This document shows, piece by piece, positions 1 through 64,000 of a DNA stretch of 64,000 bases; positions within the stretch are counted from its first letter, which is position 1; every line of letters starts with the position of its first letter. Origin of the DNA: a virus; the IMG/VR virus record IMGVR_UViG_3300032073_000011, positions 1 to 64,000 of that record. One strand, written 5' to 3'. A model generated the notes under the pieces. It saw only the letters and a program-made list of their open reading frames with translations. It was not told where the DNA came from and ran no database searches. Position numbers and translations under genes: made by a program.

Positions 1-176
1 GTTACCCCACCACTTTTAAACGCGTTTACGGTAGCTTCTTTAATTTTTTCATCCTTACACCATTGTGGTGCTATAGAACAAATAGATGCAATATTATAAG
101 GTAATATGAGTTCGTATTTATCATCCTCATATACAACTCTTTTATTTACCTGTTCATTTAAAGTATTCATAGTCAT
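1..176 (-). CDS. Unknown protein, 3' part cut by window edge
   Basis: An open frame runs on the minus strand from ATG at 176 (a second in-frame ATG is at 170) to the left edge, so only the N-terminal ~58 residues are visible. They begin MTMNTLNEQVNKRVVYEDD and continue with a mixed alpha/beta sequence holding two cysteines. No family is recognised. The gene lies 20 bases after the stop of the next upstream gene, and an (A/G)TATTTAT element sits just before its start, suggesting its own transcription start. Confidence 0.7.
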   Translation of the reverse strand, partial: MTMNTLNEQVNKRVVYEDDKYELILPYNIASICSIAPQWCKDEKIKEATVNAFKSGGV

Positions 177-181
177 CTACT

Positions 182-189
182 ATAAATAT
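182..189 (-). promoter_or_regulatory. Candidate phage promoter element ATATTTAT
   Basis: Minus-strand ATATTTAT lies 5 bases before the ATG at 176. The same octamer recurs in coding orientation before at least twelve other genes in this window. Role inferred from recurrence and position only. Confidence 0.45.
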
Positions 190-196
190 AAAGTAA

Positions 197-436
197 TTAC
201 AAGTTATATTTGGAATAGTCGGAAAGTCTTCCTTGTTTTATTTTTTGAAGTTTGGAGCATTTTTCGTACTCTTCTGTTTTTTCAAAGAAGTTGATAAGTT
301 TGTCTATGGTTTTGTGTGGTAGGTCTTTATTAACAAATTCTAAGTTTTCGTATACTTCATCTTCTTCCATAGAACTTATAATAAATTCGTAAGCTAATCT
401 AAAAGCTGCATTTTTTTCTAAGGGGTCTAACATCAT
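197..436 (-). CDS. Small acidic helical protein, unknown
   Basis: 79 residues, predicted mostly helical, with acidic stretches (MEEDEVYENLEF) followed by a lysine-rich C-terminal half. It begins at ATG 436, which overlaps the TAA stop of the upstream gene as TAATG, a common coupled arrangement here; a second ATG follows directly. No domain is recognised. It sits in a run of small co-directional genes typical of early phage regions. Confidence 0.7.
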   Translation of the reverse strand: MMLDPLEKNAAFRLAYEFIISSMEEDEVYENLEFVNKDLPHKTIDKLINFFEKTEEYEKCSKLQKIKQGRLSDYSKYNL

Positions 437-657
437 TAGACTGTGGTTTTTTTAAGGATTTTACCATCCCATGCAATTATCTGGTCCATTTTGTATTTAG
501 CACCACTTAATGTAGGAGCCCCTACAGGTCCTATCTGTTGTACGTCTAAATCTAAGTCCCTTGTCCAAGATACCATCCATAAAAACTTTTTACGTTTTTC
601 TATAATGTATTGTATTTTACCACTTAATCTATTTTCTTCTTTTACTATTCTATACAT
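436..657 (-). CDS. Small unknown protein
   Basis: 73 residues starting MYRIVKEENRLSGK, rich in beta-prone and aromatic residues, with no membrane segment and no cysteine. The opening (IVKE then a turn) resembles the opening of the 64-residue protein at 1055-1249, so the two may be diverged paralogues. An AGGAG sequence lies just before the ATG, unusual in this window, but it coincides with the last codons of the upstream gene and may be fortuitous. Function unknown. Confidence 0.7.
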   Translation of the reverse strand: MYRIVKEENRLSGKIQYIIEKRKKFLWMVSWTRDLDLDVQQIGPVGAPTLSGAKYKMDQIIAWDGKILKKTTV

Positions 658-658
658 A

Positions 659-1051
659 TTATTCTCCTTTTCTAATATAATTATACCACCAAGTTGCGGC
701 TAATATTAATACTAATAGTGTCCCCATCGTATATATTAGGAACCACGGTGTGTGGTGTTCAACAAAAAATGCTGGTACACCCATTAATACCAACCATATT
801 AGAAATATAAATCCTGTATTATTTTCTAATTTCTTTTCCACCTTAACAGTTCTTTCTTGGTTGATTAGTCTACTTAGTGCATCTTGCATATCTTTACCGT
901 ATACTGGTTGGGTGTGTTTTGTTCCATCTTTTTCACCTATTGTAACCAAGTACTTCAGGTATCCTGGATTATTTTTACTTTTTTCTACAAATTTACATGA
1001 TAGAGCTCTTCTCCTATTAAATTTATATTTATGTGTATTTTTCTTTAACAT
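659..1051 (-). CDS. Two-helix membrane protein, unknown
   Basis: 130 residues. The basic N-terminal ~75 residues (many Lys/Arg, motif HTQPVYGKDMQDALSRL) look cytoplasmic. They are followed by two closely spaced hydrophobic segments, about residues 78-96 and 102-122, and a short basic tail (YNYIRKGE). The hairpin topology could suit an inner-membrane phage accessory protein; a holin is possible but the long basic N-terminus argues against a classic one. It abuts its neighbours with gaps of 1-3 bases. Confidence 0.75.
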   Translation of the reverse strand: MLKKNTHKYKFNRRRALSCKFVEKSKNNPGYLKYLVTIGEKDGTKHTQPVYGKDMQDALSRLINQERTVKVEKKLENNTGFIFLIWLVLMGVPAFFVEHHTPWFLIYTMGTLLVLILAATWWYNYIRKGE

Positions 1052-1054
1052 TTT

Positions 1055-1249
1055 TTATTTATTATTACAAGTTTCTCTAACTTTATAAACCCAACCACTA
1101 TCTGAATTTTCTGTCATCATAGTAGCTATTCTTTGAGCTTCTTTTTCATTTTTTACGTCCCATATTTGGGATAGTCCGTCAGTCAATAAGATAAATGACT
1201 TTTTGCCCGTTTTATGGTCTATCATTTCTTTTACTATATTATATGGCAT
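1055..1249 (-). CDS. Small unknown protein
   Basis: 64 residues, starting MPYNIVKEMIDHKTGKKS, with alternating beta and helical stretches and one C-terminal cysteine. Its start lies inside the end of the upstream gene (11-base overlap), implying coupled translation. The opening resembles that of the 73-residue protein downstream. No function is assigned. Confidence 0.7.
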   Translation of the reverse strand: MPYNIVKEMIDHKTGKKSFILLTDGLSQIWDVKNEKEAQRIATMMTENSDSGWVYKVRETCNNK

Positions 1250-1436
1250 TTTTGTATTTTTTATTTAAAAGGTTAATATAAAAATCTGCTACTCCTGGTC
1301 CTAATAAATCGTTCCACTTATTTTCAAAGTTTTTTATCAGTTTTTTCAAAGCTGGTTTATGAACTTCTTTGTTAAGTGGGTTATTTAGTACTTTAAGTAC
1401 AAAATCAGCATCTTTTTTAATATTAGGACTTTTCAT
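1239..1436 (-). CDS. Small basic helical protein, unknown
   Basis: 65 residues, lysine/asparagine rich, likely all-helical (DFVLKVLNNPLNKEVHKPAL), with no membrane segment. A TATATTTG element ends 4 bases before the ATG, so the message may be nearly leaderless. It is the first gene of the 1436-to-1 block after glutamine synthetase. No family recognised. Confidence 0.7.
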   Translation of the reverse strand: MKSPNIKKDADFVLKVLNNPLNKEVHKPALKKLIKNFENKWNDLLGPGVADFYINLLNKKYKNAI

Positions 1437-1440
1437 GCCA

Positions 1441-1448
1441 CAAATATA
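1441..1448 (-). promoter_or_regulatory. Bacteroidota-type -7 element TATATTTG
   Basis: The minus strand reads TATATTTG, matching the TAnnTTTG -7 consensus of Bacteroidota, then 4 bases, then ATG at 1436. The same element with the same 4-base gap precedes the gene at 8864. No clear TTG -33 box is seen at the usual distance. Confidence 0.4.
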
Positions 1449-1463
1449 ATAATTATTTTTTAA

Positions 1464-2510
1464 CTATTCTACTAATTCTGGTTGTGGTTTTAACGTTTCT
1501 AATAATCTTTTAGTTATTTTATATGGGTCACCGTTACTTCCAGGTCTTCTATCTTCAACATAACCTTTCCATTTGTTTTTTACTGTGGACACCGGAATTC
1601 TAATACTAGCTCCTCTGTCGGACACACCATAACTAAATTTATCTATAGCTTGTGTTTCATGTAATCCAGTTAACCTTTTTTCATTATCACTACCATAATT
1701 ATTGATATGTTCTTCATGATAAAATGATAGTGTGTCACAAATACCTTCTATCAAATCTTTACCACCCACTTCTCTCATTTCTTTGGTTGAGAAGTTTACG
1801 TGCATTCCTGAACCATTCCAATCCCCTTCCACTGGTTTTGGTCTTAGGTCTACTGTTACTCCATGATTTTCTGTTATTCTATATAAAAGATATCTACTAA
1901 CCCATAAGTCATCGGCAACTTTTAAAGCTCCTTTACCAAACAGTTGGTACTCCCATTGACCTAACATTACTTCCGCATTAACTCCTGTAATTTCTAAACC
2001 GATATTCATACAAGCATCTAAGTGTTGTTCTACAATTTCTCTACCAATAACCCTATCTGTACCCACACCACAATAATACTTTCCTTGTGGTTCTGGATAT
2101 CCTTCTTTTGGGAATCCTAGTGGTTTACCGTCTTTTATTAAAACATATTCTTGTTCGAACCCAAACCACCAACCTTCTCTATGTCTGTGAAAGTCATAGT
2201 CTTCTAATTGTGCTCTTTCATTAGTTTTATGTGAAATACCTTTTTCGTTCAATACCTCACATAATGCAAGATAAGAACCTACTCTTTGTGGGTCTGGATA
2301 AACTCTTACTGGTCTTAGGATACAATCGGAATTATTACCCACGGCTTGTTGTGTTGAACTACCGTCAAATGACCATTCTGGTAAATCTTCTGGTTTAGGT
2401 GTTATGATTGTACTATCTAAATCTACAATCTTAGTTTTACTTCTTAGTGTTTGTTCTGGTTGAGTTCCGTCTAACCAGATGTATTCAATTTTTGTTTTAA
2501 TTTTTGTCAT
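1464..2510 (-). CDS. glnII: Glutamine synthetase, GSII (eukaryote-like) type
   Basis: Catalyses ATP-dependent glutamate + ammonia to glutamine. The 348 residues span a complete GSII enzyme. An N-terminal beta-grasp domain carries WSFDGSSTQQA (46-56) and SDC.L.PV (61-68). The catalytic domain has the metal-binding FEQEY (118-122), LGFP.EGYP.PQGKYYCGVG (131-150), NAE (178-180), NGSGMH (232-237), SDRGASIRIP (297-306) and EDRRPGSNGDPY (319-330). All expected active-site residues look intact. The start overlaps the stop of a 50-residue gene (ATGA). GSII is common in Bacteroidota, so a host origin is likely. Rare in phages; it probably acts as an auxiliary metabolic gene in nitrogen metabolism. Confidence 0.95.
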   Translation of the reverse strand: MTKIKTKIEYIWLDGTQPEQTLRSKTKIVDLDSTIITPKPEDLPEWSFDGSSTQQAVGNNSDCILRPVRVYPDPQRVGSYLALCEVLNEKGISHKTNERAQLEDYDFHRHREGWWFGFEQEYVLIKDGKPLGFPKEGYPEPQGKYYCGVGTDRVIGREIVEQHLDACMNIGLEITGVNAEVMLGQWEYQLFGKGALKVADDLWVSRYLLYRITENHGVTVDLRPKPVEGDWNGSGMHVNFSTKEMREVGGKDLIEGICDTLSFYHEEHINNYGSDNEKRLTGLHETQAIDKFSYGVSDRGASIRIPVSTVKNKWKGYVEDRRPGSNGDPYKITKRLLETLKPQPELVE

Positions 2511-2659
2511 TTTTCAATTTGATTAAATAATTTATCTAGTCTTTGTTGTAATTTTTGTACTTCTTCTTTACTCTTATAGTCGTGCAACTTTAGACTTGTG
2601 AGAATTTTTTGTATTTCTCTTATTTCTTTTTGTATATCTTCTTTTGTTTGCTTAGTCAT
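2507..2659 (-). CDS. 50-residue coiled-coil protein coupled to glutamine synthetase
   Basis: A short frame from ATG 2659 to TGA 2507-2509 encodes 50 residues, MTKQTKEDIQKEIREIQK onward, almost entirely heptad-like and charged. It therefore probably forms a coiled coil. Its stop overlaps the glutamine synthetase ATG as ATGA, pointing to translational coupling. It is divergent from the DUF192 gene with only 17 bases between starts. A regulator or partner of the synthetase is conceivable but unproven. Confidence 0.65.
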   Translation of the reverse strand: MTKQTKEDIQKEIREIQKILTSLKLHDYKSKEEVQKLQQRLDKLFNQIEK

Positions 2660-2662
2660 TTT

Positions 2663-2670
2663 ATATTTAT
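2663..2670 (+). promoter_or_regulatory. Candidate phage promoter element ATATTTAT
   Basis: Plus-strand ATATTTAT ends 6 bases before the DUF192 start at 2677. Because this gene is on the plus strand, it shows that the motif follows gene direction rather than a fixed strand. Confidence 0.45.
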
Positions 2671-2676
2671 AATAAT

Positions 2677-3012
2677 ATGAATGTTATTTTAGATAATAAA
2701 GTCCTTCCACTAGAGATTATGTCTAGCCCTAATGCTATTAGTACTGGTATGATGGGCAGGGAATTTCTTAATGGTGGAATGCTTTTTATTTTTCCGGAAG
2801 TTTCAGAACGTTCTTTCTGGATGAAAGATTGTTTAATGTCTTTAGATATAATCTTTATCATTAATAATAAAGTTACTAAAGTACATAATAATTGTCCACC
2901 CTGTTATGAAAATAATTGTGAATCTTATAAAGGTATATCGGATAAAGTTTTAGAAGTTCCTTCTGGAAAATTTAATGTAAGTGAGGGTGATGTTTTAGAA
3001 TTTACTCAGTAG
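2677..3012 (+). CDS. DUF192 family protein
   Basis: 111 residues matching the small beta-barrel DUF192 family. Features are GMMGREFLNGGMLFIFP (24-40), the family signature FWMKDCLMSLDIIFI (47-61), a NCPPCYENNCESY cysteine cluster (72-84) and GDVLEFT near the end. Most cellular homologues are exported with a signal peptide; this copy has none, so it probably acts inside the cell or virion. DUF192 function is not established. One of few plus-strand genes; its 3' end overlaps the convergent DHH gene by 11 bases. Confidence 0.85.
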   Translation: MNVILDNKVLPLEIMSSPNAISTGMMGREFLNGGMLFIFPEVSERSFWMKDCLMSLDIIFIINNKVTKVHNNCPPCYENNCESYKGISDKVLEVPSGKFNVSEGDVLEFTQ

Positions 3013-4447
3013 CGTCTATATTTTCTTTAATTTTCTTAACCATTTCTTTCTGTACCCATTTTACAAATTCTACATATCTTGTTGGTTTGGCATCTGATTT
3101 TTTCTTGTAAGGTCCTTCTGGTTGTCTAGTTGCTCTACTAAAGAAATTTAACCCACTAATATTAGTTATACATTTGTGACCACCACTATTAGCTTGTATA
3201 ACATCCCAAGCTGGTACAGTTATCTTATCTAAAACTGCTTTTTGTTTTTCACTCAAATTGTCCCATGGTGTATCAATTATACTAACCGCCATATCATAGT
3301 ATTTAGAATCTGTTGATGGCATATTTTGTAAATGGTCTTTGTAGAGAGCGAATAAGTCTGAAGTTTTAAACCCAATACTTTCTCCTTCTGCTTTTGTCTC
3401 CCCTATTCTTTTAATAACAGAAACTGGTACTTGATGTTTTTTAAGTTGTGGTTCAACTTCTTTAAGTACTTCTTGTGCTATATCCCCTAAGTTAACACCT
3501 TTAAGAGCTCTGTCTTTCTTGAAGGGGTTACACGAAGCTTGTACAAGACCCATTGGCCATGCAACTACAAAAAAGTCAGCGTCAGGATAAATTTTAAATG
3601 GTGTATATCTATCATATGAACCTGGTTTAAATAGTCTACCACCACCATACTGTACTATTATATTACCATCTAGGTTTAGATTATTACTTTTTTGTTGTGA
3701 CTTTATGTATTCTGCTTGATTTTGTGCCATTTCTTCTGGTGAAGCAAATCCTTTTTCTTTTGCGTATGAAGTTATGTTTTGATATATGTTCATTAAGGAC
3801 GGTGAAGAATTCATAACTAAATGTTCTAAAAATCCTGGTTTGTTTTTGTAAGCTAATAATAATTTGTTGGTTAAAAGACCTAGCATCCATCTTTTTTCGT
3901 AAGTCTGGTCGCCAGATTCGAAATCTCTAATTAGATTCATTACTTGTTCTGGTTCAATATCGTGTTTTGCATAGTCCGCAGAATCTACAGTATTAATCAT
4001 CATTATATCTTCATCAGTGAAAATATCACTAGGACTTATAGTTTGTGAAATAGTTTCTACGTTTGAACGTGCTCCTCTAAATTGTGTTGCCGTGTCGTCT
4101 TCTACACCTGCTTGTGAATCGTGGTGGTCCGTATGAATTTTAAATATTGGTTTTCCATGTGCAAAATCTACTAGTACCGGCATTACATCCTCACTAGCTT
4201 GTGGTTTTTTTACTGAAAATTCTTTATCACCATATTGTATTACGTGGGTATCGATAACATCTATACCGTATTTTTCTAAATAATTTTTCATACCTAATGC
4301 TGATACAACACCATCTAAATCCTGATGGAAATATATCTCTGCTTTAGGGTATCTCTGAGCTAACTTATTAATATCTCTAATACCACCTTCATTTAAAAGT
4401 GATTTATTAATAAAATCTAATTGTTTTTCTGTTATCTCTATTTTCAT
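3002..4447 (-). CDS. DHH-family phosphoesterase with N-terminal tag
   Basis: 481 residues. Predicted metal-dependent phosphodiesterase of the DHH superfamily (nanoRNase, RecJ and pyrophosphatase relatives). Motifs are QDLDGVVSAL (D43, D45), VLVDFAHG (D94), TDHHD (D107, H108, H109) and VDSADY. A C-terminal DHHA1-like part contains GGHK. The first ~20 residues, MKIEITEKQLDFINKSLLNE, are not part of the DHH fold and match the N-termini of the lysozyme and the M23 peptidase in this window. Substrate unknown; nucleotide recycling or RNA end degradation is plausible. Confidence 0.85.
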   Translation of the reverse strand: MKIEITEKQLDFINKSLLNEGGIRDINKLAQRYPKAEIYFHQDLDGVVSALGMKNYLEKYGIDVIDTHVIQYGDKEFSVKKPQASEDVMPVLVDFAHGKPIFKIHTDHHDSQAGVEDDTATQFRGARSNVETISQTISPSDIFTDEDIMMINTVDSADYAKHDIEPEQVMNLIRDFESGDQTYEKRWMLGLLTNKLLLAYKNKPGFLEHLVMNSSPSLMNIYQNITSYAKEKGFASPEEMAQNQAEYIKSQQKSNNLNLDGNIIVQYGGGRLFKPGSYDRYTPFKIYPDADFFVVAWPMGLVQASCNPFKKDRALKGVNLGDIAQEVLKEVEPQLKKHQVPVSVIKRIGETKAEGESIGFKTSDLFALYKDHLQNMPSTDSKYYDMAVSIIDTPWDNLSEKQKAVLDKITVPAWDVIQANSGGHKCITNISGLNFFSRATRQPEGPYKKKSDAKPTRYVEFVKWVQKEMVKKIKENIDATE

Positions 4448-4452
4448 ATTAT

Positions 4453-4460
4453 ATAAATAC
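4453..4460 (-). promoter_or_regulatory. Candidate phage promoter element GTATTTAT
   Basis: Minus-strand GTATTTAT ends 5 bases before the DHH gene start at 4447 and overlaps the lysozyme stop. It belongs to the recurring (A/G)TATTTAT series. Confidence 0.45.
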
Positions 4461-5026
4461 TACCCCAACCCGTTAACAAAGTGTTGGTATTCTTTTTCTC
4501 TTCTCTTTTTTAATCCTGGAAATTTACTACTAACTCTATACGTTTTAATTGTTTCTGCGGCTTTTTTATAATCGTTAGTTTCTAACACCCCTATACTTTT
4601 TAATAATGCTATTACATTCGACCTCCTTAATCCCCCAGAACCCCCATTATAAGATAATGATAATAAACTATCATACATATTTTGAGTTATGGGTACATAT
4701 ATACCTTGTTCTTCCCATTTTTTAAAAATTTTTCTTAGTCTGTCCGCATGGTAGTTGGAGTCTTCTCGTAATATCTTATTGGCTTCATCTTCACAGTTTA
4801 CACCGTCCCCTAATACATCACCCTCTTTTACCCCTTCTGTATGTCCATAACCTATTGTCCATTTACCATCCCCAATATTGTATGCTTTACATTTTAAACT
4901 CTCTTCATCTCTAATATGACTCCAATACCAATTTGAAGCTTTTAAATCAGAAGCTCTAACAAACTTAGAACTATCTAATTGTTCTGTTATTAATTTAAGT
5001 TGGTTTTCTGTTATTAATATACGCAT
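4460..5026 (-). CDS. GH24 (T4-type) lysozyme with N-terminal tag
   Basis: 188 residues. Peptidoglycan-cleaving muramidase: the core has DEESLKCKAY (catalytic Glu42), WTIGYGHT (Thr57) and TQNMYDSLLSLSYNGGSG with the usual C-terminal helices. The position equivalent to T4 Asp20 is Ile51, with Asp53 two residues on, so the aspartate may be shifted or dispensable. The lysozyme fold begins only near residue 35. The first ~16 residues, MRILITENQLKLITE, resemble the DHH and M23 N-termini, and there is no signal peptide. It may be an endolysin or a virion lysozyme; the tag favours the latter. Confidence 0.9.
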   Translation of the reverse strand: MRILITENQLKLITEQLDSSKFVRASDLKASNWYWSHIRDEESLKCKAYNIGDGKWTIGYGHTEGVKEGDVLGDGVNCEDEANKILREDSNYHADRLRKIFKKWEEQGIYVPITQNMYDSLLSLSYNGGSGGLRRSNVIALLKSIGVLETNDYKKAAETIKTYRVSSKFPGLKKRREKEYQHFVNGLG

Positions 5027-5031
5027 AAAAA

Positions 5032-5066
5032 AAGTCGTTTACAATAAATATAATGATAAGCGACTT
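5032..5066 (-). terminator. Stem-loop with T-run, enclosing a promoter-like motif
   Basis: On the minus strand AAGTCGCTTA pairs with TAAACGACTT (10 bp with one G-T wobble) around a 15-base loop, followed by a run of seven T. This fits an intrinsic terminator after the 5081 gene. The loop contains ATATTTAT (5044-5051), the candidate promoter element, and the T-run runs straight into the lysozyme start. The hairpin may therefore end one transcript while the next starts within it. Confidence 0.5.
5044..5051 (-). promoter_or_regulatory. Candidate phage promoter element ATATTTAT (lysozyme)
   Basis: Minus-strand ATATTTAT lies 17 bases before the lysozyme ATG at 5026, inside the loop of the 5032-5066 hairpin. 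Confidence 0.45.
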
Positions 5067-5080
5067 ACACCATAAATAAA

Positions 5081-5560
5081 TTATACCTTTTCCCATTTAC
5101 CATTATTCAATAATTTAAATGTTCCTATGTACATTTTATCCCATTGATTGGGTTCTATTAAGCTGAGGAATAGTTCCTTATTTTTATTTTCGTATAAGTG
5201 ATAGTGTTCTCCCAATATAGGTTGGAAGTTGTAGGTAGATTTGTACACTAGGCTTGTCCAGTTATATTCCTCAACTAATCTTTTGTACTCGTCCTTTAAT
5301 TCATTTAGTCTGGATTGAAAGTATTTGTCCGCTTTTATAGAGTCTGACTTATCTACATTTATAGGTTCAAACTTTTGTGAACCTACTGTGGTGGGGTAAG
5401 ATTTTAAGTTAGCGTCAAACTCTCCAGAATCTTCATTATAAACCACGTTATCTGGATATTTTTTTTTCATTTTATCTTTATATTCATACCAAGAAGGATT
5501 GGGTAGTTCCGAGTAGTGGTCCCACAATTCTTTTTCAACAATTTCAGGTTTTTTTTCCAT
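5081..5560 (-). CDS. Unknown hydrophilic protein
   Basis: 159 residues from ATG 5560, which overlaps the cysteine synthase stop by one base (TAATG); an earlier in-frame ATG at 5569 would give 162. The protein is rich in Tyr, Trp, Lys and Glu. Its C-terminal part (HYHLYENKNKELFLSLIEPN then WDKMYIGTFKLLNNGKWEKV) reads like a small beta domain that may bind a ligand or another protein; a similar layout is common in phage DUF2452-like proteins, but that link is weak. No catalytic motif. Probably cotranscribed with cyclophilin and cysteine synthase. Confidence 0.75.
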   Translation of the reverse strand: MEKKPEIVEKELWDHYSELPNPSWYEYKDKMKKKYPDNVVYNEDSGEFDANLKSYPTTVGSQKFEPINVDKSDSIKADKYFQSRLNELKDEYKRLVEEYNWTSLVYKSTYNFQPILGEHYHLYENKNKELFLSLIEPNQWDKMYIGTFKLLNNGKWEKV

Positions 5561-6456
5561 TACATACAACTAAAATACCTCTCTCCCCTATCACATAGTA
5601 TGGTAAGTGCCTGTGTTTCATCATTATCCCTTAACCACTGAAATGACGCAAATACATTTGCCGCTGCACTTATCCCCACAAATAACCCATACCTTTTTGC
5701 GAGATGTCTAGCACAAGCCTTCGCACATTCAGTACTTACCATCCTAACTTCAGAAACTTTTTCCATATCTACCAAAAATTTACTACCATCACCGATTCCT
5801 TGTATTCCATGTAATCCTGGTTCAAAACCAGACATAACAGCACTTTCTGCTGGTTCTATAGCTACCGTTTTTATATTGGGCCACATTTCTTTTAAGAATT
5901 TATTAGTACCCATTAATGTACCACCTGTACCGGTACCAGCCACAAAAACTGCGGGAATAGACTTTTCACTTTTAAGTTCTTTATATTGATTATAGAATTC
6001 CGGCCCAGTAGTTTGGTAGTGTGCTTGTATATTTAATGGATTATGGAATTGGTTGCAATTAAACCATTTATTGTCTTCACACATTTTATTTCTTAATTCT
6101 ATTGCACCATCAAAATTACCGTCATCAACTTCAATTAATTCAGCTCCATAATATCTAAACATATTTTTACGTTCTTCGGACATGTTGGATGGCATAATTA
6201 TAACCATCTTATACCCTCTTTCCGCAGCTAACATCGCAAATGCAATCCCACTATTACCACTAGTAGCTTCACATAAAGTACTTCCTTTAATAATTAAACC
6301 ATTTTTTTCAGCATTATTAATTATAAAAGTGGCCATCCTATCTTTAACAGAACCACTAGGATTCATAAACTCAGCTTTCCCCCAAACAGTATAACCACCT
6401 ATGGTTATTGGTATTAATGGGGTGTTGCCTACATTATCAGATAGTTTAGTTTTCAT
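5560..6456 (-). CDS. cysK/cysM: Cysteine synthase (O-acetylserine sulfhydrylase-like)
   Basis: 298 residues, a near-complete fold-type II PLP enzyme that makes cysteine from O-acetylserine (CysM relatives can use other sulfur donors). NPSGSVKDR supplies the PLP lysine (K38). ATSGNSGIAFA (64-74) binds substrate, GTGTGGTLMG is the phosphate-binding loop, and GIQGIGDG and SAAAN follow near the C-terminus. The start overlaps the cyclophilin stop (TAATG). Phage copies are unusual. It may feed cysteine into the extremely cysteine-rich virion proteins encoded further along; cystathionine synthase activity cannot be excluded. Confidence 0.9.
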   Translation of the reverse strand: MKTKLSDNVGNTPLIPITIGGYTVWGKAEFMNPSGSVKDRMATFIINNAEKNGLIIKGSTLCEATSGNSGIAFAMLAAERGYKMVIIMPSNMSEERKNMFRYYGAELIEVDDGNFDGAIELRNKMCEDNKWFNCNQFHNPLNIQAHYQTTGPEFYNQYKELKSEKSIPAVFVAGTGTGGTLMGTNKFLKEMWPNIKTVAIEPAESAVMSGFEPGLHGIQGIGDGSKFLVDMEKVSEVRMVSTECAKACARHLAKRYGLFVGISAAANVFASFQWLRDNDETQALTILCDRGERYFSCM

Positions 6457-6884
6457 TATCCTTCTATTTCTACATTAAACTTGTCTCCTTGTTGTATTTT
6501 TTCTATAACGTCTAGTCCTTCTACTACTTTACCAAAACAGGTGTGATTACGGTCTAAGTGTTGTGTCGCATTTCTTGTGTGTACAAGAAAAAACTGTGAC
6601 CCACCCGTATTTCTACCAGCGTGTGCCATTGAGAGTACCCCTCTATCGTGAAATTGGTTATCTCCGTCTAATTCACAGTCTATCTTATATCCTGGTCCAC
6701 CAGCACCAGTCCCATTAGGACAACCTCCTTGAGCTACAAACCCAGGAATTACCCTATGAAAGTTTAGGTCTTTATAAAACCCTTCTTTTGCTAATTTAAC
6801 AAAATTATTTACTGTATTTGGTGCGTCTTTTTCATAGAACTCTACCACCATAGTTCCTTTATCTGTACTAATTTTACCTTTCAT
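6456..6884 (-). CDS. ppiB: Cyclophilin-type peptidyl-prolyl isomerase
   Basis: 142 residues, a compact cytoplasmic cyclophilin catalysing proline cis-trans isomerisation. Diagnostic segments are NFVKLAKEGFYKDLNFHRVI (catalytic Arg in FHRVI), GFVAQGGCPNGTG, GVLSMAHAGRNTGGSQFF and the CFGKVVEGLDVIEKI tail. No signal peptide. It is the first gene of a tight cyclophilin-cysK-unknown cluster with TAATG overlaps. Useful folding targets may be the very large proline-rich structural proteins of this phage. Confidence 0.93.
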   Translation of the reverse strand: MKGKISTDKGTMVVEFYEKDAPNTVNNFVKLAKEGFYKDLNFHRVIPGFVAQGGCPNGTGAGGPGYKIDCELDGDNQFHDRGVLSMAHAGRNTGGSQFFLVHTRNATQHLDRNHTCFGKVVEGLDVIEKIQQGDKFNVEIEG

Positions 6885-6905
6885 ATTAATTAATTATTTT
6901 ATTTA

Positions 6906-7337
6906 TTACATATATTCATTTACTGCTTCGTATATCACTTCTTGTTCTTCCTCATCAAAACTTTCCTCACCCTCTAGAAATGTAGCGTCCCCACCGTGTT
7001 CATCACTATACTCTTCTACCACAAATTTACGGTCACCATATGAACCATAAGCTTCAAATTTAAAAGCAAACCATGTTTCGTAGTTGTTTTCAACATATAC
7101 CTTATCATCACCAGCTTCTTCAATAGTGTCAACATAAGTCATGTCATCTAGTTGTTCAAAAATAACAACTTTATCATCATCAGTGAAATTTTCTTCACCT
7201 TCCATGTAAACAAGTTCTCGTTCATCATTCATGTCTTGCATACTTGCTTTAAAATCTTTTCCTTTATACTTTCCAATATAAGTGTGTTTGCCCTCTTCGT
7301 GGGTCTTTACTTTGTCGTTAATTACTACTTCTGCCAT
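6906..7337 (-). CDS. Acidic protein with internal duplication
   Basis: 143 residues, strongly acidic (many Glu/Asp), with no cysteine or membrane segment. Two halves repeat the same pattern: YMEGEENFTDDDKVVIFEQL in the middle and FLEGEESFDEEEQEVIYEAV at the end, each preceded by beta-strand-like text. This suggests an ancestral domain duplication of about 60-70 residues. Acidic phage proteins often mimic DNA or inhibit host nucleic-acid-binding proteins; that is only a possibility here. Confidence 0.75.
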   Translation of the reverse strand: MAEVVINDKVKTHEEGKHTYIGKYKGKDFKASMQDMNDERELVYMEGEENFTDDDKVVIFEQLDDMTYVDTIEEAGDDKVYVENNYETWFAFKFEAYGSYGDRKFVVEEYSDEHGGDATFLEGEESFDEEEQEVIYEAVNEYM

Positions 7338-7340
7338 TTT

Positions 7341-7601
7341 TTAATTTTTTTTTAATTTATTAATTTCTCTGTTTATATACCAACTTGCTTTTTCCAAGTC
7401 TTCTAATGTATTAATTTTTTTACCTGCCCTAGAAATATACTTTACTGTATTACCCAAATTAAATCCTAAGTCCCACGCTTCAATAACTTTAATAGCTTCA
7501 TATAGGTTATCTTTTCCACCATAATGATTTGGGTGATTTACCTTTTCTGATTGTTTACGATTAAACTCTATTATTTCTTCGTTTGTAGGGTACTTACTCA
7601 T
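7341..7601 (-). CDS. DUF3310 family protein
   Basis: 86 residues with the DUF3310 signature: VNHPNHYGG (21-29), EAIKVIEAWDLGFNLGNTVK (35-54), YISRAGKK and DLEKASWYINREI. The family is frequent in phages and is often loosely called a nucleotide kinase-like protein, but its activity is not well established. It overlaps the start of the neighbouring 112-residue gene's end by 8 bases. Confidence 0.9.
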   Translation of the reverse strand: MSKYPTNEEIIEFNRKQSEKVNHPNHYGGKDNLYEAIKVIEAWDLGFNLGNTVKYISRAGKKINTLEDLEKASWYINREINKLKKN

Positions 7602-7932
7602 TTTTATCTTTTTTTATATAATCTTTTACTTTTGTGTATTGGGAATCACCTAACAGTGTAGTTTCATATCTTTTATATATGTAACTTTTAAGTTCTTCAA
7701 TATCTTTAAACTTACTATCACAAACACTTACTATCTTAATATCTGTTTCTTCTTCGTCGGGAAAAAGTAATACTTCATAACCACTCTTATCACTTAAATC
7801 AAAAGCAAATTTTTCCAAATCCCCTATTCTTAGTGTCGTTGGTTTGGATAATTTTACCATCATTAGTGGTCTATATTTTTCTAATAGTAGTTCGTTTGCT
7901 ATTCTTTCAGTATTTGTAATATTTTTAGACAT
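7594..7932 (-). CDS. Unknown protein
   Basis: 112 residues, alpha/beta character with acidic loop FPDEEETDIKIVSVCDSK and a basic C-terminal helix. No recognised domain or membrane segment. Its end overlaps the DUF3310 start by 8 bases, so the two are likely coexpressed; upstream it is separated by about 50 AT-rich bases from the 109-residue gene. Confidence 0.75.
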   Translation of the reverse strand: MSKNITNTERIANELLLEKYRPLMMVKLSKPTTLRIGDLEKFAFDLSDKSGYEVLLFPDEEETDIKIVSVCDSKFKDIEELKSYIYKRYETTLLGDSQYTKVKDYIKKDKNE

Positions 7933-7982
7933 ACGAAAATTTAAACAAAGTTAAAAATATTGTCAATATGTGAATTGTATTT

Positions 7983-8312
7983 TTAATTCAGACAAAAAGG
8001 TGGGTACCCGTCTTTATAGTGGACGAATAATTTTTCTATCTTTTGTTGTTGTTTTATATAATCTCTTACTTTTATTTCTTTAGAAATGTCTTCTACTGCT
8101 AAATCGGTAACTATTTCTAACATTTCTTCAGAACTTAACATGGGGTCACCATTTTTTTTAATGTTAATGGTCGCTTTATTAGCGACCATTTTATAAAACC
8201 TATCCATATCTATTTTACCGTGACCAAACATATCTCTAAATGCTTCCTTATCTGTGTTAAAGAAATCTTTAAGTTTTTGTAAATAGATTTGTAAATCAAC
8301 ATCCATATACAT
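7983..8312 (-). CDS. Unknown small helical protein
   Basis: 109 residues from ATG 8312, or 107 from ATG 8306. The latter is preferred because ATATTTAT overlaps the first ATG. Predicted helical, with DFFNTDKEAFRDMFGHGKID early, SSEEMLEIVTDLAVEDISKE in the middle and a short PPFCLN end. No family recognised. A subunit-like or adaptor role is possible, but nothing in the sequence decides it. Confidence 0.75.
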   Translation of the reverse strand: MYMDVDLQIYLQKLKDFFNTDKEAFRDMFGHGKIDMDRFYKMVANKATINIKKNGDPMLSSEEMLEIVTDLAVEDISKEIKVRDYIKQQQKIEKLFVHYKDGYPPFCLN

Positions 8313-8318
8313 AAATAT
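8311..8318 (-). promoter_or_regulatory. Candidate phage promoter element ATATTTAT
   Basis: Minus-strand ATATTTAT ends 4 bases before the ATG at 8306 and overlaps the alternative ATG at 8312, which argues for the shorter start. Confidence 0.4.
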
Positions 8319-8602
8319 TACACTAAATTGTATTTTTTAATTAATCTTTTGTCTATAGTGGTTGTTTTTCCTTCTTTTTTAAGAATATCGTAGACTTTTT
8401 GTGCCGCAACTTTTACATCTTTTATGCCTCCTTCAATTTTATTTTTACTCTTGTAAATCATAACCTCGACACTTCCAGGTGTTGTAACCACATTACCACC
8501 AACTTTTCTACTAGTTTCTTGTGTTATTTTTTGTCTTACTTCGTAATTCACCATTTTACAGATATGGTGACCTCTTTTTTCCATCATTCTATTTCCACCC
8601 AT
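8318..8602 (-). CDS. Unknown basic protein
   Basis: 94 residues, basic, beginning MGGNRMMEKRGHHICKMVNY. A central glycine-valine strand region (KVGGNVVTTPGSVEVMIYK) is followed by a helix and a lysine-rich tail. No domain is recognised. It lies in the run of small genes between DUF3310 and the HAD phosphatase with gaps of 5-13 bases. Confidence 0.7.
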   Translation of the reverse strand: MGGNRMMEKRGHHICKMVNYEVRQKITQETSRKVGGNVVTTPGSVEVMIYKSKNKIEGGIKDVKVAAQKVYDILKKEGKTTTIDKRLIKKYNLV

Positions 8603-8615
8603 TTTATTTTATTTT

Positions 8616-8864
8616 TTAAAAATTAATACTAGTCCATTTTGAATTACCTCCAAAGGTAATTATTTTATCAAACATACTGGACTGATACATACTTTTTAGA
8701 TTTTCTGCTTCTTCTAATTTACCAAAAAGTTTTAAGTCGTTGTATCCAAAATTATTTTTCATAAATAAATCTAATTCTCTCCCACCTAAGATAAGGTTAA
8801 CATGTCTAACAACCCAGTCTTGGAAGTCATAGGTGTCCCAGTTTGATTTTTCTTGTTTTTCCAT
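8616..8864 (-). CDS. Small unknown protein
   Basis: 82 residues with several Trp/Phe (WDTYDFQDWVVRHVNL) and a C-terminal FGGNSKWTSINF. It appears to be a small globular domain. A TATATTTG element followed by 4 bases precedes its ATG, the same layout as at 1436, so it may begin a short host-recognised transcript. No homologous family recognised. Confidence 0.7.
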   Translation of the reverse strand: MEKQEKSNWDTYDFQDWVVRHVNLILGGRELDLFMKNNFGYNDLKLFGKLEEAENLKSMYQSSMFDKIITFGGNSKWTSINF

Positions 8865-8868
8865 AGTA

Positions 8869-8876
8869 CAAATATA
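8869..8876 (-). promoter_or_regulatory. Bacteroidota-type -7 element TATATTTG
   Basis: Minus strand TATATTTG, then TACT, then the ATG at 8864. Same 4-base gap as the element before 1436, implying a start of transcription at or next to the start codon. No good -33 TTG found. Confidence 0.4.
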
Positions 8877-8900
8877 CGACTTTTTTATTATTTTATTGTA

Positions 8901-9461
8901 TTATTTGGGGAAAACTTTTATTTCTTTTGTTTTACTTACTAAGTCACCCCACACACTATCTTTTTTATACCGAGTAGCTCTAACTTTATGGTTGTCTATG
9001 TAATGATACTGTGTAATGTCTTCGTGGATTCTTGGTTTACCAAAAATTATATAATGCCATCTTACTTCATTATCTCTTAACCATTGTTCAGTAATTTCTC
9101 TATGTTCTTCTTTTCTAGATGTAAAAAATGTAATTATATTACCTTCTTCATACCATTTATTAATTGTTTCTATAGAATTATGGTATGGTTTTGCTGTGGA
9201 CATTCTTTCAAATTGTTCATTTGGGATGTCATCACAAATAGTCCCGTCAATATCTATAATATAATTAGCTTTATTAACTTGTTTTCTAATTTGTCTGTAA
9301 CCAACCATTTTTTTCTCCAAGTATTCATCTATATCATATTTGTATTCACCACATGAAGAATAAAGACATTTTTTTTGAATTACTGTTTTTTTGTCTTTTG
9401 TTAAATAAACTTCTGTTATACTATTAGCGTAATGTTGTGTATAAATTAATGTTTCTTCCAT
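8901..9461 (-). CDS. HAD-superfamily phosphatase-like protein
   Basis: 186 residues. After a ~65-residue N-terminal extension comes a HAD core: YIIDIDGTICDDIP (nucleophile Asp70, Asp72), FFTSRKEEHREITEQWLRDN carrying the motif II serine, FGKPRIHED (motif III-like lysine) and YIDNHKVRA (acidic motif IV). Such small HAD enzymes in phages dephosphorylate nucleotides, sugars or nucleic-acid ends; which substrate applies is not visible. The N-terminal extension contains two cysteines (KCLYSSCGE). Confidence 0.85.
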   Translation of the reverse strand: MEETLIYTQHYANSITEVYLTKDKKTVIQKKCLYSSCGEYKYDIDEYLEKKMVGYRQIRKQVNKANYIIDIDGTICDDIPNEQFERMSTAKPYHNSIETINKWYEEGNIITFFTSRKEEHREITEQWLRDNEVRWHYIIFGKPRIHEDITQYHYIDNHKVRATRYKKDSVWGDLVSKTKEIKVFPK

Positions 9462-9462
9462 T

Positions 9463-9657
9463 TTATTTATTTTTATCTATTTTTTTAATTATTGTTTTTT
9501 CCATTGCTATTATAACTCTTTCTAGATTTAGTATTTGTTTTTCTAGTTGAATTATCTGTTCTCTTTTTTCTCTTCCGATTTTTGCCTCCCATATTAACCA
9601 TCCAAAAGCTATTACTTCTATAATGAATAGTAATATTAATAATGTTGTTTGTACCAT
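9463..9657 (-). CDS. Small single-span membrane protein
   Basis: 64 residues from ATG 9657, chosen because the upstream DruA-like gene stops at 9659; longer frames up to 9825 lie inside that gene. An N-terminal membrane helix (LLILLFIIEVIAFGWLIWEA) is followed by a charged coiled coil (REKREQIIQLEKQILNLERV). N-terminal anchor plus coiled coil is typical of i-spanin or accessory membrane proteins, but there is no adjacent lysis cassette. Function open. Confidence 0.75.
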   Translation of the reverse strand: MVQTTLLILLFIIEVIAFGWLIWEAKIGREKREQIIQLEKQILNLERVIIAMEKTIIKKIDKNK

Positions 9658-9658
9658 T

Positions 9659-10834
9659 TTACCTTCCCACTTCTTTAATATATTTCTTTTTTGTTTCTTC
9701 CCAAGATAAATCAATAACATCCCAATAAAATAGTTGTTCTGGCTTAATTCTATCTTGTTCATATATATTTTTATACCTTCTAACTGCCTTTTTCTTCCAC
9801 CATTTATCTGTGTATGGGATGTCATCTTGGAATTTTTTCTTTATTTTTAGGTCTTTTTCTTGTATCTCTCCTCGTAAAAACTCACAACCATTATCATACA
9901 TCATTGCAAGATACACACCTCTCTTGAATCCGTGGTCATAATCTGAACCCTTTATACCACAATGTTTAAAAACTTTATTAAGGATGTTCTGTTTAGGTCC
10001 TGTAGCACTTATAGCCTTTTTATGTTCTTCTGGATGGTTATTTTTTAACCATTTATTCCATGGTAGATATGCACTATCATCTGGTTTTAATCTAACCTTA
10101 CCAGATGTTTCACCCATTGTTTTGAAGTGTGGCATTCCATTGTACATGGAGTTGATTCCGTATAGAGATGTTGTTCCTACAGCAATTAGTTTATCACCGT
10201 ATTTTTCTTCCCACGCATCTCTAATTGTCTTACAGGTTGTTAATGCAGCAACTAACTTTCCCATTAACATATTATACCCTCCTGGTTGGGTGGAACATAT
10301 TGTAGTAGCTATCGCAGTATTGTTTAGTTTGTGTTGGTCGAATTTGTTTGTTTTATCCCAACCTATATAGGCATCTCTAACTTTAATACTTGTAACGTCA
10401 GACCCTAAACAAATCAAACCAAGGACTTTGTTAGTTTTCCTATCTCTTACCCAGAATTTCATATTACGTCCGGGATTTGCAACCCATTCCATTGTATGGA
10501 TGAGTTTACGATAGTTTACCCATTCGGTAACACCTTTTCCTGGTGTTGCCATTTCAACATAAGGTTCTAAATCTTCAATTTCTTTTATGGTGTGGTTTAA
10601 GTCATCTAAATCTGATGGCACCCATAGATTTGTTCGGTAATCATATAATTTATTTTTTACCTTAGACATTTTACCACCCTTATTCATTTCTTGCCATTTT
10701 TTATAAAGTGTTTGTTCTTCTACAGACATTTCTTTAAGCATATCAAGATTGTCTATTAAATTTTGTTTTTGACCTTCAAAGTCAAAAATCTCTTCATTTT
10801 CTATAATATCAAATATTGTTGTTTGTTCTCCCAT
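9659..10834 (-). CDS. DruA-like (DUF4338) protein
   Basis: 391 residues. The middle resembles DUF4338, the domain of DruA from Druantia anti-phage systems. MKFWVRDRKTNKVLGLICLG leads to VRDAYIGWD. LNNTAIATTICS then N.LMGKLVAAL, the AWEEKYGDKLIAVGTTSLYG segment and GETSGKVRL follow in the family's order. A ~100-residue N-terminal region (DIIENEEIFDFEGQ) and a basic C-terminus (KWWKKKAVRRYKN) flank it. Activity of the domain is not settled in general. No Druantia helicase partner is visible nearby, so this is a stand-alone phage version, perhaps related to DNA modification or counter-defence. Confidence 0.6.
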   Translation of the reverse strand: MGEQTTIFDIIENEEIFDFEGQKQNLIDNLDMLKEMSVEEQTLYKKWQEMNKGGKMSKVKNKLYDYRTNLWVPSDLDDLNHTIKEIEDLEPYVEMATPGKGVTEWVNYRKLIHTMEWVANPGRNMKFWVRDRKTNKVLGLICLGSDVTSIKVRDAYIGWDKTNKFDQHKLNNTAIATTICSTQPGGYNMLMGKLVAALTTCKTIRDAWEEKYGDKLIAVGTTSLYGINSMYNGMPHFKTMGETSGKVRLKPDDSAYLPWNKWLKNNHPEEHKKAISATGPKQNILNKVFKHCGIKGSDYDHGFKRGVYLAMMYDNGCEFLRGEIQEKDLKIKKKFQDDIPYTDKWWKKKAVRRYKNIYEQDRIKPEQLFYWDVIDLSWEETKKKYIKEVGR

Positions 10835-10893
10835 GGTTTAATAATAATATATTTTGTTGGTATTTTCAAGTTTTATTTACTTGTTAAATCCTA

Positions 10894-10901
10894 ATATTTA
10901 T
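10894..10901 (+). promoter_or_regulatory. Candidate phage promoter element ATATTTAT
   Basis: Plus-strand ATATTTAT lies 17 bases before the 10919 ATG, followed by GTTTAAAG. Second plus-strand example of the motif in coding orientation. Confidence 0.45.
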
Positions 10902-10918
10902 GTTTAAAGAAAAAACTA

Positions 10919-11155
10919 ATGGCTTGTAAAAATTGTAAGGAAAAAACATCTAAGTACCTAAAAGAACTAAATAAAATGGGTACTAATATTAATTTTGATA
11001 GGGAAGCTCGTAAAAAACAAATATTCGAAAAGACTTGGGATGACTCCATGGGTAAATTAAGGGGATGGGAACGTGCGGTACTAATATTATTTGCGTGGAT
11101 TCCTTTAATTATTGGTTATTTTACCATAGTTAAATTTATCATCTTTCTATTTTAA
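10919..11155 (+). CDS. Small membrane protein with CxxC motif
   Basis: 78 residues on the plus strand. It starts MACKNCKEKTSKY, a CxxC that could bind zinc, and ends with about 27 hydrophobic residues (VLILFAWIPLIIGYFTIV region) forming one long or two short membrane helices. Its stop overlaps the convergent dnaJ stop by 4 bases. An ATATTTAT motif precedes it. Function unknown. Confidence 0.75.
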   Translation: MACKNCKEKTSKYLKELNKMGTNINFDREARKKQIFEKTWDDSMGKLRGWERAVLILFAWIPLIIGYFTIVKFIIFLF

Positions 11156-12156
11156 TTAAAATTTTCTTTTCTTTTAAATTTTTCTAGAATTTCTTTATCT
11201 TCCTCAGATAGTGATTTTGGCATTTTAACTTTAGGTTTTATAATTAAATCCCCCCTTCCAGTTGATGCGTTCATACCTTTACCCCTTAAATTAAAATTTT
11301 GTAATACATCACTTAGTGGTGGGATTTTTGCACTTAACGCCCCACTAAAATGTGGTACTTCTATACTAGTACCTAAAATCATATCCATAATTGGTACTTC
11401 AACCTCATAGTGAAGGTCTTGGTTAAAGAGTTTGAAATCTTTGTGTCTTGCAATTACTACTTGTATATTTAAATCACCAGTAGCTCCATTAGCTATCTCA
11501 TCACCTAGATTTCTAAATGTAAAAACTTGTCCCGTCATCAAATCTACAGGCAATCTAAAATCTATGGTACTTGCTTGTTTGGTTTGACCTGCACCACCAC
11601 AACCCCTACATGCTTCTACCACTATCTTACCTGAACCACCACACTGAGGACATTGTTCTCTTTGTATTTGTCTAAAAAATGCATTACCCACAGCTTTTTC
11701 TATAACCCCATGTCCTTTACACATATTACAAGGGTGAGAATTACCACCAGTACCTCTACAAACACCACAATTCATATTTCTATTATATCTTAATTTTTTA
11801 ACCTCACCAAAAAATACATCTTCTAATGTTACTGTTAAAGGTAGATTTAAACTCCTACCCTTTCTTTGTTGTCTATGTGGGTTTTGTCTACCCCCAAAGA
11901 ATTGATTGAATACATCGTCCATAGTAGGTCCACGACCCTGTCTTCCATGAAATGGGTTATTTAATTGATTATCGTATTGTGAACGTTTATTACCATCTCC
12001 TAGAGTGTCATAAGCTTCAGATAGTTCCTTAAATGTATTTTCATCACCCCCTTTATCTGGGTGATGAGTTTTTGATAATTTCCTAAATGCCTTTTTTATC
12101 TCATCTTGAGTGGCATTTCTATTGATATTTAGAGTTTTGTAGTAATCTTTATTCAT
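11152..12156 (-). CDS. dnaJ: DnaJ (Hsp40) co-chaperone
   Basis: 334 residues, type A DnaJ layout. A J domain carries HHPDKGG (His32-Pro33-Asp34), which stimulates DnaK ATPase. A Gly/Phe-rich linker (NPFHGRQGRGPTMDDVFNQF) follows. The zinc domain has four CxxC units (CGVC, CNMC, CPQC, CRGC), and the C-terminal substrate domain ends near LRGKGMNASTGRGDLIIK. It is slightly shorter than cellular DnaJ. No phage DnaK is seen here, so it likely recruits the host's, possibly for replication or virion folding. Its ATG abuts the divergent 12157 ATG (CATATG). Confidence 0.95.
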   Translation of the reverse strand: MNKDYYKTLNINRNATQDEIKKAFRKLSKTHHPDKGGDENTFKELSEAYDTLGDGNKRSQYDNQLNNPFHGRQGRGPTMDDVFNQFFGGRQNPHRQQRKGRSLNLPLTVTLEDVFFGEVKKLRYNRNMNCGVCRGTGGNSHPCNMCKGHGVIEKAVGNAFFRQIQREQCPQCGGSGKIVVEACRGCGGAGQTKQASTIDFRLPVDLMTGQVFTFRNLGDEIANGATGDLNIQVVIARHKDFKLFNQDLHYEVEVPIMDMILGTSIEVPHFSGALSAKIPPLSDVLQNFNLRGKGMNASTGRGDLIIKPKVKMPKSLSEEDKEILEKFKRKENFN

Positions 12157-12792
12157 ATGGTTTACGATAGAAATAAATATAAAATTGTTTTATTTAAAAA
12201 TGGTGAAAGAAATAAAGTCTTGTTTTCTTCCAACAGTAAAAAAAGTATCTTAAAGAAATATACTAAATTTATTGAAGAAAAAAAGCCTAAATTTGTAATG
12301 GAATATATTTCACGTAAAAAAGTTATGTTTGAGCTTGCTGTTATAACTAAAGAGTCTACTACTAATAGTCTATATGTGAAAGATTCTGTAGGTAGAACTA
12401 GAGAAGTTACTTTGGGTGATTCCGATTATAGGTTTATGAAGATGTTACCTTATTGGAAATCTGAGAAGATATATGACCACACTTCTAAATCTAAAATTAA
12501 TTTTGATAGGATGATGGAAACTTACTTGGAGGACAAGGAGTTTAAACAAGTTTTTACTTTAAATAATAAAGTAATAGTTCAAAAAGATACTGATTTTAGT
12601 GTTTTTAGTTTAAAAACTGTCTCTGATGCTTTAAGATTACTAACGGTAATAGAATTAGAATTTTTAAATAATGGTCGTTATGATTGTTTATTTGTTACCG
12701 ATAATAGTACTGTACAAAGAAAACAATTGTATAATTTATTGGAAAATGCTGGTTATAAGAGGGATTTTCTTAGAAAACAATATACGTATTAG
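12157..12792 (+). CDS. Unknown basic protein
   Basis: 211 residues on the plus strand, lysine-rich with beta-strand and helical parts. It opens MVYDRNKYKIVLFKNGERNK and contains YVKDSVGRTREVTLGDSD and a FVTDNSTVQRKQLYNLLENA segment near the end. No domain is recognised. Its start codon directly abuts that of the divergent dnaJ gene, so the promoter must lie within dnaJ. It converges on the next gene with a 4-base overlap. Confidence 0.75.
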   Translation: MVYDRNKYKIVLFKNGERNKVLFSSNSKKSILKKYTKFIEEKKPKFVMEYISRKKVMFELAVITKESTTNSLYVKDSVGRTREVTLGDSDYRFMKMLPYWKSEKIYDHTSKSKINFDRMMETYLEDKEFKQVFTLNNKVIVQKDTDFSVFSLKTVSDALRLLTVIELEFLNNGRYDCLFVTDNSTVQRKQLYNLLENAGYKRDFLRKQYTY

Positions 12793-13022
12793 TCTTTATT
12801 AAAAATAAATTCCACATCGTTAATATCTATTGATAATTTTTTTTGGTTCCTATCTACTTTTATCCTAACAAAGTTTTCTATTTCAGCCAAAATATCTTGA
12901 TATTTGTCCCCTTTTATATTTAATTCTATTTTTGTTGTGTTAACATAGGGATTTAATTTTAGGTTTTCTGCTATTTCTGCACAGTCTTCTAAAATTTTAG
13001 ACTCTTTTTGATTTTGTTCCAT
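12789..13022 (-). CDS. Small unknown protein
   Basis: 77 residues: an acidic helix (ESKILEDCAEIAENLKLN) followed by two strand-like segments (TTKIELNIKGDKY and KKLSIDINDVEFIFN). The fold looks like a small alpha/beta domain. It overlaps the upstream 69-residue gene by 34 bases and the convergent plus-strand gene by 4. Function unknown. Confidence 0.7.
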   Translation of the reverse strand: MEQNQKESKILEDCAEIAENLKLNPYVNTTKIELNIKGDKYQDILAEIENFVRIKVDRNQKKLSIDINDVEFIFNKD

Positions 13023-13198
13023 ATCCCTTTATTTTCTTTATTTTCTACGTTTTCTTCGGTTTGGTTGTATCGATTTACAACTTCCTGGATACTAGTTTTT
13101 TTTATTTCTTCTATTATTTTTTTCTTATGTTGTAGGATTTCCTTCTGGTCCTTCGAGACTTCCCGACGGAACCATTCCTCTATTTTGTTCTTCTCCAT
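12989..13198 (-). CDS. Small charged coiled-coil protein
   Basis: 69 residues, highly charged and helical (KDQKEILQHKKKIIEEIKK), ending with a basic amphipathic stretch GIWNKIKKSLKF that could contact a membrane or nucleic acid. It overlaps the upstream gene by 74 bases and the downstream one by 34, an unusual degree of overlap for this window. No family. Confidence 0.6.
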   Translation of the reverse strand: MEKNKIEEWFRREVSKDQKEILQHKKKIIEEIKKTSIQEVVNRYNQTEENVENKENKGIWNKIKKSLKF

Positions 13199-13580
13199 TT
13201 AAATTAATTTTATTAAAATCAAAGTTTAATTTTCTTAATGAGTCTACAGGGTTTTCAGCGAATACCTTTTTTAATTCTAACATTTTTAACTCCAAAAGAC
13301 TATTTTTTTCCTCTACATCGGTATTCCATTTAATAATAGCTTTTATTTCCTCTATTAAAACATTACAGTCTTCTTCCGTAAACACACTAAAAAAAGAAAC
13401 TAATTTATGGGTTTCATTACTATTACCAGGTTTAATTTGTATCTTACTCCCTCTACTAGTAATAATCTTTTGGTCTTCCCAATCAATAGGTATTTTTAAA
13501 TCCACAACGACAAAATTCTCATGCATTCTAATACTATTAAAAGTTTCCCCAAAAATTGATATGTGTTCGTATAGTGTCAT
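13125..13580 (-). CDS. Unknown protein
   Basis: 151 residues. It begins MTLYEHISIFGETFNSIRMH with a strand-rich N-terminal half (VVVDLKIPIDWEDQKIITSR), then helices, then a low-complexity Gly/Pro tail (GMVPSGSLEGPEG) encoded in the region overlapping the next gene. The ATG follows directly on the TAA of the upstream membrane-protein gene. No recognised domain; the tail may be a recent extension by read-through of an old stop. Confidence 0.7.
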   Translation of the reverse strand: MTLYEHISIFGETFNSIRMHENFVVVDLKIPIDWEDQKIITSRGSKIQIKPGNSNETHKLVSFFSVFTEEDCNVLIEEIKAIIKWNTDVEEKNSLLELKMLELKKVFAENPVDSLRKLNFDFNKINLNGEEQNRGMVPSGSLEGPEGNPTT

Positions 13581-13760
13581 TTAGTGTATTAAATATGTTA
13601 TGCAATAAGAAAGACTCATCCCTAATAATAAAGCTTCCTGATATGGTAGATTATATGTTGTTGGTTCTGCATCGTATAGTTTTCTCACCAACATAGTTAT
13701 ATTCCTCATTATTACTAATAAGGAAAATATAAAAAAGAATGTGAATACCCAATGTATCAT
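13581..13760 (-). CDS. 59-residue membrane protein
   Basis: A short frame from ATG 13760 to TAA 13581-13583 fits exactly between its neighbours, with stops and starts abutting on both sides. The first ~24 residues (MIHWVFTFFFIFSLLVIMRN onward) form a membrane helix. A second weakly hydrophobic stretch, LLLGMSLSYCITYLIH, ends the protein. Exact fit and co-direction make it a real gene; function unknown. Confidence 0.7.
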   Translation of the reverse strand: MIHWVFTFFFIFSLLVIMRNITMLVRKLYDAEPTTYNLPYQEALLLGMSLSYCITYLIH

Positions 13761-13934
13761 TTATTTTTTACTTTCTTCTAAAATTTCTTTTCTTAGGGTT
13801 TGTAGAACACTTTTTAATTCTTGTGCTGATTTTCTAGCTCTAATTCCAGCACTTTTATTTTTTTTATCAAAAAATTTCTCCGCATCTACTTTTATAGATG
13901 TTACTAATGTTTCTAATTGTGTTAATGTTTCCAT
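13761..13934 (-). CDS. Histone H1-like protein (Hc1 family)
   Basis: 57 residues from ATG 13934 (an upstream ATG at 13961 lies inside the previous gene). It matches the small Bacteroidota histone H1/Hc1 pattern: METLTQLETLVTSIKVDAEK, FFDKKNKSAGIRARKSAQEL, KSVLQTLRKEILE. Family members are helical DNA-associated proteins of about 55-60 residues lacking the long Lys/Ala tail. Probable nucleoid-type DNA-binding protein; here it could condense phage DNA or disturb the host nucleoid. Carrying this family points to a Bacteroidota host. Confidence 0.75.
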   Translation of the reverse strand: METLTQLETLVTSIKVDAEKFFDKKNKSAGIRARKSAQELKSVLQTLRKEILEESKK

Positions 13935-13935
13935 A

Positions 13936-14148
13936 TTATTCTTTTTTGTTTTCTTTTTCACTTTGTTGGTATGATTCCCAAGTTACAAAACTTTGGTTTA
14001 CCATTGTTAATTTATTTATGAGGTCTAATGATTTTTCTAGTTTATCTTCGATACTCATATCTTGTACATTAAGAATTCTTTCTAATTCAGATTCTAACTT
14101 TTGTTTTTGTACTATTAATTCATTATTTATGATATTAATTATTCTCAT
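13936..14148 (-). CDS. Small helical protein
   Basis: 70 residues, predicted as two long helices: LIVQKQKLESELERIL and IEDKLEKSLDLINKLTMVNQ. The C-terminus is acidic and polar. It sits 2 bases from the histone H1-like start and is probably in the same operon. A coiled-coil dimer is likely. No function assigned. Confidence 0.7.
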   Translation of the reverse strand: MRIINIINNELIVQKQKLESELERILNVQDMSIEDKLEKSLDLINKLTMVNQSFVTWESYQQSEKENKKE

Positions 14149-14168
14149 GTTTTAATTTTAGTCAATTA

Positions 14169-14717
14169 TTATTTAACTGTCAAGCTTTCATTTAATAATA
14201 CATATATTTCATATAACATATCAAGTTCAGACTTGGTTTTGGATGTATGTAGTACAAAAAGTATAGTTAAAAAATATCTTAATTTCTCTAGGTGTTCATC
14301 ATTTTTCTTATTATAAAAAGATTCATAAAAAAAATGGAAAAAGTAGTCGTAGTGTGTCCCTTCAGTATTAAATACTATATTCTCTTTTTTAAAGTTGTTT
14401 ATAGTTTTTTCCCAACACCAATTAAAGTGTCCTGTAATTTCATCATCAGTTTTTATTACATCAACCCCCAAATACGTATCTTCTACCAAATTATACAACG
14501 AATTTAAATAATCACCGAATAAACTTACTTTAGAAACATTAATATTGTGTGCTTTAACCCATAAATTCATATCTTCACGACTTAGAGGTTGGGTCACGTA
14601 TTTAAAAAATTGTTCTGGTAATAATCTTCTTCTTTCCATATCTTCCATAGTTTTAAAGATAGGTACTGAGATTGTTATAGGGAATAGTGTTATTGTGTTT
14701 TTTTGTTGTAAGACCAC
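14169..14717 (-). CDS. Unknown protein
   Basis: 182 residues with TLFPITISVPIFKTMEDMER at the start, several Trp/Phe/His clusters (HYDYFFHFFYESFYN) and a helical C-terminus. No catalytic motif or membrane segment recognised. Its start lies 28 bases inside the end of the 316-residue gene upstream, so expression is probably linked to the putative virion gene block. Confidence 0.75.
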   Translation of the reverse strand: MVLQQKNTITLFPITISVPIFKTMEDMERRRLLPEQFFKYVTQPLSREDMNLWVKAHNINVSKVSLFGDYLNSLYNLVEDTYLGVDVIKTDDEITGHFNWCWEKTINNFKKENIVFNTEGTHYDYFFHFFYESFYNKKNDEHLEKLRYFLTILFVLHTSKTKSELDMLYEIYVLLNESLTVK

Positions 14718-15640
14718 AATTTTTTCATTGCATCCATATCTTTGTTTACACCCTCTTTTACTTGTTTTACTTTTTGTACATCTGGTGTGTAACCTCGTAA
14801 ATTAGTCATAGAAGCTTTTTGGTCTGCTATTTTTTCTGCTCTTCTTTTTTTAGATTTTAACATTTTTTCACCCAAATCACTTGGTACTACATTACCTAAA
14901 GCTACACCGTCTTTATCTTTTTGTGCATTTCCTGTTTCACTTGAGCCCTCTAAATATTTAGTTAGTCTTTCCATATTTTGATTATTTACATCAAAATCTA
15001 TTAATCCTGGATATGCGAAATCATCAATGAACTCTTGGTCCTCATCATTATTTCTATAATATTGGTATTGGCCGTCCGCGTTTGTTGTTGACATTTCTTG
15101 ATGTGGGAACTCTGGGTTTTCATTACCCTCAAAAGTTTCATACTCTTTAAATTTCTTTTTGGTGTCTTTCATCGCTTTATCATTCTCTGTCTTTGATTTT
15201 TTGACGGCTTTCTCATAAGCGTCATATCCCGGATGTTTTTTAGTACTTACAGCTTCTTCTAATTTATTTTTTAATTTCTTATTCACTAATTTTTTAATTG
15301 TATCGGTAGTAGTTTCGTTTACTTCTTTTTTATCATCCTCAACTTTTTTGATTGGTTTGATAACATTTTTAATCATACCGTCAATTGTATTTTCTAGTAC
15401 CATTTTTTCTGCCATTTCATCAGCAACTGCTTTTAAAGATTCTTCTATAACAGAACTCATAGTTTCGTTACCTACCTCTTCAGTTCTTCCTTTTCTAAAT
15501 TCTTTTCTATCTTCTTCAATTTCTGAAGCTTTAAATTCACCACCTTTATTATCACGAGCTAATGCATGGTTTTCACCAATTCTTTTAACCGCTTTACTAA
15601 TAATTTTTTCTAAATCTGGTTGTTTTGCTAATATTGACAT
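14690..15640 (-). CDS. Large charged protein, possible virion or scaffold component
   Basis: 316 residues dominated by Lys/Glu/Asp helices (EEDRKEFRKGRTEE, KKLVNKKLKNKLEEAVS) with a central acidic stretch (NNDEDQEFIDDFAYPGLIDF). No membrane segment. The highly charged helical composition resembles phage scaffold or head-core proteins, but there is no specific motif. It follows two genes of similar style (15667, 16332). Its C-terminal coding end overlaps the next gene by 28 bases. Assignment is weak. Confidence 0.75.
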   Translation of the reverse strand: MSILAKQPDLEKIISKAVKRIGENHALARDNKGGEFKASEIEEDRKEFRKGRTEEVGNETMSSVIEESLKAVADEMAEKMVLENTIDGMIKNVIKPIKKVEDDKKEVNETTTDTIKKLVNKKLKNKLEEAVSTKKHPGYDAYEKAVKKSKTENDKAMKDTKKKFKEYETFEGNENPEFPHQEMSTTNADGQYQYYRNNDEDQEFIDDFAYPGLIDFDVNNQNMERLTKYLEGSSETGNAQKDKDGVALGNVVPSDLGEKMLKSKKRRAEKIADQKASMTNLRGYTPDVQKVKQVKEGVNKDMDAMKKLWSYNKKTQ

Positions 15641-15654
15641 AATTTCTTTTTATT

Positions 15655-15662
15655 ATAAATAT
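15655..15662 (-). promoter_or_regulatory. Candidate phage promoter element ATATTTAT
   Basis: Minus-strand ATATTTAT, followed by AATAAAAAG, lies 14 bases before the ATG at 15640, in the gap after the 15667 stop. Confidence 0.45.
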
Positions 15663-15666
15663 CTAG

Positions 15667-16332
15667 TTATTCGTATTTACCTCCAGCATTTGAACCCATT
15701 GAATAAATTTTACCTATAGGTGTATTCATTTTAGTTTCTGGTCCTAGTATTGAGGTTATCGGTGATTTATAAATACTTCTTCTTATAATCTCCTCTATTT
15801 CTTTTTTAACTAATTCTTTTATGTAGGTTTTATCTTTACCTGTTTTTTTCGCTACTTCAGTTATTGCCTTTTTAACGATTTTATTATCGGTCAATTCTAA
15901 AGCGTTAATATCTCCTTGGTTACAGTAAGGGAAAGTACTACATTTTTTCTTTACTTTGACGAATTTTCCTCCAGGCCATTGTGTTTTTGCTTTTCCTCTC
16001 CAATTTTTCTCGTCTTTTGCCCACATTTTTGGGGTGGCGTACTGTCCAGAACTTGCAGCTGTGGTTGCTTCATCAAACTCTTCTTTTTTCTTCTTTTTCT
16101 TTTTCTTCGCAAATCTTGGGTCAAACCCCATAGGAGCCATAAAAGCTCCAGCACTTGCTGCTGTAGTAGCTTCATCCATTTCTTCTTCTTTATTTTTTTC
16201 CCATTCTTCGTGAGTCATTTGTGGATGAATTTCTTCACAATCATGGTCTTCATCTAAAATAGCTTTATACCCCATAGGGTCTTTACTAATTGCTTTTTTT
16301 AATGCCTTTTCAAAATTATTTTTTATTCCCAT
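15667..16332 (-). CDS. Putative virion protein with duplicated DEATTAAS motif
   Basis: 221 residues. The motif DEATTAAS(A/S)G occurs twice (about 53-62 and 87-96), separated by a run of nine or more lysines. It is followed by WPGGKFVKVKKKC, PYCNQGDI and a helical C-terminal domain (EIEEIIRRSIYKSPITSILG). Each repeat sits after a hydrophobic-Asp-Glu (MDE, FDE), the kind of site cut by T4-type prohead proteases. A head or internal virion role is therefore plausible. It overlaps its upstream neighbour's stop by one base. Confidence 0.75.
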   Translation of the reverse strand: MGIKNNFEKALKKAISKDPMGYKAILDEDHDCEEIHPQMTHEEWEKNKEEEMDEATTAASAGAFMAPMGFDPRFAKKKKKKKKEEFDEATTAASSGQYATPKMWAKDEKNWRGKAKTQWPGGKFVKVKKKCSTFPYCNQGDINALELTDNKIVKKAITEVAKKTGKDKTYIKELVKKEIEEIIRRSIYKSPITSILGPETKMNTPIGKIYSMGSNAGGKYE

Positions 16333-16574
16333 TATTTTACTCTTTTAATTTCTGATTGCCACATACTACGTCTAAACCAAAATGTTTTATATAGTTCTAA
16401 CATTACCTTACTTACTATATCTACAATTTCTGCCCTAGTGTTTCTCCCTTTTTTAATTTCATCCGCTACAACTTTTTGTACTTCATTTTTAAATTGGGGT
16501 TTATTCATGAAATCTTTTATCTCTTTACGAGCTATTCTTTCAATTTCTCTTTTATCTGTATTAGTTAATGCCAT
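16332..16574 (-). CDS. Small helical protein of the putative virion block
   Basis: 80 residues, helical and basic (NTDKREIERIARKEIKDFMN, DIVSKVMLELYKTFWFRRSM), with no cysteine or membrane segment. It shares a one-base overlap with the 221-residue gene downstream and is preceded by a GTATTTAT element 5 bases before its ATG. This makes it the likely first gene of a short transcript with 15667-16332. Function unknown. Confidence 0.75.
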   Translation of the reverse strand: MALTNTDKREIERIARKEIKDFMNKPQFKNEVQKVVADEIKKGRNTRAEIVDIVSKVMLELYKTFWFRRSMWQSEIKRVK

Positions 16575-16579
16575 ATACT

Positions 16580-16587
16580 ATAAATAC
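16580..16587 (-). promoter_or_regulatory. Candidate phage promoter element GTATTTAT
   Basis: Minus-strand GTATTTAT, then AGTAT, then the ATG at 16574. It overlaps the stop of the preceding gene at 16587. Confidence 0.45.
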
Positions 16588-16961
16588 TACTTAACGTTAG
16601 ATACGACCCAGGAAGCAGTAACAATTGTTGCTGCACCTAAAAAGAAGTGAATCACAGGTTTATTATACCACTTAGGTCTCAATTCTTTTGTCAAATCTAT
16701 GTATAAATCTATTCTTTGATTTAGTAGGTCTGTTTTTTCATTCATGAAAGCTATATGTAAACTGTCTTGGGTATGTAATGTTCTATAATTTGTTATTTGA
16801 GTCTTGAGTAAATTAATCTCTAACTTTTGTAAACTGTCTGTTTGTTCGTATACTTGAAATAGTGAGTCCATTTCAACCACTTCTTTTTCAGTAAAGGTGT
16901 GTGTCTGAGTAAAGGCCCATACTGGTGTAAACAATAATAAGATTAATACTAATTTTTTCAT
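16587..16961 (-). CDS. Exported protein with C-terminal membrane helix, spanin-like
   Basis: 124 residues. An N-terminal signal-type segment (KKLVLILLLFTPVWAFTQT) is followed by about 75 residues of helical, coiled-coil-like sequence. A C-terminal membrane helix (VIHFFLGAATIVTASWVV) closes the protein. Signal, coil and C-terminal anchor resemble a unimolecular spanin, except that the lipobox cysteine is missing. The next gene is a membrane-anchored lysine-rich coil and an amidase-like gene lies close by, so a lysis cassette is conceivable. Uncertain. Confidence 0.75.
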   Translation of the reverse strand: MKKLVLILLLFTPVWAFTQTHTFTEKEVVEMDSLFQVYEQTDSLQKLEINLLKTQITNYRTLHTQDSLHIAFMNEKTDLLNQRIDLYIDLTKELRPKWYNKPVIHFFLGAATIVTASWVVSNVK

Positions 16962-16962
16962 A

Positions 16963-17280
16963 TTAATTACTTTTTTTAAGTCTATTTTTTAGAGAGTTGG
17001 TTGCCTGTTTTCCTGTTTTCTTTTTTACTTTAGGTTTTTTTGTTTTAAGTTCTTTTAATTCCTTATCTACATCAGCAATTTTTTTCTTCGTAACTTTCTT
17101 TTTCTTTTTTACGTTTTCTATTTTTTTATCAACTTCTTTTGTTTTCTTATCATTAGATTTAATATTCTTTTTAATCTTTTTAACTTTTTTACTGCTATTT
17201 GCATTCATCATCCATACAAGACCAATAAAGAATCCTATAATTCCGACTACCCATTTCCATGATTTTTTTAAAAATTCCAT
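16963..17280 (-). CDS. Membrane-anchored lysine-rich coiled-coil protein
   Basis: 105 residues. An N-terminal membrane helix (WVVGIIGFFIGLVWMM, about 11-27) leads into a strikingly lysine-rich coil (VKKIKKNIKSNDKKTKEVDK, then KKKKKVTKKKIADVDKEL). About a third of the residues are lysine. The layout suits an inner-membrane spanin-type or phage holin-accessory protein, or a membrane-tethered nucleic-acid binder. It lies 1-2 bases from its neighbours on both sides. Confidence 0.75.
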   Translation of the reverse strand: MEFLKKSWKWVVGIIGFFIGLVWMMNANSSKKVKKIKKNIKSNDKKTKEVDKKIENVKKKKKVTKKKIADVDKELKELKTKKPKVKKKTGKQATNSLKNRLKKSN

Positions 17281-17281
17281 A

Positions 17282-17821
17282 CTACTCGTTTTCTTCTTCC
17301 ATTTTTTTAGTTGATTTTCTATCAGCTAGTACAGCTGCCCATTTTGCAGAAAATATCTGATAATAATCTTTTAACTTATTAAGCATCTCTAATGCTTCAC
17401 TATCTATTTTAACCATACTTCCAGTTATGTATACACCATTTTCTTCCCCAACACTATAAAAGAATTCAGTATCAAATTTAACTAATACACCGGACCATTC
17501 CACATTATTACTATAAATATTTAATGAGTTATAATCTACTAAATCAGAAACCTGTTCTGTGAAATCATCCATTGTCTCTTGGTATACGTTTTTTTCTTCG
17601 TCTGTTAGGGTGATGTCTGGAGTTGTATACCCATGAACAATAATTTTACCACTAGACACATCATATTCTTTAGTTTTTTCTTCTTCCCTATCTAAAGTAA
17701 TATCTTCAATGTCTGTAACTTGTTCCGTTAATCTTCTAGATTTATTTAATAAAGATTTCATTTCGTCGTACCTACTATTAGTGTACTCGTTATAATCTTT
17801 TATGTTATTTATTTTTTTCAT
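17282..17821 (-). CDS. Unknown protein in putative lysis/virion block
   Basis: 179 residues, acidic. It opens with a helical segment ending SLLNKSRRLTEQ, then strand-rich sequence (SGKIIVHGYTTPDITLTDEE, WSGVLVKFDTEFFYSVGEEN) and a C-terminal helix. The Leu-Thr-Glu-Gln near residue 32 resembles the end of the tag on the lysozyme, but the first residues differ. Its start overlaps the stop of the amidase-like gene by 4 bases. Function unknown. Confidence 0.75.
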   Translation of the reverse strand: MKKINNIKDYNEYTNSRYDEMKSLLNKSRRLTEQVTDIEDITLDREEEKTKEYDVSSGKIIVHGYTTPDITLTDEEKNVYQETMDDFTEQVSDLVDYNSLNIYSNNVEWSGVLVKFDTEFFYSVGEENGVYITGSMVKIDSEALEMLNKLKDYYQIFSAKWAAVLADRKSTKKMEEENE

Positions 17822-18372
17822 AATATTTCAAAATTAAATGATGGGTTTATGTCGGTCCAATATTCATTATAATTACTTCTAGATACTATACCTTTAAAGT
17901 TTTCTATACCATCAACTAAGACATTATGTCCTATAAACTCATTAGGTATGTTTTTATTTTTACATATCTTATCTATTAGTTTTTTAGTTGTTTCTATTTG
18001 TTTATCAGTATATTTGTCCCAAAATAATTTATTTCTCCACTTTTTAGAGAATGTCTTACTACTATAAATATCCCCTAACCAATCAACATACTTACCATCC
18101 GTACTTCTTCTCTTTAACCAACCTCTATTTTCTAAACATACCACAATAACACCATCTTCTCTATAACCATAAAGGTAATGTTTGGATACATCTTTGTGTG
18201 TGGGTGTGTGTATTTTACCTTTTTTATCTATTATGTAGTTAGGTATTTTTTCGTAGTTACCATTATTTCTAAACTTTAGTGCGTTTAGATAATTTTTAAT
18301 GTCTCTATTAGTATTACATAACAGTATTTGATTTACATTATCTTCCCTTATATCTAAGTGTTTTGTTGTCAT
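17818..18372 (-). CDS. Possible amidase-fold protein
   Basis: 184 residues. The order of segments resembles N-acetylmuramoyl-L-alanine amidase/PGRP domains: IPNYIIDKKGKIH (edge strand), DGVIVVCLENRGWL (central strand), a helix with TDKQIETTKKLIDKICKNK, then FIGHNVLVDG and a final INPSFNFEIL. The early zinc ligand His expected before YIID is absent (PNYIID), so it may be inactive, use another metal site, or be a mere fold relative. It overlaps the 445-residue membrane gene by 35 bases. Confidence 0.5.
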   Translation of the reverse strand: MTTKHLDIREDNVNQILLCNTNRDIKNYLNALKFRNNGNYEKIPNYIIDKKGKIHTPTHKDVSKHYLYGYREDGVIVVCLENRGWLKRRSTDGKYVDWLGDIYSSKTFSKKWRNKLFWDKYTDKQIETTKKLIDKICKNKNIPNEFIGHNVLVDGIENFKGIVSRSNYNEYWTDINPSFNFEIL

Positions 18373-19675
18373 CTTGCTGTTCTTTTTTACTAATGTTAAG
18401 TGCTTCTGCTAATTTTTCAAGGTCTTCTTCTGTAGGATTTATAGGACTTATCTCCTCCAGTGTCTCTTTTTTACCCACTTCTTTACTTAATTCTATTAGT
18501 TCTTCTTCTTCTAAATCTTCATTAGATTTAATAACTCTAACATCTTTTGTGTTGTCAACTATTAATGTTTGTGTTGTATCTGTTAACCTATCTAATGAAA
18601 TGTCCGTCTCATCGTAATGTAAACCGTCATTACCGTTTTGACCTATAATATTCATTCTTTGTTCATCTATGTCTACTACGTCTTCTTGTGTATCGTGTAA
18701 ATAATTTTCTAAATCTTCAAAGTATTGTTCATCTAAAAGTTCTTGGTCGAATAATTCTTTGTCTTTCGTTTCATCTTTTTTATCTTCTCTAACAAGAGCT
18801 TCGGATACTTCTTCCATGGTATATGGGGTGTTGAATTCTAAACCGTCTGGTTTTGACATTTTAACCTCATTTTTAGGTCTTATTTGGGCAAACGCAAAAT
18901 TAGCGGCTACAACCAATGCAATTGCTAATGGGTCGAACACAAATATAATTAACAATAAAAACCAATTAACCACTTCATTCATCGGTTTACCTGTGGTTTC
19001 CGCCAAATATTTTAAAGGCCCTAATTCTCTTTCGGCTTCATTACTTACTTCTTTATCTAATAATAATATATCAGTAGATGATATAGAATCTAGAACAGCT
19101 TCCAATTTTACATTTACATCATTCCTATCAACAATTGTTAATTCCAATTCTTTTTGTAAAGCTCTTCTTGTAGAACTGGATGTTGTTGTAATTACTTGTT
19201 CCGCTTCTTTATCATAATAAGATACGGATGCAGGATTAGATAGTGATACTCTTAAATCCGATATTGTTTTATTGAGTTGGGTTTTCTCAATTGTTAAATC
19301 TGTTTTTTGTTCTTCAAACCTAATTTGTTTTTGATTTATTATTGCTAAAGATTTGTCTAGGAGTTCGGATTTAGTGGCGGTTTCTTGGTAAGCACCTGAT
19401 AAGAACCCGTATATTCCACCACTGGTAATTAAAATTAGTATAAAACACGCTAATGAAAGATATATTTTTAATGCTCTATTAATTGTGTCCCAGTATTGGT
19501 ATAGTAAAGAGGCGACTACCAGTTTCGCAAATTCTAATGAACCGGCCATTATTATTACTTGGGTGGAGGCTCCCGCAAACAATTTACTCAATCCAAACAC
19601 CGAATAAAATGCTGCAGAACCAGATACTGCCAATGCAGATAACGCAATTAATAAAGGAAAAAGTCTTTTTTTCAT
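18338..19675 (-). CDS. Large multi-span membrane protein with coiled coil
   Basis: 445 residues. There are three or so N-terminal membrane segments (PLLIALSALAVSGSAAFYSV, VIIMAGSLEFAKLVVASLLY, IYLSLACFILILITSGGIYG), then about 120 residues of coiled coil. A fourth membrane segment (WFLLLIIFVFDPLAIALVVA) follows, and the long C-terminal tail is acidic (EELIELSKEVGKKETLEEIS). Proteins of this layout occur in large T4-like phages without known function. It might remodel the host membrane. An ATATTTAT element precedes it. Its last 35 bases overlap the amidase-like gene. Confidence 0.85.
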   Translation of the reverse strand: MKKRLFPLLIALSALAVSGSAAFYSVFGLSKLFAGASTQVIIMAGSLEFAKLVVASLLYQYWDTINRALKIYLSLACFILILITSGGIYGFLSGAYQETATKSELLDKSLAIINQKQIRFEEQKTDLTIEKTQLNKTISDLRVSLSNPASVSYYDKEAEQVITTTSSSTRRALQKELELTIVDRNDVNVKLEAVLDSISSTDILLLDKEVSNEAERELGPLKYLAETTGKPMNEVVNWFLLLIIFVFDPLAIALVVAANFAFAQIRPKNEVKMSKPDGLEFNTPYTMEEVSEALVREDKKDETKDKELFDQELLDEQYFEDLENYLHDTQEDVVDIDEQRMNIIGQNGNDGLHYDETDISLDRLTDTTQTLIVDNTKDVRVIKSNEDLEEEELIELSKEVGKKETLEEISPINPTEEDLEKLAEALNISKKEQQDDNKTLRYKGR

Positions 19676-19689
19676 TTTTATCTTTATTG

Positions 19690-19697
19690 ATAAATAT
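19690..19697 (-). promoter_or_regulatory. Candidate phage promoter element ATATTTAT
   Basis: Minus-strand ATATTTAT lies 14 bases before the 19675 ATG, immediately after the sigma factor stop, followed by CAATAAAG. Confidence 0.45.
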
Positions 19698-20494
19698 TAA
19701 TCAGCTAGGTATTCTAACAGTTGGTAACTATCATTTCTTAACTTTCTTAGTACTTTTTCTTTAATTTGTCTAACTCTTTCCTTAGTAAGACTTAGTCCGT
19801 CACCAATTTCTTGTAAAGTCATAGGTGTCCCACATAACCCATAATAATCTATAATAATGTTTCTTTCTCTCTCATCTAATGAAGACATAAGTTTATAGAG
19901 TTCATCTTTTAAATTAACTTCATCAGCAAAAATGTCTTCTGGATTTTCAGCGTCTGGATTTGCCAGTATATCTATTAAGGTATCCCCCTCTTCATTTATT
20001 GGTCTATCATAATTTATAGTAACTGGTAACATAGCTAGTTTACTATTCCATTTTTCTATTTCTTGGCTAACTTTTTTCTTTTCTCTTTGTAACTCTTGAA
20101 TTATGTTTACTGGTAGTCTTATTGTTCTCGCATTTTCATTAAGACATTGCAATATAGATTGTTTTACCCACCACACAGCGTAAGAGATAAATCTAAATCC
20201 TTTGTTCCAATCAAAGTTTTTTATAGCTTTAAGTAACCCATAGTTACCCTCCGCTATTAAATCTGATAGTTCAACACCTTGTCCTTGGTAATCTTTGGCT
20301 ACACTAATAACAAATCTTAGATTACCTTCCAATAATTCTAAATGTACTTCTTCCCTCACTTCTATAGGTGTTTTTTTATCTAACATTAGTTTAGCTAGCT
20401 CTTTTTCTCTAGCTGGTGTAAGTACTTTTCTTTTTCTCACATCTTTTAAATAATGTGATATTTCTGCCTGATTTATAAATGTATTTTTTGCCAT
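19697..20494 (-). CDS. RNA polymerase sigma factor, sigma-70 (RpoD/RpoH-like)
   Basis: 265 residues with sigma regions 1.2 to 4 but no region 1.1. Region 1.2 is HYLKDVRKRKVLTPAREKEL. Region 2 has LLEGNLRFVISVAKDYQGQG, LSDLIAEGNYGLLKAIKNFD and FRFISYAVWWVKQSILQ. The linker TLIDILANPDAENPE is like that of Bacteroidota RpoD. Region 4 has MTLQEIGDGLSLTKERVRQI for -35 box contact. It probably redirects host RNA polymerase to phage promoters, in place of T4 gp55. It has a good host-type promoter about 90 bases upstream. The candidate target is the (A/G)TATTTAT class. Confidence 0.93.
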   Translation of the reverse strand: MAKNTFINQAEISHYLKDVRKRKVLTPAREKELAKLMLDKKTPIEVREEVHLELLEGNLRFVISVAKDYQGQGVELSDLIAEGNYGLLKAIKNFDWNKGFRFISYAVWWVKQSILQCLNENARTIRLPVNIIQELQREKKKVSQEIEKWNSKLAMLPVTINYDRPINEEGDTLIDILANPDAENPEDIFADEVNLKDELYKLMSSLDERERNIIIDYYGLCGTPMTLQEIGDGLSLTKERVRQIKEKVLRKLRNDSYQLLEYLAD

Positions 20495-20550
20495 TATATT
20501 AATTTTTATTAGTTACTCTGTTATAGTACAATAAGCGTACCAAAGAATAT

Positions 20551-20571
20551 TGACTGACTTTTTGTCAGTTA
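20551..20571 (-). other. Hairpin in the sigma-gene leader
   Basis: TGACTGAC and GTCAGTTA pair (8 bp with one G-T) around a loop of five T/A. The hairpin is between the promoter at 20585-20615 and the sigma ATG at 20494, so it would form in the untranslated leader. No T-run follows on the minus strand, so a terminator is unlikely; it could affect stability or protein binding. Confidence 0.4.
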
Positions 20572-20584
20572 TATTATATGAGTA

Positions 20585-20615
20585 CAAATATAAAAAATTA
20601 ATTTGTTTCCGACAA
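20585..20615 (-). promoter_or_regulatory. Bacteroidota-type promoter of the sigma gene
   Basis: The minus strand carries TTG (20615-20613), 20 bases, then TATATTTG (20592-20585), matching the Bacteroidota -33 TTG / -7 TAnnTTTG layout with the expected spacing. Transcription would run into the sigma gene with an ~85-base leader. This is the best promoter match in the window. Confidence 0.6.
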
Positions 20616-20626
20616 GATTTTGTTGG
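20609..20626 (-). terminator. Weak terminator-like hairpin after the redoxin gene
   Basis: CCAACAA and TTGTCGG pair (7 bp, one G-T) with a 4-base loop, 6 bases after the redoxin stop; the T-rich stretch follows about 11 bases further on. The promoter -33 TTG lies within the stem. A weak or partial terminator at best. Confidence 0.35.
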
Positions 20627-20632
20627 ATTATT

Positions 20633-20977
20633 TTATATACAGTAGTTTTCTTTAACTATTTGGAGTGCATCTTCTGCGTTTTCAAACCCTCCGGTTAAAC
20701 TCCATACCATTCTTTTACCTTCTATACTATCTATAACCATTACAGGTGTGAATTTAACATTATTTGGGTACTCTCTTGATAAGTCTACAAAATCCCAACG
20801 ATTATCCGCTTTTTCTTTATCCCAATTCTCTGTGTTGGTTCTGTCCGATGCGTGAGTTATAGATTTATTTTCAAAAGGTATTTTTTCCTCTGTTAATTTT
20901 TCTTTTAACTCTAGACAATCTGGACATGCATCTTCTGTGTAAATTGTTAATTTATAATTATCAGTATCTAATTTCAT
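20633..20977 (-). CDS. Glutaredoxin-like thiol redox protein
   Basis: 114 residues, thioredoxin fold of glutaredoxin type. YKLTIYTEDACPDCLELKEK holds the active CPDC (Cys18, Cys21). A cis-proline in KFTPVMVIDS and a GGFENAEDALQIV C-terminus match the fold. An insertion of about 20 residues (HASDRTNTENWDKEKADNRW) separates the halves. Likely a reductant for phage or host ribonucleotide reductase, or a disulfide exchanger relevant to the cysteine-rich virion proteins. Confidence 0.85.
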   Translation of the reverse strand: MKLDTDNYKLTIYTEDACPDCLELKEKLTEEKIPFENKSITHASDRTNTENWDKEKADNRWDFVDLSREYPNNVKFTPVMVIDSIEGKRMVWSLTGGFENAEDALQIVKENYCI

Positions 20978-20983
20978 TTTTTT

Positions 20984-21541
20984 TTACTTATTAAATTTAT
21001 TTAAAAATTCCTTCTCTTCATTGGTTAGACTATCTATACCTTCATCTAGTATTTTATCCAATAGTCCATCAATGGTCATAGGAATTAACTTTGTTTCTTT
21101 AAAACTACTAATTTTTTGATTTTTGTCAATATTTTTTTTTAATTTTTTTACTCTGTCGTTAACTATAGATTTTAGTTGTTGAGTTAGTATCTCGGCAACC
21201 TTCGGGTCTATGTGTTTATATTTTCGTTTACTTCTCCCAAATAAATGATTTTTTAAATTTTCATCCAACCTATAAGATAGTTTTCTAGGCTTTGGCATAA
21301 GAAATAGTGTGTTAATGAAGGGTGAAAGAAATTCTTTTAATATCTCATCTATTTCTTCAAAAGATAATCTAGATTTTACACACATTATTATTACGTGGTC
21401 TCCAGTGATGAAAGTAAATTCTTCTTCAGTAACTATAGTTTCCATAACATCTCTAATGTTATTGACCACCTCAGCATTTTTTTCAATCATACTCCAATTA
21501 CCGAACATAAATAAAAGATATTGTTTAACTCTTGGTCCCAT
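20984..21541 (-). CDS. Unknown protein between gp46 and redoxin
   Basis: 185 residues. The N-terminal half is alpha/beta (KQYLLFMFGNWSMIEKNAEV, FITGDHVIIMCVKSRLSFEE, FINTLFLMPKPRKLSYRLDE). A basic central helix follows, and the C-terminal segment LTNEEKEFLNKF looks like a recognition tail. A GTATTTAT-type element precedes it. No family is recognised; its place beside the recombination exonuclease suggests a DNA-related role at most. Confidence 0.75.
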   Translation of the reverse strand: MGPRVKQYLLFMFGNWSMIEKNAEVVNNIRDVMETIVTEEEFTFITGDHVIIMCVKSRLSFEEIDEILKEFLSPFINTLFLMPKPRKLSYRLDENLKNHLFGRSKRKYKHIDPKVAEILTQQLKSIVNDRVKKLKKNIDKNQKISSFKETKLIPMTIDGLLDKILDEGIDSLTNEEKEFLNKFNK

Positions 21542-21546
21542 ACTAT

Positions 21547-21554
21547 ATAAATAT
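21547..21554 (-). promoter_or_regulatory. Candidate phage promoter element ATATTTAT
   Basis: Minus-strand ATATTTAT, then ATAGT, then the ATG at 21541, in the 13-base gap after the gp46 stop. Confidence 0.45.
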
Positions 21555-23882
21555 TTATCTTAGTTTAGAAATATTACTTTCTTTGTTAATTGTTATTACA
21601 TTATCTGACCATTCCCTAACTAATGGATTATGGGTAATTAAAAATATATTTTCAAAATAGTCCTTTACTCGACTAAAAAATGTACCCACTTGGTCTAGGT
21701 TTTCGTTACTTACCTTACCCAATACCTCATCAAATACTGTTATATTAGGTCGAGGTAAACACGATACTTTAGTCAACACAGTTCTAATTGCTAATGATGC
21801 AAGTGTTTTTTCAAAACCACTACCAGTAACTAATAATTTTTCTACACCAGTATTATTATCTACCATCCAAAACTCTACCTCATTTTTATCACTAACTCTT
21901 ATTTCAACCATAAAATTAGTTACGTCGGATAATAACCTCATTAATTCACTATTAAGTTGTGGTACAACACTTTTAACTATTGTTTTTATTATTCCATTTT
22001 TACCAAATACAGTTAAGTAAGCTCTAAAAATTTCTTCAACTTCATTTTCTTTTTTAATTTTACTTATCTTAGTATTGTGTTCCACTATAGTATCTTCAGC
22101 TACTTTTATCCCATTAATATTACTTTCTATATCCCTTATTAAAGAATCTTTATTTGTTTTTAGTATGTCTATGGTAGAGTTGGTGGTTAATATTTTTTTA
22201 TCTATTTCTGCATTTTCTTCAAGTTTATTCTTATTGTTCTCCCATTCTTCCAATTTATTTTTTACCTCCCTTATATCTAATTCTTTTTTATTTATTTCTA
22301 ATACTAATCTTTCTTTTTTTAACATTTCTTTCTCATACTCATCAAAAACTGTTTTTTTGGTCGTAAGTTTATCTACATCTTCATTTAGATTAGTTAGTTT
22401 TATTTCTTCCTTATTTATTGTGGTGGTTAGTTGGTTTACTTCTTTTTTTAAGGATTCAATCTCATCTGTATGGTCGACATCTTTTAAAGGTTGTTTACAA
22501 GTAGGGCATATTTCTGCCTCTATTAAATTTTTTAATGTTTTGTTTAAATTTTTTAAATTAGTTGTATTTTGTATCTTTTTATGTAAGGTATTATCTCTCT
22601 CTTTTGTCTTATGACTTAAAATTTCTAAGTCTACCTCTTCTGGGATTTCTTTATCCCCATAAGCTTTTAATTTTAAATCTAAACTTAATAAATTTAAATT
22701 ATTTTCATCTAAATTTTCTTTTAGTAACCTAGGATTTACCTTCTCTATTTCACTATCTATATCAGTAAATTTTTTACTTATTAATTCGTCCCTATTTTTA
22801 TTATTATTTAAAAGTTCAAGTTCTACTTTTTTTAAATTTTTTTCATTCTCTATGTTATTTTGTGTTAAGGTATTTTTTGTTTCCTCTTCTTTTTTAATAC
22901 CTTGTTTTAAATCTTCAATATTATAAACATTAGATATTAATTTTTTTGACCAAGCGGAATACATTTCTTTACATGTTTTTTCTTTGTCTTTTAAAACTTC
23001 TAGACCTATAAATCTACTTAAAACATTACCTCTTTCTGTAGGTTTTGACTCTATAAGTGATTCTAGGTTACCAGCGGTAGATAAAACTGTTAATAAAAAA
23101 TCATTCATAGTACCAATAGATTCCTTTATAAACTTTTCCGTTTCTCTTCTTTGTTCACCTGTAAAATTTTGTAATGAACCGTCTTTTTTTCTTTCTAAAA
23201 ACTCTAAACTGGTACTAACAGACCAATCTCCCTTTTTTGTCTTTCTTCTTTTAATTTTTCTAACTATAATATAATCTTTTCCATCTATTTCAACTTCTCC
23301 TTGAACGAAAACTTCATTACTTTTTCTAAATCTATTAAAAATATCAATTGCTTTAGTAGTTTTGGTTGTGGTGTTAAAGAATAAGAATAGGATTAGGTCT
23401 ACAGCTAAAACGGATTTACCACCAAAATTGGGTGGGTTAGAGTCTATAACGGTAATACCCCCTAGTTTTTCTACATTTAGTGTGTTATTATCCCCAAATG
23501 ATAGGAAATTAGAAAATTTTATATTTTTAATATATACTCTTTTGTATTTGGTGTCCATTTCGACTTCATCCGCAATTTTTGCGTTTACCTTATCATCTAA
23601 TCTTTTCAACAAATCTATATCCACTCTCATATCATTTGCCATAACAAATTGTGACATAAGATTTCTTTGGTATGTTGTGTCCATCACATTTTGGTCCAGG
23701 TCTATATCTAGTTCGTTACCAGAATTTCTATCAATAGCTCTAGTAAGGACTGTTACATTCTTAGAATTGTATTTGTTTTGGAAGTAACTTCTAACTCTTT
23801 TAATCCTTTCTTGTGTAAAATTCTCTGGTATGTCATCCCATGTTACCTTAATAAAAGGATTTTCTAACTTATCTATTTCCAT
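21555..23882 (-). CDS. 46: Recombination exonuclease subunit, SbcC/Rad50-like (T4 gp46)
   Basis: 775 residues. SMC-type ATPase that with gp47 resects DNA ends for recombination-dependent replication. IKFSNFLSFGDN (121-132) opens the ATPase. The Walker A is PPNFGGKS (150-157), with Pro in place of the usual first Gly. Long coiled coils flank a zinc hook CPTC (459-462). TGSGFEKTLASLAIRTVL is the signature and NITVFDEVLGKV the Walker B. About 110 residues precede the usual start of the family (TQERIKRVRSYFQNKYN), an unexplained extension. gp47 is encoded about 4 kb upstream in the same direction rather than adjacent. Confidence 0.92.
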   Translation of the reverse strand: MEIDKLENPFIKVTWDDIPENFTQERIKRVRSYFQNKYNSKNVTVLTRAIDRNSGNELDIDLDQNVMDTTYQRNLMSQFVMANDMRVDIDLLKRLDDKVNAKIADEVEMDTKYKRVYIKNIKFSNFLSFGDNNTLNVEKLGGITVIDSNPPNFGGKSVLAVDLILFLFFNTTTKTTKAIDIFNRFRKSNEVFVQGEVEIDGKDYIIVRKIKRRKTKKGDWSVSTSLEFLERKKDGSLQNFTGEQRRETEKFIKESIGTMNDFLLTVLSTAGNLESLIESKPTERGNVLSRFIGLEVLKDKEKTCKEMYSAWSKKLISNVYNIEDLKQGIKKEEETKNTLTQNNIENEKNLKKVELELLNNNKNRDELISKKFTDIDSEIEKVNPRLLKENLDENNLNLLSLDLKLKAYGDKEIPEEVDLEILSHKTKERDNTLHKKIQNTTNLKNLNKTLKNLIEAEICPTCKQPLKDVDHTDEIESLKKEVNQLTTTINKEEIKLTNLNEDVDKLTTKKTVFDEYEKEMLKKERLVLEINKKELDIREVKNKLEEWENNKNKLEENAEIDKKILTTNSTIDILKTNKDSLIRDIESNINGIKVAEDTIVEHNTKISKIKKENEVEEIFRAYLTVFGKNGIIKTIVKSVVPQLNSELMRLLSDVTNFMVEIRVSDKNEVEFWMVDNNTGVEKLLVTGSGFEKTLASLAIRTVLTKVSCLPRPNITVFDEVLGKVSNENLDQVGTFFSRVKDYFENIFLITHNPLVREWSDNVITINKESNISKLR

Positions 23883-23896
23883 GTCTTAAATATCGT

Positions 23897-23904
23897 ATAT
23901 TTAT
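23897..23904 (+). promoter_or_regulatory. Candidate phage promoter element ATATTTAT
   Basis: Plus-strand ATATTTAT lies 19 bases before the GTG start at 23924, in the short divergent gap with gp46. A related ATATTTAA sits on the minus strand before gp46 at 23886-23893. Confidence 0.45.
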
Positions 23905-23923
23905 TAGTATAAATCAATATGAA

Positions 23924-24649
23924 GTGAAAATTAGAATAACAGAAAATCAGTACACTAAATTAGTTAAGGAACAGAGGATTAGTATAGACAAAATTAAGAA
24001 AAATATTCCTGACCCACTAAAGAAAATAGCGGAAGCTATTATCAATAGATTAACTAACCCTAGTCCTGCTGATTATAAAGCATTACGTGAGTTATCTAGA
24101 AGTAGATTAGAAAAAGTTTTAAGTTATATTCCTTCTAAATACAAAAATAATGGTGATGCTCCAACTTTATACCCAATACTCACTTTACCAAAAAAAATTA
24201 ATAGTTGTTATGGGTATAGGACTGCTACTGGTACTAATAGAATGCACAGTGGTGTTGACTTGGATACAACTGATTTAAATGATGAACAACCCCTTATATC
24301 TACATGTGCTGGTATAATAAGTAAATCTAATGATGATACGGGGGGTGCTTGTGGTGGTTTTATAAAAATCAATTGTAACAATGGGGATTCTGTTGGTTAT
24401 TGTCATCTTAAAGTTGTTAATGAAAACTTATATGGTTTAAAAGTACCTAAAGGATTTCCTATTGGTGTGTCTGGAGGTGGGATGCATGACCACGGTACGG
24501 GTAATTCTTTGGGCCCACATTTACATTATATAATTTGGAAGGGTGGTAAAAAAGTTAACCCTATAAACGTAATGGATGGTGGACATACTATTCCTGCAAG
24601 TGGTAGTGAAAATAGAAAGGGTAAATACTGTGACCCTAACGTGAGATAG
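23924..24649 (+). CDS. M23 (LytM-type) peptidase with N-terminal tag
   Basis: 241 residues on the plus strand, starting at GTG (an ATG four bases earlier is out of frame and meets a stop). Zinc endopeptidase of the lysostaphin/LytM fold: CYGYRT, MHSGVDLD (H108, D112), GYCHL (H161) and GPHLHY (H199, H201). It would cut peptidoglycan cross-bridges. There is no signal peptide. The first ~16 residues, MKIRITENQYTKLVKE, match the lysozyme and DHH N-termini and precede a helical linker. A virion-borne wall-piercing enzyme is a good guess. It converges on the glycosyltransferase with a 14-base overlap. Confidence 0.92.
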   Translation: MKIRITENQYTKLVKEQRISIDKIKKNIPDPLKKIAEAIINRLTNPSPADYKALRELSRSRLEKVLSYIPSKYKNNGDAPTLYPILTLPKKINSCYGYRTATGTNRMHSGVDLDTTDLNDEQPLISTCAGIISKSNDDTGGACGGFIKINCNNGDSVGYCHLKVVNENLYGLKVPKGFPIGVSGGGMHDHGTGNSLGPHLHYIIWKGGKKVNPINVMDGGHTIPASGSENRKGKYCDPNVR

Positions 24650-25676
24650 TTTCAAAATAATCTCTAAAAATTTTTCCTTTATATTTTTCCAATTTACTAT
24701 AAAGTTCTCCGTCTTTTTGTTGCTTAATATCTTCCATCAATAAATCTATATCATTTTGTGTTTTAGGCATTAACCCAACTAAAACTTCTGTGGGTACTTT
24801 GGTGGGTGTTGTTTTCCAGTATCTACAAAGTTGGATGTACCCGAGATTTACCCCTATGTTTTTTGTTATTTTTATATTAGTAGAGAAATTTAAAAAAAAC
24901 AGTAGTAATTTTAGTAGTGGGTTTTGGATTACTTCTTTTATTTTGACTTTTATATGGCCCATAGTATCTTTTTTAAAATTTTCAAATTCTACTCTATTTA
25001 ACATTTTAACAAATTTATCTTGGGTGTTTTTAAAATCGTTTTGTGACGATAAGTATTTTTTTTGTAGAAGAATGGTGGACATCCCATTAAAGTGGTTATA
25101 TCGTATAGGAACTTTTTTTATTTGTTTTCCTAAATTTAATATTTTTGTAGAAAACATAACATCCTCAAACCCCCAGTAATAAGTCTCATCATAACCACCT
25201 ATTTCTAAAAATTTTTCTCTTTCTAAAACTACTGGAACTTCTTTTAAATATTTTTTTTGTTTTATTATTTTTAAGGGTTCAATATCACTATGTAACTCAG
25301 GACCCACCATATACACTTTATTAGTTAAGTGACTGGTTAAATTTTTAACCCAAGTATCATCTAATACTTCACAGTCATCGTGAAAAAGAGCGACATATTT
25401 ACTGTTTGAATTTTTTACCCCAATATTAAATGCTTTGGGTAGGTGATTTGGTGTGGATTTAATAATGTTTATTCTTTTGTTTACTACGTGCAAATATCCT
25501 TTATCTAAGAGAATATCTTTAACATTTTGGTTAGGACTATTATCGACCACTATTAACTCAATCTGCCACCCTATATGGTTAGTTGTAGATATAATACTAG
25601 ATAAGGTTCTTTCGGTTAAAAACTTATTATTCAATCCGTTTGTAATTACCACACAAGAGATACTATTATCTACCAT
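24636..25676 (-). CDS. Family 2 (GT-A) glycosyltransferase
   Basis: 346 residues. SCVVITNGLNNKFLTERTLS begins the nucleotide-sugar fold. IELIVVDNSP and PKAFNIGVKNSNSKYVALFH lead to the metal-binding DDCEVLDD (100-107). GGYDETYYWGFEDVMFSTKI is the acceptor-side motif. The C-terminal ~120 residues are lysine-rich and less conserved. It transfers a sugar to an unknown acceptor (virion protein, DNA base or host surface glycan). It overlaps the DegT aminotransferase gene by 7 bases, implying a joint sugar pathway. Confidence 0.9.
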   Translation of the reverse strand: MVDNSISCVVITNGLNNKFLTERTLSSIISTTNHIGWQIELIVVDNSPNQNVKDILLDKGYLHVVNKRINIIKSTPNHLPKAFNIGVKNSNSKYVALFHDDCEVLDDTWVKNLTSHLTNKVYMVGPELHSDIEPLKIIKQKKYLKEVPVVLEREKFLEIGGYDETYYWGFEDVMFSTKILNLGKQIKKVPIRYNHFNGMSTILLQKKYLSSQNDFKNTQDKFVKMLNRVEFENFKKDTMGHIKVKIKEVIQNPLLKLLLFFLNFSTNIKITKNIGVNLGYIQLCRYWKTTPTKVPTEVLVGLMPKTQNDIDLLMEDIKQQKDGELYSKLEKYKGKIFRDYFETISR

Positions 25677-26857
25677 CCTTCTTTTATTGTTCTAACAATA
25701 TATTCTTTATCTTCTTTATTTAACCACCACCCCACTGGTATACAAATCATTTCATTAACTAACTTATCTAGGTTGGGTAAATTTCTTTTGTATTGTTCCA
25801 CACATGAATGTTTATCATTACGTTCATGTATCCTACTAACCATAATCCCTTTAGACTCCATCATGTCCATAAATTTTTTTTGATTTTTAACCCTAATCGT
25901 ATAAATCCAATAAGAACATTCATTTTTATTTTTTATTAGTTTAACATTTTTTAAACCGTCCAATTCTTTATTGTAATATAAAGCATTTTGTTTGTGTTTT
26001 TCTAAAATAGTTTCTATGTGTTTAAAATTACACAACCCTATAGTTGCCGAAACATCATTCATATGAAACTTAAACCCCCATTCTGGTATATCATTTTCAC
26101 ACCTAAAGTCTTTTCGATTATCGTCCCTATCAATGCCATACCACCTTAAAAGTTTTGCTCTTTTATAGTATCTGTTATTAGGTAAAATCAAACATCCCCC
26201 ATCAACAGTTGTTAGGTGTTTAATTGCTTGAAAGCTGTAAATGGTAAAGGCATCATGTTTAGTATTTCCTAATTTTTTACCCTTGTACTCTGAACCAAAT
26301 CCGTGAGCACCATCTTGTATTATCACAGGCCTAAATCCGTATTTATTTTTACATTTTTGTTGTATTTTTTCTACCCTATCTAAATCAATAGCGTTACCAC
26401 CCCAATGTACCAACATAATTATTTTTGTTTTTTCTGATAATTGTTTCTCTAAATCATCTAAACACATATTACAAGTTTCAGGATTAACATCCACCCACTT
26501 TATATTTAAATTATTAGCTAATATAGGCCAATTAGTCGCTGTACAGGTTAAGGGACAACTTAGTACCTCATCACCATCTTGTAAACCAGGCCACTCCCCT
26601 AATTGTGGTGCATAATCAGATGAACTTTCAATGGTGTTTGTTGGGTTTTTTAATAAATGTAGTGTTAAGTGTAAAGCTGAGGTTGCGGAATTTAATGTGA
26701 CTAAATTATCAGTATTAAAATAATTTTTTAGTTTTTCTTCAAATTTTTTAACTTGTGGTCCTTCACCCACAAATCCAGACATTAGAACTTTACCCACTTC
26801 AGTAGGTGCATCTTCTGACATAAAAACTTTAAATAGGGGTATTTGGGTTTTATCCAT
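25670..26857 (-). CDS. DegT/DnrJ/EryC1/StrS sugar aminotransferase
   Basis: 395 residues, PLP-dependent. The features are VTLNSATSALHL (53-64), IIQDGAHGFGSEYKGKKLG (180-198), SFQAIKHLTTVDGG (208-221, with PLP Lys213) and FHMNDVSATIGL further on. These enzymes aminate keto-sugars for nucleotide-activated amino sugars. It overlaps the downstream glycosyltransferase gene by 7 bases; together they may decorate the virion or alter the host surface. ATATTTAA occurs before its ATG, a variant of the candidate promoter. Confidence 0.92.
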   Translation of the reverse strand: MDKTQIPLFKVFMSEDAPTEVGKVLMSGFVGEGPQVKKFEEKLKNYFNTDNLVTLNSATSALHLTLHLLKNPTNTIESSSDYAPQLGEWPGLQDGDEVLSCPLTCTATNWPILANNLNIKWVDVNPETCNMCLDDLEKQLSEKTKIIMLVHWGGNAIDLDRVEKIQQKCKNKYGFRPVIIQDGAHGFGSEYKGKKLGNTKHDAFTIYSFQAIKHLTTVDGGCLILPNNRYYKRAKLLRWYGIDRDDNRKDFRCENDIPEWGFKFHMNDVSATIGLCNFKHIETILEKHKQNALYYNKELDGLKNVKLIKNKNECSYWIYTIRVKNQKKFMDMMESKGIMVSRIHERNDKHSCVEQYKRNLPNLDKLVNEMICIPVGWWLNKEDKEYIVRTIKEGW

Positions 26858-26893
26858 AATTTAAATATAAAATATTATGGATAATAAATCAAA

Positions 26894-27226
26894 TTAAACT
26901 ACTCCTGGTCCGTTGTCTTCGTCTTTTGGTCTATTTTCTTCGAACCACTCTACCATTGCATTAATTGCCCATACTGACCCACTAGCTAACATACCGTCAA
27001 AAAATATACTAGTGTAAGGGATAAACGTCATGCTTTCTGTTGGGGAGTAAAACGTTAATGAGAAAAAGAATCCTACCCATGTAGATGTACACATCATACA
27101 TCCAAGTAAGTCACCAAAAAAAGTTGATTTTTTTGTTATCCATTCTCTTGTGGTGTCAAATATAGTACCAAATACTAGTATTTGGGACATTCCGTAAGCT
27201 GCTAAAATCCATATAAGTGTTTCCAT
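26894..27226 (-). CDS. Membrane protein, DUF1360-like
   Basis: 110 residues. A first membrane segment (LIWILAAYGMSQILVFGTIF) is followed by DLLGCMMCTSTWVGFFFSLT, matching the C..C...W.G pattern of DUF1360 proteins common in phages and Gram-positive spores. A further hydrophobic stretch and an acidic tail (ENRPKDEDNGPGVV) end the protein. Function of the family is not established. Confidence 0.7.
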   Translation of the reverse strand: METLIWILAAYGMSQILVFGTIFDTTREWITKKSTFFGDLLGCMMCTSTWVGFFFSLTFYSPTESMTFIPYTSIFFDGMLASGSVWAINAMVEWFEENRPKDEDNGPGVV

Positions 27227-27229
27227 AAT

Positions 27230-27676
27230 TTAATCTATGTATGTGTCGTTTAAGTTAGATGTTCTCATGTATTTTGTTCTTCTATTTACTGTTACGTTTT
27301 TGAAGTGTTCTAACACATCATCTTGTTCTTTTATTTTATTTTTTTGTTCATTTATTATAGTTTTTGACTCTACTAATTCTGACTTCATTTTTTCTAATTC
27401 TTCTATTAGGTGAGTATCTTTTACCTCTTTTGTTACTATTTTTTCTACTATAATTTCTTTTTCTACCGGTATCTCTTTTATAACTTCTTTTATTATTTCT
27501 TTTTCTACTGGTACTTCCTGTATTTGAGATTTTGGTAAAAATGGTGCTACTCCGTATTTATCCAATGTTAATCCGTCTTTTGCACACTTTACAATAAAAT
27601 CTGATGTATTGTCTATTTCATTTAATTTACAATATTCATCAAATTCTTTTTGTAGTGTTTTATTTATTTCAATCAT
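27230..27676 (-). CDS. Coiled-coil protein with VPVEKEI repeats
   Basis: 148 residues. The N-terminal ~55 residues are a small helical domain (LQKEFDEYCKLNEIDNTSDF). A repetitive Val/Glu/Lys/Ile segment (VPVEKEIIKEVIKEIPVEKE, about 58-82) then leads into a long coiled coil (LEKMKSELVESKTIINEQKN). The end is basic. Such repeats form extended rods. It overlaps the gp47 stop by 8 bases, so it may work with the recombination complex or simply be coexpressed. Confidence 0.75.
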   Translation of the reverse strand: MIEINKTLQKEFDEYCKLNEIDNTSDFIVKCAKDGLTLDKYGVAPFLPKSQIQEVPVEKEIIKEVIKEIPVEKEIIVEKIVTKEVKDTHLIEELEKMKSELVESKTIINEQKNKIKEQDDVLEHFKNVTVNRRTKYMRTSNLNDTYID

Positions 27677-28451
27677 TAGTTAAAATTTCTTTTTCTTTTT
27701 CTATATCATCAATATCTCTTATTCTAAAATTAAGATATGGTTGGGGATTATCAAGTGTAAAAAATTTATATTTTTCTGTCTCTACGTTGTACACTCCATA
27801 CCCATGATTCTTTATACTTTCTCCAAAATTTTGTATTATAGTAGAGCCTACCATATAAGCTTTTTTACCTCTAGGTATTTTAAAGGTTTGTCTTTTGTGT
27901 ATGTCCCCTGCGAATACAACATCACACCCATCAAACCTATCAACACTAAAACCATCTTCAAACACAAAACCAAAATCATTCGAAGCACCTTCTATTGGTC
28001 CATGGAATAACCCTATTTTATATTTGGTGGTATTGTCAGGTATATCAGGACTAACATTATGACTTCTCAAAGAATAGACACACCAAAGAATATTTTCGTC
28101 TTCGTAACACCCTTTATCTTTGTAATAAATGATATTTGGGTTGTTAAGACTTTCTACTATCGGTGAAATAGCGTCCATCCTATCCATATTATTTTCTAAA
28201 AAGTCGTGATTTCCTATAATATAAACACACTTACAGATTTTTGCTGTTTCTGTCATCACCCAAGACATTAGATTGATTAACTCTGGTGTCATTTGATTTT
28301 TAGAGTGTACAAAATCTCCGGTAAATACGATTCTATCGGGTTTTAGTTCTTTCCAATCTTTTAAAGCCTTTTCCAAAACTTTTTTATCTCTTTTATGTTG
28401 TTTATAAAGTTTTAAGTGTAAATCAGAATAATGTATTATTTTATTAATCAT
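27669..28451 (-). CDS. 47: Recombination nuclease subunit, SbcD/Mre11-like (T4 gp47)
   Basis: 260 residues, a metallophosphoesterase with the Mre11 motif order: YSDLHL (D10, H12), IVFTGDFVH (D46), YIIGNHDFLE, GLFHGP and FAGDIHKRQ. It is the nuclease partner of the gp46 ATPase. The capping C-terminal domain is short, as usual in phages. The start overlaps the stop of the ParB-like gene by one base. Confidence 0.9.
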   Translation of the reverse strand: MINKIIHYSDLHLKLYKQHKRDKKVLEKALKDWKELKPDRIVFTGDFVHSKNQMTPELINLMSWVMTETAKICKCVYIIGNHDFLENNMDRMDAISPIVESLNNPNIIYYKDKGCYEDENILWCVYSLRSHNVSPDIPDNTTKYKIGLFHGPIEGASNDFGFVFEDGFSVDRFDGCDVVFAGDIHKRQTFKIPRGKKAYMVGSTIIQNFGESIKNHGYGVYNVETEKYKFFTLDNPQPYLNFRIRDIDDIEKEKEILTND

Positions 28452-29251
28452 TACTTGTTTTTTATTTTATTTATTATTTCTGCCATACCAATATTTATAT
28501 CCCCATAGACCGTACCCGTAAAAAATTTCAATAATAGAGTTATAGCCCCTATAATTAATAAACCTATAAAATGTGTAGTTATGACATGATATGTGTATAT
28601 GGAAATAATGAGACCTATAACTATCATTCTGTAATTATAATATAGAAACATCAATGCACTATACATGAAATTTGCATTATCATATACCCAACCCAGTCCT
28701 TTTTTGGGGTGTATTTCTTGATTTGCTCTACCTCTAATGTCTGTTGTAAATGTAGCGAAAAAATATAGTGTAAAAGAAACTACTATAACTTCCAAAAACA
28801 TATACCAAAGAAAAAATATTATAGATGGTAATAGTGTTATAGGTATAGTACTAATACCGTCCCAAAGATTTGGCCATAATCCATCTAGTTCTTCTGGTAT
28901 ATTGTTAGTTTCTTTTTTATTTACTTTTACCATGACTGTAACTTCATGGTCTTCCCCATACAATTCTTTTAGTACTCTTACTCTATGGTTTCCATCAGCA
29001 GCTCTGTAAGGTTTACCATCCCAATCACCTTCATGGACCTCTATGTAACCATATTTTTCAGGGTTATAACCAAATTCTAAAATACTTTCTTTTATCTTTG
29101 TAAGTCTACTAGGTGTTGTGGTTTTTCTCCAAGCTCTTCTTAGTCTTGCTGACATAGATTCATCTAGAGTGTAACTCCAAGTATCTCGTATCTGACCAAC
29201 TTTTACTTTTTCAAGTTTATCGTATTCTATTAGTTCACCTATTTCTGCCAT
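28451..29251 (-). CDS. ParB/Srx-like domain fused to membrane segments
   Basis: 266 residues. Residues ~1-115 form a ParB/sulfiredoxin-like fold: KVKVGQIRDTW, SRLTKIKESILEFGYNPEKY and YRAADGNHRVRVLKELYGED, the GNHR loop being the family's nucleotide-binding signature. The second half carries three to four membrane helices (IPITLLPSIIFFLWYMFLEV, MFLYYNYRMIVIGLIISIYT, GLLIIGAITLLLKFFTG). Soluble ParB-like domains on a membrane anchor are unusual. It sits between the nuclease gene at 29251 and gp47 with one-base overlaps. Role unknown; tethering DNA or nucleotides at the membrane is speculative. Confidence 0.75.
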   Translation of the reverse strand: MAEIGELIEYDKLEKVKVGQIRDTWSYTLDESMSARLRRAWRKTTTPSRLTKIKESILEFGYNPEKYGYIEVHEGDWDGKPYRAADGNHRVRVLKELYGEDHEVTVMVKVNKKETNNIPEELDGLWPNLWDGISTIPITLLPSIIFFLWYMFLEVIVVSFTLYFFATFTTDIRGRANQEIHPKKGLGWVYDNANFMYSALMFLYYNYRMIVIGLIISIYTYHVITTHFIGLLIIGAITLLLKFFTGTVYGDINIGMAEIINKIKNK

Positions 29252-30015
29252 TAGTTCATTATTTTTAATATTTCATCTCTAAAATCATAACATTTAATAA
29301 TTTTATAAGTTTCGTTATTTTCATTAAACCACACAATGTAAGAGTCACCCAAGTCTAACTCCGTATTTCTTTCAACTATTAATTTATAAAAAGATAATTG
29401 TAGTGAATATGTATTTAATTCACAAACATCTAAATGACTTAAAGGTTCTTTAAATTGTTGCCATTTATTATTTTCTTTTATAGCTTTATTGGTTTTCCAA
29501 TCCCAAATTTCTAATTTTTGTGATTTTTCGTTATAGAATAATTGGTCAATCATTCCTGTAACACCCCACTCTTTATCTCCAACTACAACCTCTGCCCTTA
29601 CAGGTATTAATTTTCCAAATGATTTATTGTAAAAATCATCAAACATTTTTTTTAGTTTTTCTACCGCTTCTTTACATTCTAACATATTTTCTGTCCCACC
29701 CAAAGCTTCAGTAATTCTGTGTTCTGGAAATGGAAATAATTTGTTAGTTAAAAAGTTTTCTGCATATTCATGAAAAGCTGAACCTTTTTCACATGAAAAA
29801 TCTGCTTTATATTTCCACTCTTTTAAAATCTCTTCTTTTGTTATACCTCTTTCATCTGCCTTTTTTTTAGACCAATAGTCTTTGTCAAATGGGTGCTTAT
29901 ATTTACCTATTATTGAGGTTACAGATTTTGTTTTTACACCGTCCAAATAATAGATATGTTCCTTGTCATGAAACTTTATATTGTTAAATTTAGCTAACTC
30001 TCTAGTTATTTTCAT
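29251..30015 (-). CDS. PD-(D/E)XK nuclease (RecB/Cas4-like)
   Basis: 254 residues. GSAFHEYAENFLTNKLFPF supplies the early conserved H/E. VRAEVVVGDKEWGVTGMIDQ gives the catalytic Asp, and KLEIWDWKTNKAIKEN the D-x-K-T motif, in the order seen in RecB-type exonucleases. The C-terminal LSFYKLIVER segment includes the conserved Tyr/Lys region. It probably degrades or trims DNA in phage recombination. It shares a one-base overlap with the ParB-like gene. Confidence 0.85.
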   Translation of the reverse strand: MKITRELAKFNNIKFHDKEHIYYLDGVKTKSVTSIIGKYKHPFDKDYWSKKKADERGITKEEILKEWKYKADFSCEKGSAFHEYAENFLTNKLFPFPEHRITEALGGTENMLECKEAVEKLKKMFDDFYNKSFGKLIPVRAEVVVGDKEWGVTGMIDQLFYNEKSQKLEIWDWKTNKAIKENNKWQQFKEPLSHLDVCELNTYSLQLSFYKLIVERNTELDLGDSYIVWFNENNETYKIIKCYDFRDEILKIMN

Positions 30016-30016
30016 A

Positions 30017-30931
30017 TTATAATAATTTTATTTCTTTTAGGTTGTTTATACCACCTAGTTCTCCCACATCTTTATCTTGAGGTAATTTGATGAGTCTTAC
30101 CCTACCTGTTAATTTCCCACCATCTAATTTCCTATATAAATTTTGTGCATCTTTCCAAGCGTCTCCGTCTAAACAAATTATAACATTCTTTTTTGCGTTG
30201 TCATATAATTTACCCCAAAGTTTGTCACTAACACTTTTCCCTAATACTGGAATGGCGTTAGGCACAAAAAACATATCGAACACCCCTTCCACTAAATATA
30301 TATCTTCTTCCCAATTAATTAAATGTTCGTTGAATATAATTTTATCTTTTTCTGCTTCGGGATTTTTGTATTTATTTTTGTGTCCTACATAAGAACGAGA
30401 AACAAAATAATTAATTTCTTCGTTTTCATCGAAAGATGGGACTATTATTCTACCTCTATAAGGTCCTTCTGTTGTATACCCAATAGAGTATTTGGATATT
30501 ATCTCATCACTTATATTTCTTTTTCTTAAGTAATTATAAGCTTCTTTATATGGTATTGTTAATTTGTTACCTTTAGTAAATGAGATGTAGTGGTGAGGTA
30601 ATCTTACGTCTTCATATTTTCTTTTTTTAGTTTTAATGAAATCCCCACCTATTAGTTCCCAGGTGGATTTGTGTCTTCTATTCCCCCACTTTAAAAATAA
30701 TTTATTTAGGGACCCATGAGTAGCGTAAGTTTCTGAACATGCCCAACATTTATACACCCCTTGTTGATAGTTGACTTCGAAGTTTCCTTTTCCATCCCCC
30801 TTATCCAGCCCTTTTATGTCATACGAACATACGGGACAATCAAAGGAGATTTGTCCCTTATTAGGATAATGTGAGTTTATTTCCCCTAAAATGTCCTGTA
30901 ATAATTCTAATAATAGTGGTGAGTCTTCCAT
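30017..30931 (-). CDS. 61: DnaG-type DNA primase (T4 gp61-like)
   Basis: 304 residues. The N-terminal zinc-binding domain has CPVC (32-35) and CWAC (62-65). A TOPRIM-type core includes IISKYSIGYTTEGPYRGRII, VPSFDENEEINYFVSRSYVG, IYLVEGVFDMFFVPNAIPVL and NVIICLDGDAWKDA. It makes primers for lagging-strand synthesis. No helicase domain is attached, unlike T7 gp4. A CATTTAT variant of the promoter motif lies 3 bases before the ATG. Confidence 0.9.
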   Translation of the reverse strand: MEDSPLLLELLQDILGEINSHYPNKGQISFDCPVCSYDIKGLDKGDGKGNFEVNYQQGVYKCWACSETYATHGSLNKLFLKWGNRRHKSTWELIGGDFIKTKKRKYEDVRLPHHYISFTKGNKLTIPYKEAYNYLRKRNISDEIISKYSIGYTTEGPYRGRIIVPSFDENEEINYFVSRSYVGHKNKYKNPEAEKDKIIFNEHLINWEEDIYLVEGVFDMFFVPNAIPVLGKSVSDKLWGKLYDNAKKNVIICLDGDAWKDAQNLYRKLDGGKLTGRVRLIKLPQDKDVGELGGINNLKEIKLL

Positions 30932-30966
30932 ATGATAAATGTATGGAATTTTTTATGGGTAATCAA

Positions 30967-31563
30967 TTACCATAAATTATTTTGATTCATATGACCTAAA
31001 ACACATGTATAAGCATCACACATATCAAAATTTTCTTTTTTAAGGGTGTTATTTCTAGTATAAGCCCAAGTTAGGTGTGGTTCTTTGTTGGATACTTTTT
31101 GCCAAATAATATGTTTCTTATCACACCCCACTTCATATTTACCAAATAAAACTTTTCTACCTTTTATATTTTCTGCGACTAACTCTGGAAAAGCAAATTT
31201 TCTAGAGTTATAGGTAGAAATAAATGATGGTATAATACCTAATACATTATAAATGGTTCTAGTTATAAAAGAATTATACCTCATTAAGGTAGCTACTGTT
31301 CTAATATTATTAGAATTTATAAGTGGTTCTTCTATAATAATTTTAGTTATACCAATATTTTTATAATCTATTAGTTTGTCATGAAATTGGTCTGCTTTAA
31401 CTAACATTTCTTCTATCTTATCTTCTCTTTTGGGTTTTACTTTTGGTGAAAAGTGTGTTAGTTCTAGTAATTCTTGTTTTTGTATATCAAATAATGCCCA
31501 CCCTATTGTTTTGGTGGAAATATCCAGACCTAAAACTTTAGGTGCTTTTCCTATATTATTCAT
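30967..31563 (-). CDS. RuvC-like Holliday junction resolvase
   Basis: 198 residues, RNase H-type fold. PKVLGLDISTKTIGWALFD carries the first catalytic Asp (D14). GITKIIIEEPLINSNNIRTV carries the catalytic Glu, and the end NFDMCDAYTCVLGHMNQ the last acidic residues. It likely resolves recombination intermediates before packaging, replacing T4 gp49. The gene ends 35 bases upstream of the primase. Confidence 0.85.
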   Translation of the reverse strand: MNNIGKAPKVLGLDISTKTIGWALFDIQKQELLELTHFSPKVKPKREDKIEEMLVKADQFHDKLIDYKNIGITKIIIEEPLINSNNIRTVATLMRYNSFITRTIYNVLGIIPSFISTYNSRKFAFPELVAENIKGRKVLFGKYEVGCDKKHIIWQKVSNKEPHLTWAYTRNNTLKKENFDMCDAYTCVLGHMNQNNLW

Positions 31564-31603
31564 TCGTAATATTTTTTATTTTATATAATACTATAAAATA
31601 ATC

Positions 31604-32821
31604 CTAGAAAGTAAGTACTAGTTGTAAATTTACTGGTGTATTTTTTGCTTTTTCTATAGGTCTATCAGGAATAGCAACAGCTATCAATCTATTAGATGAA
31701 TCATACAGTCCAATTTCCGTTATATAAGAAGAACTAATATCAGATAAATCCCATATATTGTGTACATCACCAAATGGTGTTTGGAATTGTATCCCTGTGT
31801 TTTCTCCTCCCGCACCATAGTAAGGTGTTTCCGCTGGAGAAGCTGTTTGGTTTTCAGTAACATAAAATTCACCTGATGCTGCAACAATATCAACTACTAT
31901 TCTATATTCTTTTTCGAAAGAATAAAAACTACAATTTGCTGAACTAGCTCCAGTAAAATATATTTGAGTTGCTGCCGAAGCAAATGACATCGTATTAGCG
32001 TTAGGATTTCCTGAATGAAATGGGTAAGCTAAGGTACCACCAGTAGAAGCACCACTGTAATTAAAATTAGCTATAATACCAGGGTCTGTTATAACAGCAA
32101 ATCCTTTGTCTAAATAAGCTATACCCACTGGACGGTCTTGTACTTGTGCATAAGCTTTAGGTGAGTTTGCTGATGATACTGTTTCAGTAAATCTAAAATT
32201 GTCTACACCAGAATTAGGATACCCAGTAGGTGTACTTCCTGAAACCCAACCATTTGACCAACTTGTTATACTAGTATTTGATGCGGATAGGGATGGTCCA
32301 AGTATTTCATCACAAAATAAGAATGCCACATTTGTCGATGGTAGTCCTGGGTTACCTACTATATTACCTTCTATTTTTGGGTTACCAAAAAATTCACCTT
32401 CATCTGAATTATCTGATGATGTTGCTAATGGGTTATAATAAGAACTATATAATTCATAATTACCTTCCGACCCCGCTATATTTTTAGGTACCAATAATTT
32501 TAATGTTCTACCATCTATTAAAACTCCGTATTCACTTTTTGGTATTTCAGCAACAATTGCTTGTGCCTGAGAAAGTCCACTAAATCCTGTATTTGCCCAA
32601 GTTGATAGGAAAGCGTTTGTTGTTCCACTATTTGCTGGCATATTAAATGAAGAATATAGATTAGAAAAAGCTCTTCCGTTTGACGGGTTTCTTTGTATTA
32701 TTGTAAATGGTAAACTTGACCCACTTATATAGTTCCACCCTGTACTTGCGGAAGCATTATAAGGCACTAGAACTGCTTCTATCCTTTTTTCACTTGTTTG
32801 TATTTTTTTAAATTTTCCCAT
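31604..32821 (-). CDS. Virion protein with tail-fibre-type C-terminal domain
   Basis: 405 residues, Gly/Ser/Asn/Thr rich and beta-prone, without signal or membrane segment. The C-terminal ~55 residues, ISSSYITEIGLYDSSNRLIA onward, match the end of the 802-residue protein at 35966 and recall the ITEIGLYD motif of P2-type tail-fibre proteins. Likely a tail, baseplate or fibre component. It starts the structural gene block immediately downstream of a three-gene paralogous set. Confidence 0.8.
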   Translation of the reverse strand: MGKFKKIQTSEKRIEAVLVPYNASASTGWNYISGSSLPFTIIQRNPSNGRAFSNLYSSFNMPANSGTTNAFLSTWANTGFSGLSQAQAIVAEIPKSEYGVLIDGRTLKLLVPKNIAGSEGNYELYSSYYNPLATSSDNSDEGEFFGNPKIEGNIVGNPGLPSTNVAFLFCDEILGPSLSASNTSITSWSNGWVSGSTPTGYPNSGVDNFRFTETVSSANSPKAYAQVQDRPVGIAYLDKGFAVITDPGIIANFNYSGASTGGTLAYPFHSGNPNANTMSFASAATQIYFTGASSANCSFYSFEKEYRIVVDIVAASGEFYVTENQTASPAETPYYGAGGENTGIQFQTPFGDVHNIWDLSDISSSYITEIGLYDSSNRLIAVAIPDRPIEKAKNTPVNLQLVLTF

Positions 32822-32822
32822 T

Positions 32823-33254
32823 TTAAGTCCAACTTTTATAATTACTAGAATTTATACCCCTATCTAAAACTAAGGATGCTCTACCCGCAAAGTAAAGAGG
32901 TACAATATGAAAGGGACTACCCTCAGTTCTACCATTTGCGTTATTTTGAATACCTGGAAATACTTTATTTGTTGTTAGTGAGGGGTTACTTGTGTAACTT
33001 ACAAACATGTATTTACCTTTATCTGGTGGACTCATTACAGATATATATTTCGAAGGTGCAAAAATTGCGTAGTATTCACCTGGAGTACCGTAATATCTAC
33101 TATTTTCATTACTTTTACTCTGGTCTATAAATCTATTTCTAGCTCCCCTTATCCTTTGGTTATCCACATATAAAATAGCTTCTTTATTAACTAAAACACT
33201 ATTTTCAGTACATTTACTTTCGTTCCTATAAAATTCTAAAGCTTTTGTATCCAT
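32823..33254 (-). CDS. Small virion-type protein
   Basis: 143 residues, beta-rich (VLVNKEAILYVDNQRIRGAR, YYAIFAPSKYISVMSPPDKG, FHIVPLYFAGRASLVLDRGI), with no motif of known function. It is packed between two fibre-type genes with gaps of 1 and 5 bases, so a structural or assembly role is likely. Confidence 0.7.
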   Translation of the reverse strand: MDTKALEFYRNESKCTENSVLVNKEAILYVDNQRIRGARNRFIDQSKSNENSRYYGTPGEYYAIFAPSKYISVMSPPDKGKYMFVSYTSNPSLTTNKVFPGIQNNANGRTEGSPFHIVPLYFAGRASLVLDRGINSSNYKSWT

Positions 33255-33259
33255 TTTAT

Positions 33260-35131
33260 TTAATTTATTACTTGTCCGTTTGTAACTTTAAAGAATAGAG
33301 ATTTACCCCCACTTGTTTGCCACGGATTTGAACTGTTATGCCCTCTAGGGTCTTCGGAATAAGAACTTCTATCTCCACCGGCTTCACCATAAAAACGGAA
33401 TGTAGCGTTATCATACATTCTGTAATAGTTTTGAGCTGATACGTTTTTGTACGCGAAAGATGGTGATAATGCTGCTTTATTAAATTTAAATCTCACAGTT
33501 AATTTACATGGTACAGCTCCATTTGATTCGGAAGATTGTACTTCCCAACTTATAGGTATAGATATATTGTATGATGTTAATCCACTTCCACTTAGTCCTG
33601 CAATATAACCACCACTATACGTATCAGTTTTCCAGTAACTATTATTTTGTTTAGCTATGGTAATAAATATATTATCTGCCATTTTTGCTTGTCTTGTAAA
33701 TAGTGTATAGTATGGGTCGGTTTCTGCTACTACACTCCCCGCTACTGTACTTAACCCATTATCTTTAGATGGGTATAGTGAGAAGTTTGGTCCCCCACTT
33801 TTAAGTCCTTGTTCGTTAGTGTTCCAATTAGCTGTATATTCCATACTACCCATTAATAAACCAAATGTATCGGATGGGTGAGTTGTGTAAGTTATCTGAA
33901 CCCCTTTATTATTACTACTATTAATATCTATATACTCACCCTGACTTTGAGTTAATCTTTTTAACTTAATTGGGTAGTATGTTGGTGAAAAATTAGAATT
34001 TGTCACGTTAATCACTAACCTTGTGGTTGGTATTGTTACGTTTATATTTTTATAAGCTTCACTATCAAATCCTGCTGTGGTCATACTTACTTCTCTTTCC
34101 ATATCGATAGAACTTACAAACCCTATTAGGGGTTCTATTTGAGCAGCAAGATTACTTACCCAACCATTTTGAGTTGAGTTCATATTGAATGTTGGGTATG
34201 ACTGTCCGTTTTGATTCCATGTGGACATTCCACCACAATTTAAATAACCAACATCAAATGCTGCAAATCCAATCCCGTATCGACCAGCTCCTCTTAAATA
34301 ACGTGTACCGTTTTCATCTAACCCTGGTGAAAATACTAAAGAAAAAGGAGAAGGTAATTGTAAACCTTTTAAGTTTGTACCAGTAAAATCAATACCAGTA
34401 TGTTGTCCTTTATTCATAAATGCACCCCCAGCCATGGCAAGAGCATTATAATAACTACTATCTTTTAATGGTACTAATTTTATACCACTAGTAGAGAAAT
34501 TTGTACCATCATATATCTTAACAGAATCCACATAATCAATATATTGTCCTATACCATGTTCAGATAATTCACTTAAGAAATTAAGATATTCACTATTATT
34601 ACGGATGTTTAATGTGTTTTCAAAATAATTAGTTGTAGCGGTAGATATAGTAGTTGCAGCGGAAGATAAAACATCTTTATGGTCATCTATATATTTTGAA
34701 GCTAATAACTTACATAAAACATAATAGTCAGATAAATAAACGTCTATCTCTACTTCATTTCTATAATACTTAACCAAGTTATCAGTACCTTTAACACCAA
34801 CTGCAACATATTTTTTCTTCCTAGTAAACACTTTGTTTGATGATGGTGTTTGCCACACAGCATTATTTATGGTATATCCGTTACTTATGGAATTTTTATA
34901 ATTACTATCTTGACCTGTTGCGTCAGGTATGTAACCTAATTGTGCGGAATTATTAGCTGTACTACTACTATCACCGTGTGCTTGTGTATTTCTATAGTCA
35001 ATATTACCATCTGAAATAACAAATTTATCAAATAAACTTATAAAACTCCCTGTTGATAGCATCAATTGACGCCCTTGTTCAGTTAACTGAACTGTCAATG
35101 TTGTTGCTGTTTGTGCACTTATATAACCCAT
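33260..35131 (-). CDS. Fibre-type virion protein with shared N-terminal domain
   Basis: 623 residues. The first ~50 residues (LTVQLTEQGRQLMLSTGSFI then FDKFVISDGNIDYRN) share the pattern L(T/S)..GR..L/I...F.IGDS.IDY with the proteins at 35184 and 35966, marking a common attachment domain. The rest is glycine- and asparagine-rich beta sequence typical of receptor-binding or adhesive fibre parts. No enzymatic motif. No recognised chaperone domain at the C-terminus. Confidence 0.8.
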   Translation of the reverse strand: MGYISAQTATTLTVQLTEQGRQLMLSTGSFISLFDKFVISDGNIDYRNTQAHGDSSSTANNSAQLGYIPDATGQDSNYKNSISNGYTINNAVWQTPSSNKVFTRKKKYVAVGVKGTDNLVKYYRNEVEIDVYLSDYYVLCKLLASKYIDDHKDVLSSAATTISTATTNYFENTLNIRNNSEYLNFLSELSEHGIGQYIDYVDSVKIYDGTNFSTSGIKLVPLKDSSYYNALAMAGGAFMNKGQHTGIDFTGTNLKGLQLPSPFSLVFSPGLDENGTRYLRGAGRYGIGFAAFDVGYLNCGGMSTWNQNGQSYPTFNMNSTQNGWVSNLAAQIEPLIGFVSSIDMEREVSMTTAGFDSEAYKNINVTIPTTRLVINVTNSNFSPTYYPIKLKRLTQSQGEYIDINSSNNKGVQITYTTHPSDTFGLLMGSMEYTANWNTNEQGLKSGGPNFSLYPSKDNGLSTVAGSVVAETDPYYTLFTRQAKMADNIFITIAKQNNSYWKTDTYSGGYIAGLSGSGLTSYNISIPISWEVQSSESNGAVPCKLTVRFKFNKAALSPSFAYKNVSAQNYYRMYDNATFRFYGEAGGDRSSYSEDPRGHNSSNPWQTSGGKSLFFKVTNGQVIN

Positions 35132-35183
35132 ATTATTATTCTCTTACTATATAATTATCTCGTTAAACGATTTCTTATCATTA

Positions 35184-35966
35184 TTACACACATTTTAAAC
35201 AATCACCATTACATGGGGATTCACTACCTAAATGTTTACATAATAAACAATAAACTTCTTTATTTTTACAATAACTTTCTATACTTCTATTATTATACCT
35301 TAAACACTCCATAAAAATCATTAAATCATTTTTATCTACTATACCATCACCATTAAAATCACCAATTAATTCATTACCTACTTTAGCCTTTGTACCAATT
35401 AGATTTAAAAAGACTATTAAATCTTTTATATCAACCACACCATCCCCATTAAAATCAGCACAACTTATACAATATGCTGGATAAAATTCTGTTATGTTGT
35501 GACCTACTTGCCAACAAGTTTCAAAATTACCACTTGTAGGGTTTTCTATTTCTTCTGGTTTTTCTGTTTTTTTATATTTTGCCCAGAGAGTACTTGTGTT
35601 AGTTGGTCCAACACCTAGAGTAGTATCTAGTAAAGATATTACACCTGATTTAATATTAGTTCTTGCCCCTCTAAAAATCGAGGGTAGTGTACCAAAACTT
35701 TGTTTGGTACTTTTTGGTTCCCCACCTCTAGCATCAGGTAAATCATAAAAACATGAACCTGTAAAAGCACTTAAACCTGTTTGTCCACTACAACTTCCAC
35801 TCCCCACAAATCTACGATAATCAATATCCGAATCACCCAATCCAAATTGTGTAATCGACCCCATTAAACCTTTTCCTGTACCAATAATGCTTCTACCATA
35901 ATCAGAAAGGTATAATCTAAAAGTGTTACCAGATAATGTATTATTATAAATCCCTAAATACCCCAT
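35184..35966 (-). CDS. Virion protein carrying two dockerin-type calcium repeats
   Basis: 260 residues. The N-terminal attachment-type domain (FRLYLSDYGRSIIGTGKG, FGLGDSDIDYRR) is shared with the genes at 33260 and 35966. Residues 171-190 (DFNGDGVVDIKDLIVFLNLI) and 203-221 (DFNGDGIVDKNDLMIFME) are two loop-helix calcium-binding repeats of dockerin type I, with Asp/Asn/Asp at positions 1, 3 and 5. A C-terminal cysteine cluster (CKNKEVYCLLCKHL, CNGDCLKCV) ends the protein. It may act as a calcium-dependent plug for a cohesin-like or surface partner. Unusual for a phage protein. Confidence 0.8.
   Translation of the reverse strand: MGYLGIYNNTLSGNTFRLYLSDYGRSIIGTGKGLMGSITQFGLGDSDIDYRRFVGSGSCSGQTGLSAFTGSCFYDLPDARGGEPKSTKQSFGTLPSIFRGARTNIKSGVISLLDTTLGVGPTNTSTLWAKYKKTEKPEEIENPTSGNFETCWQVGHNITEFYPAYCISCADFNGDGVVDIKDLIVFLNLIGTKAKVGNELIGDFNGDGIVDKNDLMIFMECLRYNNRSIESYCKNKEVYCLLCKHLGSESPCNGDCLKCV
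35301..35456 (-). repeat. Duplicated dockerin-type repeat
   Basis: Two copies of DFNGDG(V/I)VD..DL..F, about 32 residues apart, encoded within the 35184-35966 gene. The paired arrangement with one spacer is that of type I dockerin modules; single EF-hand-like loops would not normally appear as such a pair. Confidence 0.75.
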
Positions 35967-38374
35967 TAAAAATCAATAGATATTGTAAATTGTTGAGTAC
36001 TTTGTCTTTGAATTGGTGACTGCAATTTTGCTATAGCCATCAAGTCTGGGAACCCATTCTCATTATCATATAAACCAATTTCAGTTATTCTAGGGTTAGT
36101 ATAACCATTAATAGCTGTATAATCTATCCATGTTGGGTTCGTAGAAGTTATATATTGTTGTGCTCCTAACTGTACCACATGTCTCATTTCATATATTGTT
36201 GCCATAATATCAGTTTCTAGACTACCATAAAAGAAATATTCGTCTCCAAAATTTAGCCCACCTAAATCCCCATTTTGTGGTATAGTAATATAATCGTTTA
36301 GACTATAATTTGTTGGTGTTGGGTTACAAGCTGGGTCAGTATCATTTCCGGTTAAGAAAAATGTTTGGTTTATTATATTCGTGGAAGCTATTTTAGTCCC
36401 TACTGTGTGTCCTGGGATGTCAGCTGTAATATCTTTCATGTTCCAACCATGTGGAGAAACTTTTTGTCCGTTTGGTACTATTTGCCATAATATATGTAAG
36501 GTGTCTGCCTCCCATCCGGTACCTGTTAACGCAAAATTATCTCTTAAGTAAGGGAATTCTGCACCTAAAGTGAATCCTATATCAAATGAGGTTTCACCTG
36601 GTTCCAAAGTTTCATTGACATAATAATTACAATGTAGCCCAGTAGTAACCCCGGCATTACCAACTGTATTATTTTCAAATAAATAAGTCATATATATTGT
36701 GTCACCTGGATTTTGTACCGCACCAAATGTAGCACATGCACCAGTAGGACATCCTGTACCAGCTGGAACTTTTTGTGTTCTAGGTGCTGGTAAAGTCCAA
36801 CTTCGATTAGACTTATAAGACATAGCTGCTAATAATTCTTCATCATCTATAACCACCATTTTATAATCTGGAAATACTTTTCCAACTCTATTAGGTGTTG
36901 CTCCACTACCAATATTATCATCCCATAAATGATAGTATCTTAAACCATCATCATTCATATTAATATTTTTACTAGATAACATTAAGTGTGGATTAATTGG
37001 GAAAACATCTGGATATGATTGTGGGTCAACATAAAAAGTTTGACCTAAAATTGTTTCATTACCAGCTCCAGTTCCAGTACCAGACCCCTGGGAACTCTTT
37101 TTATGCCACATTAACCAAGGTAAATGTAATTTAAAGTTTTTAGCTTCACCAATAGTAGTCATGGTGGTATCTTTCATAGCAAATTTTTCACCATAAAAAT
37201 CTGTGGTAGAATTATTTGTGTAATGAATAAATCCAGCACATTTCTGGTCTTCTGGTAAAACTACTCTTGTATTGTAAAAAGAATCAAAGTAAAAAGTACC
37301 ACCAATAACTGAAGGGTGGTAACTATCAGTAACTTGATTGGTGAAAGATTGTCCGTCATTACTTTCTAAACCAAAGTATTCTTTGGACCCACAATAACCA
37401 CTAGAACCATAATTATCTACCCCTACAAAAACTCCATTAGTTGGTGATGCTACTCCCGCTACTTGGTGTGTCCAGTTTATATTCATATTCCATATCTTAA
37501 CATCTGTATTGGATGTATCACAACAATTATTAAATGAAAGTGTGTCGTCACACCAACAATTAATTGTACTAGCGGTATTATATATACTAGTTGTGGTCAT
37601 AGGATTTGCGGATGATGCTGGATAAACTCTAACTCGAGTACAACCAGATTTCATTTGGGTTGTCACCCCACTAAAGTTTGGTATATTTCTATCTATAGTT
37701 AACCATAGTGAAGCATTAGTTTGTGCGGAATTACTATTACCCGCTGTTACTTGGTAAAATAAAGTGGTGGAGGCAGCACTATAGTTAAGTTGGGAACATC
37801 CTGCACCAGAAAACTCATAAGTGACAGAAATTAAATCCCCTATTACTGGTGAATATTGTTGTAAAGAACACATAGTTGTTGCTGAGACTAAATGTACTTC
37901 ATTTGACCCTGTCATTGATGACACACATAATTGCCAGTTTGATGATAGAGTATATGAACCTCCAGTATTAGCGGTAAAATATGTATATGAACCTTGTCCT
38001 GCTGCGGTATTATCAGTTGTTCCAGTAAAAAAACCTCTTAGAGTTGCTGTGTTATACACATCGTTTTGTTGGTGTTGTGGTATAGTAGGACCAAAAGTAT
38101 CTCCACTACTTAAACCACCTACTAGTGGGTATTTTACATGACCTTTATTTTTTTCAGGCATAGGATTTAGGTTCTGTGCATTGTGTTCTGCCTGTAATAT
38201 AAATAAACCTGGACTTGCTGCGGGTTGTTGTGTGTAACAATCATAGTTAACTTCACTATCACCTATTTGGAAAAGTCCTATATTTAATTTTCCTTCTGAT
38301 AGTTTTCTTCTACCGGCATCGGTAAGACGAGCGACTATCGCTCCTTGTGTACTGTTTTTAATTATATAACTCAT
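35966..38374 (-). CDS. Large fibre-type virion protein
   Basis: 802 residues. N-terminal domain AIVARLTDAGRRKLSEGKLN, FQIGDSEVNYD as in the two neighbouring proteins; C-terminal PRITEIGLYDNENGFPDLMA then FTISIDF as in the 31604 protein. It therefore carries both shared ends. Between them are beta-rich segments with cysteines (CWCDDTLSFNNCCDTSN). This looks like the full-length member of the family, with the others derived by loss of one end. Likely a tail fibre or baseplate appendage. Confidence 0.85.
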   Translation of the reverse strand: MSYIIKNSTQGAIVARLTDAGRRKLSEGKLNIGLFQIGDSEVNYDCYTQQPAASPGLFILQAEHNAQNLNPMPEKNKGHVKYPLVGGLSSGDTFGPTIPQHQQNDVYNTATLRGFFTGTTDNTAAGQGSYTYFTANTGGSYTLSSNWQLCVSSMTGSNEVHLVSATTMCSLQQYSPVIGDLISVTYEFSGAGCSQLNYSAASTTLFYQVTAGNSNSAQTNASLWLTIDRNIPNFSGVTTQMKSGCTRVRVYPASSANPMTTTSIYNTASTINCWCDDTLSFNNCCDTSNTDVKIWNMNINWTHQVAGVASPTNGVFVGVDNYGSSGYCGSKEYFGLESNDGQSFTNQVTDSYHPSVIGGTFYFDSFYNTRVVLPEDQKCAGFIHYTNNSTTDFYGEKFAMKDTTMTTIGEAKNFKLHLPWLMWHKKSSQGSGTGTGAGNETILGQTFYVDPQSYPDVFPINPHLMLSSKNINMNDDGLRYYHLWDDNIGSGATPNRVGKVFPDYKMVVIDDEELLAAMSYKSNRSWTLPAPRTQKVPAGTGCPTGACATFGAVQNPGDTIYMTYLFENNTVGNAGVTTGLHCNYYVNETLEPGETSFDIGFTLGAEFPYLRDNFALTGTGWEADTLHILWQIVPNGQKVSPHGWNMKDITADIPGHTVGTKIASTNIINQTFFLTGNDTDPACNPTPTNYSLNDYITIPQNGDLGGLNFGDEYFFYGSLETDIMATIYEMRHVVQLGAQQYITSTNPTWIDYTAINGYTNPRITEIGLYDNENGFPDLMAIAKLQSPIQRQSTQQFTISIDF

Positions 38375-38391
38375 AGTTTTTTACTTTATAC

Positions 38392-38399
38392 ATAAATAC
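38392..38399 (-). promoter_or_regulatory. Candidate phage promoter element GTATTTAT
   Basis: Minus-strand GTATTTAT, followed by GTATAAAG, lies 17 bases before the 38374 ATG, in the 42-base gap after the 38417 stop. Confidence 0.45.
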
Positions 38400-38416
38400 A
38401 TTTTATTTCAAAATGT

Positions 38417-41400
38417 TTAATATCCACCTTCAAATCCTTCAGCTCCACCTGGTCCCGCTAAATTAACTGGATTTATACCTGTTGGGGAATAAAATACATC
38501 TCTTGTTATTTCAAATGGAACTATGTCCGTTTGACTTGTAGCATAAACACTTTCACCATTTAATAAAGGGTATTGTCTTGTAATGGATACCCTGTATTTA
38601 TAATTTCCTGGTGCTGGTGGTAACAATTTAAAAGAACAATAAATAGCTCCTATTCTATCAGCATCTATTGTTTTACTTAGTTCTTGTACTATATTACCAT
38701 CTTCATTAAATAATCTAACTCTAACAACATCTATTAATGTTTTATCTTTTAAATAGTTTATTGGTATTTGTGGTTCTTTGTTCATACTTATCCCAGCTAT
38801 CATATAAATTGTCTTATAAAATAAAGCGAAGGTGTCACCTGATTGGTAAGTATCTAAAGAAGATAATAATTGTATTCTAGTGTCACTGACTTTGGTGTAT
38901 CCACCAGCTCCTTCTCCTTGGGTTACACCATTTATTGCTAGTTGTACTCCACCGAATGACTGTTTTTCTAAATTAATATAGTAGTAACCATTTTCTTCAA
39001 ATATCATCTCAGTATCTGTGGTGGTAACAGTTTCTGGCATTGTAAAAAATTGTGCCCATGAACCACCTATAGCATCATACATAAATTTTAATTGGTCACC
39101 ATTTTGTACTGTTTCAGGAAAAAATCTTACCGCCCTATTATGTAAAGTTAATTCATAGTCTCCGGTAGCTAATATAGTATTATAATTAGACACATCCTTA
39201 CCCATAGAATCAGTCATAGGAACATAAGTTGTGGTACCTGACCTTCCTTCAGAAACTACAATACCGTTTACTGTGACTATTGGTATACTAGGATTAGCAC
39301 TTCTAATTTGATGCGTGTATGTTGCACTACTGAAATCTGGGTGGGTTGCTGCAGGCATATTAGTGACTACTGTTGTTTCTACCCTTAATGATGGTGTGGT
39401 AAAGGGAATTCTAAAACTATCTAATGTTAAAACAGGGATAGGTGGGTCTTTTACCAAAGCCATATAAAAATCCTGACTTGTAGAAACTAGTTCTTGTGGT
39501 GGATAAAAAGCTGTATCAATCCACACATCATTAGGTGATTTTTTATCTTTAAATAAATAACTTGGTCTTACAATATATTCCCAACTGCTTCCCGTACAGA
39601 AACCAGACCAAGGAATAAAAGTACTAGCACTTATTATAGTGCTTTGACTACTTTCATCATAATAAGTTGGTAAGGTGTCAAATATTGCTTCATAAACTGG
39701 TGATGTTGCAATTCTATCTTCTTCTGTTATGTATGGATATATCCTAAATTTAGGGTACATATTACCGAATAACATGTCCGTATTGTTACCCCCATAATAT
39801 ACTTTTATTTCTCCACCACCTCCTTGACTTGCATTATAAACTGATAATGCTGGTTTATTACCTATCTGTGCACTTAATTTAACATTTGGTTTACTTAAAC
39901 CAACAATACTTAGACTAGGGGATGGCATTGTTTGTAATGTCACGTTAACTTTTGGGTTAACTTTTGGTACGTTTGGTTCCGTAGAAGTGTAACTACTTGT
40001 ATTATTAGTTTGTATTATATTAGTGGTTGTCCCTGTGGTAGCGGTAATAGTGACGGTGTTTGAAGGTCCTTGACTATTTCCACAATCTGGTGGGAGTATT
40101 TCTTGTTGTGATGGGTTACCAGTAAAACTAACGTGATAAAAACTTAACCCGGGTTGTGATGCTTGACCGTAACCAATTCTTTTAGAGCCTAAAAATTTAC
40201 ATAAATCATATCTTTGTAACCAATCATATTCATCATAAGCAGAAAAAGAGTTTCCAGACCATGTGGTTCTATCTAAAAGATTAAAATTAATGTCGTACCT
40301 TGGATTATATCCGTTTGATTGTCCTATCGCTCTGGTTGCACTAGAACCGGTACCCATTGTTTCAGTAAATTGTATATGAAAATGTTCTCCTGTAGTCCCT
40401 GAACGATTTATTTTAACTCTTACCGCTCCCATGTTTGCCCAAGCCCCTGTTCCCGCACTAAAAGGCGTAAGATAATCATCAAAATTAGCTATGGTTACTT
40501 TACCCGCGTTAGGGTTTACACTAGTACATGCACCTTGGAAACAATCTCTAAACTGATAACCTTCTCTTTTAAAACCGAAACCACTACTACCCGCATTGTG
40601 ACCTATACTAATTTTTCCTGATGTACCATTAGCTTGTAAATACAAACTATATGTAAACCCAGATGGTCCATATTTTGCGTCATCATCTCTAAATGCAGCC
40701 AAAAATATATATAGACTATCATTATCTAATGTAGCATTAAATGTTGTTTGCCATGAATAGTTGTTATAGGAACATAAACTTAACATACCACCAGTACTAG
40801 AATTATTTGCCGTAGAACTTGCATAAAATTTACCATCAGTACCACCATCCGGATATATACCACTAAATGGAGCTACATTTCCTGAAGATGGGTCTACAGT
40901 AACATCCACAGCTGACACATCGGCTATAGAAAATCCTGAAGTAGCTCCTGTTAGATTAGAACTTCTGGGGTTACCTGGTATCCCATAGTTTTGACGTGGG
41001 TCATATGTTATCCAACTAAGTACAGCTCCATAACTTGGCCATAAATAAACAAATTTATTTATTATACTATTGTAATAAAACTTACCTATATTACCCACAC
41101 TTCTAGCTATGTCTGGCCCCACATTATTATTACCTTCTTCTGTTGTTAAAGCACTAACACCTAAGTACCAGTTTTGACCTAAATCTGTTTTTCTAGTTAA
41201 AGTGTCACCAGTATAAAACCACACATAAGGATTATCTGTGTCTATAGTCCCGTCTGGCAAAATACCAGTTTCATAGTATATTTGAGTTCCTCCTGTTGCT
41301 GGACCCCAACCAGGAGTACCAGGAAGGAAACTAAGGTGAAATGGTGCGTTAGGAAGAAAATTTTCCCATGTATTACCAATAACATTAGGTAATAACCACC

Positions 41401-41974
41401 CATAAGATGTACCATTATCATTAAAATTATAGGCGGTACATCCACTTTGTGATGGTCTGGTATTAAAATCTATTATTTTTTCTTCCATTACTGTAACAGT
41501 ATATAAACCATTTTCTATACCACTAAAAGCGTGACTTGTATCACCTGTGTTCCCATAATAAATGTCTACTAATTTATTATTTTTTCTTAACTCATATGTA
41601 TATGTGGCTGTTGTGGTAGTAGAGTCTGATACTGTTATCTCTCCTTTTTTGTTTGGGTCTAATACACAGTCATCGTTAGTTAAACTGGCATTTATACTAG
41701 GTACTGTAAAAGCACTAAGTGTTATTGTTGTGGTTGCTGTCGCTCCCGTATAATCTGTTATAGTAGCCACATAATCATCAGCACATAAATTACTAATATC
41801 AAAAGTATCTGCTGTATATAAAGTATTAGTACCTGACCAAGTTACTAGGTAAGGTGCACTATTAGTAGAAGCAGATATATTTGCCCCTATAATACTCCCA
41901 TTACAAGACCCACTTAATGTGTTGGTTATCTTATACCCGTTTAATTTCATATTACCTACATACGATATTGACAT
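38417..41974 (-). CDS. Large virion protein with SprB-like N-terminal repeats
   Basis: 1185 residues. Near the N-terminus a segment (SGSCNGSIIGANISASTNSA, APYLVTWSG.. then ADDYVATITDYTGATATTTI) follows the SprB-repeat pattern of Bacteroidota gliding adhesins: Cys-x-Gly, P-Y-x-x-x-W, D-Y-x-x-x-x-x-D. A second, weaker copy comes next (NDDCVLDPNKKGEITVSD). The rest is beta-rich with Gly/Thr/Asn and no enzymatic motif. Probably an adhesive tail component imitating host-phylum adhesins. Confidence 0.8.
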   Translation of the reverse strand: MSISYVGNMKLNGYKITNTLSGSCNGSIIGANISASTNSAPYLVTWSGTNTLYTADTFDISNLCADDYVATITDYTGATATTTITLSAFTVPSINASLTNDDCVLDPNKKGEITVSDSTTTTATYTYELRKNNKLVDIYYGNTGDTSHAFSGIENGLYTVTVMEEKIIDFNTRPSQSGCTAYNFNDNGTSYGWLLPNVIGNTWENFLPNAPFHLSFLPGTPGWGPATGGTQIYYETGILPDGTIDTDNPYVWFYTGDTLTRKTDLGQNWYLGVSALTTEEGNNNVGPDIARSVGNIGKFYYNSIINKFVYLWPSYGAVLSWITYDPRQNYGIPGNPRSSNLTGATSGFSIADVSAVDVTVDPSSGNVAPFSGIYPDGGTDGKFYASSTANNSSTGGMLSLCSYNNYSWQTTFNATLDNDSLYIFLAAFRDDDAKYGPSGFTYSLYLQANGTSGKISIGHNAGSSGFGFKREGYQFRDCFQGACTSVNPNAGKVTIANFDDYLTPFSAGTGAWANMGAVRVKINRSGTTGEHFHIQFTETMGTGSSATRAIGQSNGYNPRYDINFNLLDRTTWSGNSFSAYDEYDWLQRYDLCKFLGSKRIGYGQASQPGLSFYHVSFTGNPSQQEILPPDCGNSQGPSNTVTITATTGTTTNIIQTNNTSSYTSTEPNVPKVNPKVNVTLQTMPSPSLSIVGLSKPNVKLSAQIGNKPALSVYNASQGGGGEIKVYYGGNNTDMLFGNMYPKFRIYPYITEEDRIATSPVYEAIFDTLPTYYDESSQSTIISASTFIPWSGFCTGSSWEYIVRPSYLFKDKKSPNDVWIDTAFYPPQELVSTSQDFYMALVKDPPIPVLTLDSFRIPFTTPSLRVETTVVTNMPAATHPDFSSATYTHQIRSANPSIPIVTVNGIVVSEGRSGTTTYVPMTDSMGKDVSNYNTILATGDYELTLHNRAVRFFPETVQNGDQLKFMYDAIGGSWAQFFTMPETVTTTDTEMIFEENGYYYINLEKQSFGGVQLAINGVTQGEGAGGYTKVSDTRIQLLSSLDTYQSGDTFALFYKTIYMIAGISMNKEPQIPINYLKDKTLIDVVRVRLFNEDGNIVQELSKTIDADRIGAIYCSFKLLPPAPGNYKYRVSITRQYPLLNGESVYATSQTDIVPFEITRDVFYSPTGINPVNLAGPGGAEGFEGGY

Positions 41975-41987
41975 TATTTATATATTT

Positions 41988-44900
41988 TTAACATTCTTCT
42001 TTTAATGGTATACACCCTCTTTTTTCACACCAATAAGTACCTGCTTTACAAATACCGGCTTCTTCTTTTTCTTTTATGGATTCTTTTAAAATCCGTGTTA
42101 TTTCATCTTTAGATGTTGGTTTACCTTTTACACCCACCTCTACAACCGCTTTACTGTCTATAACCGCCTCTGTCGCTGCTTCTTCAATAGGGTCTGCTGG
42201 TTCTTTAGGTGTGACTGGGCCACCACCCCTTACTTTTTCAACACAGCTTTTTACACAATCATCTAAAGTACGATAAATACCACTTCTATCTTCAAAACAC
42301 CTACCATCCATACATGAATAGAGTGTTTGGGAATCTGTAGGACCACCGGTTGGTTTACCACTAGGACCATCAGTTTCTTCATCACTCCTATCATCTATTG
42401 GTGGTCTTGTGGTGGTTGTTGTGTCAACAATAATAGTCCCTTTTAACTTAACTGGTATACCGGTTTCTGTTGTAGATTGTGCATAATCTTTAAGTTCTGA
42501 ACAGTCTTCTATTATAACTGGTTTACATTTTGCGTGTATTTCACTACAGTGTTTTCTGGAATTTTTAACACAATCAGTACAATCTTTTCCTTCTAAATCC
42601 GTAAATAAATCTGTTATACCATATATGGGGTCTATCTCTAAATGTTCCGCAACATCTTGTCCACAATCACAAAAGTACTTGCAGATATTCTGATTGGGAA
42701 GTGTTTTAGGTTTAGGATTAGAATGGGAATCACTACTTAATATAGTTATCTCTTTTCCGTTTATAGTTATTTTTTTATCAACATTTTCTACCTTCCATTT
42801 ATCTGGTCGTGTTTTGTGTAATATATCATAATCACTTAACACTTTTGTACCTGAACAAGGTTTGTAAAAATTACAGCTTGGTGTTACTACAATATAATGA
42901 GTTAAATCATTACCGAAAAAGTTTTTAAATTTATTAATAATAACGTAAGATTGTGTAATTTGTGGAAAATTAAAATCACATTTTGCACCAAAATCACTAT
43001 TGTAGGTGGGTAAGTAAAAACAAAACACACCTTCTTTTTTCATCGCTGTTAATTTATTTTCTGGACTACTTGTTAGTTGGTAATCCTTTATTGTGTTATT
43101 TTCTAATAAATTTTGCCAATTATTTACTGGTTTTCCCGATTTTAGATTCCACATTAATTTATGGTTAGGTGCTGAACTATCTAAAAATGTTTGACGTGTA
43201 AATGATTCTGGAGTAATAGTTGGTCTTTTTATATTACCACATTTACGGTCTGAAAGATATAAAGTCCCATCTAATCTTACTTCTCTATCCATACCATTAG
43301 TTTTCATTAAAAACGGTTTGGATTGTTTACTTGCGTCAAAAAATAAATTTTTATATATTATAGAGTCTGATAGTTTAACCCCTCTGTACCAAGGAGATGC
43401 TATTTTATCCCCTAGGTGGTTTAGTTGGTGCCCTAAATTAATATCTAAATTTGTTGTACCCCCACCACCAAAATAATTACCCTTAGAAATGGATTCCCAA
43501 TTTACATCATAAGCTAATTCTATTATGTCACCAGCTGCTAAACTTATTAATCCGGTATCTAATACAATAGGTATTTGTTTAGAGAATATGGTAGTTGCTG
43601 ATGCACCAGTTGTTATACAAACATTGTATGTGTTAGAAAACTTATCGTTTTCACTAACATCTAAAGTTAAGTAGTTGTCCGCAGTTCCATCAATATTTGC
43701 TCTTTTAACATTAGTACTTACTAGAGTAGATGGGGTACCAGAAGTACCACCTGTAACCACACCACTAGTGGTTGACCCACTTGTATATCTAAGTATGGAG
43801 GCTTCGAAATTAAATTTCATAATACCACTATTAATTGGTGTTTGGTCCCACCAACCATCACCGGGTCTTTTAAATCTATAACCTGGATGTGCTTTACCAC
43901 CAGTGTCTTGTAAGGTGGTTCTAGTTTCATCTTCACCGCCTTGAATGATGGATGTATTTATCAATCTTTTAGTTTGGTAGTCATTTTGTGGGAATACTCC
44001 TGTAGTTGCTGTTACCGCACTAGGACAAATACGACTTACGTAATCACACCATTGAGTATCTGTATATTTAACATTTAAAAATGCTTTATAAGTAAACCTA
44101 TAAACACCGGTACTTTTAACGGTATATGTCATATAGTGTTTAGGGCTACTTTCATCTAAAGCTAAAGACCCACCCGAATTACCACTATAAACACCACTAA
44201 AACTATATGGTTTATATTGTTTATTAACGTCATTAATCATTGGACAAACATACTCTCTTTCCATATTACTTACAGGTATACATGTAGTTCCTGTGGTAGT
44301 AGAATGTGCAGAAAATGAATTCCCACTTATATGTAAATCGTAGGTATAGTCTGGTTGGTAGGCGGAGCTTGTAGTAGAAGTGAACGCAGAATATATGTCC
44401 ACCTTTTTCATACCATACGTAGTTAAATAAAAATCAGTAATACTATTTGCACTAATAGGTGCGTAACAATATAATTCTGTTAATAATTGTTGGTTTGGAC
44501 TACTACTATCTTTACCTGTTACTGGACCCATTTTTGGGTTGTAGTGATAGTCCCCAATATAGGGTTGCCCATTTAATTGTCTTAAAATTGTACCGTCACT
44601 ATACATTTCTTTTGTAACCCCACCTTCATTATTTACCTTTGTTTTTTTCCTAGGGCAAATTAATATATTTTTTATATAAGAATCACTATCATAAGTAAAA
44701 CTAACATCATTATATTCATCTAATAGAGACCGTTCAATCCATTGTGATATTTTACTATATGTTTTTTTTGGTCTTGTGACGGCATCACCATAAGACTCTG
44801 TGAATGCGTTTGCTACCGGATAGGTTTCTACATTACCTATTTGTTGTTTTTTTAATTTTTCTGAAAAGGATATAAGTTGTTCTCTACTATTGAAGGATAG

Positions 44901-45911
44901 AGAAAAACATTTGTTACTTCTGGAAACTATTTTATTGTTTCTAAGTTCGTTAATCCAACCTAGTGGATACATCTCTTTACCGTTTTTTATTATTTTTCTA
45001 GTAGTTTTTATTTTGCCATCTTCTACTTCTCTCGATATATTATAAGGTATTTCAATAATATTACTATCGGTTAAACCTACACCTTCTAAATCTGTATTTA
45101 AATTTTTTGGGTTTTGTATTGCATAAACCTCACTACTCATCAGTGTTAGTGACGCTGCATCAACATTTTGTGAAACTAAAGCTTTGTTATAATCAAAAAT
45201 AACTTCTCTTGACGCTAAATCATTACTGGTTAAAGATATATAAGTTGTATCTAGTTTTATAGTGGGTGTTACATTTATTATAGGTTCAGGGATAGTAATT
45301 GGTAATTCTGTACCCTGTACTATTGTTATTTCTTCTTTTTGTGTTTTAAAACCTAAAGATTTTACATATTGGCCTTCTGACTGGATGTGTATATCCAAAT
45401 CAAAAGAGTACTTATTAGCTTGTTTCTTTGGTATATTTGCACCTGGTAATAACATTTGTAGTGAATGGAATTTACCCATTACTATAGTTTCGAATGGTAG
45501 CATTGCTCCTACTCCTCTAACCGCGTGTTTTGGTGTTTGGGTGGAGAAATAGTTTGGGTGTGATAGAAAGGCACCAAACCCATTACCCTTAACACTTTCA
45601 AAACTATGAACACCTTTATTGGTTTTAAAAACTTCTAGAAATAAATCTGTTTTTCTTAAAGATATTATATTAGAAAATTGTTTAATTTTTAGGTGGTCAC
45701 CAGAAAATCTCAAAAATAGTCTTTCTTCCTCCCCTTGATACATGCAAATAGCTTCTACTAAATTATCAGTATTGTACGTTAGTTGTATACATTTTTTCTT
45801 ATTGTATGCTTTACTGGTTGTATTCCCTGGTGTATTAGAGATTAAAAGCATGAATTTTATTTCATCACCTAACACTCTTAAATCTATATATGTTTTATAT
45901 GTTTTTGCCAT
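41988..45911 (-). CDS. Large virion protein with cysteine-rich C-terminus
   Basis: 1307 residues. The first ~1000 are beta-rich and hydrophilic. The C-terminal ~230 contain CTDCVKNSRKHCSEIHAKCK, a Pro/Thr/Asp linker (TTTTTRPPIDDRSDEETDGP) and YSCMDGRCFEDRSGIYRTLD with DCVKSC. This is one copy of the Trp/Tyr-x-Cys unit repeated in the 2918-residue protein. A helical stretch and a last small Cys domain (CKAGTYWCEKRGCIPLKEEC) close it. Structural, function unknown; the shared unit ties it to the giant protein. Confidence 0.8.
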   Translation of the reverse strand: MAKTYKTYIDLRVLGDEIKFMLLISNTPGNTTSKAYNKKKCIQLTYNTDNLVEAICMYQGEEERLFLRFSGDHLKIKQFSNIISLRKTDLFLEVFKTNKGVHSFESVKGNGFGAFLSHPNYFSTQTPKHAVRGVGAMLPFETIVMGKFHSLQMLLPGANIPKKQANKYSFDLDIHIQSEGQYVKSLGFKTQKEEITIVQGTELPITIPEPIINVTPTIKLDTTYISLTSNDLASREVIFDYNKALVSQNVDAASLTLMSSEVYAIQNPKNLNTDLEGVGLTDSNIIEIPYNISREVEDGKIKTTRKIIKNGKEMYPLGWINELRNNKIVSRSNKCFSLSFNSREQLISFSEKLKKQQIGNVETYPVANAFTESYGDAVTRPKKTYSKISQWIERSLLDEYNDVSFTYDSDSYIKNILICPRKKTKVNNEGGVTKEMYSDGTILRQLNGQPYIGDYHYNPKMGPVTGKDSSSPNQQLLTELYCYAPISANSITDFYLTTYGMKKVDIYSAFTSTTSSAYQPDYTYDLHISGNSFSAHSTTTGTTCIPVSNMEREYVCPMINDVNKQYKPYSFSGVYSGNSGGSLALDESSPKHYMTYTVKSTGVYRFTYKAFLNVKYTDTQWCDYVSRICPSAVTATTGVFPQNDYQTKRLINTSIIQGGEDETRTTLQDTGGKAHPGYRFKRPGDGWWDQTPINSGIMKFNFEASILRYTSGSTTSGVVTGGTSGTPSTLVSTNVKRANIDGTADNYLTLDVSENDKFSNTYNVCITTGASATTIFSKQIPIVLDTGLISLAAGDIIELAYDVNWESISKGNYFGGGGTTNLDINLGHQLNHLGDKIASPWYRGVKLSDSIIYKNLFFDASKQSKPFLMKTNGMDREVRLDGTLYLSDRKCGNIKRPTITPESFTRQTFLDSSAPNHKLMWNLKSGKPVNNWQNLLENNTIKDYQLTSSPENKLTAMKKEGVFCFYLPTYNSDFGAKCDFNFPQITQSYVIINKFKNFFGNDLTHYIVVTPSCNFYKPCSGTKVLSDYDILHKTRPDKWKVENVDKKITINGKEITILSSDSHSNPKPKTLPNQNICKYFCDCGQDVAEHLEIDPIYGITDLFTDLEGKDCTDCVKNSRKHCSEIHAKCKPVIIEDCSELKDYAQSTTETGIPVKLKGTIIVDTTTTTRPPIDDRSDEETDGPSGKPTGGPTDSQTLYSCMDGRCFEDRSGIYRTLDDCVKSCVEKVRGGGPVTPKEPADPIEEAATEAVIDSKAVVEVGVKGKPTSKDEITRILKESIKEKEEAGICKAGTYWCEKRGCIPLKEEC

Positions 45912-45916
45912 AACTT

Positions 45917-48900
45917 TTAATATCCACCACCACCACTAGACATACCCCCACCGGTTGACCTACCTCCCGAGGAGTTAGATATTCTACTTGTGTTTATACT
46001 ACTACCTATTCCTCGCCTACCAGTTTGTATATTATCAGTAGGGGTTAGAGTGTAGTTTTCTAACCAACTTAGGTCATCAAAACCTAATTCTTTTAAACCT
46101 TTTATACACAATAAATTATCTGTACTTCCTTTTTTTGTAAAGACTGCCTTAGATGTAAATTTTGTTCTGTTAGTCTGAAAACTATTTGCTAATTTATTGG
46201 TTTCTTTACTAAGTAATGGACTACCTATAAATCTACCTTGATTATTTATATTATAAGAAGTAGCGTAACTAGAAAGTGGTATGGTACTTGAGCCTGAAAA
46301 TAAATTGTCATAATAAGTTGTACCAGATTGTGGTGGTGTGGGCATGGACATCATTCTAGCTGAATTACTAAATAAAGGCCATGGATAACCAGTGTATCCA
46401 CTTGCGGAAGTGGTAAATGTCATTGAGTACACACTCTGCAGTGGGTCACCACTTACAGTAAAACATTTATAAACAAACTTATCTCTATGGAATGCAGAAT
46501 TTTCTACCTTAACACCACTTGTCCAAAGTGTTGTTGTGGGAAGCATCTGCTCAACAATTTTTATCCAATAATCACCTAAAGCTTGTGTATAATCAATCAT
46601 TTTTTGATAGGTGTATTGATTATTTTCACCACAATTTTTGTTTAAATATTCTAAATAAATTTGTTGTAGTGTTGGGTACCCACCTGTCTTACCATCATTT
46701 ATTGTCATTCTATTTTTGGCGTCTATAAAAACTTTCCAAAAATGATTTTTAAATGTTTTAAAATCTAAGGTTTTTGCATTTATCTTTGGATTTGTAGAGT
46801 CCCAAACACCACCTGGTCTAGGGTATGGTGAAGGTAGTGTACCACCACTAAAGAAACAATCCGACTTAACCGATTGTTGCCACACATCGTAAGTTAAACC
46901 TTGGCCTATATTAAGGGATAAATCAACATTTTTTACATTTAATACTAGTTTTTCACTTTGTGTTTGGTAATACGCGTCTCTATTATTGAAAGAGTAGTCT
47001 CTGTACTGTGTTCCTTCTTGTAGTACCCAAGATTTTTTATCATCATTAATTCTGGTAAGTCCAAACCCAAATGACATGTGTGGAAACCTCCTAAATCTAT
47101 CTAGATAAGGTGCTTTTACTAAATTAGAATATTGACCCATCGTCCAAAAACCACCCCATGTAAATTCTGCGTATTTAGTAACAGTATTAGGTGTACACCC
47201 AGTTAGGGTAGAAGCACTTAAATTTAAAACTAAGTCTGATTTATGTTCTTCAGTCATTTCAAACCAACCAGCTCCTCTTTGGAAAAAGTAACTTTCGGTA
47301 AATCTAGGTTTTGTGGGGTATCCCTGTGTGTCTATAGGATAGTCTGATAATACAAATGGATTAAAGGTTGTACCTGTAGAAATATAATATTGGTTAAATG
47401 GTATACTATAATTTAGTGTTTCTGTAGTATAGGACCCACCAGATATTTTTTCCCATTGGTAGTCGAATTTATTTTGTATTTTTTGGTATGATGCAACTTC
47501 TCCAGCTGCTCCTTTAGACCATTCGAATCTCATACCTGGATTCATATTTATAGGAGCTCCAGCTATCACCACATATTCATTAAACTCAACCAAAGCTTCT
47601 GGTGCACCTAACAAAGTGAGTAAAAATTCTATAGATTTTCTAGTTCCTTTTGATTTAAATAGATAGGCTGTATTAAGTAATATTCTTCTATATAATTCAA
47701 TATCTAATTCTGCTGGTGTTTGTGAAACACTGGTACCGGAGTATTCGGGTGTATTAACACCTAAAACACTATCTAAAAATGTTGTGTTATCTAAAGTACT
47801 TGGTGTAGACCAACCTAAAGTTTTTGCGAAATTTTTTATTAACTCATTAGGTATATTATTTTTACCGTCGTAACTTACATTTGTCATATAAGCTATCCCA
47901 TCTACAAATGTTTTTATATTATCAAAACTCCTACCATAAATCTGTAAAGTTTTTTCTATATATTGGTTTGTACCGTCGAATTCTTTTAATTGTGGTGAAG
48001 TTAAAAATCTAGAAACTAGATTGGTTTTTTCTCTATCGATTTCATCACCTAAGTCCGCTAATTTTATTAAATAATTAGTATATCTATCACTATCGATGTC
48101 TATATTTACATTATCTTCTAAAGGCCAAGTTTGTTTTACTTTATCATAATATTTTACACCACTAGTTGTTTCTTTTACTACTTGGAATATTGAGGTATAT
48201 ATTGGTGTGATATCTCTATTAACTAAAAACTTTTCCACATTACCTAGATTTTTAAACTCTTCTTCTGTTTGGTTTTGTGTTGGTCTTATGTAGAATGTTT
48301 CTATTGTTGAGGTTACTATTGTTCCACCAGTCAATGGTAAATTAAATGGGTTACCTTTTACAGTAAATTCTATGTAGTCGGTCGTTGTTGTTTGTGGTTT
48401 AAATTCTTTAATTCTGTATTCTTTTTCACCAATCTGACCACTAAAACTTAAAGCGTATTTTTTAAAATGTTGTGTAATATTTCTAATTGGTGAGACTGTC
48501 CCATCAGCAATCTTTAGTAGGGTATCAGCGGAAACCCCAAAAGTGTTAAAATTATTTAATATTTGTTCTTTACTTATAGCACCGGTTAATAAATCTCCAT
48601 TTGTGGTAAATTCTAAACTAAATGGGTTGGATAGGGTGTTTACGTTGGTTTTAAATGTGGTTTCTTCAGTACTTAAACTATATAAAATATCATAAGCTGT
48701 AGTATTACCTGAAACAAGGTTAATGTTAACCCCATCCACAAATAAGGCTGCGGGAAAAAAATTAACTACGTTTTGTGTGGCTACAGCTAGACGTTTTTTT
48801 AATGACCCATATAAAACAAAACTAGATATTTCACTCATATCATTATTAACAAAAACTTCTAAACTATTACTTGTTAGTTTTTGAGCGAGAGCTAAACTTT

Positions 48901-49108
48901 CATTACTTAAAGACTCTAGGGTTATTGGTGTTGAGAATGTCCCTAAATTATATTCTGGTGTGTTGGGTTGGTTGTATGAAGGTTGTGTGTAAAAATTACC
49001 TAGGGTCATTTGCTGTGAACCCATAAATTGATTTCCAACAAGAAAATCACTAAAGGTATCCCCTCCGTTATTAGGGGCCGGTGGATATCTAAATCGATTA
49101 CTAGCCAT
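45917..49108 (-). CDS. Large virion or baseplate-type protein
   Basis: 1063 residues. A helical segment (YRRILLNTAYLFKSKGTRKS, then IEFLLTLLGAPEALVEFNEY) resembles a motif seen in large tail or baseplate proteins of marine T4-like phages. The N-terminus is Pro/Asn rich and the C-terminus is a glycine/serine run (GGRSTGGGMSSGGGGY). No signal peptide or enzymatic motif. Its position within the block suggests a baseplate wedge or tail-associated role. Confidence 0.75.
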   Translation of the reverse strand: MASNRFRYPPAPNNGGDTFSDFLVGNQFMGSQQMTLGNFYTQPSYNQPNTPEYNLGTFSTPITLESLSNESLALAQKLTSNSLEVFVNNDMSEISSFVLYGSLKKRLAVATQNVVNFFPAALFVDGVNINLVSGNTTAYDILYSLSTEETTFKTNVNTLSNPFSLEFTTNGDLLTGAISKEQILNNFNTFGVSADTLLKIADGTVSPIRNITQHFKKYALSFSGQIGEKEYRIKEFKPQTTTTDYIEFTVKGNPFNLPLTGGTIVTSTIETFYIRPTQNQTEEEFKNLGNVEKFLVNRDITPIYTSIFQVVKETTSGVKYYDKVKQTWPLEDNVNIDIDSDRYTNYLIKLADLGDEIDREKTNLVSRFLTSPQLKEFDGTNQYIEKTLQIYGRSFDNIKTFVDGIAYMTNVSYDGKNNIPNELIKNFAKTLGWSTPSTLDNTTFLDSVLGVNTPEYSGTSVSQTPAELDIELYRRILLNTAYLFKSKGTRKSIEFLLTLLGAPEALVEFNEYVVIAGAPINMNPGMRFEWSKGAAGEVASYQKIQNKFDYQWEKISGGSYTTETLNYSIPFNQYYISTGTTFNPFVLSDYPIDTQGYPTKPRFTESYFFQRGAGWFEMTEEHKSDLVLNLSASTLTGCTPNTVTKYAEFTWGGFWTMGQYSNLVKAPYLDRFRRFPHMSFGFGLTRINDDKKSWVLQEGTQYRDYSFNNRDAYYQTQSEKLVLNVKNVDLSLNIGQGLTYDVWQQSVKSDCFFSGGTLPSPYPRPGGVWDSTNPKINAKTLDFKTFKNHFWKVFIDAKNRMTINDGKTGGYPTLQQIYLEYLNKNCGENNQYTYQKMIDYTQALGDYWIKIVEQMLPTTTLWTSGVKVENSAFHRDKFVYKCFTVSGDPLQSVYSMTFTTSASGYTGYPWPLFSNSARMMSMPTPPQSGTTYYDNLFSGSSTIPLSSYATSYNINNQGRFIGSPLLSKETNKLANSFQTNRTKFTSKAVFTKKGSTDNLLCIKGLKELGFDDLSWLENYTLTPTDNIQTGRRGIGSSINTSRISNSSGGRSTGGGMSSGGGGY

Positions 49109-49113
49109 AATTA

Positions 49114-50034
49114 CTAAAAGTTAGTTATTGTACCAAACGCTTGACTAAAATCAATATTGTTCCCTCTATTTTCTTTTACTTCGTATAATTGTCCGTTAAA
49201 TTGGTCTCTTACTTCATATAAATCATATTGCATATATATGTTGTTGGTACCAGATAAATCGTAAAGTGTGTAAATTCCATTATCGATAGATTTGGCTTGA
49301 TTTCCATATAATGCGATAGCAAGTGTATCGAAATCATGGTCTACCATTTCTATGTCGAGTACAGTGGGATTAAAGTAAGTGTTAGTGATTATGACTGATT
49401 GTCCGGGTTGTCCTATAAATGGTATAGCATTTGGATTATTAGATGGTGCACTTGTCGGTGTTAAGGTACAGTAAACCAAATTAGTTTTTGCATTTGTATA
49501 TACATATCTAGGTGAGGTTTGATTCGGGTTTGTATTATTTTGTTCTACTGTTGTACAATAAAAATTAGAAGTGACTATTCTATAAAAATTATTAATTTTT
49601 GCTCCACTATCAGCGTCTAAATATTCTATTCTATAACCTACTAAATCCATAGGTGAAAATCTATTTCTAAATTGTGCGGGTATAGTGTTTAAATCGAACA
49701 CCAAACCTTTTACGTTTGGTAGTGATGATAATATACCACAATCTAATATTGTGGTTCTAATTTCTATAGGTCTTATGTAAACAGTATATATCCCTTTATT
49801 AGAAAATACGGCTGAAGGTAATTTTAAATCGTAAAGACCGCCTAGTACCTCTCCTACTGGACCACCTGTTTGTAAACCATTATGTACTATTGGTGTTAGT
49901 ACGGTTGCAGCATTTATTTCGAAAACAGAAACAGCTGAACTTGCGTCTCGGTCTGCCTGTTGGTGTACTATTATTTGTACATCCTCAACTTTTACGTCTG
50001 CTGGTCTTTTAATTCCGTATGCTCCTAATGCCAT
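49114..50034 (-). CDS. Virion structural protein, unknown
   Basis: 306 residues, beta-rich, starting MALGAYGIKRPADVKVEDVQ. It contains IYTVYIRPIEIRTTILDCGI, AQFRNRFSPMDLVGYRIEYL and DIEMVDHDFDTLAIALYGNQ. No known domain is recognised. Five bases separate it from the 45917 gene and 3 from the small gene upstream. Likely a tail or connector part coexpressed with its neighbours. Confidence 0.75.
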   Translation of the reverse strand: MALGAYGIKRPADVKVEDVQIIVHQQADRDASSAVSVFEINAATVLTPIVHNGLQTGGPVGEVLGGLYDLKLPSAVFSNKGIYTVYIRPIEIRTTILDCGILSSLPNVKGLVFDLNTIPAQFRNRFSPMDLVGYRIEYLDADSGAKINNFYRIVTSNFYCTTVEQNNTNPNQTSPRYVYTNAKTNLVYCTLTPTSAPSNNPNAIPFIGQPGQSVIITNTYFNPTVLDIEMVDHDFDTLAIALYGNQAKSIDNGIYTLYDLSGTNNIYMQYDLYEVRDQFNGQLYEVKENRGNNIDFSQAFGTITNF

Positions 50035-50037
50035 ATT

Positions 50038-50259
50038 CTATGGTTGTTTTTCTACTTTATAGTAACCGTATCCGTGTAATTCTAAATCACCTATACTATT
50101 TATTTGACCTAGTCTTTGTGGTTTTTCAAATACAGTTATTTTACCCCTTTCAATAAATATATTTGACCTTACTTCTGGTCTTTGGCAAACATTCATGAGT
50201 ACCTCTAATTTTGTTAGTGGTAAAATACATCCTGTTACTTTTACTTCGCTTAATGCCAT
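50038..50259 (-). CDS. Small virion-type protein
   Basis: 73 residues with LSEVKVTGCILPLTKLEVLM, NIFIERGKITVFEKPQRLGQ and ELHGYGYYKVEKQP. Beta-rich with two cysteines. It has a promoter-like ATATTTAT 13 bases before its ATG and probably begins the transcript for the 49114 and 45917 genes. Function unknown. Confidence 0.7.
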   Translation of the reverse strand: MALSEVKVTGCILPLTKLEVLMNVCQRPEVRSNIFIERGKITVFEKPQRLGQINSIGDLELHGYGYYKVEKQP

Positions 50260-50272
50260 TACTTATTTTATA

Positions 50273-50280
50273 ATAAATAT
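50273..50280 (-). promoter_or_regulatory. Candidate phage promoter element ATATTTAT
   Basis: Minus-strand ATATTTAT, followed by TATAAAAT, lies 13 bases before the 50259 ATG in the 29-base gap after the 50289 stop. Confidence 0.45.
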
Positions 50281-50288
50281 CATAACAC

Positions 50289-50921
50289 TTATTTCCCTAC
50301 TAATTCTGTTGCTGGAAAATATTTTTTGTAGTCTCTTAGGTAAATTTCGTCGTCGTATTTAAATCCGTTATTTATTCTCTGTATTTGTTTTACCGATGGA
50401 AATTGTAATTTTGTAACCCAGAGACCTTCAATAACCTCTTCTTCTATATTCCAATTAGAAACTATCATATTATTTCTTTTAACATGGGGTGCGTAAGCTA
50501 GACCTACTTTTTCAAAGCTGTAAGGTTCACAATCTTTTATACCCCCCCTATAACAAATTTTATTTAATTCTACATTTTCTCTATTTTGGTAGTATACATC
50601 CATATAAAAATCACATTCTTCTAGTGCTACCCTAGATAAATCTATCAAAGTATCTCTAATTAATTCTAATTTATTATTACCGTCATCTATTAAAATAATA
50701 TCTATATCCCAGCTATTCCAATTTATGTTACCATTAATATAATTAGGAAAAGAACCTGTCAACAACACATCAAATTGGTTAAAATAAGATTTTTTTTCTA
50801 CAATATTTAACCACTTTTCAAATCTTCTAAGTGTGGGTCGGTAGATTTTTTTACTAACTGATATGGGGCCTACTTCAAAGTTAAAAAATCTACCAAATTC
50901 TATTTCTCTTCTTATACTCAT
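50289..50921 (-). CDS. Nucleotidyltransferase-fold protein in the structural block
   Basis: 210 residues. FDVLLTGSFPNYINGNINWN leads to SWDIDIILIDD, the G-S ... D-x-D arrangement of minimal nucleotidyltransferases, followed by ECDFYMDVYYQNRE, which could give the third acidic residue. An enzyme is odd between virion genes; it may add nucleotides or act as a toxin-like or tail-modifying factor. It lies 29 bases before the 50259 gene and ends 1 base after the giant gene's stop. Confidence 0.6.
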   Translation of the reverse strand: MSIRREIEFGRFFNFEVGPISVSKKIYRPTLRRFEKWLNIVEKKSYFNQFDVLLTGSFPNYINGNINWNSWDIDIILIDDGNNKLELIRDTLIDLSRVALEECDFYMDVYYQNRENVELNKICYRGGIKDCEPYSFEKVGLAYAPHVKRNNMIVSNWNIEEEVIEGLWVTKLQFPSVKQIQRINNGFKYDDEIYLRDYKKYFPATELVGK

Positions 50922-50922
50922 C

Positions 50923-53900
50923 TTAGGTTGGCATACACTGACATCTATCCCAATCCCATTGATATCCCTCCGGACAACTTTCAGTTTGTATACAAGGTTC
51001 TTCGGTCACCCAATCATCCTCGATAGGTCCTCCAGGTCCAATAACTATTGGTACACAACTACAGTCTGATTGAGACCAAACTTGTCCAATAGGGCACGCC
51101 CAAGTTGGTGGTACACAACAGTCACTAGTTGGTTTTGTTACCCACCCTATACCTAACCAAAACTCACAATCACATGGGTTGTATGTGGTAGGCAGTGTTT
51201 GATAAATCCAAGTACCATCTTTTTTAAGTTTTCCACAACATTCGTTACATGGGGTTACTGGTGGTGGACATGGTGAATTTTGACATGCTTGTAGACTAGT
51301 ATATGGACCACCTGGTACTGGTACACACTCGTGATTACTTGGGTCGAATATTGTTGGTCGGTGTAGACAATCATAGTAAATACTCCCTGAAACTCCACTA
51401 CATGGAAAGGACCCTGAAGGTGTACAACTAACCCAACCATAAATATTTCCATCAGTAAAAGGAACAATAACACCAGCACCGTAATATTCCCAATTTCCAT
51501 CTTGGTTTGTATCATACACAGCACACGGAGATGAATTAGAAAAACCAGGACCTCTAACGGGGTCATCATGGTCAACCCATCCAGAACCAAAATCATTAGG
51601 GTCTACATTAGGTGACATCATACAACAATAACAACAACCGTCATTTGGGTCTACGACACATTGGTTCTGGTAAAAGTGTTGGTATGCTGGTGTTTTCCAC
51701 TGTAAAGGTAGTGTTGCTCCCCAATTAGTAGACATGTAGGTATCACAATTATTACAATCTACCGCACCAGTACTATTATCACATGGAGAACCATCTGTTG
51801 TAACCTTACAATCCATCCACATCGCACCACCACCTATATTTACACCTACATTTAATGATGGTTGATATCCGGATTTACAAATTACTTTAGTTGGTGATGG
51901 ACCTGAGCCTCCTGGACCTGAGCCTCCTGGACCTGAGCCTCCTGGCCCAGCGGGACTTATAGTTCCATCATTCCTTTTAATCTTTGAATGAGGGTCATCG
52001 TCGTCATGTGGGTCGTCTGGCCCAAATGGGTATGGAACACAACAATAACAACAACCATCATCTGGGTCTGTCACACAATCATTCTCTACGTAGGCTGGGT
52101 TAAATGTAGAATACCATATACCTTCATAATCTATAGGTCCTGTTAAGTAACCAGATAGGGTTTGTGCACAATCTTCACAACCTTGTTTACAATTTGCTAT
52201 ACATAATGATAAAGCATTTGGTCCTTGATATTGAGCTGTACCAGTATTATTTTGAATACAGTTACAACTTCCTGGACAATTAACACAATCGTAACCTATA
52301 TCCGGTGGTGTTGTTGAACATTTTGGGTCACATGGCCACCATATTGGTCCTCTATTTTGAATATTTATTTCCGGAGTTACTGGTGTTGGGTCTTGTGTCC
52401 CATTATAATATTTCCCCAGTAAGTGATTCTGGTAGATTTGACTAGGTGAATAACTCATAATATCACTACCAGTAAAATGACAATTATCACAAACTAAGAC
52501 ATAACAACAATCATCATATGGGTCTTTAACTATATCAAATGGAGTATATATAGTTCCTGATAACCAAAGACCTGCAATATTTGATGATGCTAGTGGAAGA
52601 GTTTGTGTGAAACCTATACTATAGGTACCGTTATGGTGAACGTAAGTTGGTGATATAAACGAAGATGGTGGACATTCTGTTGAACAGTCAGTTGATTGAT
52701 TTTCACAACAGTTTGATACTGGTATTCCGTTTTGGCAATCACTAAGGGTAGCGTAGGTCCCAAATCCTGATACGTTAACTACACATTTACATAAACCGTT
52801 ATTACCGGGAACACAATCATATCTACCGGTATGACCAGTATAACAACAATCATTAACTTGAGCTTCACAATCTGCTTGAGTAGGCCAAACACCACTTGCT
52901 GTTTGTACACATTTACAACCACCTGCTTTTGGACCAAAATCAACACATTCCCAATCTTTTGTTACTCCCGTATAACAACAATTATTATTAATTGCTGTTT
53001 GACAATCATGTAACGTTGAGTATGGTCCGGTAGGGTCTATGACACAAGAACAATCTTTAGTACATCTCCACATATCTGGCATTGTTCTTCCTGAACAACA
53101 TGTTGTTGGGTCATTTTCACAATCAAATAAAGCGTTTGGTCCGGTATAACTTCCCATCCCTGCGGGTACAACGACACATTCACATTTAAAATTATTTGCA
53201 CCTACAGGTCCTATAATTGGAATTTTTCTACACTCGTACTCATCATACCTTATTGTACAACAGTTATTAGAGTTATAACATTCTGTTTGAGAACTAAATC
53301 CTGTTATGTCATTTGGTATAAACGTACAGTCACATATTTTTGGGTCACATTTCCAACTACCACAACAAGGGTCGTAATTTAGAGTAGTTTGACAACCTGA
53401 TAAACTATTAAAAGCTCCTGTTGGACCATTAACTTGTACACAGACACAAGGAGTTTGTGTACATCTACATGGGGTCATTTGTATGTCCATACATTTATCT
53501 CTAAGATATGAACCCCAAATTGCATTTATCCCTAAACACACATCATCCCAACTACTTGATAAGCTCAATATTGTACCACTTGGTGATGTTACTCCCGCAC
53601 CAGCTAAACTAGTAATCATAGAACTCCATGTGTTGTAACTTCCAGGTATCCCTATCATAACGCCCACATTTGGGTGTATTACAATTGGTCCGTTTACCTG
53701 ATATAGTGGTGCTGCATTAGGAGTACCTGCAGCATATGTACATGGGTTACTAAATATAGGTCCAGGTCCATAATAAGGGAATTTTATAGTCATGACATCG
53801 GTTGTTTGTAAATAAGGTACACCTGCTGGTGCTCCTATTACTTCCAATAAATCATACTGATTTAATGTTGCTGTAGGAGGAACCACTAAATTACGGTTAG

Positions 53901-56900
53901 AACAACTATCCGTAATGGTTCCTGGTATACAATCATAAGTCTGTTGCATAACACCCGGTACACAATCAGGGTCACATGGTATCCACTGTAAACTTAATGT
54001 TCCACCTCCTGGCCAAACTGGGTTACTTGTATTTAAATCGTTAATATATGCTTGGTAGTAAAAATAAGGTGGTACTGTCCAATCTTGAGATGTATCCCAA
54101 ACATTCACATAACAACAAGATGTATTATCAAAACTAAATGTAACAACATCTCCTATGTTATATACTTGTCCTGATACCCAAGGTAAAGCACCTGTACTCA
54201 TATTAACTGGTGTTGAGCCTAACACCCAAGACATAGTTCCAGTATCATACATTTGATATGTTATAGGACTATTTGTTGTACAGTGATAACATCTACAACA
54301 AGAACCATCAGCACCAAATAAAGTTAGTGATTGAACATAAGTTTCACAATCTAACATATTTGTAAATGGATATGGTGAACATGAAGGGGATACCGGACCA
54401 TTTACGAATTGACAATGACAATCTCCTGCTGGAGGAACACAGTCACCACAAACAAAATTACACTCATCAGTACAAGCTGCGGCGTTTGTTCCAAAGAAAG
54501 TAACACATGGATTTCCATCACTACCCATTGGTGGAGTTCCTATATATGATAAACAACCATCAACTGCATGACAACAATATTCAGTTTGTGGTTCCCTACA
54601 AGTTCTATCACCTGTAACTGTTAATTGTTGTTGAGCACAATCTCCTGGTGAGGTAGAACTTGGTAGTCCTGTACCACAAGATGCTGTACCACCACTACAA
54701 GTCATATCACCCCATGCACAAGCTACAACTGTTGGGTCACCGCACAAATCACAAACACCGGTACCTGGAGGTGCACAATCACAACAGAATCTACATCTTT
54801 CTTCACACTGTGCTTGAGTAGGGAATCCCATTCCCGTAGGTACGTTACCTAGTGTTACCGCAAAAAAGTAATTATTATTTGGGTCCGAAGGTCCACCTGC
54901 GGCTTGTCCTATCGCTTGTGATTGGTATGCACTACCTTGACCTACAAAGTAGGAGCTTGGTTGACATGGTTGTGAACCTGGGGTGTCATACAATCCTGCG
55001 TCCGCACCAGCCCAATCACACCACCATTCTTCTGATAAGTTTTGACATAAACAATTAGTATTTGCCAGTTCACAAGCTGTAGCTGAAGGATATGTAACTG
55101 AAGCTAACGACATTGGTATAAATTGGCAAGTTTGTGCTCCTTGGGAATTACACTCCCAAGTACACCATTCTTGACATCCTGATAAACTAGTAAAAGTTCC
55201 TCCACTACCCATTACTGGGTAACAACCTACACCACCCACACAAGGATTACCCGCCACTGTAGGACAGTTACAACTACTGTCACATTCCCAGGTCATAATA
55301 CTTGTATTTCCCGTACAACAAAATGCAAATCCAGGGTCTATCTGTGATTGACATAGGTCTAGAGACCCATAAGGCCAGGTAGTCAAAACACCGGTCATTT
55401 GAAAAACAATCCCGGGTTGAACTGGTGGCCATGTAAATGGAAATGGTGAATAACCATTAAAATGAATACCTAAGTTACCTGTCCCTGGTGAATATATATC
55501 ATTTAAATAATCTTGCATAACTACACAATTAGAAACATCTACTGGTTCTAATCCTGCTGGTGGTCCTGGGTCTGCACAATAACAGTCTGCTGTACATTGG
55601 TCGATACCCATTCCAATTAATGGTGTACTACAAGTTCCACCCGTATAACAGTTATTTTGTGTTGCCCATATCGAAACGTTTACACCTGGAGGTGGGTCAA
55701 ATATACCACCCACACCACTAGCTGTAGAAGAAGGCAGTGACCCACAACCTGAAGTGCAACCACTAGGGGTACACCACATTGTAGCGGCAGAACTAGGTCC
55801 ATCACAAGGACCACAAGGGTCACCTATAGTTGGTACTGGAGTTGCTGGGTCATAAGCTGGTAGTCTTTCACATGTTTGCCAACAATTTGGTGGTCCGTTT
55901 ACTGTATATGGTCCATCATCTGGGGGACTAGAATCACAATCATAACCTGTACCAGTTATATCTGGTGGACACATACACATGAAACAACATTCAGGTGTAT
56001 TTCCGTCACTATAACTTACAGTCTCAAACATATTATAAGTGTTAGTGTTAGACCATGGCCCTGACCAAGTAAATGCACTAGTAATTGGTATTCCGTTTAC
56101 AGTTAACCAATCTTCACATGCACAATTACAAGTTTCTTCTACAGGTGCACAACAAGTCATACCTGTTGTGTTTAGTGGGTCTGGGTCCGGACATAATGCG
56201 TTAACACAATCTATCATGTCACAGTAAGGTAATCCTGGATTGTCATCAAAACACTGTACAATACCAGTTAATCCATTCATTGAATTTACATAAGCTGGAG
56301 AACAACAATTAACATTTGTTGGGCCAACCTGTAGGTCTAAGTTAGTTTGTGAAATCCAATAACATGGTAGTTGTCCTCCACCACCACCTTGTAGTGCTGG
56401 ACCTGTAGTTGTGTAAGCTGACCAACCATTTAGTCCTGCTTGAATTGGGTCATCTTCACATACTGCTCTACAACATTCTGTTGCGTTACAACATTCTTCA
56501 AAAGAGGTATACCCCGTAGGGTTACCAAATGGGTCTGTCGGGGAACCTGGGGACCAAGTAACTCCAAGTTGTATCATAACATACTCACTTGCGTAGTATG
56601 TACATCCACCTACTTGTTGTCCTATTTGTGCAGGGGGATTTGTATCGTCATATACAAAACAATCAAAACCACCAGGACAAGTACACCCTGTTTGACATTG
56701 TGGTAAATCTGGGAATGTTGGTGGACTACCGAATGGGTTTGGTGGCCAATAAGGACAGGACGCTGCGTTAGTAATTGGGTCTTGGTATATGGTACATGGT
56801 GTAGGATTTGTACAATCACAAACATAACATACGGTAGAACAGGAACAGTTCATTTCACAATCAATGTGCCCCTGTAAATCATATGCGTAACCACAATTTA

Positions 56901-59679
56901 AAGTAGAACAAGTTGTACAAGGGTCACACATAGGGTCACATACCCATCCACAAGGGGTGTTACCTATACCTAACCATTGTGGGTTAGCGGCATAACAAGA
57001 TGCTTCATCGGTATACCCAGTACCCACATATACCGGTTTACAACCTTCTTCACAATTATAAATCCACCTAGTATAATCACAACAACCCGTGTAAGTTCCG
57101 GCTGAATTCGTAAATCCACCATTACAATCACTTATATCGTAAGGGTCAAAAAATAATTCAAAATTAAATGCCGCGTAGTCTACAAAATTTAAAAATGGTG
57201 CTGGTGTAGGTGGTAAAGTACTCATTACTGGTAATACACTATCAACATAAAATGAGGTTCCGTTTAAAAGGTCCTCATCACATGAAAGTAATTGACAACA
57301 ATTCCCTCCAGCTGCTGGTGAACTAGTAGTACATGAAAAAGCTGGGGGATTACACCAATTATTACAGTCAATTTCACTATCAAAAACTGGTCCTTGATTA
57401 GGGTCTAACCCACTTGGGTCATTATATAAAGGGTGTGCTGAAGTAATTTCTATACAATTACCACAAGAATATTGGTCTTCACAAACATACCTATCTTCAC
57501 AACAATTACCTAAGTAAAAAGTATCCATACAATCTTCAAAAGCTGTAAATCCGACACTTGTACAAGGACCTGTATTTGTTGACCCCGTACCTGGTACTAA
57601 TTGACATGAAAGACTAGATGCTGTTAAAGCTGATACTGGTGGACATACCCAACTAGAACATCCAATATAATCCCAATATTGATTATTGGTTAGGCCGGAT
57701 GGTGGTGGTAACGTACCACCTGATAAAGCTCTATAACAATTACCCCATTGACCTAAAGTAAATTGTCCTGTTGAGTACACATTACCATTACTGTATACTC
57801 CCGCTGGACCCACAGGTGATATGGTAGGATACGCATTCCATGTGTTAGTTGGGTCATAACAAGGTATAGCTGTAAAGTCTGGGCATGATTCACACTCTGG
57901 AGTACAAGCCTCCCAAATATGTTCTGTTGGTTGTCCGTTATTCCACCAAACTCCTTGTACTAAATCAGTTGGTTTAATTCCAGCCCAAGGGTCTATAGTT
58001 CCACCACTCTGATTAATATCTGTTACTGCCATATAACAACAACACTCCCCCCAAGTAGAGTCAAATACTATATCTCCTTTAACATAGTTTGTCGTTGCCG
58101 ACCATTCACCCCAATTAGTGTTAATCATTGGGTCGAAACTTATAGGTTCTGGTAGTGTGGTTATTCTATCAATATATTCGTCTTTTGTTTCACAGTAAGT
58201 ACAATCTTCTATTGCACATTTTACACAATCAAAAGCACCGAAAGCAAAAGCATCCATACCACAACTTGTAGCTTCATATAAAGTAACACCATTACTAAAG
58301 TCATAAAAAGTTATTGGTGTATTTGTACCAATACTAATAGTATAAGCAGTATATTGTGTGTTTTCTACTGTAATTCTACCCATAACCCCTTGTTCTATAA
58401 GGTTGGTTATTGGATTTATTACTTCACCCATAATCGGTACATCAACATTTATTTGGTATCCCGGTGGTAAATTACCAGTTTGTAGTGATGTGTATGTTTG
58501 AAACGCACCTAGTAAACTTTGTGTGTTACCTGTAACCTCAAAACAATTACTATTATTACCACCACCAAATATAGGTGACATACCACTATATTGTAATATA
58601 TCGGTACCAGAATCTAAAGGTGAAAAAGGATAGGCACCAAAATATGTATTAGTACCTGTAGGTCCAGTAGGTCCAACTACTGGAGCGTTACTAGGAGCTA
58701 TACCTGTATTAAGAACTGAATTGTAAGGTTGAGCTTGTAATGTATTATAAGGCATGAATGGAACTGTTATAACTTGAGAAACTGAAGTTGGTCCCCATTC
58801 ATTTTGATGAGTTATGGTAATCCTTCTTTGTCCTACACCAGCATAAGTATGTGGTGTTGGGTTTGTAAGATTTGGAAATTGTAGGGTTTCACAACAAGGG
58901 TCACCAAATGAATTTGTACAAGGTGGTGTCACACAATCACAAGGACAGTCACCCCACTCTATAGTATATGGTGAATTTTGGTAGGTTTTGTAATAACCAA
59001 AATCCGTAGTATTATATATTTGTATTTGGTTACCCATCGCGGTGGTTGCGGTAACAATAAAATTAGAAAAAATATCTTTTTGACCTAGATTTCCATCCCA
59101 AATATCATAATGCCCTATATCATTAAAATCTTGTTCTAGGAAAATAGGTATTTGATGTAAGTCATTAAATACTGGTGGTGGACAAAAACAAGATACTGTG
59201 TTTGGTGTTAAGTGTGCACTAGTTTGGGTGTTTAGTGGTTGTGATAAAGTAGAATTTGTTAAAGAAAAAATACTTATTAAATCATCATAACTTTCACCAG
59301 TAAATGTCATTACCCCAGATTGGTATAAATTTAACCCAGCAAATATAACATAAGGATGGGATTCTACATCCAAACAAAATGGTTGATTCATAGTTGGTGC
59401 ATTACCGTATGGTGGTGGTGCACCCATTACTGGCATCGTAGTTGTATCATTTAATAGGATACATGGGTTTGTTGACGAACATCCAGTTAGTTCGGTAGGA
59501 AAATTATTCATGTCACCCTGTAAAGCGTTCTGTACTTGACTAAATGTAGAGTTGTACATTGTTAATCCTGAACAGTTAGGGCTTGTATTGATAGGGTAGA
59601 AATTAGTTCCACCGGTACAAGGTACTGTAAAATAAACACTAGGGTTACTTCTTTTTATTCTATATTTGTATACTTCCAT
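50923..59679 (-). CDS. Giant cysteine-rich modular virion protein
   Basis: 2918 residues with no signal or membrane segment. Cysteine is extremely frequent, roughly one residue in ten over most of it, often as CC pairs. Two repeat families alternate. One is a (W/Y)xC...CxC...G.(Y/F)..(S/T)..(D/E)C...CC unit, tandem six to seven times around residues 2070-2325 and scattered elsewhere. The other is W...Y..GD.V....CCY.C, resembling chitin-binding modules, near residues 530, 1210, 1840, 2370, 2530 and 2670. GPGGSG repeats (about 2578-2593) and CP.G..W....C.C.P modules follow. Likely a long fibre or surface protein stiffened by disulfides or metals. No known family for the whole. Confidence 0.85.
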   Translation of the reverse strand: MEVYKYRIKRSNPSVYFTVPCTGGTNFYPINTSPNCSGLTMYNSTFSQVQNALQGDMNNFPTELTGCSSTNPCILLNDTTTMPVMGAPPPYGNAPTMNQPFCLDVESHPYVIFAGLNLYQSGVMTFTGESYDDLISIFSLTNSTLSQPLNTQTSAHLTPNTVSCFCPPPVFNDLHQIPIFLEQDFNDIGHYDIWDGNLGQKDIFSNFIVTATTAMGNQIQIYNTTDFGYYKTYQNSPYTIEWGDCPCDCVTPPCTNSFGDPCCETLQFPNLTNPTPHTYAGVGQRRITITHQNEWGPTSVSQVITVPFMPYNTLQAQPYNSVLNTGIAPSNAPVVGPTGPTGTNTYFGAYPFSPLDSGTDILQYSGMSPIFGGGNNSNCFEVTGNTQSLLGAFQTYTSLQTGNLPPGYQINVDVPIMGEVINPITNLIEQGVMGRITVENTQYTAYTISIGTNTPITFYDFSNGVTLYEATSCGMDAFAFGAFDCVKCAIEDCTYCETKDEYIDRITTLPEPISFDPMINTNWGEWSATTNYVKGDIVFDSTWGECCCYMAVTDINQSGGTIDPWAGIKPTDLVQGVWWNNGQPTEHIWEACTPECESCPDFTAIPCYDPTNTWNAYPTISPVGPAGVYSNGNVYSTGQFTLGQWGNCYRALSGGTLPPPSGLTNNQYWDYIGCSSWVCPPVSALTASSLSCQLVPGTGSTNTGPCTSVGFTAFEDCMDTFYLGNCCEDRYVCEDQYSCGNCIEITSAHPLYNDPSGLDPNQGPVFDSEIDCNNWCNPPAFSCTTSSPAAGGNCCQLLSCDEDLLNGTSFYVDSVLPVMSTLPPTPAPFLNFVDYAAFNFELFFDPYDISDCNGGFTNSAGTYTGCCDYTRWIYNCEEGCKPVYVGTGYTDEASCYAANPQWLGIGNTPCGWVCDPMCDPCTTCSTLNCGYAYDLQGHIDCEMNCSCSTVCYVCDCTNPTPCTIYQDPITNAASCPYWPPNPFGSPPTFPDLPQCQTGCTCPGGFDCFVYDDTNPPAQIGQQVGGCTYYASEYVMIQLGVTWSPGSPTDPFGNPTGYTSFEECCNATECCRAVCEDDPIQAGLNGWSAYTTTGPALQGGGGGQLPCYWISQTNLDLQVGPTNVNCCSPAYVNSMNGLTGIVQCFDDNPGLPYCDMIDCVNALCPDPDPLNTTGMTCCAPVEETCNCACEDWLTVNGIPITSAFTWSGPWSNTNTYNMFETVSYSDGNTPECCFMCMCPPDITGTGYDCDSSPPDDGPYTVNGPPNCWQTCERLPAYDPATPVPTIGDPCGPCDGPSSAATMWCTPSGCTSGCGSLPSSTASGVGGIFDPPPGVNVSIWATQNNCYTGGTCSTPLIGMGIDQCTADCYCADPGPPAGLEPVDVSNCVVMQDYLNDIYSPGTGNLGIHFNGYSPFPFTWPPVQPGIVFQMTGVLTTWPYGSLDLCQSQIDPGFAFCCTGNTSIMTWECDSSCNCPTVAGNPCVGGVGCYPVMGSGGTFTSLSGCQEWCTWECNSQGAQTCQFIPMSLASVTYPSATACELANTNCLCQNLSEEWWCDWAGADAGLYDTPGSQPCQPSSYFVGQGSAYQSQAIGQAAGGPSDPNNNYFFAVTLGNVPTGMGFPTQAQCEERCRFCCDCAPPGTGVCDLCGDPTVVACAWGDMTCSGGTASCGTGLPSSTSPGDCAQQQLTVTGDRTCREPQTEYCCHAVDGCLSYIGTPPMGSDGNPCVTFFGTNAAACTDECNFVCGDCVPPAGDCHCQFVNGPVSPSCSPYPFTNMLDCETYVQSLTLFGADGSCCRCYHCTTNSPITYQMYDTGTMSWVLGSTPVNMSTGALPWVSGQVYNIGDVVTFSFDNTSCCYVNVWDTSQDWTVPPYFYYQAYINDLNTSNPVWPGGGTLSLQWIPCDPDCVPGVMQQTYDCIPGTITDSCSNRNLVVPPTATLNQYDLLEVIGAPAGVPYLQTTDVMTIKFPYYGPGPIFSNPCTYAAGTPNAAPLYQVNGPIVIHPNVGVMIGIPGSYNTWSSMITSLAGAGVTSPSGTILSLSSSWDDVCLGINAIWGSYLRDKCMDIQMTPCRCTQTPCVCVQVNGPTGAFNSLSGCQTTLNYDPCCGSWKCDPKICDCTFIPNDITGFSSQTECYNSNNCCTIRYDEYECRKIPIIGPVGANNFKCECVVVPAGMGSYTGPNALFDCENDPTTCCSGRTMPDMWRCTKDCSCVIDPTGPYSTLHDCQTAINNNCCYTGVTKDWECVDFGPKAGGCKCVQTASGVWPTQADCEAQVNDCCYTGHTGRYDCVPGNNGLCKCVVNVSGFGTYATLSDCQNGIPVSNCCENQSTDCSTECPPSSFISPTYVHHNGTYSIGFTQTLPLASSNIAGLWLSGTIYTPFDIVKDPYDDCCYVLVCDNCHFTGSDIMSYSPSQIYQNHLLGKYYNGTQDPTPVTPEINIQNRGPIWWPCDPKCSTTPPDIGYDCVNCPGSCNCIQNNTGTAQYQGPNALSLCIANCKQGCEDCAQTLSGYLTGPIDYEGIWYSTFNPAYVENDCVTDPDDGCCYCCVPYPFGPDDPHDDDDPHSKIKRNDGTISPAGPGGSGPGGSGPGGSGPSPTKVICKSGYQPSLNVGVNIGGGAMWMDCKVTTDGSPCDNSTGAVDCNNCDTYMSTNWGATLPLQWKTPAYQHFYQNQCVVDPNDGCCYCCMMSPNVDPNDFGSGWVDHDDPVRGPGFSNSSPCAVYDTNQDGNWEYYGAGVIVPFTDGNIYGWVSCTPSGSFPCSGVSGSIYYDCLHRPTIFDPSNHECVPVPGGPYTSLQACQNSPCPPPVTPCNECCGKLKKDGTWIYQTLPTTYNPCDCEFWLGIGWVTKPTSDCCVPPTWACPIGQVWSQSDCSCVPIVIGPGGPIEDDWVTEEPCIQTESCPEGYQWDWDRCQCMPT
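51901..51945 (-). repeat. 15-base tandem repeat coding GPGGS
   Basis: Three exact copies of acctgagcctcctgg encode a collagen-like GPGGS run in the giant protein. Perfect identity suggests recent slippage or length variation; the segment probably forms a flexible linker between modules. Confidence 0.85.
52705..53460 (-). repeat. Tandem array of six to seven ~37-residue cysteine units
   Basis: In order: CVCVQVNGPTGAFNSLSGC..CC, WKCDPKICDC..CC, YECRKIP..CC, WRCTKDCSCVID..CC, WECVDFGPKAGGCKC..CC, YDCVPGNNGLCKC..CC. Each unit begins with an aromatic-x-Cys, has a C-x-C centre, a Gly-(aromatic)-x-Ser/Thr turn and ends with CC. Sequence between the cysteines varies widely, so the fold is probably held by the cysteines. 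Confidence 0.8.
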
Positions 59680-59682
59680 ATA

Positions 59683-60633
59683 TTAAGGGTTTACGTATTC
59701 ATAAAATCTTATTGGTACAGCGTTAGGTACTTGTAGGGTACCAGGAACTGCATCTGCGGGTGTACCACCTGGTAAACCAGTTCCAGCAGGTCCACCACCA
59801 CCTAAAGCCATGATTGCTTCATTAAATTGTGTAACAACATATCTAAATTTAGGGTCTATTGTAGATGCGTTACTGGGGTTTATAAATAATTTAACTTTAT
59901 AATAAAACCATTCTGGATAACTTAACACCTCCCCATTGGTTATTTCACTAAGGGTTGGTGGCTTGTTTATCATATTAGTTACTTTTCCATTTTTTGCGTT
60001 AAAAAATTTACATGACATATAAAACTCATCAATTTCTGTAAGTTCTCTATCTTTTAACCATTGTATATAATAATTTTCACTTCTGCCGTGTAGTGGTCCT
60101 AAGACACAAACAGGCACATACACACCATACTTAGGGTTAGTAATGTTATTAGCTATTTGTGAATAGTACTCTGTGGGGTCCTCTAGTGGTAGTATCTCTG
60201 TCATTTCTTTCATACAATTATTTAAAGGCATAACGTTGGTGAACATTATTTTTTGTTCCTTTCTTAGGGGAGAATCGTAGAAATCAAATTTAAAAAAACT
60301 TCTTGTAAAAGCTTTTTTAGGTTTATGTAAATCTTTATCTTGGAAACCTAGAACATTAAAATTATCAACATACTGTAAAGTGTTAGGGTCCCAAAATTCA
60401 AAAGCGTAAGATATTGTGTTTGAGCCTCCACTAAATGTATTATTAACAGTGTTTCTATAAGCGTACCTGGTAGTTTCATAATCTTGTATTACATTTATAT
60501 TATCTTGTAATTCAACCTCTTCCCACGTCCTAACTAATTGTTCATTACCTATTTCGTCAAATGTCTGCCCTATGGGTATAGTTATAGACTTATCTTTCGT
60601 TGAAGCTTTTATATTTACTCTATTGACAGCCAT
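59683..60633 (-). CDS. Virion structural protein, unknown
   Basis: 316 residues. MAVNRVNIKASTKDKSITIP opens it. Then come FNVLGFQDKDLHKPKKAFTR, FFKFDFYDSPLRKEQKIMFT and LNNCMKEMTEILPLEDPTEY, and a Gly/Pro-rich end (GGGGPAGTGLPGGTPADAVP). Mixed alpha/beta, with no enzymatic motif. It overlaps its upstream neighbour by 14 bases and ends just before the giant gene. Likely anchors or assembles the neighbouring large proteins. Confidence 0.8.
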   Translation of the reverse strand: MAVNRVNIKASTKDKSITIPIGQTFDEIGNEQLVRTWEEVELQDNINVIQDYETTRYAYRNTVNNTFSGGSNTISYAFEFWDPNTLQYVDNFNVLGFQDKDLHKPKKAFTRSFFKFDFYDSPLRKEQKIMFTNVMPLNNCMKEMTEILPLEDPTEYYSQIANNITNPKYGVYVPVCVLGPLHGRSENYYIQWLKDRELTEIDEFYMSCKFFNAKNGKVTNMINKPPTLSEITNGEVLSYPEWFYYKVKLFINPSNASTIDPKFRYVVTQFNEAIMALGGGGPAGTGLPGGTPADAVPGTLQVPNAVPIRFYEYVNP

Positions 60634-62410
60634 CAGTGTATTCGGTTAATATAGTTATTGTTGCTGAGGTTAGTGGGATTAATGCTGGCCCCACCGCCTC
60701 TATTTTAAATTCTAAATTATGGTAAGGGTAGTGAGCATCATTTAAATAGGGGTAACTAACACCATTATCCCCATCTTCATAAGCTTCTACCGGTAAAATT
60801 TCTCTCCACCTAAATGTTTCCTCTGATAAAGAATAAACAGCATACTGGGGTGATGTAAACAGACTATCATTATAACTTACATAATTAGAGAATTTTTTTA
60901 CAGGTATCTTGTGGTGTGGATGGTATTTAAAGATAGAATCTACAAAATCATATCCTGGTGTACCACCAACTTTATACATCGCATCTCTATTAAATTTTAA
61001 GGAATGTCCTATTTCTGAAATTACTCTTTCTTTTAACTCAAAAGGGTTATATTCAGCAAAAGCACCTCTAAGTGTACTTCCACTTAATGGTAATGGATTT
61101 ACCCCTAAATTACCGTTTTGAGTTACATTTATGGGGTGAATTGTGTTATCCACAAAAGGGTCTACCACCCCATTTTTTTTAAAGTTCCACCCCCAACCAT
61201 ATCCAGCTGGACTAGAATTACCACCAGGATTCCAATCCCAAACTAAATTTCTATTTGTAGTAAAAATTGTTAAATAAAATTCTGTTAAAGGCCTATTAAA
61301 TTGGTCGTAATAATCATCACTATTAATATTATAATTACAATTCCATAAAAATGAATCGTATTCTTGGATTAAAACCGACTTTTGTTTATAGTTTGGTGTT
61401 CTTTTTGCTGGAAATATTCTTCCTCTTTTATTGTATATCCCTCTTTCAAAACCTGTTTTATCTAAAGTTAAATCATTAGGGTTTGTTATTAATTTATGTA
61501 TTTGACAATAGTATTCAGATTTTGTCTCTAGCATATTTTCTGGGTTAGTGACTCTTTTTAAAGTACCTACTGGTTCTGTTGGTATTGAGGTAGCGTCTAA
61601 CCCTAATGTGGTAATATTCATAACATAATCTTCAGAATTTTCTAATCCATTACCCAAATAATCTACTTTAAATATAGTTTGAGGCCCACTTACCGGTGCA
61701 AATACAGTAGTAATTGCTACATCAACTAGTAGATTAGCGTTACCAAAAGTAGTTGCCCCAGATTGTATTTCTATATATTCTCCTGGTGATACACCATGTC
61801 TTACCGGTGTTATTATTTGTAACACTTCTTTACCATCAGTATTGGTCACTCTGGGGGTAAAAGGGATACCATCTCCAGCTACAAACTGCATACCAGAAGG
61901 TGTGGTGTAGTCTGTATAGTATTCCATTGTTTGTTCTGGGTCTGCATCATGTACATAAGAAATATATCGCACCCAATTATCTTGGTGTGCTAATATTGGT
62001 TCCCAACCTGCTTGACTAGGGTCAATACCATATCTTTTAGGTGGTATCATGGTAAAAGTACTAGATGGTGGTAAACCGGAACAACTAGTAGGTGGTACTC
62101 CACCTAAAAGATGGGGGCACCCTATATAATCTGGAATAAAATACATTGAGTCCATAAAATAAGCATCTTGTGTGCTACCACTAATAATATTGTTGTAAAG
62201 TATATCTATTTTCCCATATAACCTATATTGGGTTGAGTATTCTCTTTCAAAGTCAAATTGGTCTCTTAGGTCTAAAACTAGGTTTCTGTCACCTTCATGT
62301 ATTTGTTTTTGTGTGGATTCTAAAAACGGTTGTAATTGCAATTCTCTGTTAGGTGAACCAGCAAATTTAGATTCTCCTCTTACAATCCTTATGTTTTTTT
62401 CGTTACTCAT
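60620..62410 (-). CDS. Virion structural protein, unknown
   Basis: 596 residues. Segments such as LVLDLRDQFDFEREYSTQYR, FNRPLTEFYLTIFTTNRNLV and LRGAFAEYNPFELKERVISE give a mixed fold with few cysteines. The N-terminus is charged (MSNEKNIRIVRGESKFAGSP). No known domain. One base overlaps the partial gene upstream and 14 overlap the next gene, typical of coupled structural genes. Confidence 0.8.
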   Translation of the reverse strand: MSNEKNIRIVRGESKFAGSPNRELQLQPFLESTQKQIHEGDRNLVLDLRDQFDFEREYSTQYRLYGKIDILYNNIISGSTQDAYFMDSMYFIPDYIGCPHLLGGVPPTSCSGLPPSSTFTMIPPKRYGIDPSQAGWEPILAHQDNWVRYISYVHDADPEQTMEYYTDYTTPSGMQFVAGDGIPFTPRVTNTDGKEVLQIITPVRHGVSPGEYIEIQSGATTFGNANLLVDVAITTVFAPVSGPQTIFKVDYLGNGLENSEDYVMNITTLGLDATSIPTEPVGTLKRVTNPENMLETKSEYYCQIHKLITNPNDLTLDKTGFERGIYNKRGRIFPAKRTPNYKQKSVLIQEYDSFLWNCNYNINSDDYYDQFNRPLTEFYLTIFTTNRNLVWDWNPGGNSSPAGYGWGWNFKKNGVVDPFVDNTIHPINVTQNGNLGVNPLPLSGSTLRGAFAEYNPFELKERVISEIGHSLKFNRDAMYKVGGTPGYDFVDSIFKYHPHHKIPVKKFSNYVSYNDSLFTSPQYAVYSLSEETFRWREILPVEAYEDGDNGVSYPYLNDAHYPYHNLEFKIEAVGPALIPLTSATITILTEYTDGCQ

Positions 62411-64000
62411 TATATTACTGTATCTGATAATTCTTCATCTATATATTTCCTAACAAAAGTATTGAATGCTGTACCTCCAGGTCTTAAACCAAAATAATAA
62501 AATAATGGTTGTGAAAACACATAAGAATCACTACCTGGAATTGTACCATTAGTTACTGGGTAGTTGTTATTCGCAAATGAAAATGGTGGATTACCCATAT
62601 AGTGTTGGAAATTACCACTACTTAGATATTGTGTACCCCCGGAAAGACCTGGTACGGCATTTGTGGGGTGTATTGTTGAACCTTCTGCATCAACAGAAGA
62701 AATTGCTGGTAAAATTGACATTGCTGGTCCAGGTACACCGAACGCATATCTATATTCTCCTAGAGTACCTAACCAGTCATTCCAAACAGTACCGTACCCA
62801 CCAATTGGGACACCCCCAAGTGTACCACTCGCATTATGTAAATGCCATGGATAAAATGGTACAGTCTGACTAGATGCTGACAACTCCATAGTGACACAAT
62901 CTATTAAATCCTGACCATCCATAATAACTGATGTAGAACCTGTAAATAATAATGGTTCCCACAAAAGATTATGTCTAAAGTTATTTGAATTATTTATATC
63001 GTTTACATTAAGAGCATTGGGTACGTAAGTTCCTCCCACAAAATTTGGTGATGGGTAAGTTAGTCCACTTGGTGGTAGTGAGTCTGTTGGTGATGTGGAA
63101 AATCCTGGACCGTTACCAACTGGGAATTGACACTCACAAGCTGTATTACCATTATTTGCCTCATATCCTGCAACACCTAACATACAATTTTGCATAAGTG
63201 CTTGTGCTACATCACCACCAATTTCATATTCAGGACGAGGAAAGAACGTAGACATAGATGCCTTTGGATTTTGCATCTTAAGATTATAGGTATCAGAAAC
63301 TAGTTCTGTTATGTCTTGGAATGTTGTACTACCTATCTGGTCAGTCACAGAACATTCGTTAGCGTATTTAGGGTCTAAACATATTTGTTGTATACATTGG
63401 TTTCTAGACCCCATATCTACCATTGTTGTTGGAAAAAGAATATGTCTGTCTTGGTCACCCTTAGCGTGGTTACTACCACTACTACCCGCAAAAGCCCACC
63501 AAGGATTATATACACCATCAGTATCACCAATAAAACTTCCTTCTAGTGGTTGGATACCGTTAACTTTAAATGGTGTGGACCTATAGTAAAAAGTATGTTC
63601 TGTTGGGTGTAGGTAGGTTAATTTTTTACACCACTGGGAATTGGTGACGTAGGTATCATTGGCGGTATCATATTCTACCTTAGCTCTAAATTGGAATTGG
63701 TATAAGAATCCACTTACCCAACTATTTTCCCAAAAATAATTCATAATACCATTACATAATGCCTGTGATACTTTTTCTCTTCTGGTCCATTCTAATAAAA
63801 CTCTAAGATTATAGTTCTCAGCGACACAGTCTATATTAAAACATATTATTTTTACATAACAACCACCACCTGCTATACCATCCGTCGGGTCATTACTTGT
63901 ACTTGGGTCACCCGAAAAAGAAGAATTAAAACCATAATAGTCTGGGCAACATATTCTTGTCTCATCTGTTTGTGCACAACAATCATGTGACCACTTGCCA
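62410..64000 (-). CDS. Virion protein, 5' part cut by window edge
   Basis: An ATG at 63744 is in the same frame as upstream sequence that stays open to the right edge. The true start is beyond 64000 and about 529 residues are visible. The extra ~85 residues are cysteine-rich (ICCPDYYGF, GGGCYVKIICFNIDC), continuing into MNYFWENSWVSGFLYQFQFR. The middle is Gly/Ser/Asn/Pro-rich, and the end (FNTFVRKYIDEELSDTVI) is helical. Structural, function unknown; the Cys composition links it to the giant protein. Confidence 0.8.
   Translation of the reverse strand, partial: GKWSHDCCAQTDETRICCPDYYGFNSSFSGDPSTSNDPTDGIAGGGCYVKIICFNIDCVAENYNLRVLLEWTRREKVSQALCNGIMNYFWENSWVSGFLYQFQFRAKVEYDTANDTYVTNSQWCKKLTYLHPTEHTFYYRSTPFKVNGIQPLEGSFIGDTDGVYNPWWAFAGSSGSNHAKGDQDRHILFPTTMVDMGSRNQCIQQICLDPKYANECSVTDQIGSTTFQDITELVSDTYNLKMQNPKASMSTFFPRPEYEIGGDVAQALMQNCMLGVAGYEANNGNTACECQFPVGNGPGFSTSPTDSLPPSGLTYPSPNFVGGTYVPNALNVNDINNSNNFRHNLLWEPLLFTGSTSVIMDGQDLIDCVTMELSASSQTVPFYPWHLHNASGTLGGVPIGGYGTVWNDWLGTLGEYRYAFGVPGPAMSILPAISSVDAEGSTIHPTNAVPGLSGGTQYLSSGNFQHYMGNPPFSFANNNYPVTNGTIPGSDSYVFSQPLFYYFGLRPGGTAFNTFVRKYIDEELSDTVI

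Follow-up and report, generated by a model that had tools for sequence, protein, structure and literature searches.

Why do two neighbouring phage genes that encode unrelated enzymes, a DHH phosphoesterase and a lysozyme, begin with the same kind of short peptide? Both lie in the window analysed here, which comprises the first 64,000 nucleotides (positions 1-64000) of an IMG/VR record of 102,192 bases. An earlier note had proposed that the shared peptide is a cleavable tag that packages proteins into the virion, as the capsid-targeting sequence (CTS) of T4 does. The resemblance itself is confirmed. Searched as a degenerate DNA pattern, M(K/R)IxITExQ matches three times in the window and in none of 100 dinucleotide shuffles of it, and the other 38 kb of the record contain no further match. 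Two of the matches are the neighbours that the note had recognized; the third, which it missed, opens an M23 peptidase gene at 23924. The tagged genes and their tags are as follows.

3002..4447, minus strand: RecJ-like DHH phosphoesterase, 481 aa, N-terminally tagged
4388..4447, minus strand: DHH tag MKIEITEKQLDFINKSLLNE, predicted cleavage after Glu20 (Glu20 invariant, pLDDT 38-46)
4460..5026, minus strand: phage lysozyme (PF00959), 188 aa, N-terminally tagged
4982..5026, minus strand: lysozyme tag MRILITENQLKLITE, predicted cleavage after Glu15 (Glu15-Gln16 invariant, pLDDT 48-59)
23924..24649, plus strand: M23 peptidase (PF01551), 241 aa, GTG start, tagged
23924..23971, plus strand: M23 peptidase tag MKIRITENQYTKLVKE, predicted cleavage after Glu16

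The interval 4388-5026 comprises the lysozyme gene and the DHH tag. In both genes an in-frame stop lies 15 nt upstream, and the start used is the first possible one to follow it. With the predicted cleavage site marked by an arrow, the N-termini read MKIEITEKQLDFINKSLLNE↓GGIRD for the DHH protein, MRILITENQLKLITE↓QLDSS for the lysozyme and MKIRITENQYTKLVKE↓QRISID for the M23 peptidase, which opens MKIRITENQYTKLVKEQ. A looser version of the tag, MSQQIIITKEQLKRIGGLIE↓EQ, is found on a HAD-like protein that starts MSQQIIITKEQLKRIGGLIEEQ and is encoded outside the window, at record positions 91546-92415. The label 'HAD-like' rests on its DWDDN motif, and the protein has no Pfam match.

The lysozyme belongs to PF00959 (E=3e-21; 76.4 bits, cut-off 22.3), and the M23 peptidase matches PF01551 with E=3e-12. 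The DHH protein has no sequence relatives in the PDB, and its match to the Pfam DHH family PF01368 (E=0.0015) falls under the Pfam cut-off. Its predicted structure, compared using Foldseek, finds RecJ and DHH phosphodiesterases as top matches (E 3e-5, prob 1.00), with low TM-scores of 0.3-0.4 and a model pLDDT of 72. The blocks HQDLDG, VDFAHG, TDHHD and SGGH are kept in aligned orthologues, and fold and metal motifs together place the protein among DHH/RecJ-like phosphoesterases. A role directed against host nucleotide signals or against DNA is conjectural. In the same region, the element TATTTATA occupies positions 4448-4462 of the window. Of 78 gene starts, 8 have it no more than 35 bases away (0.3 expected), that of the DHH gene among them; it lies upstream of the sheath gene (record 97991 on) and other genes, and is a possible promoter element.

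A short N-terminal peptide common to otherwise unrelated proteins extends well beyond this record. In IMG/VR the tag pattern returned at least 120 stretches, and a reversed control of equal composition returned 11. Among the matches listed, 145 tagged ORFs (at least 50 aa, grouped by body sequence) represent 64 unrelated body families, which is the mixture of domains that the earlier note had suggested looking for. The bodies include lysozymes, LysM proteins, M23 peptidases and other cell-wall hydrolases, DHH proteins, zinc-ribbon-like proteins and many unknowns. Their consensus tag is M-K-I-[ILV]-I-T-E-x-Q-[YLF]-x-x-[LI]-x-E. Every synonymous codon is in use within it, so the constraint acts on the peptide. 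The largest tagged family (L010, L016, L050, L108 and L113 are examples) has 17 members in which the tag is followed by a zinc ribbon, CxxCGWSWDLSDGGDDPYICHKCGHDN; several of them are without the cleavage motif. A scan of bacterial and archaeal genomes totalling 257 Gb yielded 89 stretches, nearly all short or internal. Just two of these (L265 and L320) are tag-like, and an origin of the tag in host proteins was rejected on this basis.

The end of the tag is its most constrained part in the families examined by alignment. When one representative per family is considered, 42 of 68 families have (I/L)-x-E at positions 10-24, whereas the two stretches that follow give 15% and 19%. Shuffling the residues at positions 10-24 gives 19 +/- 3.4 families with this motif, and 42 was reached in 0 of 5000 trials. 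About 21 of the 68 families, roughly a third, do not carry (I/L/V)-x-E near the tag, zinc-ribbon proteins among them. Not every tagged protein need therefore be cleaved.

Orthologues of the DHH protein define this boundary most sharply. All 24 distinct N-termini, two from huge phages included, close with (I/L)-x-E directly before the conserved body, which mostly opens (S/G/T)G(I/L)(R/Q)(D/N)I. The peptides before it are 7-21 residues long and otherwise exchangeable: MKIEITEKQLDFINKSLLNE, MKIIITESQFRMMIKE, MKNLLKE↓TGLRDI, MRRLINE↓SGIRDI, MKKIISE, MELVNTLSQILLKE↓SGIRNI, MKNLIRKFLKEHTLILE, MISKYNQFINE and MLRKYGQFINE. Across 23 aligned orthologues, Glu20 is the sole invariant residue of the tag region. 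Similarly, MRILITENQLKLITE↓QLDSS is swapped for MRIAFTKILKELIYE↓QLDTS in relatives of the lysozyme, and Glu15-Gln16 is invariant in nine aligned sequences that include those tagged MRIAFTKILKELIYE↓Q. The HAD family keeps (I/L)-x-E in 47 of 47 distinct contexts though its tag classes swap, and one homologue from a huge phage (LR756504) has no tag. In each of these families the predicted mature N-terminus lies directly after an (L/I)-x-E that closes the peptide. The statement of the earlier note that the real domain begins directly after the Glu holds for the DHH body. It does not hold for the lysozyme, whose Pfam domain begins near residue 41, after a conserved stretch of about 20 residues (QLDxSxFxxAS) that separates it from the tag.

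A tag of the T4 type also calls for a gp21-type prohead protease, which the earlier note had recommended searching for. The 102-kb record, a fragment of mainly tail and replication genes, has no match to the gp21 family (PF03420), but its relatives do. The record is collinear with positions 125-225 kb of a 281-kb relative, G001. The head cluster of G001 includes a PF03420 protease (69.7 kb) and a gp23-like capsid protein (72.2 kb). The propeptide of this capsid protein ends HLINE↓AS, and in 13 relatives the corresponding end is L(I/L)(N/T)E↓(A/S), matching the DHH-tag ends SLLNE↓G and SLLTE↓G. All 13 contigs of relatives that hold the capsid gene also contain PF03420. One of these, G021, encodes a DHH protein 89% identical to that of the window. 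Three tagged or related contigs larger than 200 kb (G002, G005 and G023) have neither the protease nor the capsid gene. On short contigs, PF03420 accompanies the tag in 1 of 21 cases versus 2 of 22 random viral contigs. This lack of association is attributed to fragmentation and is not counted as support; because co-occurrence on fragments is uninformative, we rely on contigs that hold the capsid gene. A genome-wide excess of N-terminal (I/L/V)xE is significant in the 281-kb relative (84/272, p=0.003) and not significant in the 102-kb record (15/79, p=0.38).

Taken at the level of sequence, these comparisons make it likely that the tag M(K/R)IxITExQ(Y/L/F)xx(L/I)xE serves as a portable propeptide for capsid targeting, working like the T4 CTS, and its reading as a peptide cut by the prohead protease is well supported comparatively. 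Nearly all of the sequence-level predictions examined came out as expected, and the T4-like reading offered by the earlier note is supported. Presumably, the N-terminal peptide, in which an extended stretch is joined by a short helix, anchors the protein in the scaffold core during prohead assembly. The gp21-family serine protease would then cut after the Glu of (I/L)-x-E, as expected in the major capsid protein, and so release the mature enzyme within the head. Upon infection, this cargo would pass into the cell along with the DNA. The lysozyme and M23 peptidase could act there on the cell wall, and the RecJ-like DHH enzyme and HAD-like protein on nucleotides, in host takeover or in counter-defence. 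Two further points speak against targeting. Some tag-like peptides sit at a C-terminus, and the lysozyme, if it is the only endolysin of the phage, must also act at lysis.

The tag could instead stay uncleaved and serve as a docking or regulatory motif for some factor of the phage or host, such as a membrane, replisome or chaperone, rather than as an address for the head. We regard this as unlikely. The tagged families without a cleavage motif would be at home with it, as would the many tagged proteins that are small and of unknown role. However, a docking motif should conserve its docking residues, and what remains fixed across swapped tags is the (I/L)-x-E where the body begins, the same motif as at the propeptide site of the capsid protein. 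In other phages, moreover, the same enzymes carry tags like the T4 CTS (see below).

Delivery to a different part of the virion, the tail or baseplate, is very improbable, because the predicted cutter is a head protease whose matching site lies in a head protein. To our knowledge, DHH and HAD enzymes have no role in tails. Some observations do have the flavour of tail lysozymes: among 83 tagged proteins scanned, seven match phage lysozyme and others match LysM or cell-wall hydrolase families. In addition, the tail sheath gene and the tail tube gene flank a group of three genes (record 91546-94519, L005), that of the HAD-like protein included, whose products start with a tag-like or (I/L)xE peptide.

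Structure models bear on the proposal that the peptide is part of each fold, or that the two proteins are distantly homologous at their N-termini. A short helix is predicted for the tag in both models, as such a proposal would have it. Yet the AlphaFold pLDDT of the DHH and lysozyme tags is 38-59, outside the confident part of both models, whereas values of 70-93 predominate in the core of the lysozyme and across much of the DHH model. Orthologues have unrelated tags or lack them, and the pattern precedes 64 unrelated bodies. Swapped and absent tags, a fixed boundary and low tag pLDDT indicate that the peptide does not belong to the fold. As a general reading this proposal is refuted by the swapped and missing tags, and it retains almost no probability. 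One finding that the earlier note named as refuting its idea, a homologue family in which the peptide is merely a piece of the fold, was not encountered. Just as hard to credit is that the similarity reflects chance or a translation-start DNA element, as the shared composition of gene starts in an AT-rich record might allow; the shuffles, the reversed pattern, the codon variation and the presence of the peptide inside fused ORFs all lead to its rejection.

The proposed capsid-targeting propeptide appears to be one of several. In the 281-kb relative, further N-terminal classes have the same ending, among them MKRVIRLTESDLTRIVKRVIKE↓Q, MKQLIKQILKE↓E and MEDKLLNEINRFREITKLPLLTE↓Q. At least four such additional classes ending (I/L/V)xE, each on several proteins, occur at many gene starts of this genome (loci L145-L159), for example, RLTESDLTRIVKRVIKE and LIKQILKE. 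In phages of 634-642 kb, DHH and HAD enzymes are tagged MISKYNQFINE, MLRKYGQFINE, MIKKFNQFLE and MDILRFDQFIRE, which are close to the T4 IPII/IPIII propeptide MKTYQEFIAE↓A (taken from the T4 record). The same enzymes thus carry the tag of their lineage.

Tags are also found away from N-termini. Some HAD relatives are fusions with an internal tag, and one (L248) has a tag near its N-terminus and another at the junction. In L248, L229, L242 and L251-L258, when read from the ORF start to YSFDWDDN, several hundred residues of another protein are fused to the HAD protein. The tag or (I/L)xE lies at the junction, and several of the fused proteins have a metallopeptidase-like HELTHV motif. These fusions look like polyproteins that would be cut by the prohead protease. 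Elsewhere, a C-terminal tag-like copy, KKKSLKLTESQLINIIERVIKERKK, is found on the gene adjoining the HAD gene (L187, L188, L189, L201 and L209), and an internal tag, SKIKKTILITETQKNILE, follows RLNKLVTE around residue 528 in a long ORF (915 aa, L085).

A handful of CTS proteins are known in T4. We give even chances to the broader idea that a large group of T4-like phages uses several interchangeable head-address peptides, both at N-termini and at polyprotein junctions, to load tens of enzymes per genome, such that the injected proteome could be read from gene starts. A single, simple rule at the sequence level would predict which among the hundreds of unknown genes in uncultured T4-like phages encode proteins packaged in the head and injected. 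The predicted set includes cell-wall hydrolases and possible counter-defence enzymes. The peptides are also new candidates for short tags with which foreign cargo could be loaded into the heads of phages. A search of open papers found no description of them.

Among the closest known systems is the CTS of the T4 internal proteins IPII and IPIII. The T4 protease gp21 cuts after L/I-X-E, and the CTS alone carries foreign cargo proteins into the head (PMC9026906). Both systems have a short N-terminal peptide that ends (L/I)-x-E on unrelated proteins. Likewise, in relatives of the present phage a gp21-family protease adjoins a gp23-like capsid gene whose propeptide has the same end motif. In contrast, the ITExQ tag is unrelated in sequence to MKTYQEFIAE, which only the huge-phage tags (MIKKFNQFLE and MISKYNQFINE) resemble, and it is therefore filed as working like the T4 CTS and not as a member of it. 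It also occurs on dozens of families, including peptidoglycan hydrolases. Here one genome has several tag classes, internal and C-terminal copies occur, and cleavage is predicted.

In phages phiKZ, 201phi2-1 and SPN3US, many head or ejection proteins are processed after Glu by a gp21-like protease. However, their motif is (S/A)-x-E or A-x-E, and most SPN3US propeptides are 111-254 residues long with no shared short tag (PMC10052503, PMC9026906). The first 30 residues of DarB from phage P1 suffice to bring a reporter into the head (PMC9024508). This N-terminal capsid targeting signal, tested on one protein there, would be alike in function. The nearest cultured relative is the Flavobacterium phage immuto (Immutovirus), from which we infer a Bacteroidota host. 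The ITExQ class is not seen among its listed N-termini, unlike the situation here. Nevertheless, immuto has a related capsid protein (37%), an annotated prohead protease and a set of repeated N-terminal peptides of its own with (I/L)xE at the end, MENFDLKKFLVENKLTTNSKILKE, MKKQILSEQFKRMQFLAGIITE and MKKSQLRQIIKE, and it is a cultured phage in which the rule is testable.

Follow-up and report, generated by a model that had tools for sequence, protein, structure and literature searches.

We propose that the short peptide opening an M23 peptidase gene of an uncultured phage is probably a capsid targeting sequence (a propeptide) of the T4 type, which would load late proteins into the prohead and be removed by the S77 prohead protease. 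By computation, we observe a tag that ends at a sharp boundary, is restricted to phages, is linked to S77 and gp23, and precedes cargo that has been exchanged. We read the tag as a capsid targeting sequence because its end is the motif of the prohead protease gp21 of phage T4, which cleaves after L/I-x-E (PMC9026906), and we take the prohead to be its likely target because tag-bearing records have S77 and gp23 either together or not at all and a site in gp23 resembles the tag. Relative to the capsid targeting sequence of T4, the breadth and the exchange of the cargo are new and notable.

The window, i.e., the whole stretch of DNA that was analysed, covers 64 kb of an IMG/VR virus record of 102,192 bases. 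The record is a fragment of a T4-related contractile-tailed phage, with a tail sheath gene just beyond the window. The features are as follows (a slash marks a predicted cut).

23924..24649, plus strand: tagged M23 (LytM-type) peptidase gene; PF01551 at residues 106-213, E 3.3e-12
23924..23971, plus strand: N-terminal tag MKIRITENQYTKLVKE of the M23 peptidase; predicted cut after Glu16 (V-K-E/Q)
23898..23904, plus strand: promoter-like element TATTTAT upstream of the M23 gene; elements of this kind also precede virion genes
4460..5026, minus strand: tagged phage lysozyme (GH24) gene; PF00959 at residues 41-179, E 3.1e-21
4982..5026, minus strand: N-terminal tag MRILITENQLKLITE of the lysozyme; predicted cut I-T-E/Q
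3002..4447, minus strand: tagged gene for a DHH-domain protein; PF01368 at residues 38-134, E 0.0015, under the family cut-off
4388..4447, minus strand: N-terminal tag MKIEITEKQLDFINKSLLNE of the DHH protein; predicted cut L-N-E/G
Outside the window, record positions 91546-92415 (minus strand), 93361-93759 and 93764-94519: further tag-bearing proteins

The earlier note placed a copy of the tag, ending VKE, at the GTG start of the plus-strand M23 peptidase, and both the open reading frame and an orthologue confirm it. The translation of the frame opens MKIRITENQYTKLVKEQRISID, and the metal-site motifs HxxxD and HLH can be read directly from the sequence. L003, a contig of 128 kb, encodes the orthologue, which is 59% identical and has ATG at the position of the GTG codon; the first ten residues of the two proteins are identical and the stretch upstream is nearly so, and we therefore regard the GTG start as correct. 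The lysozyme frame opens MRILITENQLKLITEQ, and all three tags in the window end in hydrophobic-x-Glu. The DHH match is weak, and tagged DHH homologues are present in many large phage contigs. The possibility that the N-terminal residues are a normal part of each enzyme family was checked against Pfam. The three domains begin at residues 106 (M23), 41 (lysozyme) and 38 (DHH), after the tag in each case, so the tag is not part of the enzyme domains; for M23 in particular, membership of the first 16 residues in the family was not borne out. For the M23 protein, AlphaFold with an alignment of two sequences gave a model that had a mean pLDDT of 32 and was unusable.

The count of three copies given in the earlier note was too low, since a search beyond the window brought the total in the record to at least six, three of them outside the window. 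Its three transcription units are likewise not established: the lysozyme and DHH genes are adjacent on one strand, 12 bp apart. One of the outlying proteins (record 91546-92415, minus strand; L002:7546-8415) lies near the tail sheath gene, carries an FDWDDN motif that makes it HAD-like, has no Pfam match, and is tagged in every relative seen. A loose regular expression for the core of the tag had four N-terminal matches in the 102-kb record, with about 0.12 expected by chance, and three matches elsewhere in 33,270 residues. A DNA pattern for the exact tag had no match in the same record because the M23 gene has a GTG start and the sequences of the remaining copies diverge from it.

The tag occurs in three lengths, of about 11 residues (MKELIRHILKE), about 16 residues (MKIIITESQYKxLLxE) and 22 residues (MKKVIRLTESDLTRIVKRVIKE), and the shortest form (MKELIRHILKE/E) is similar to the end of the longest. 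For the 22-residue form, 69 of 80 families (86%) have Glu at one position and 67 have hydrophobic-x-Glu, compared with 1.9% per position downstream; information content is at background within two residues past the terminal Glu. The earlier note was right to single out this end, a conserved terminal motif after which conservation ceases. For the 16-residue form, 79 families have 47 hydrophobic-x-Glu cells at registers +12, +13, +14 and +17, with 2.6% per position otherwise. About 60% of these families have the motif at the usual registers and about 40% lack it, so a second site is not found in every tag. The core expression demanded a Glu within the core and stopped ahead of the last Glu, and thus only the second, terminal Glu is independent evidence. 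Across whole genomes, the pattern [ILV][ILVF]xE was enriched at residues 6-26 relative to residues 46-66, both in phage immuto and in six of the nine tag-bearing records that were tested (p from 0.01 to 1e-6).

The tag is restricted to phages. In IMG/VR, at least 120 stretches matched a strict DNA pattern encoding MKI-x-ITE-x-Q[YF]xxL, and a control pattern of the same composition with Ile and Thr swapped had 0 matches. Contigs of 85 thousand prokaryotic species genomes (257 Gb) yielded only two matches, L358 (JAKPTO010000039.1) and L359 (NVTD01000021.1, labelled Wolfebacteria), and these are perhaps phage contigs binned into metagenome-assembled genomes. A tblastn search with 20-22-residue tags, which is insensitive for such short peptides, found no match in cultured phages, and no description of the tag peptide strings was found in the literature searched.

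About 150 protein families with no other common sequence carry the tag. From the matched proteins, together with the genes of several large relatives, we collected 456 tag proteins, and BLASTP clustering beyond residue 25 placed these in 166 families, a few of which are chance matches. The sole common part of a 122-member alignment was MKIxITESQLxxL, at the N-terminus. Most tagged families have no recognisable domain. The recognisable cargo includes wall-related proteins (GH24 lysozyme, M23, Hydrolase_2, GH19, SLT and PG-binding) as well as tRNA nucleotidyltransferase, sigma factor, HD-domain and pterin dehydratase proteins. The several peptidoglycan hydrolases (lysozyme, M23, Hydrolase_2, GH19 and SLT) are what would be expected if the tag were an export or membrane signal that takes such enzymes to the periplasm for lysis. 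However, the tag has no long hydrophobic core, has conserved charged residues, and is also found on DHH, tRNA nucleotidyltransferase, sigma-factor and HD-domain proteins, and we regard a role in export as very unlikely.

Could the tag have been shared by descent, through paralogues, or through functionless tag DNA spread by recombination? Some tagged families do form local clusters of paralogues. However, different folds follow the tag, and two unrelated kinds of wall hydrolase alternate behind it in one slot: the position beside the DHH gene is occupied in relatives by a GH24 lysozyme or by an unrelated SleB-like hydrolase, always behind the tag, and the lysozymes in this slot are down to 29% identical. 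Synonymous codons are also near the expectation from codon usage. Codon identity between tag copies was 0.47 in the window record (0.54 expected) and 0.53 in a 304-kb relative (0.46 expected). We therefore rejected recent copying of tag DNA, and we give descent almost no weight. The earlier note had considered descent of the domains a poor explanation of the sharing, and this is upheld, as the carriers have nothing else in common and the tag lies outside all of the enzyme domains. Its suggestion of mobile reuse of a targeting signal stands in part: the signal is reusable and hydrolases are exchanged in a slot, but the synonymous-site comparison that it proposed gave no sign of recent mobility at the DNA level. 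The copies are old or convergent, and maintained through selection on the peptide. The note named no target for the signal, and our evidence indicates the prohead. The location of the tag at the start of coding regions would also suit an mRNA or translation-start element, with selection on nucleotides and not on the peptide. Synonymous variation is about as expected while the amino acids are kept, and internal and C-terminal tags exist, which makes such an element highly improbable, on a par with descent.

S77 and gp23 were found together or not at all. Both were present in 15 of the tag-bearing records searched, neither in 9, and one only in 0; S77 was therefore present in 15 of 15 tag-bearing records containing gp23. 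The His, Ser and Asp columns of the S77 enzymes are conserved; in G009 the S77 gene lies at L313:10869-11570 on the minus strand. Neither gene was found in the window record, a fragment that lacks the head module, and for this reason the link is drawn from relatives such as G009 (210 kb), the nearest near-complete relative (DHH protein 89% identical, sheath 69%). The gp23 propeptide of G009 ends LYENQATNLINE/A, at a predicted cleavage site whose Glu-Ala pair is aligned with E65/A66 of T4, and the site shares the layout of the tag (ITENQYTKLVKE). When internal windows were scored with a position-specific matrix (PSSM) of the tag, the gp23 site was among the top ~0.2% or better, ranking 4th in the record G002 and 3rd of 40,867 in phage immuto. 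In the jumbo group its rank was 47-85 among 45-84 thousand internal windows, a moderate resemblance.

An alternative to a protease propeptide is that the tag serves only to dock proteins to a phage assembly (the prohead core, the tail or a replication compartment), with hydrophobic-x-Glu as part of a binding helix. The many 16-residue tags without a second hydrophobic-x-Glu would be consistent with this, as would the tags found internally and at C-termini; for example, a small acidic tagged protein near the tail-sheath gene has an N-terminal tag and, in several relatives, a second tag at the C-terminus. However, a binding helix alone does not explain why conservation ceases directly past the Glu in 86% of the 22-residue families, and both the presence of S77 in every record holding a head module and the match of the tag to the gp23 site also argue against docking alone. 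We consider this alternative unlikely.

The promoter-like element TATTTAT precedes the M23, lysozyme and DHH genes. It lies upstream of 3 of 4 tag genes in the window record, compared with 19 of 91 others (p=0.038), and is enriched before tag genes in four relatives as well (p values of 0.018, 0.004, 0.002 and 0.006). It is also found ahead of the sheath, prohead protease and terminase genes. Tag genes showed no clear upstream enrichment of TATAAAT, the late promoter of T4. At 23898-23904 in the window, and ahead of many genes in G000, G009 and G006, the corresponding 8-mer is TATTTATA; among upstream 8-mers it ranks first in G009 and near the top in G000 and G006, and it precedes virion genes. 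It is likely a phage late promoter distinct from that of T4 (TATAAATA).

If the tag is a capsid targeting sequence, then the tagged proteins would be produced late, alongside virion parts, and the amphipathic N-terminal peptide would dock them on the core or scaffold of the prohead during head assembly. The S77 (gp21-type) protease would then cut after the terminal hydrophobic-x-Glu, possibly with a second cut after [I/L]-[T/S]-Glu within the tag, and the mature proteins, freed inside the head, would travel with the DNA and be delivered to the next host cell. We infer the docking, cleavage, packaging and injection from sequence. The cargo of the phage in the window would include two peptidoglycan hydrolases (M23 and lysozyme), the DHH protein, the FDWDDN-type (HAD-like) protein and the small acidic protein.

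Internal proteins of T4 carry N-terminal propeptides of 10-19 residues, the capsid targeting sequences, which direct them to the core (PMC9026906). Ten residues are sufficient in IPIII; residues 4 and 7 are important in targeting, and residues 8 and 10 in cleavage (PMC9026906). The capsid targeting sequence is the sole common sequence of T-even internal proteins (PMC3012670). Like those of IPI, IPII, IPIII and Alt, the tag is a short N-terminal peptide on unrelated carriers, ends in hydrophobic-x-Glu and has a wide cargo; the genomes that carry it, or their relatives, also encode a gp21/S77 protease and gp23. The T4 sequence is MKTYQEFIAE, with which both ipII and ipIII open in the sequences that we read; it shares the layout MK...hydrophobic-x-E with the tags but lacks their extra [I/L][T/S]E core, and the peptides are too short and diverged for homology to be assessed. 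T4 has about four such proteins, whereas the four largest records have roughly 15-25 core-tag copies per genome, and wall hydrolases are among the tag cargo, unlike that of T4. Alt undergoes processing at its two ends (PMC5694885), which resembles the tags at both ends of the small acidic protein.

The giant phages phiKZ and SPN3US also have inner-body or ejection cargo in a large head, trimmed after Glu by a gp21-related protease (S80), and gp53 and gp54 of SPN3US have an identical 15-residue N-terminus (PMC5694885). Their propeptides, however, are mostly 100 or more residues long with the motif A/S-x-E, and the tag-bearing phages instead have T4-type S77 and gp23. Among the best matches, the nearest cultured head module is that of Flavobacterium phage immuto (NC_055915), with S77 and a gp23 that has ILENQAKQIVSE/A; its core protein has FIAE/A, as in T4. 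The core expression found no tags with an ITE or LTE core in immuto, despite its S77 and gp23.

Should the tag prove to be a capsid targeting sequence, it would mark which of the many uncharacterised proteins of large phages ride in the virion and enter the host, numbering about 20 per genome in the largest records and, in a small sample, about 150 families. It would also supply a short peptide with which foreign proteins could be loaded into such heads. The tag further shows that phages swap wall-hydrolase modules behind a fixed targeting signal. We think it more likely than not that, in a large group of uncultured phages related to T4, one address peptide in three lengths loads dozens of exchangeable proteins per virion, including several kinds of wall hydrolase, RNA enzymes and possibly a sigma factor. 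If so, the injected proteome of uncultured phages could be read from sequence alone.

Several other records are of interest. G002 (IMGVR_UViG_3300032296_003307, 269 kb) has two complete head modules, at 25030-34976 and 228247-237947, each with terminase, portal, S77 and gp23; one is immuto-like and the other of the jumbo type, and the record appears to be a chimeric assembly or two joined phages. G006 (36410-56302) and G007 (219063-280204) contain arrays of small proteins beginning MKELIRHI[LI]KEE, which seems to be the tag in its shortest form. Lastly, a 484-kb uncultured phage (L356, LR756508.1) has variant N-terminal tags, including MKLTERKLRNLVKEVLKE and MKISEQRVRNIIRKELKSLVE, at 429-863, 1149-1433, 2782-3048 and 37279-37976, near a gp23 with ILLENQYQQLLKE/A, and these variants may represent a wider superfamily of tags in huge phages.
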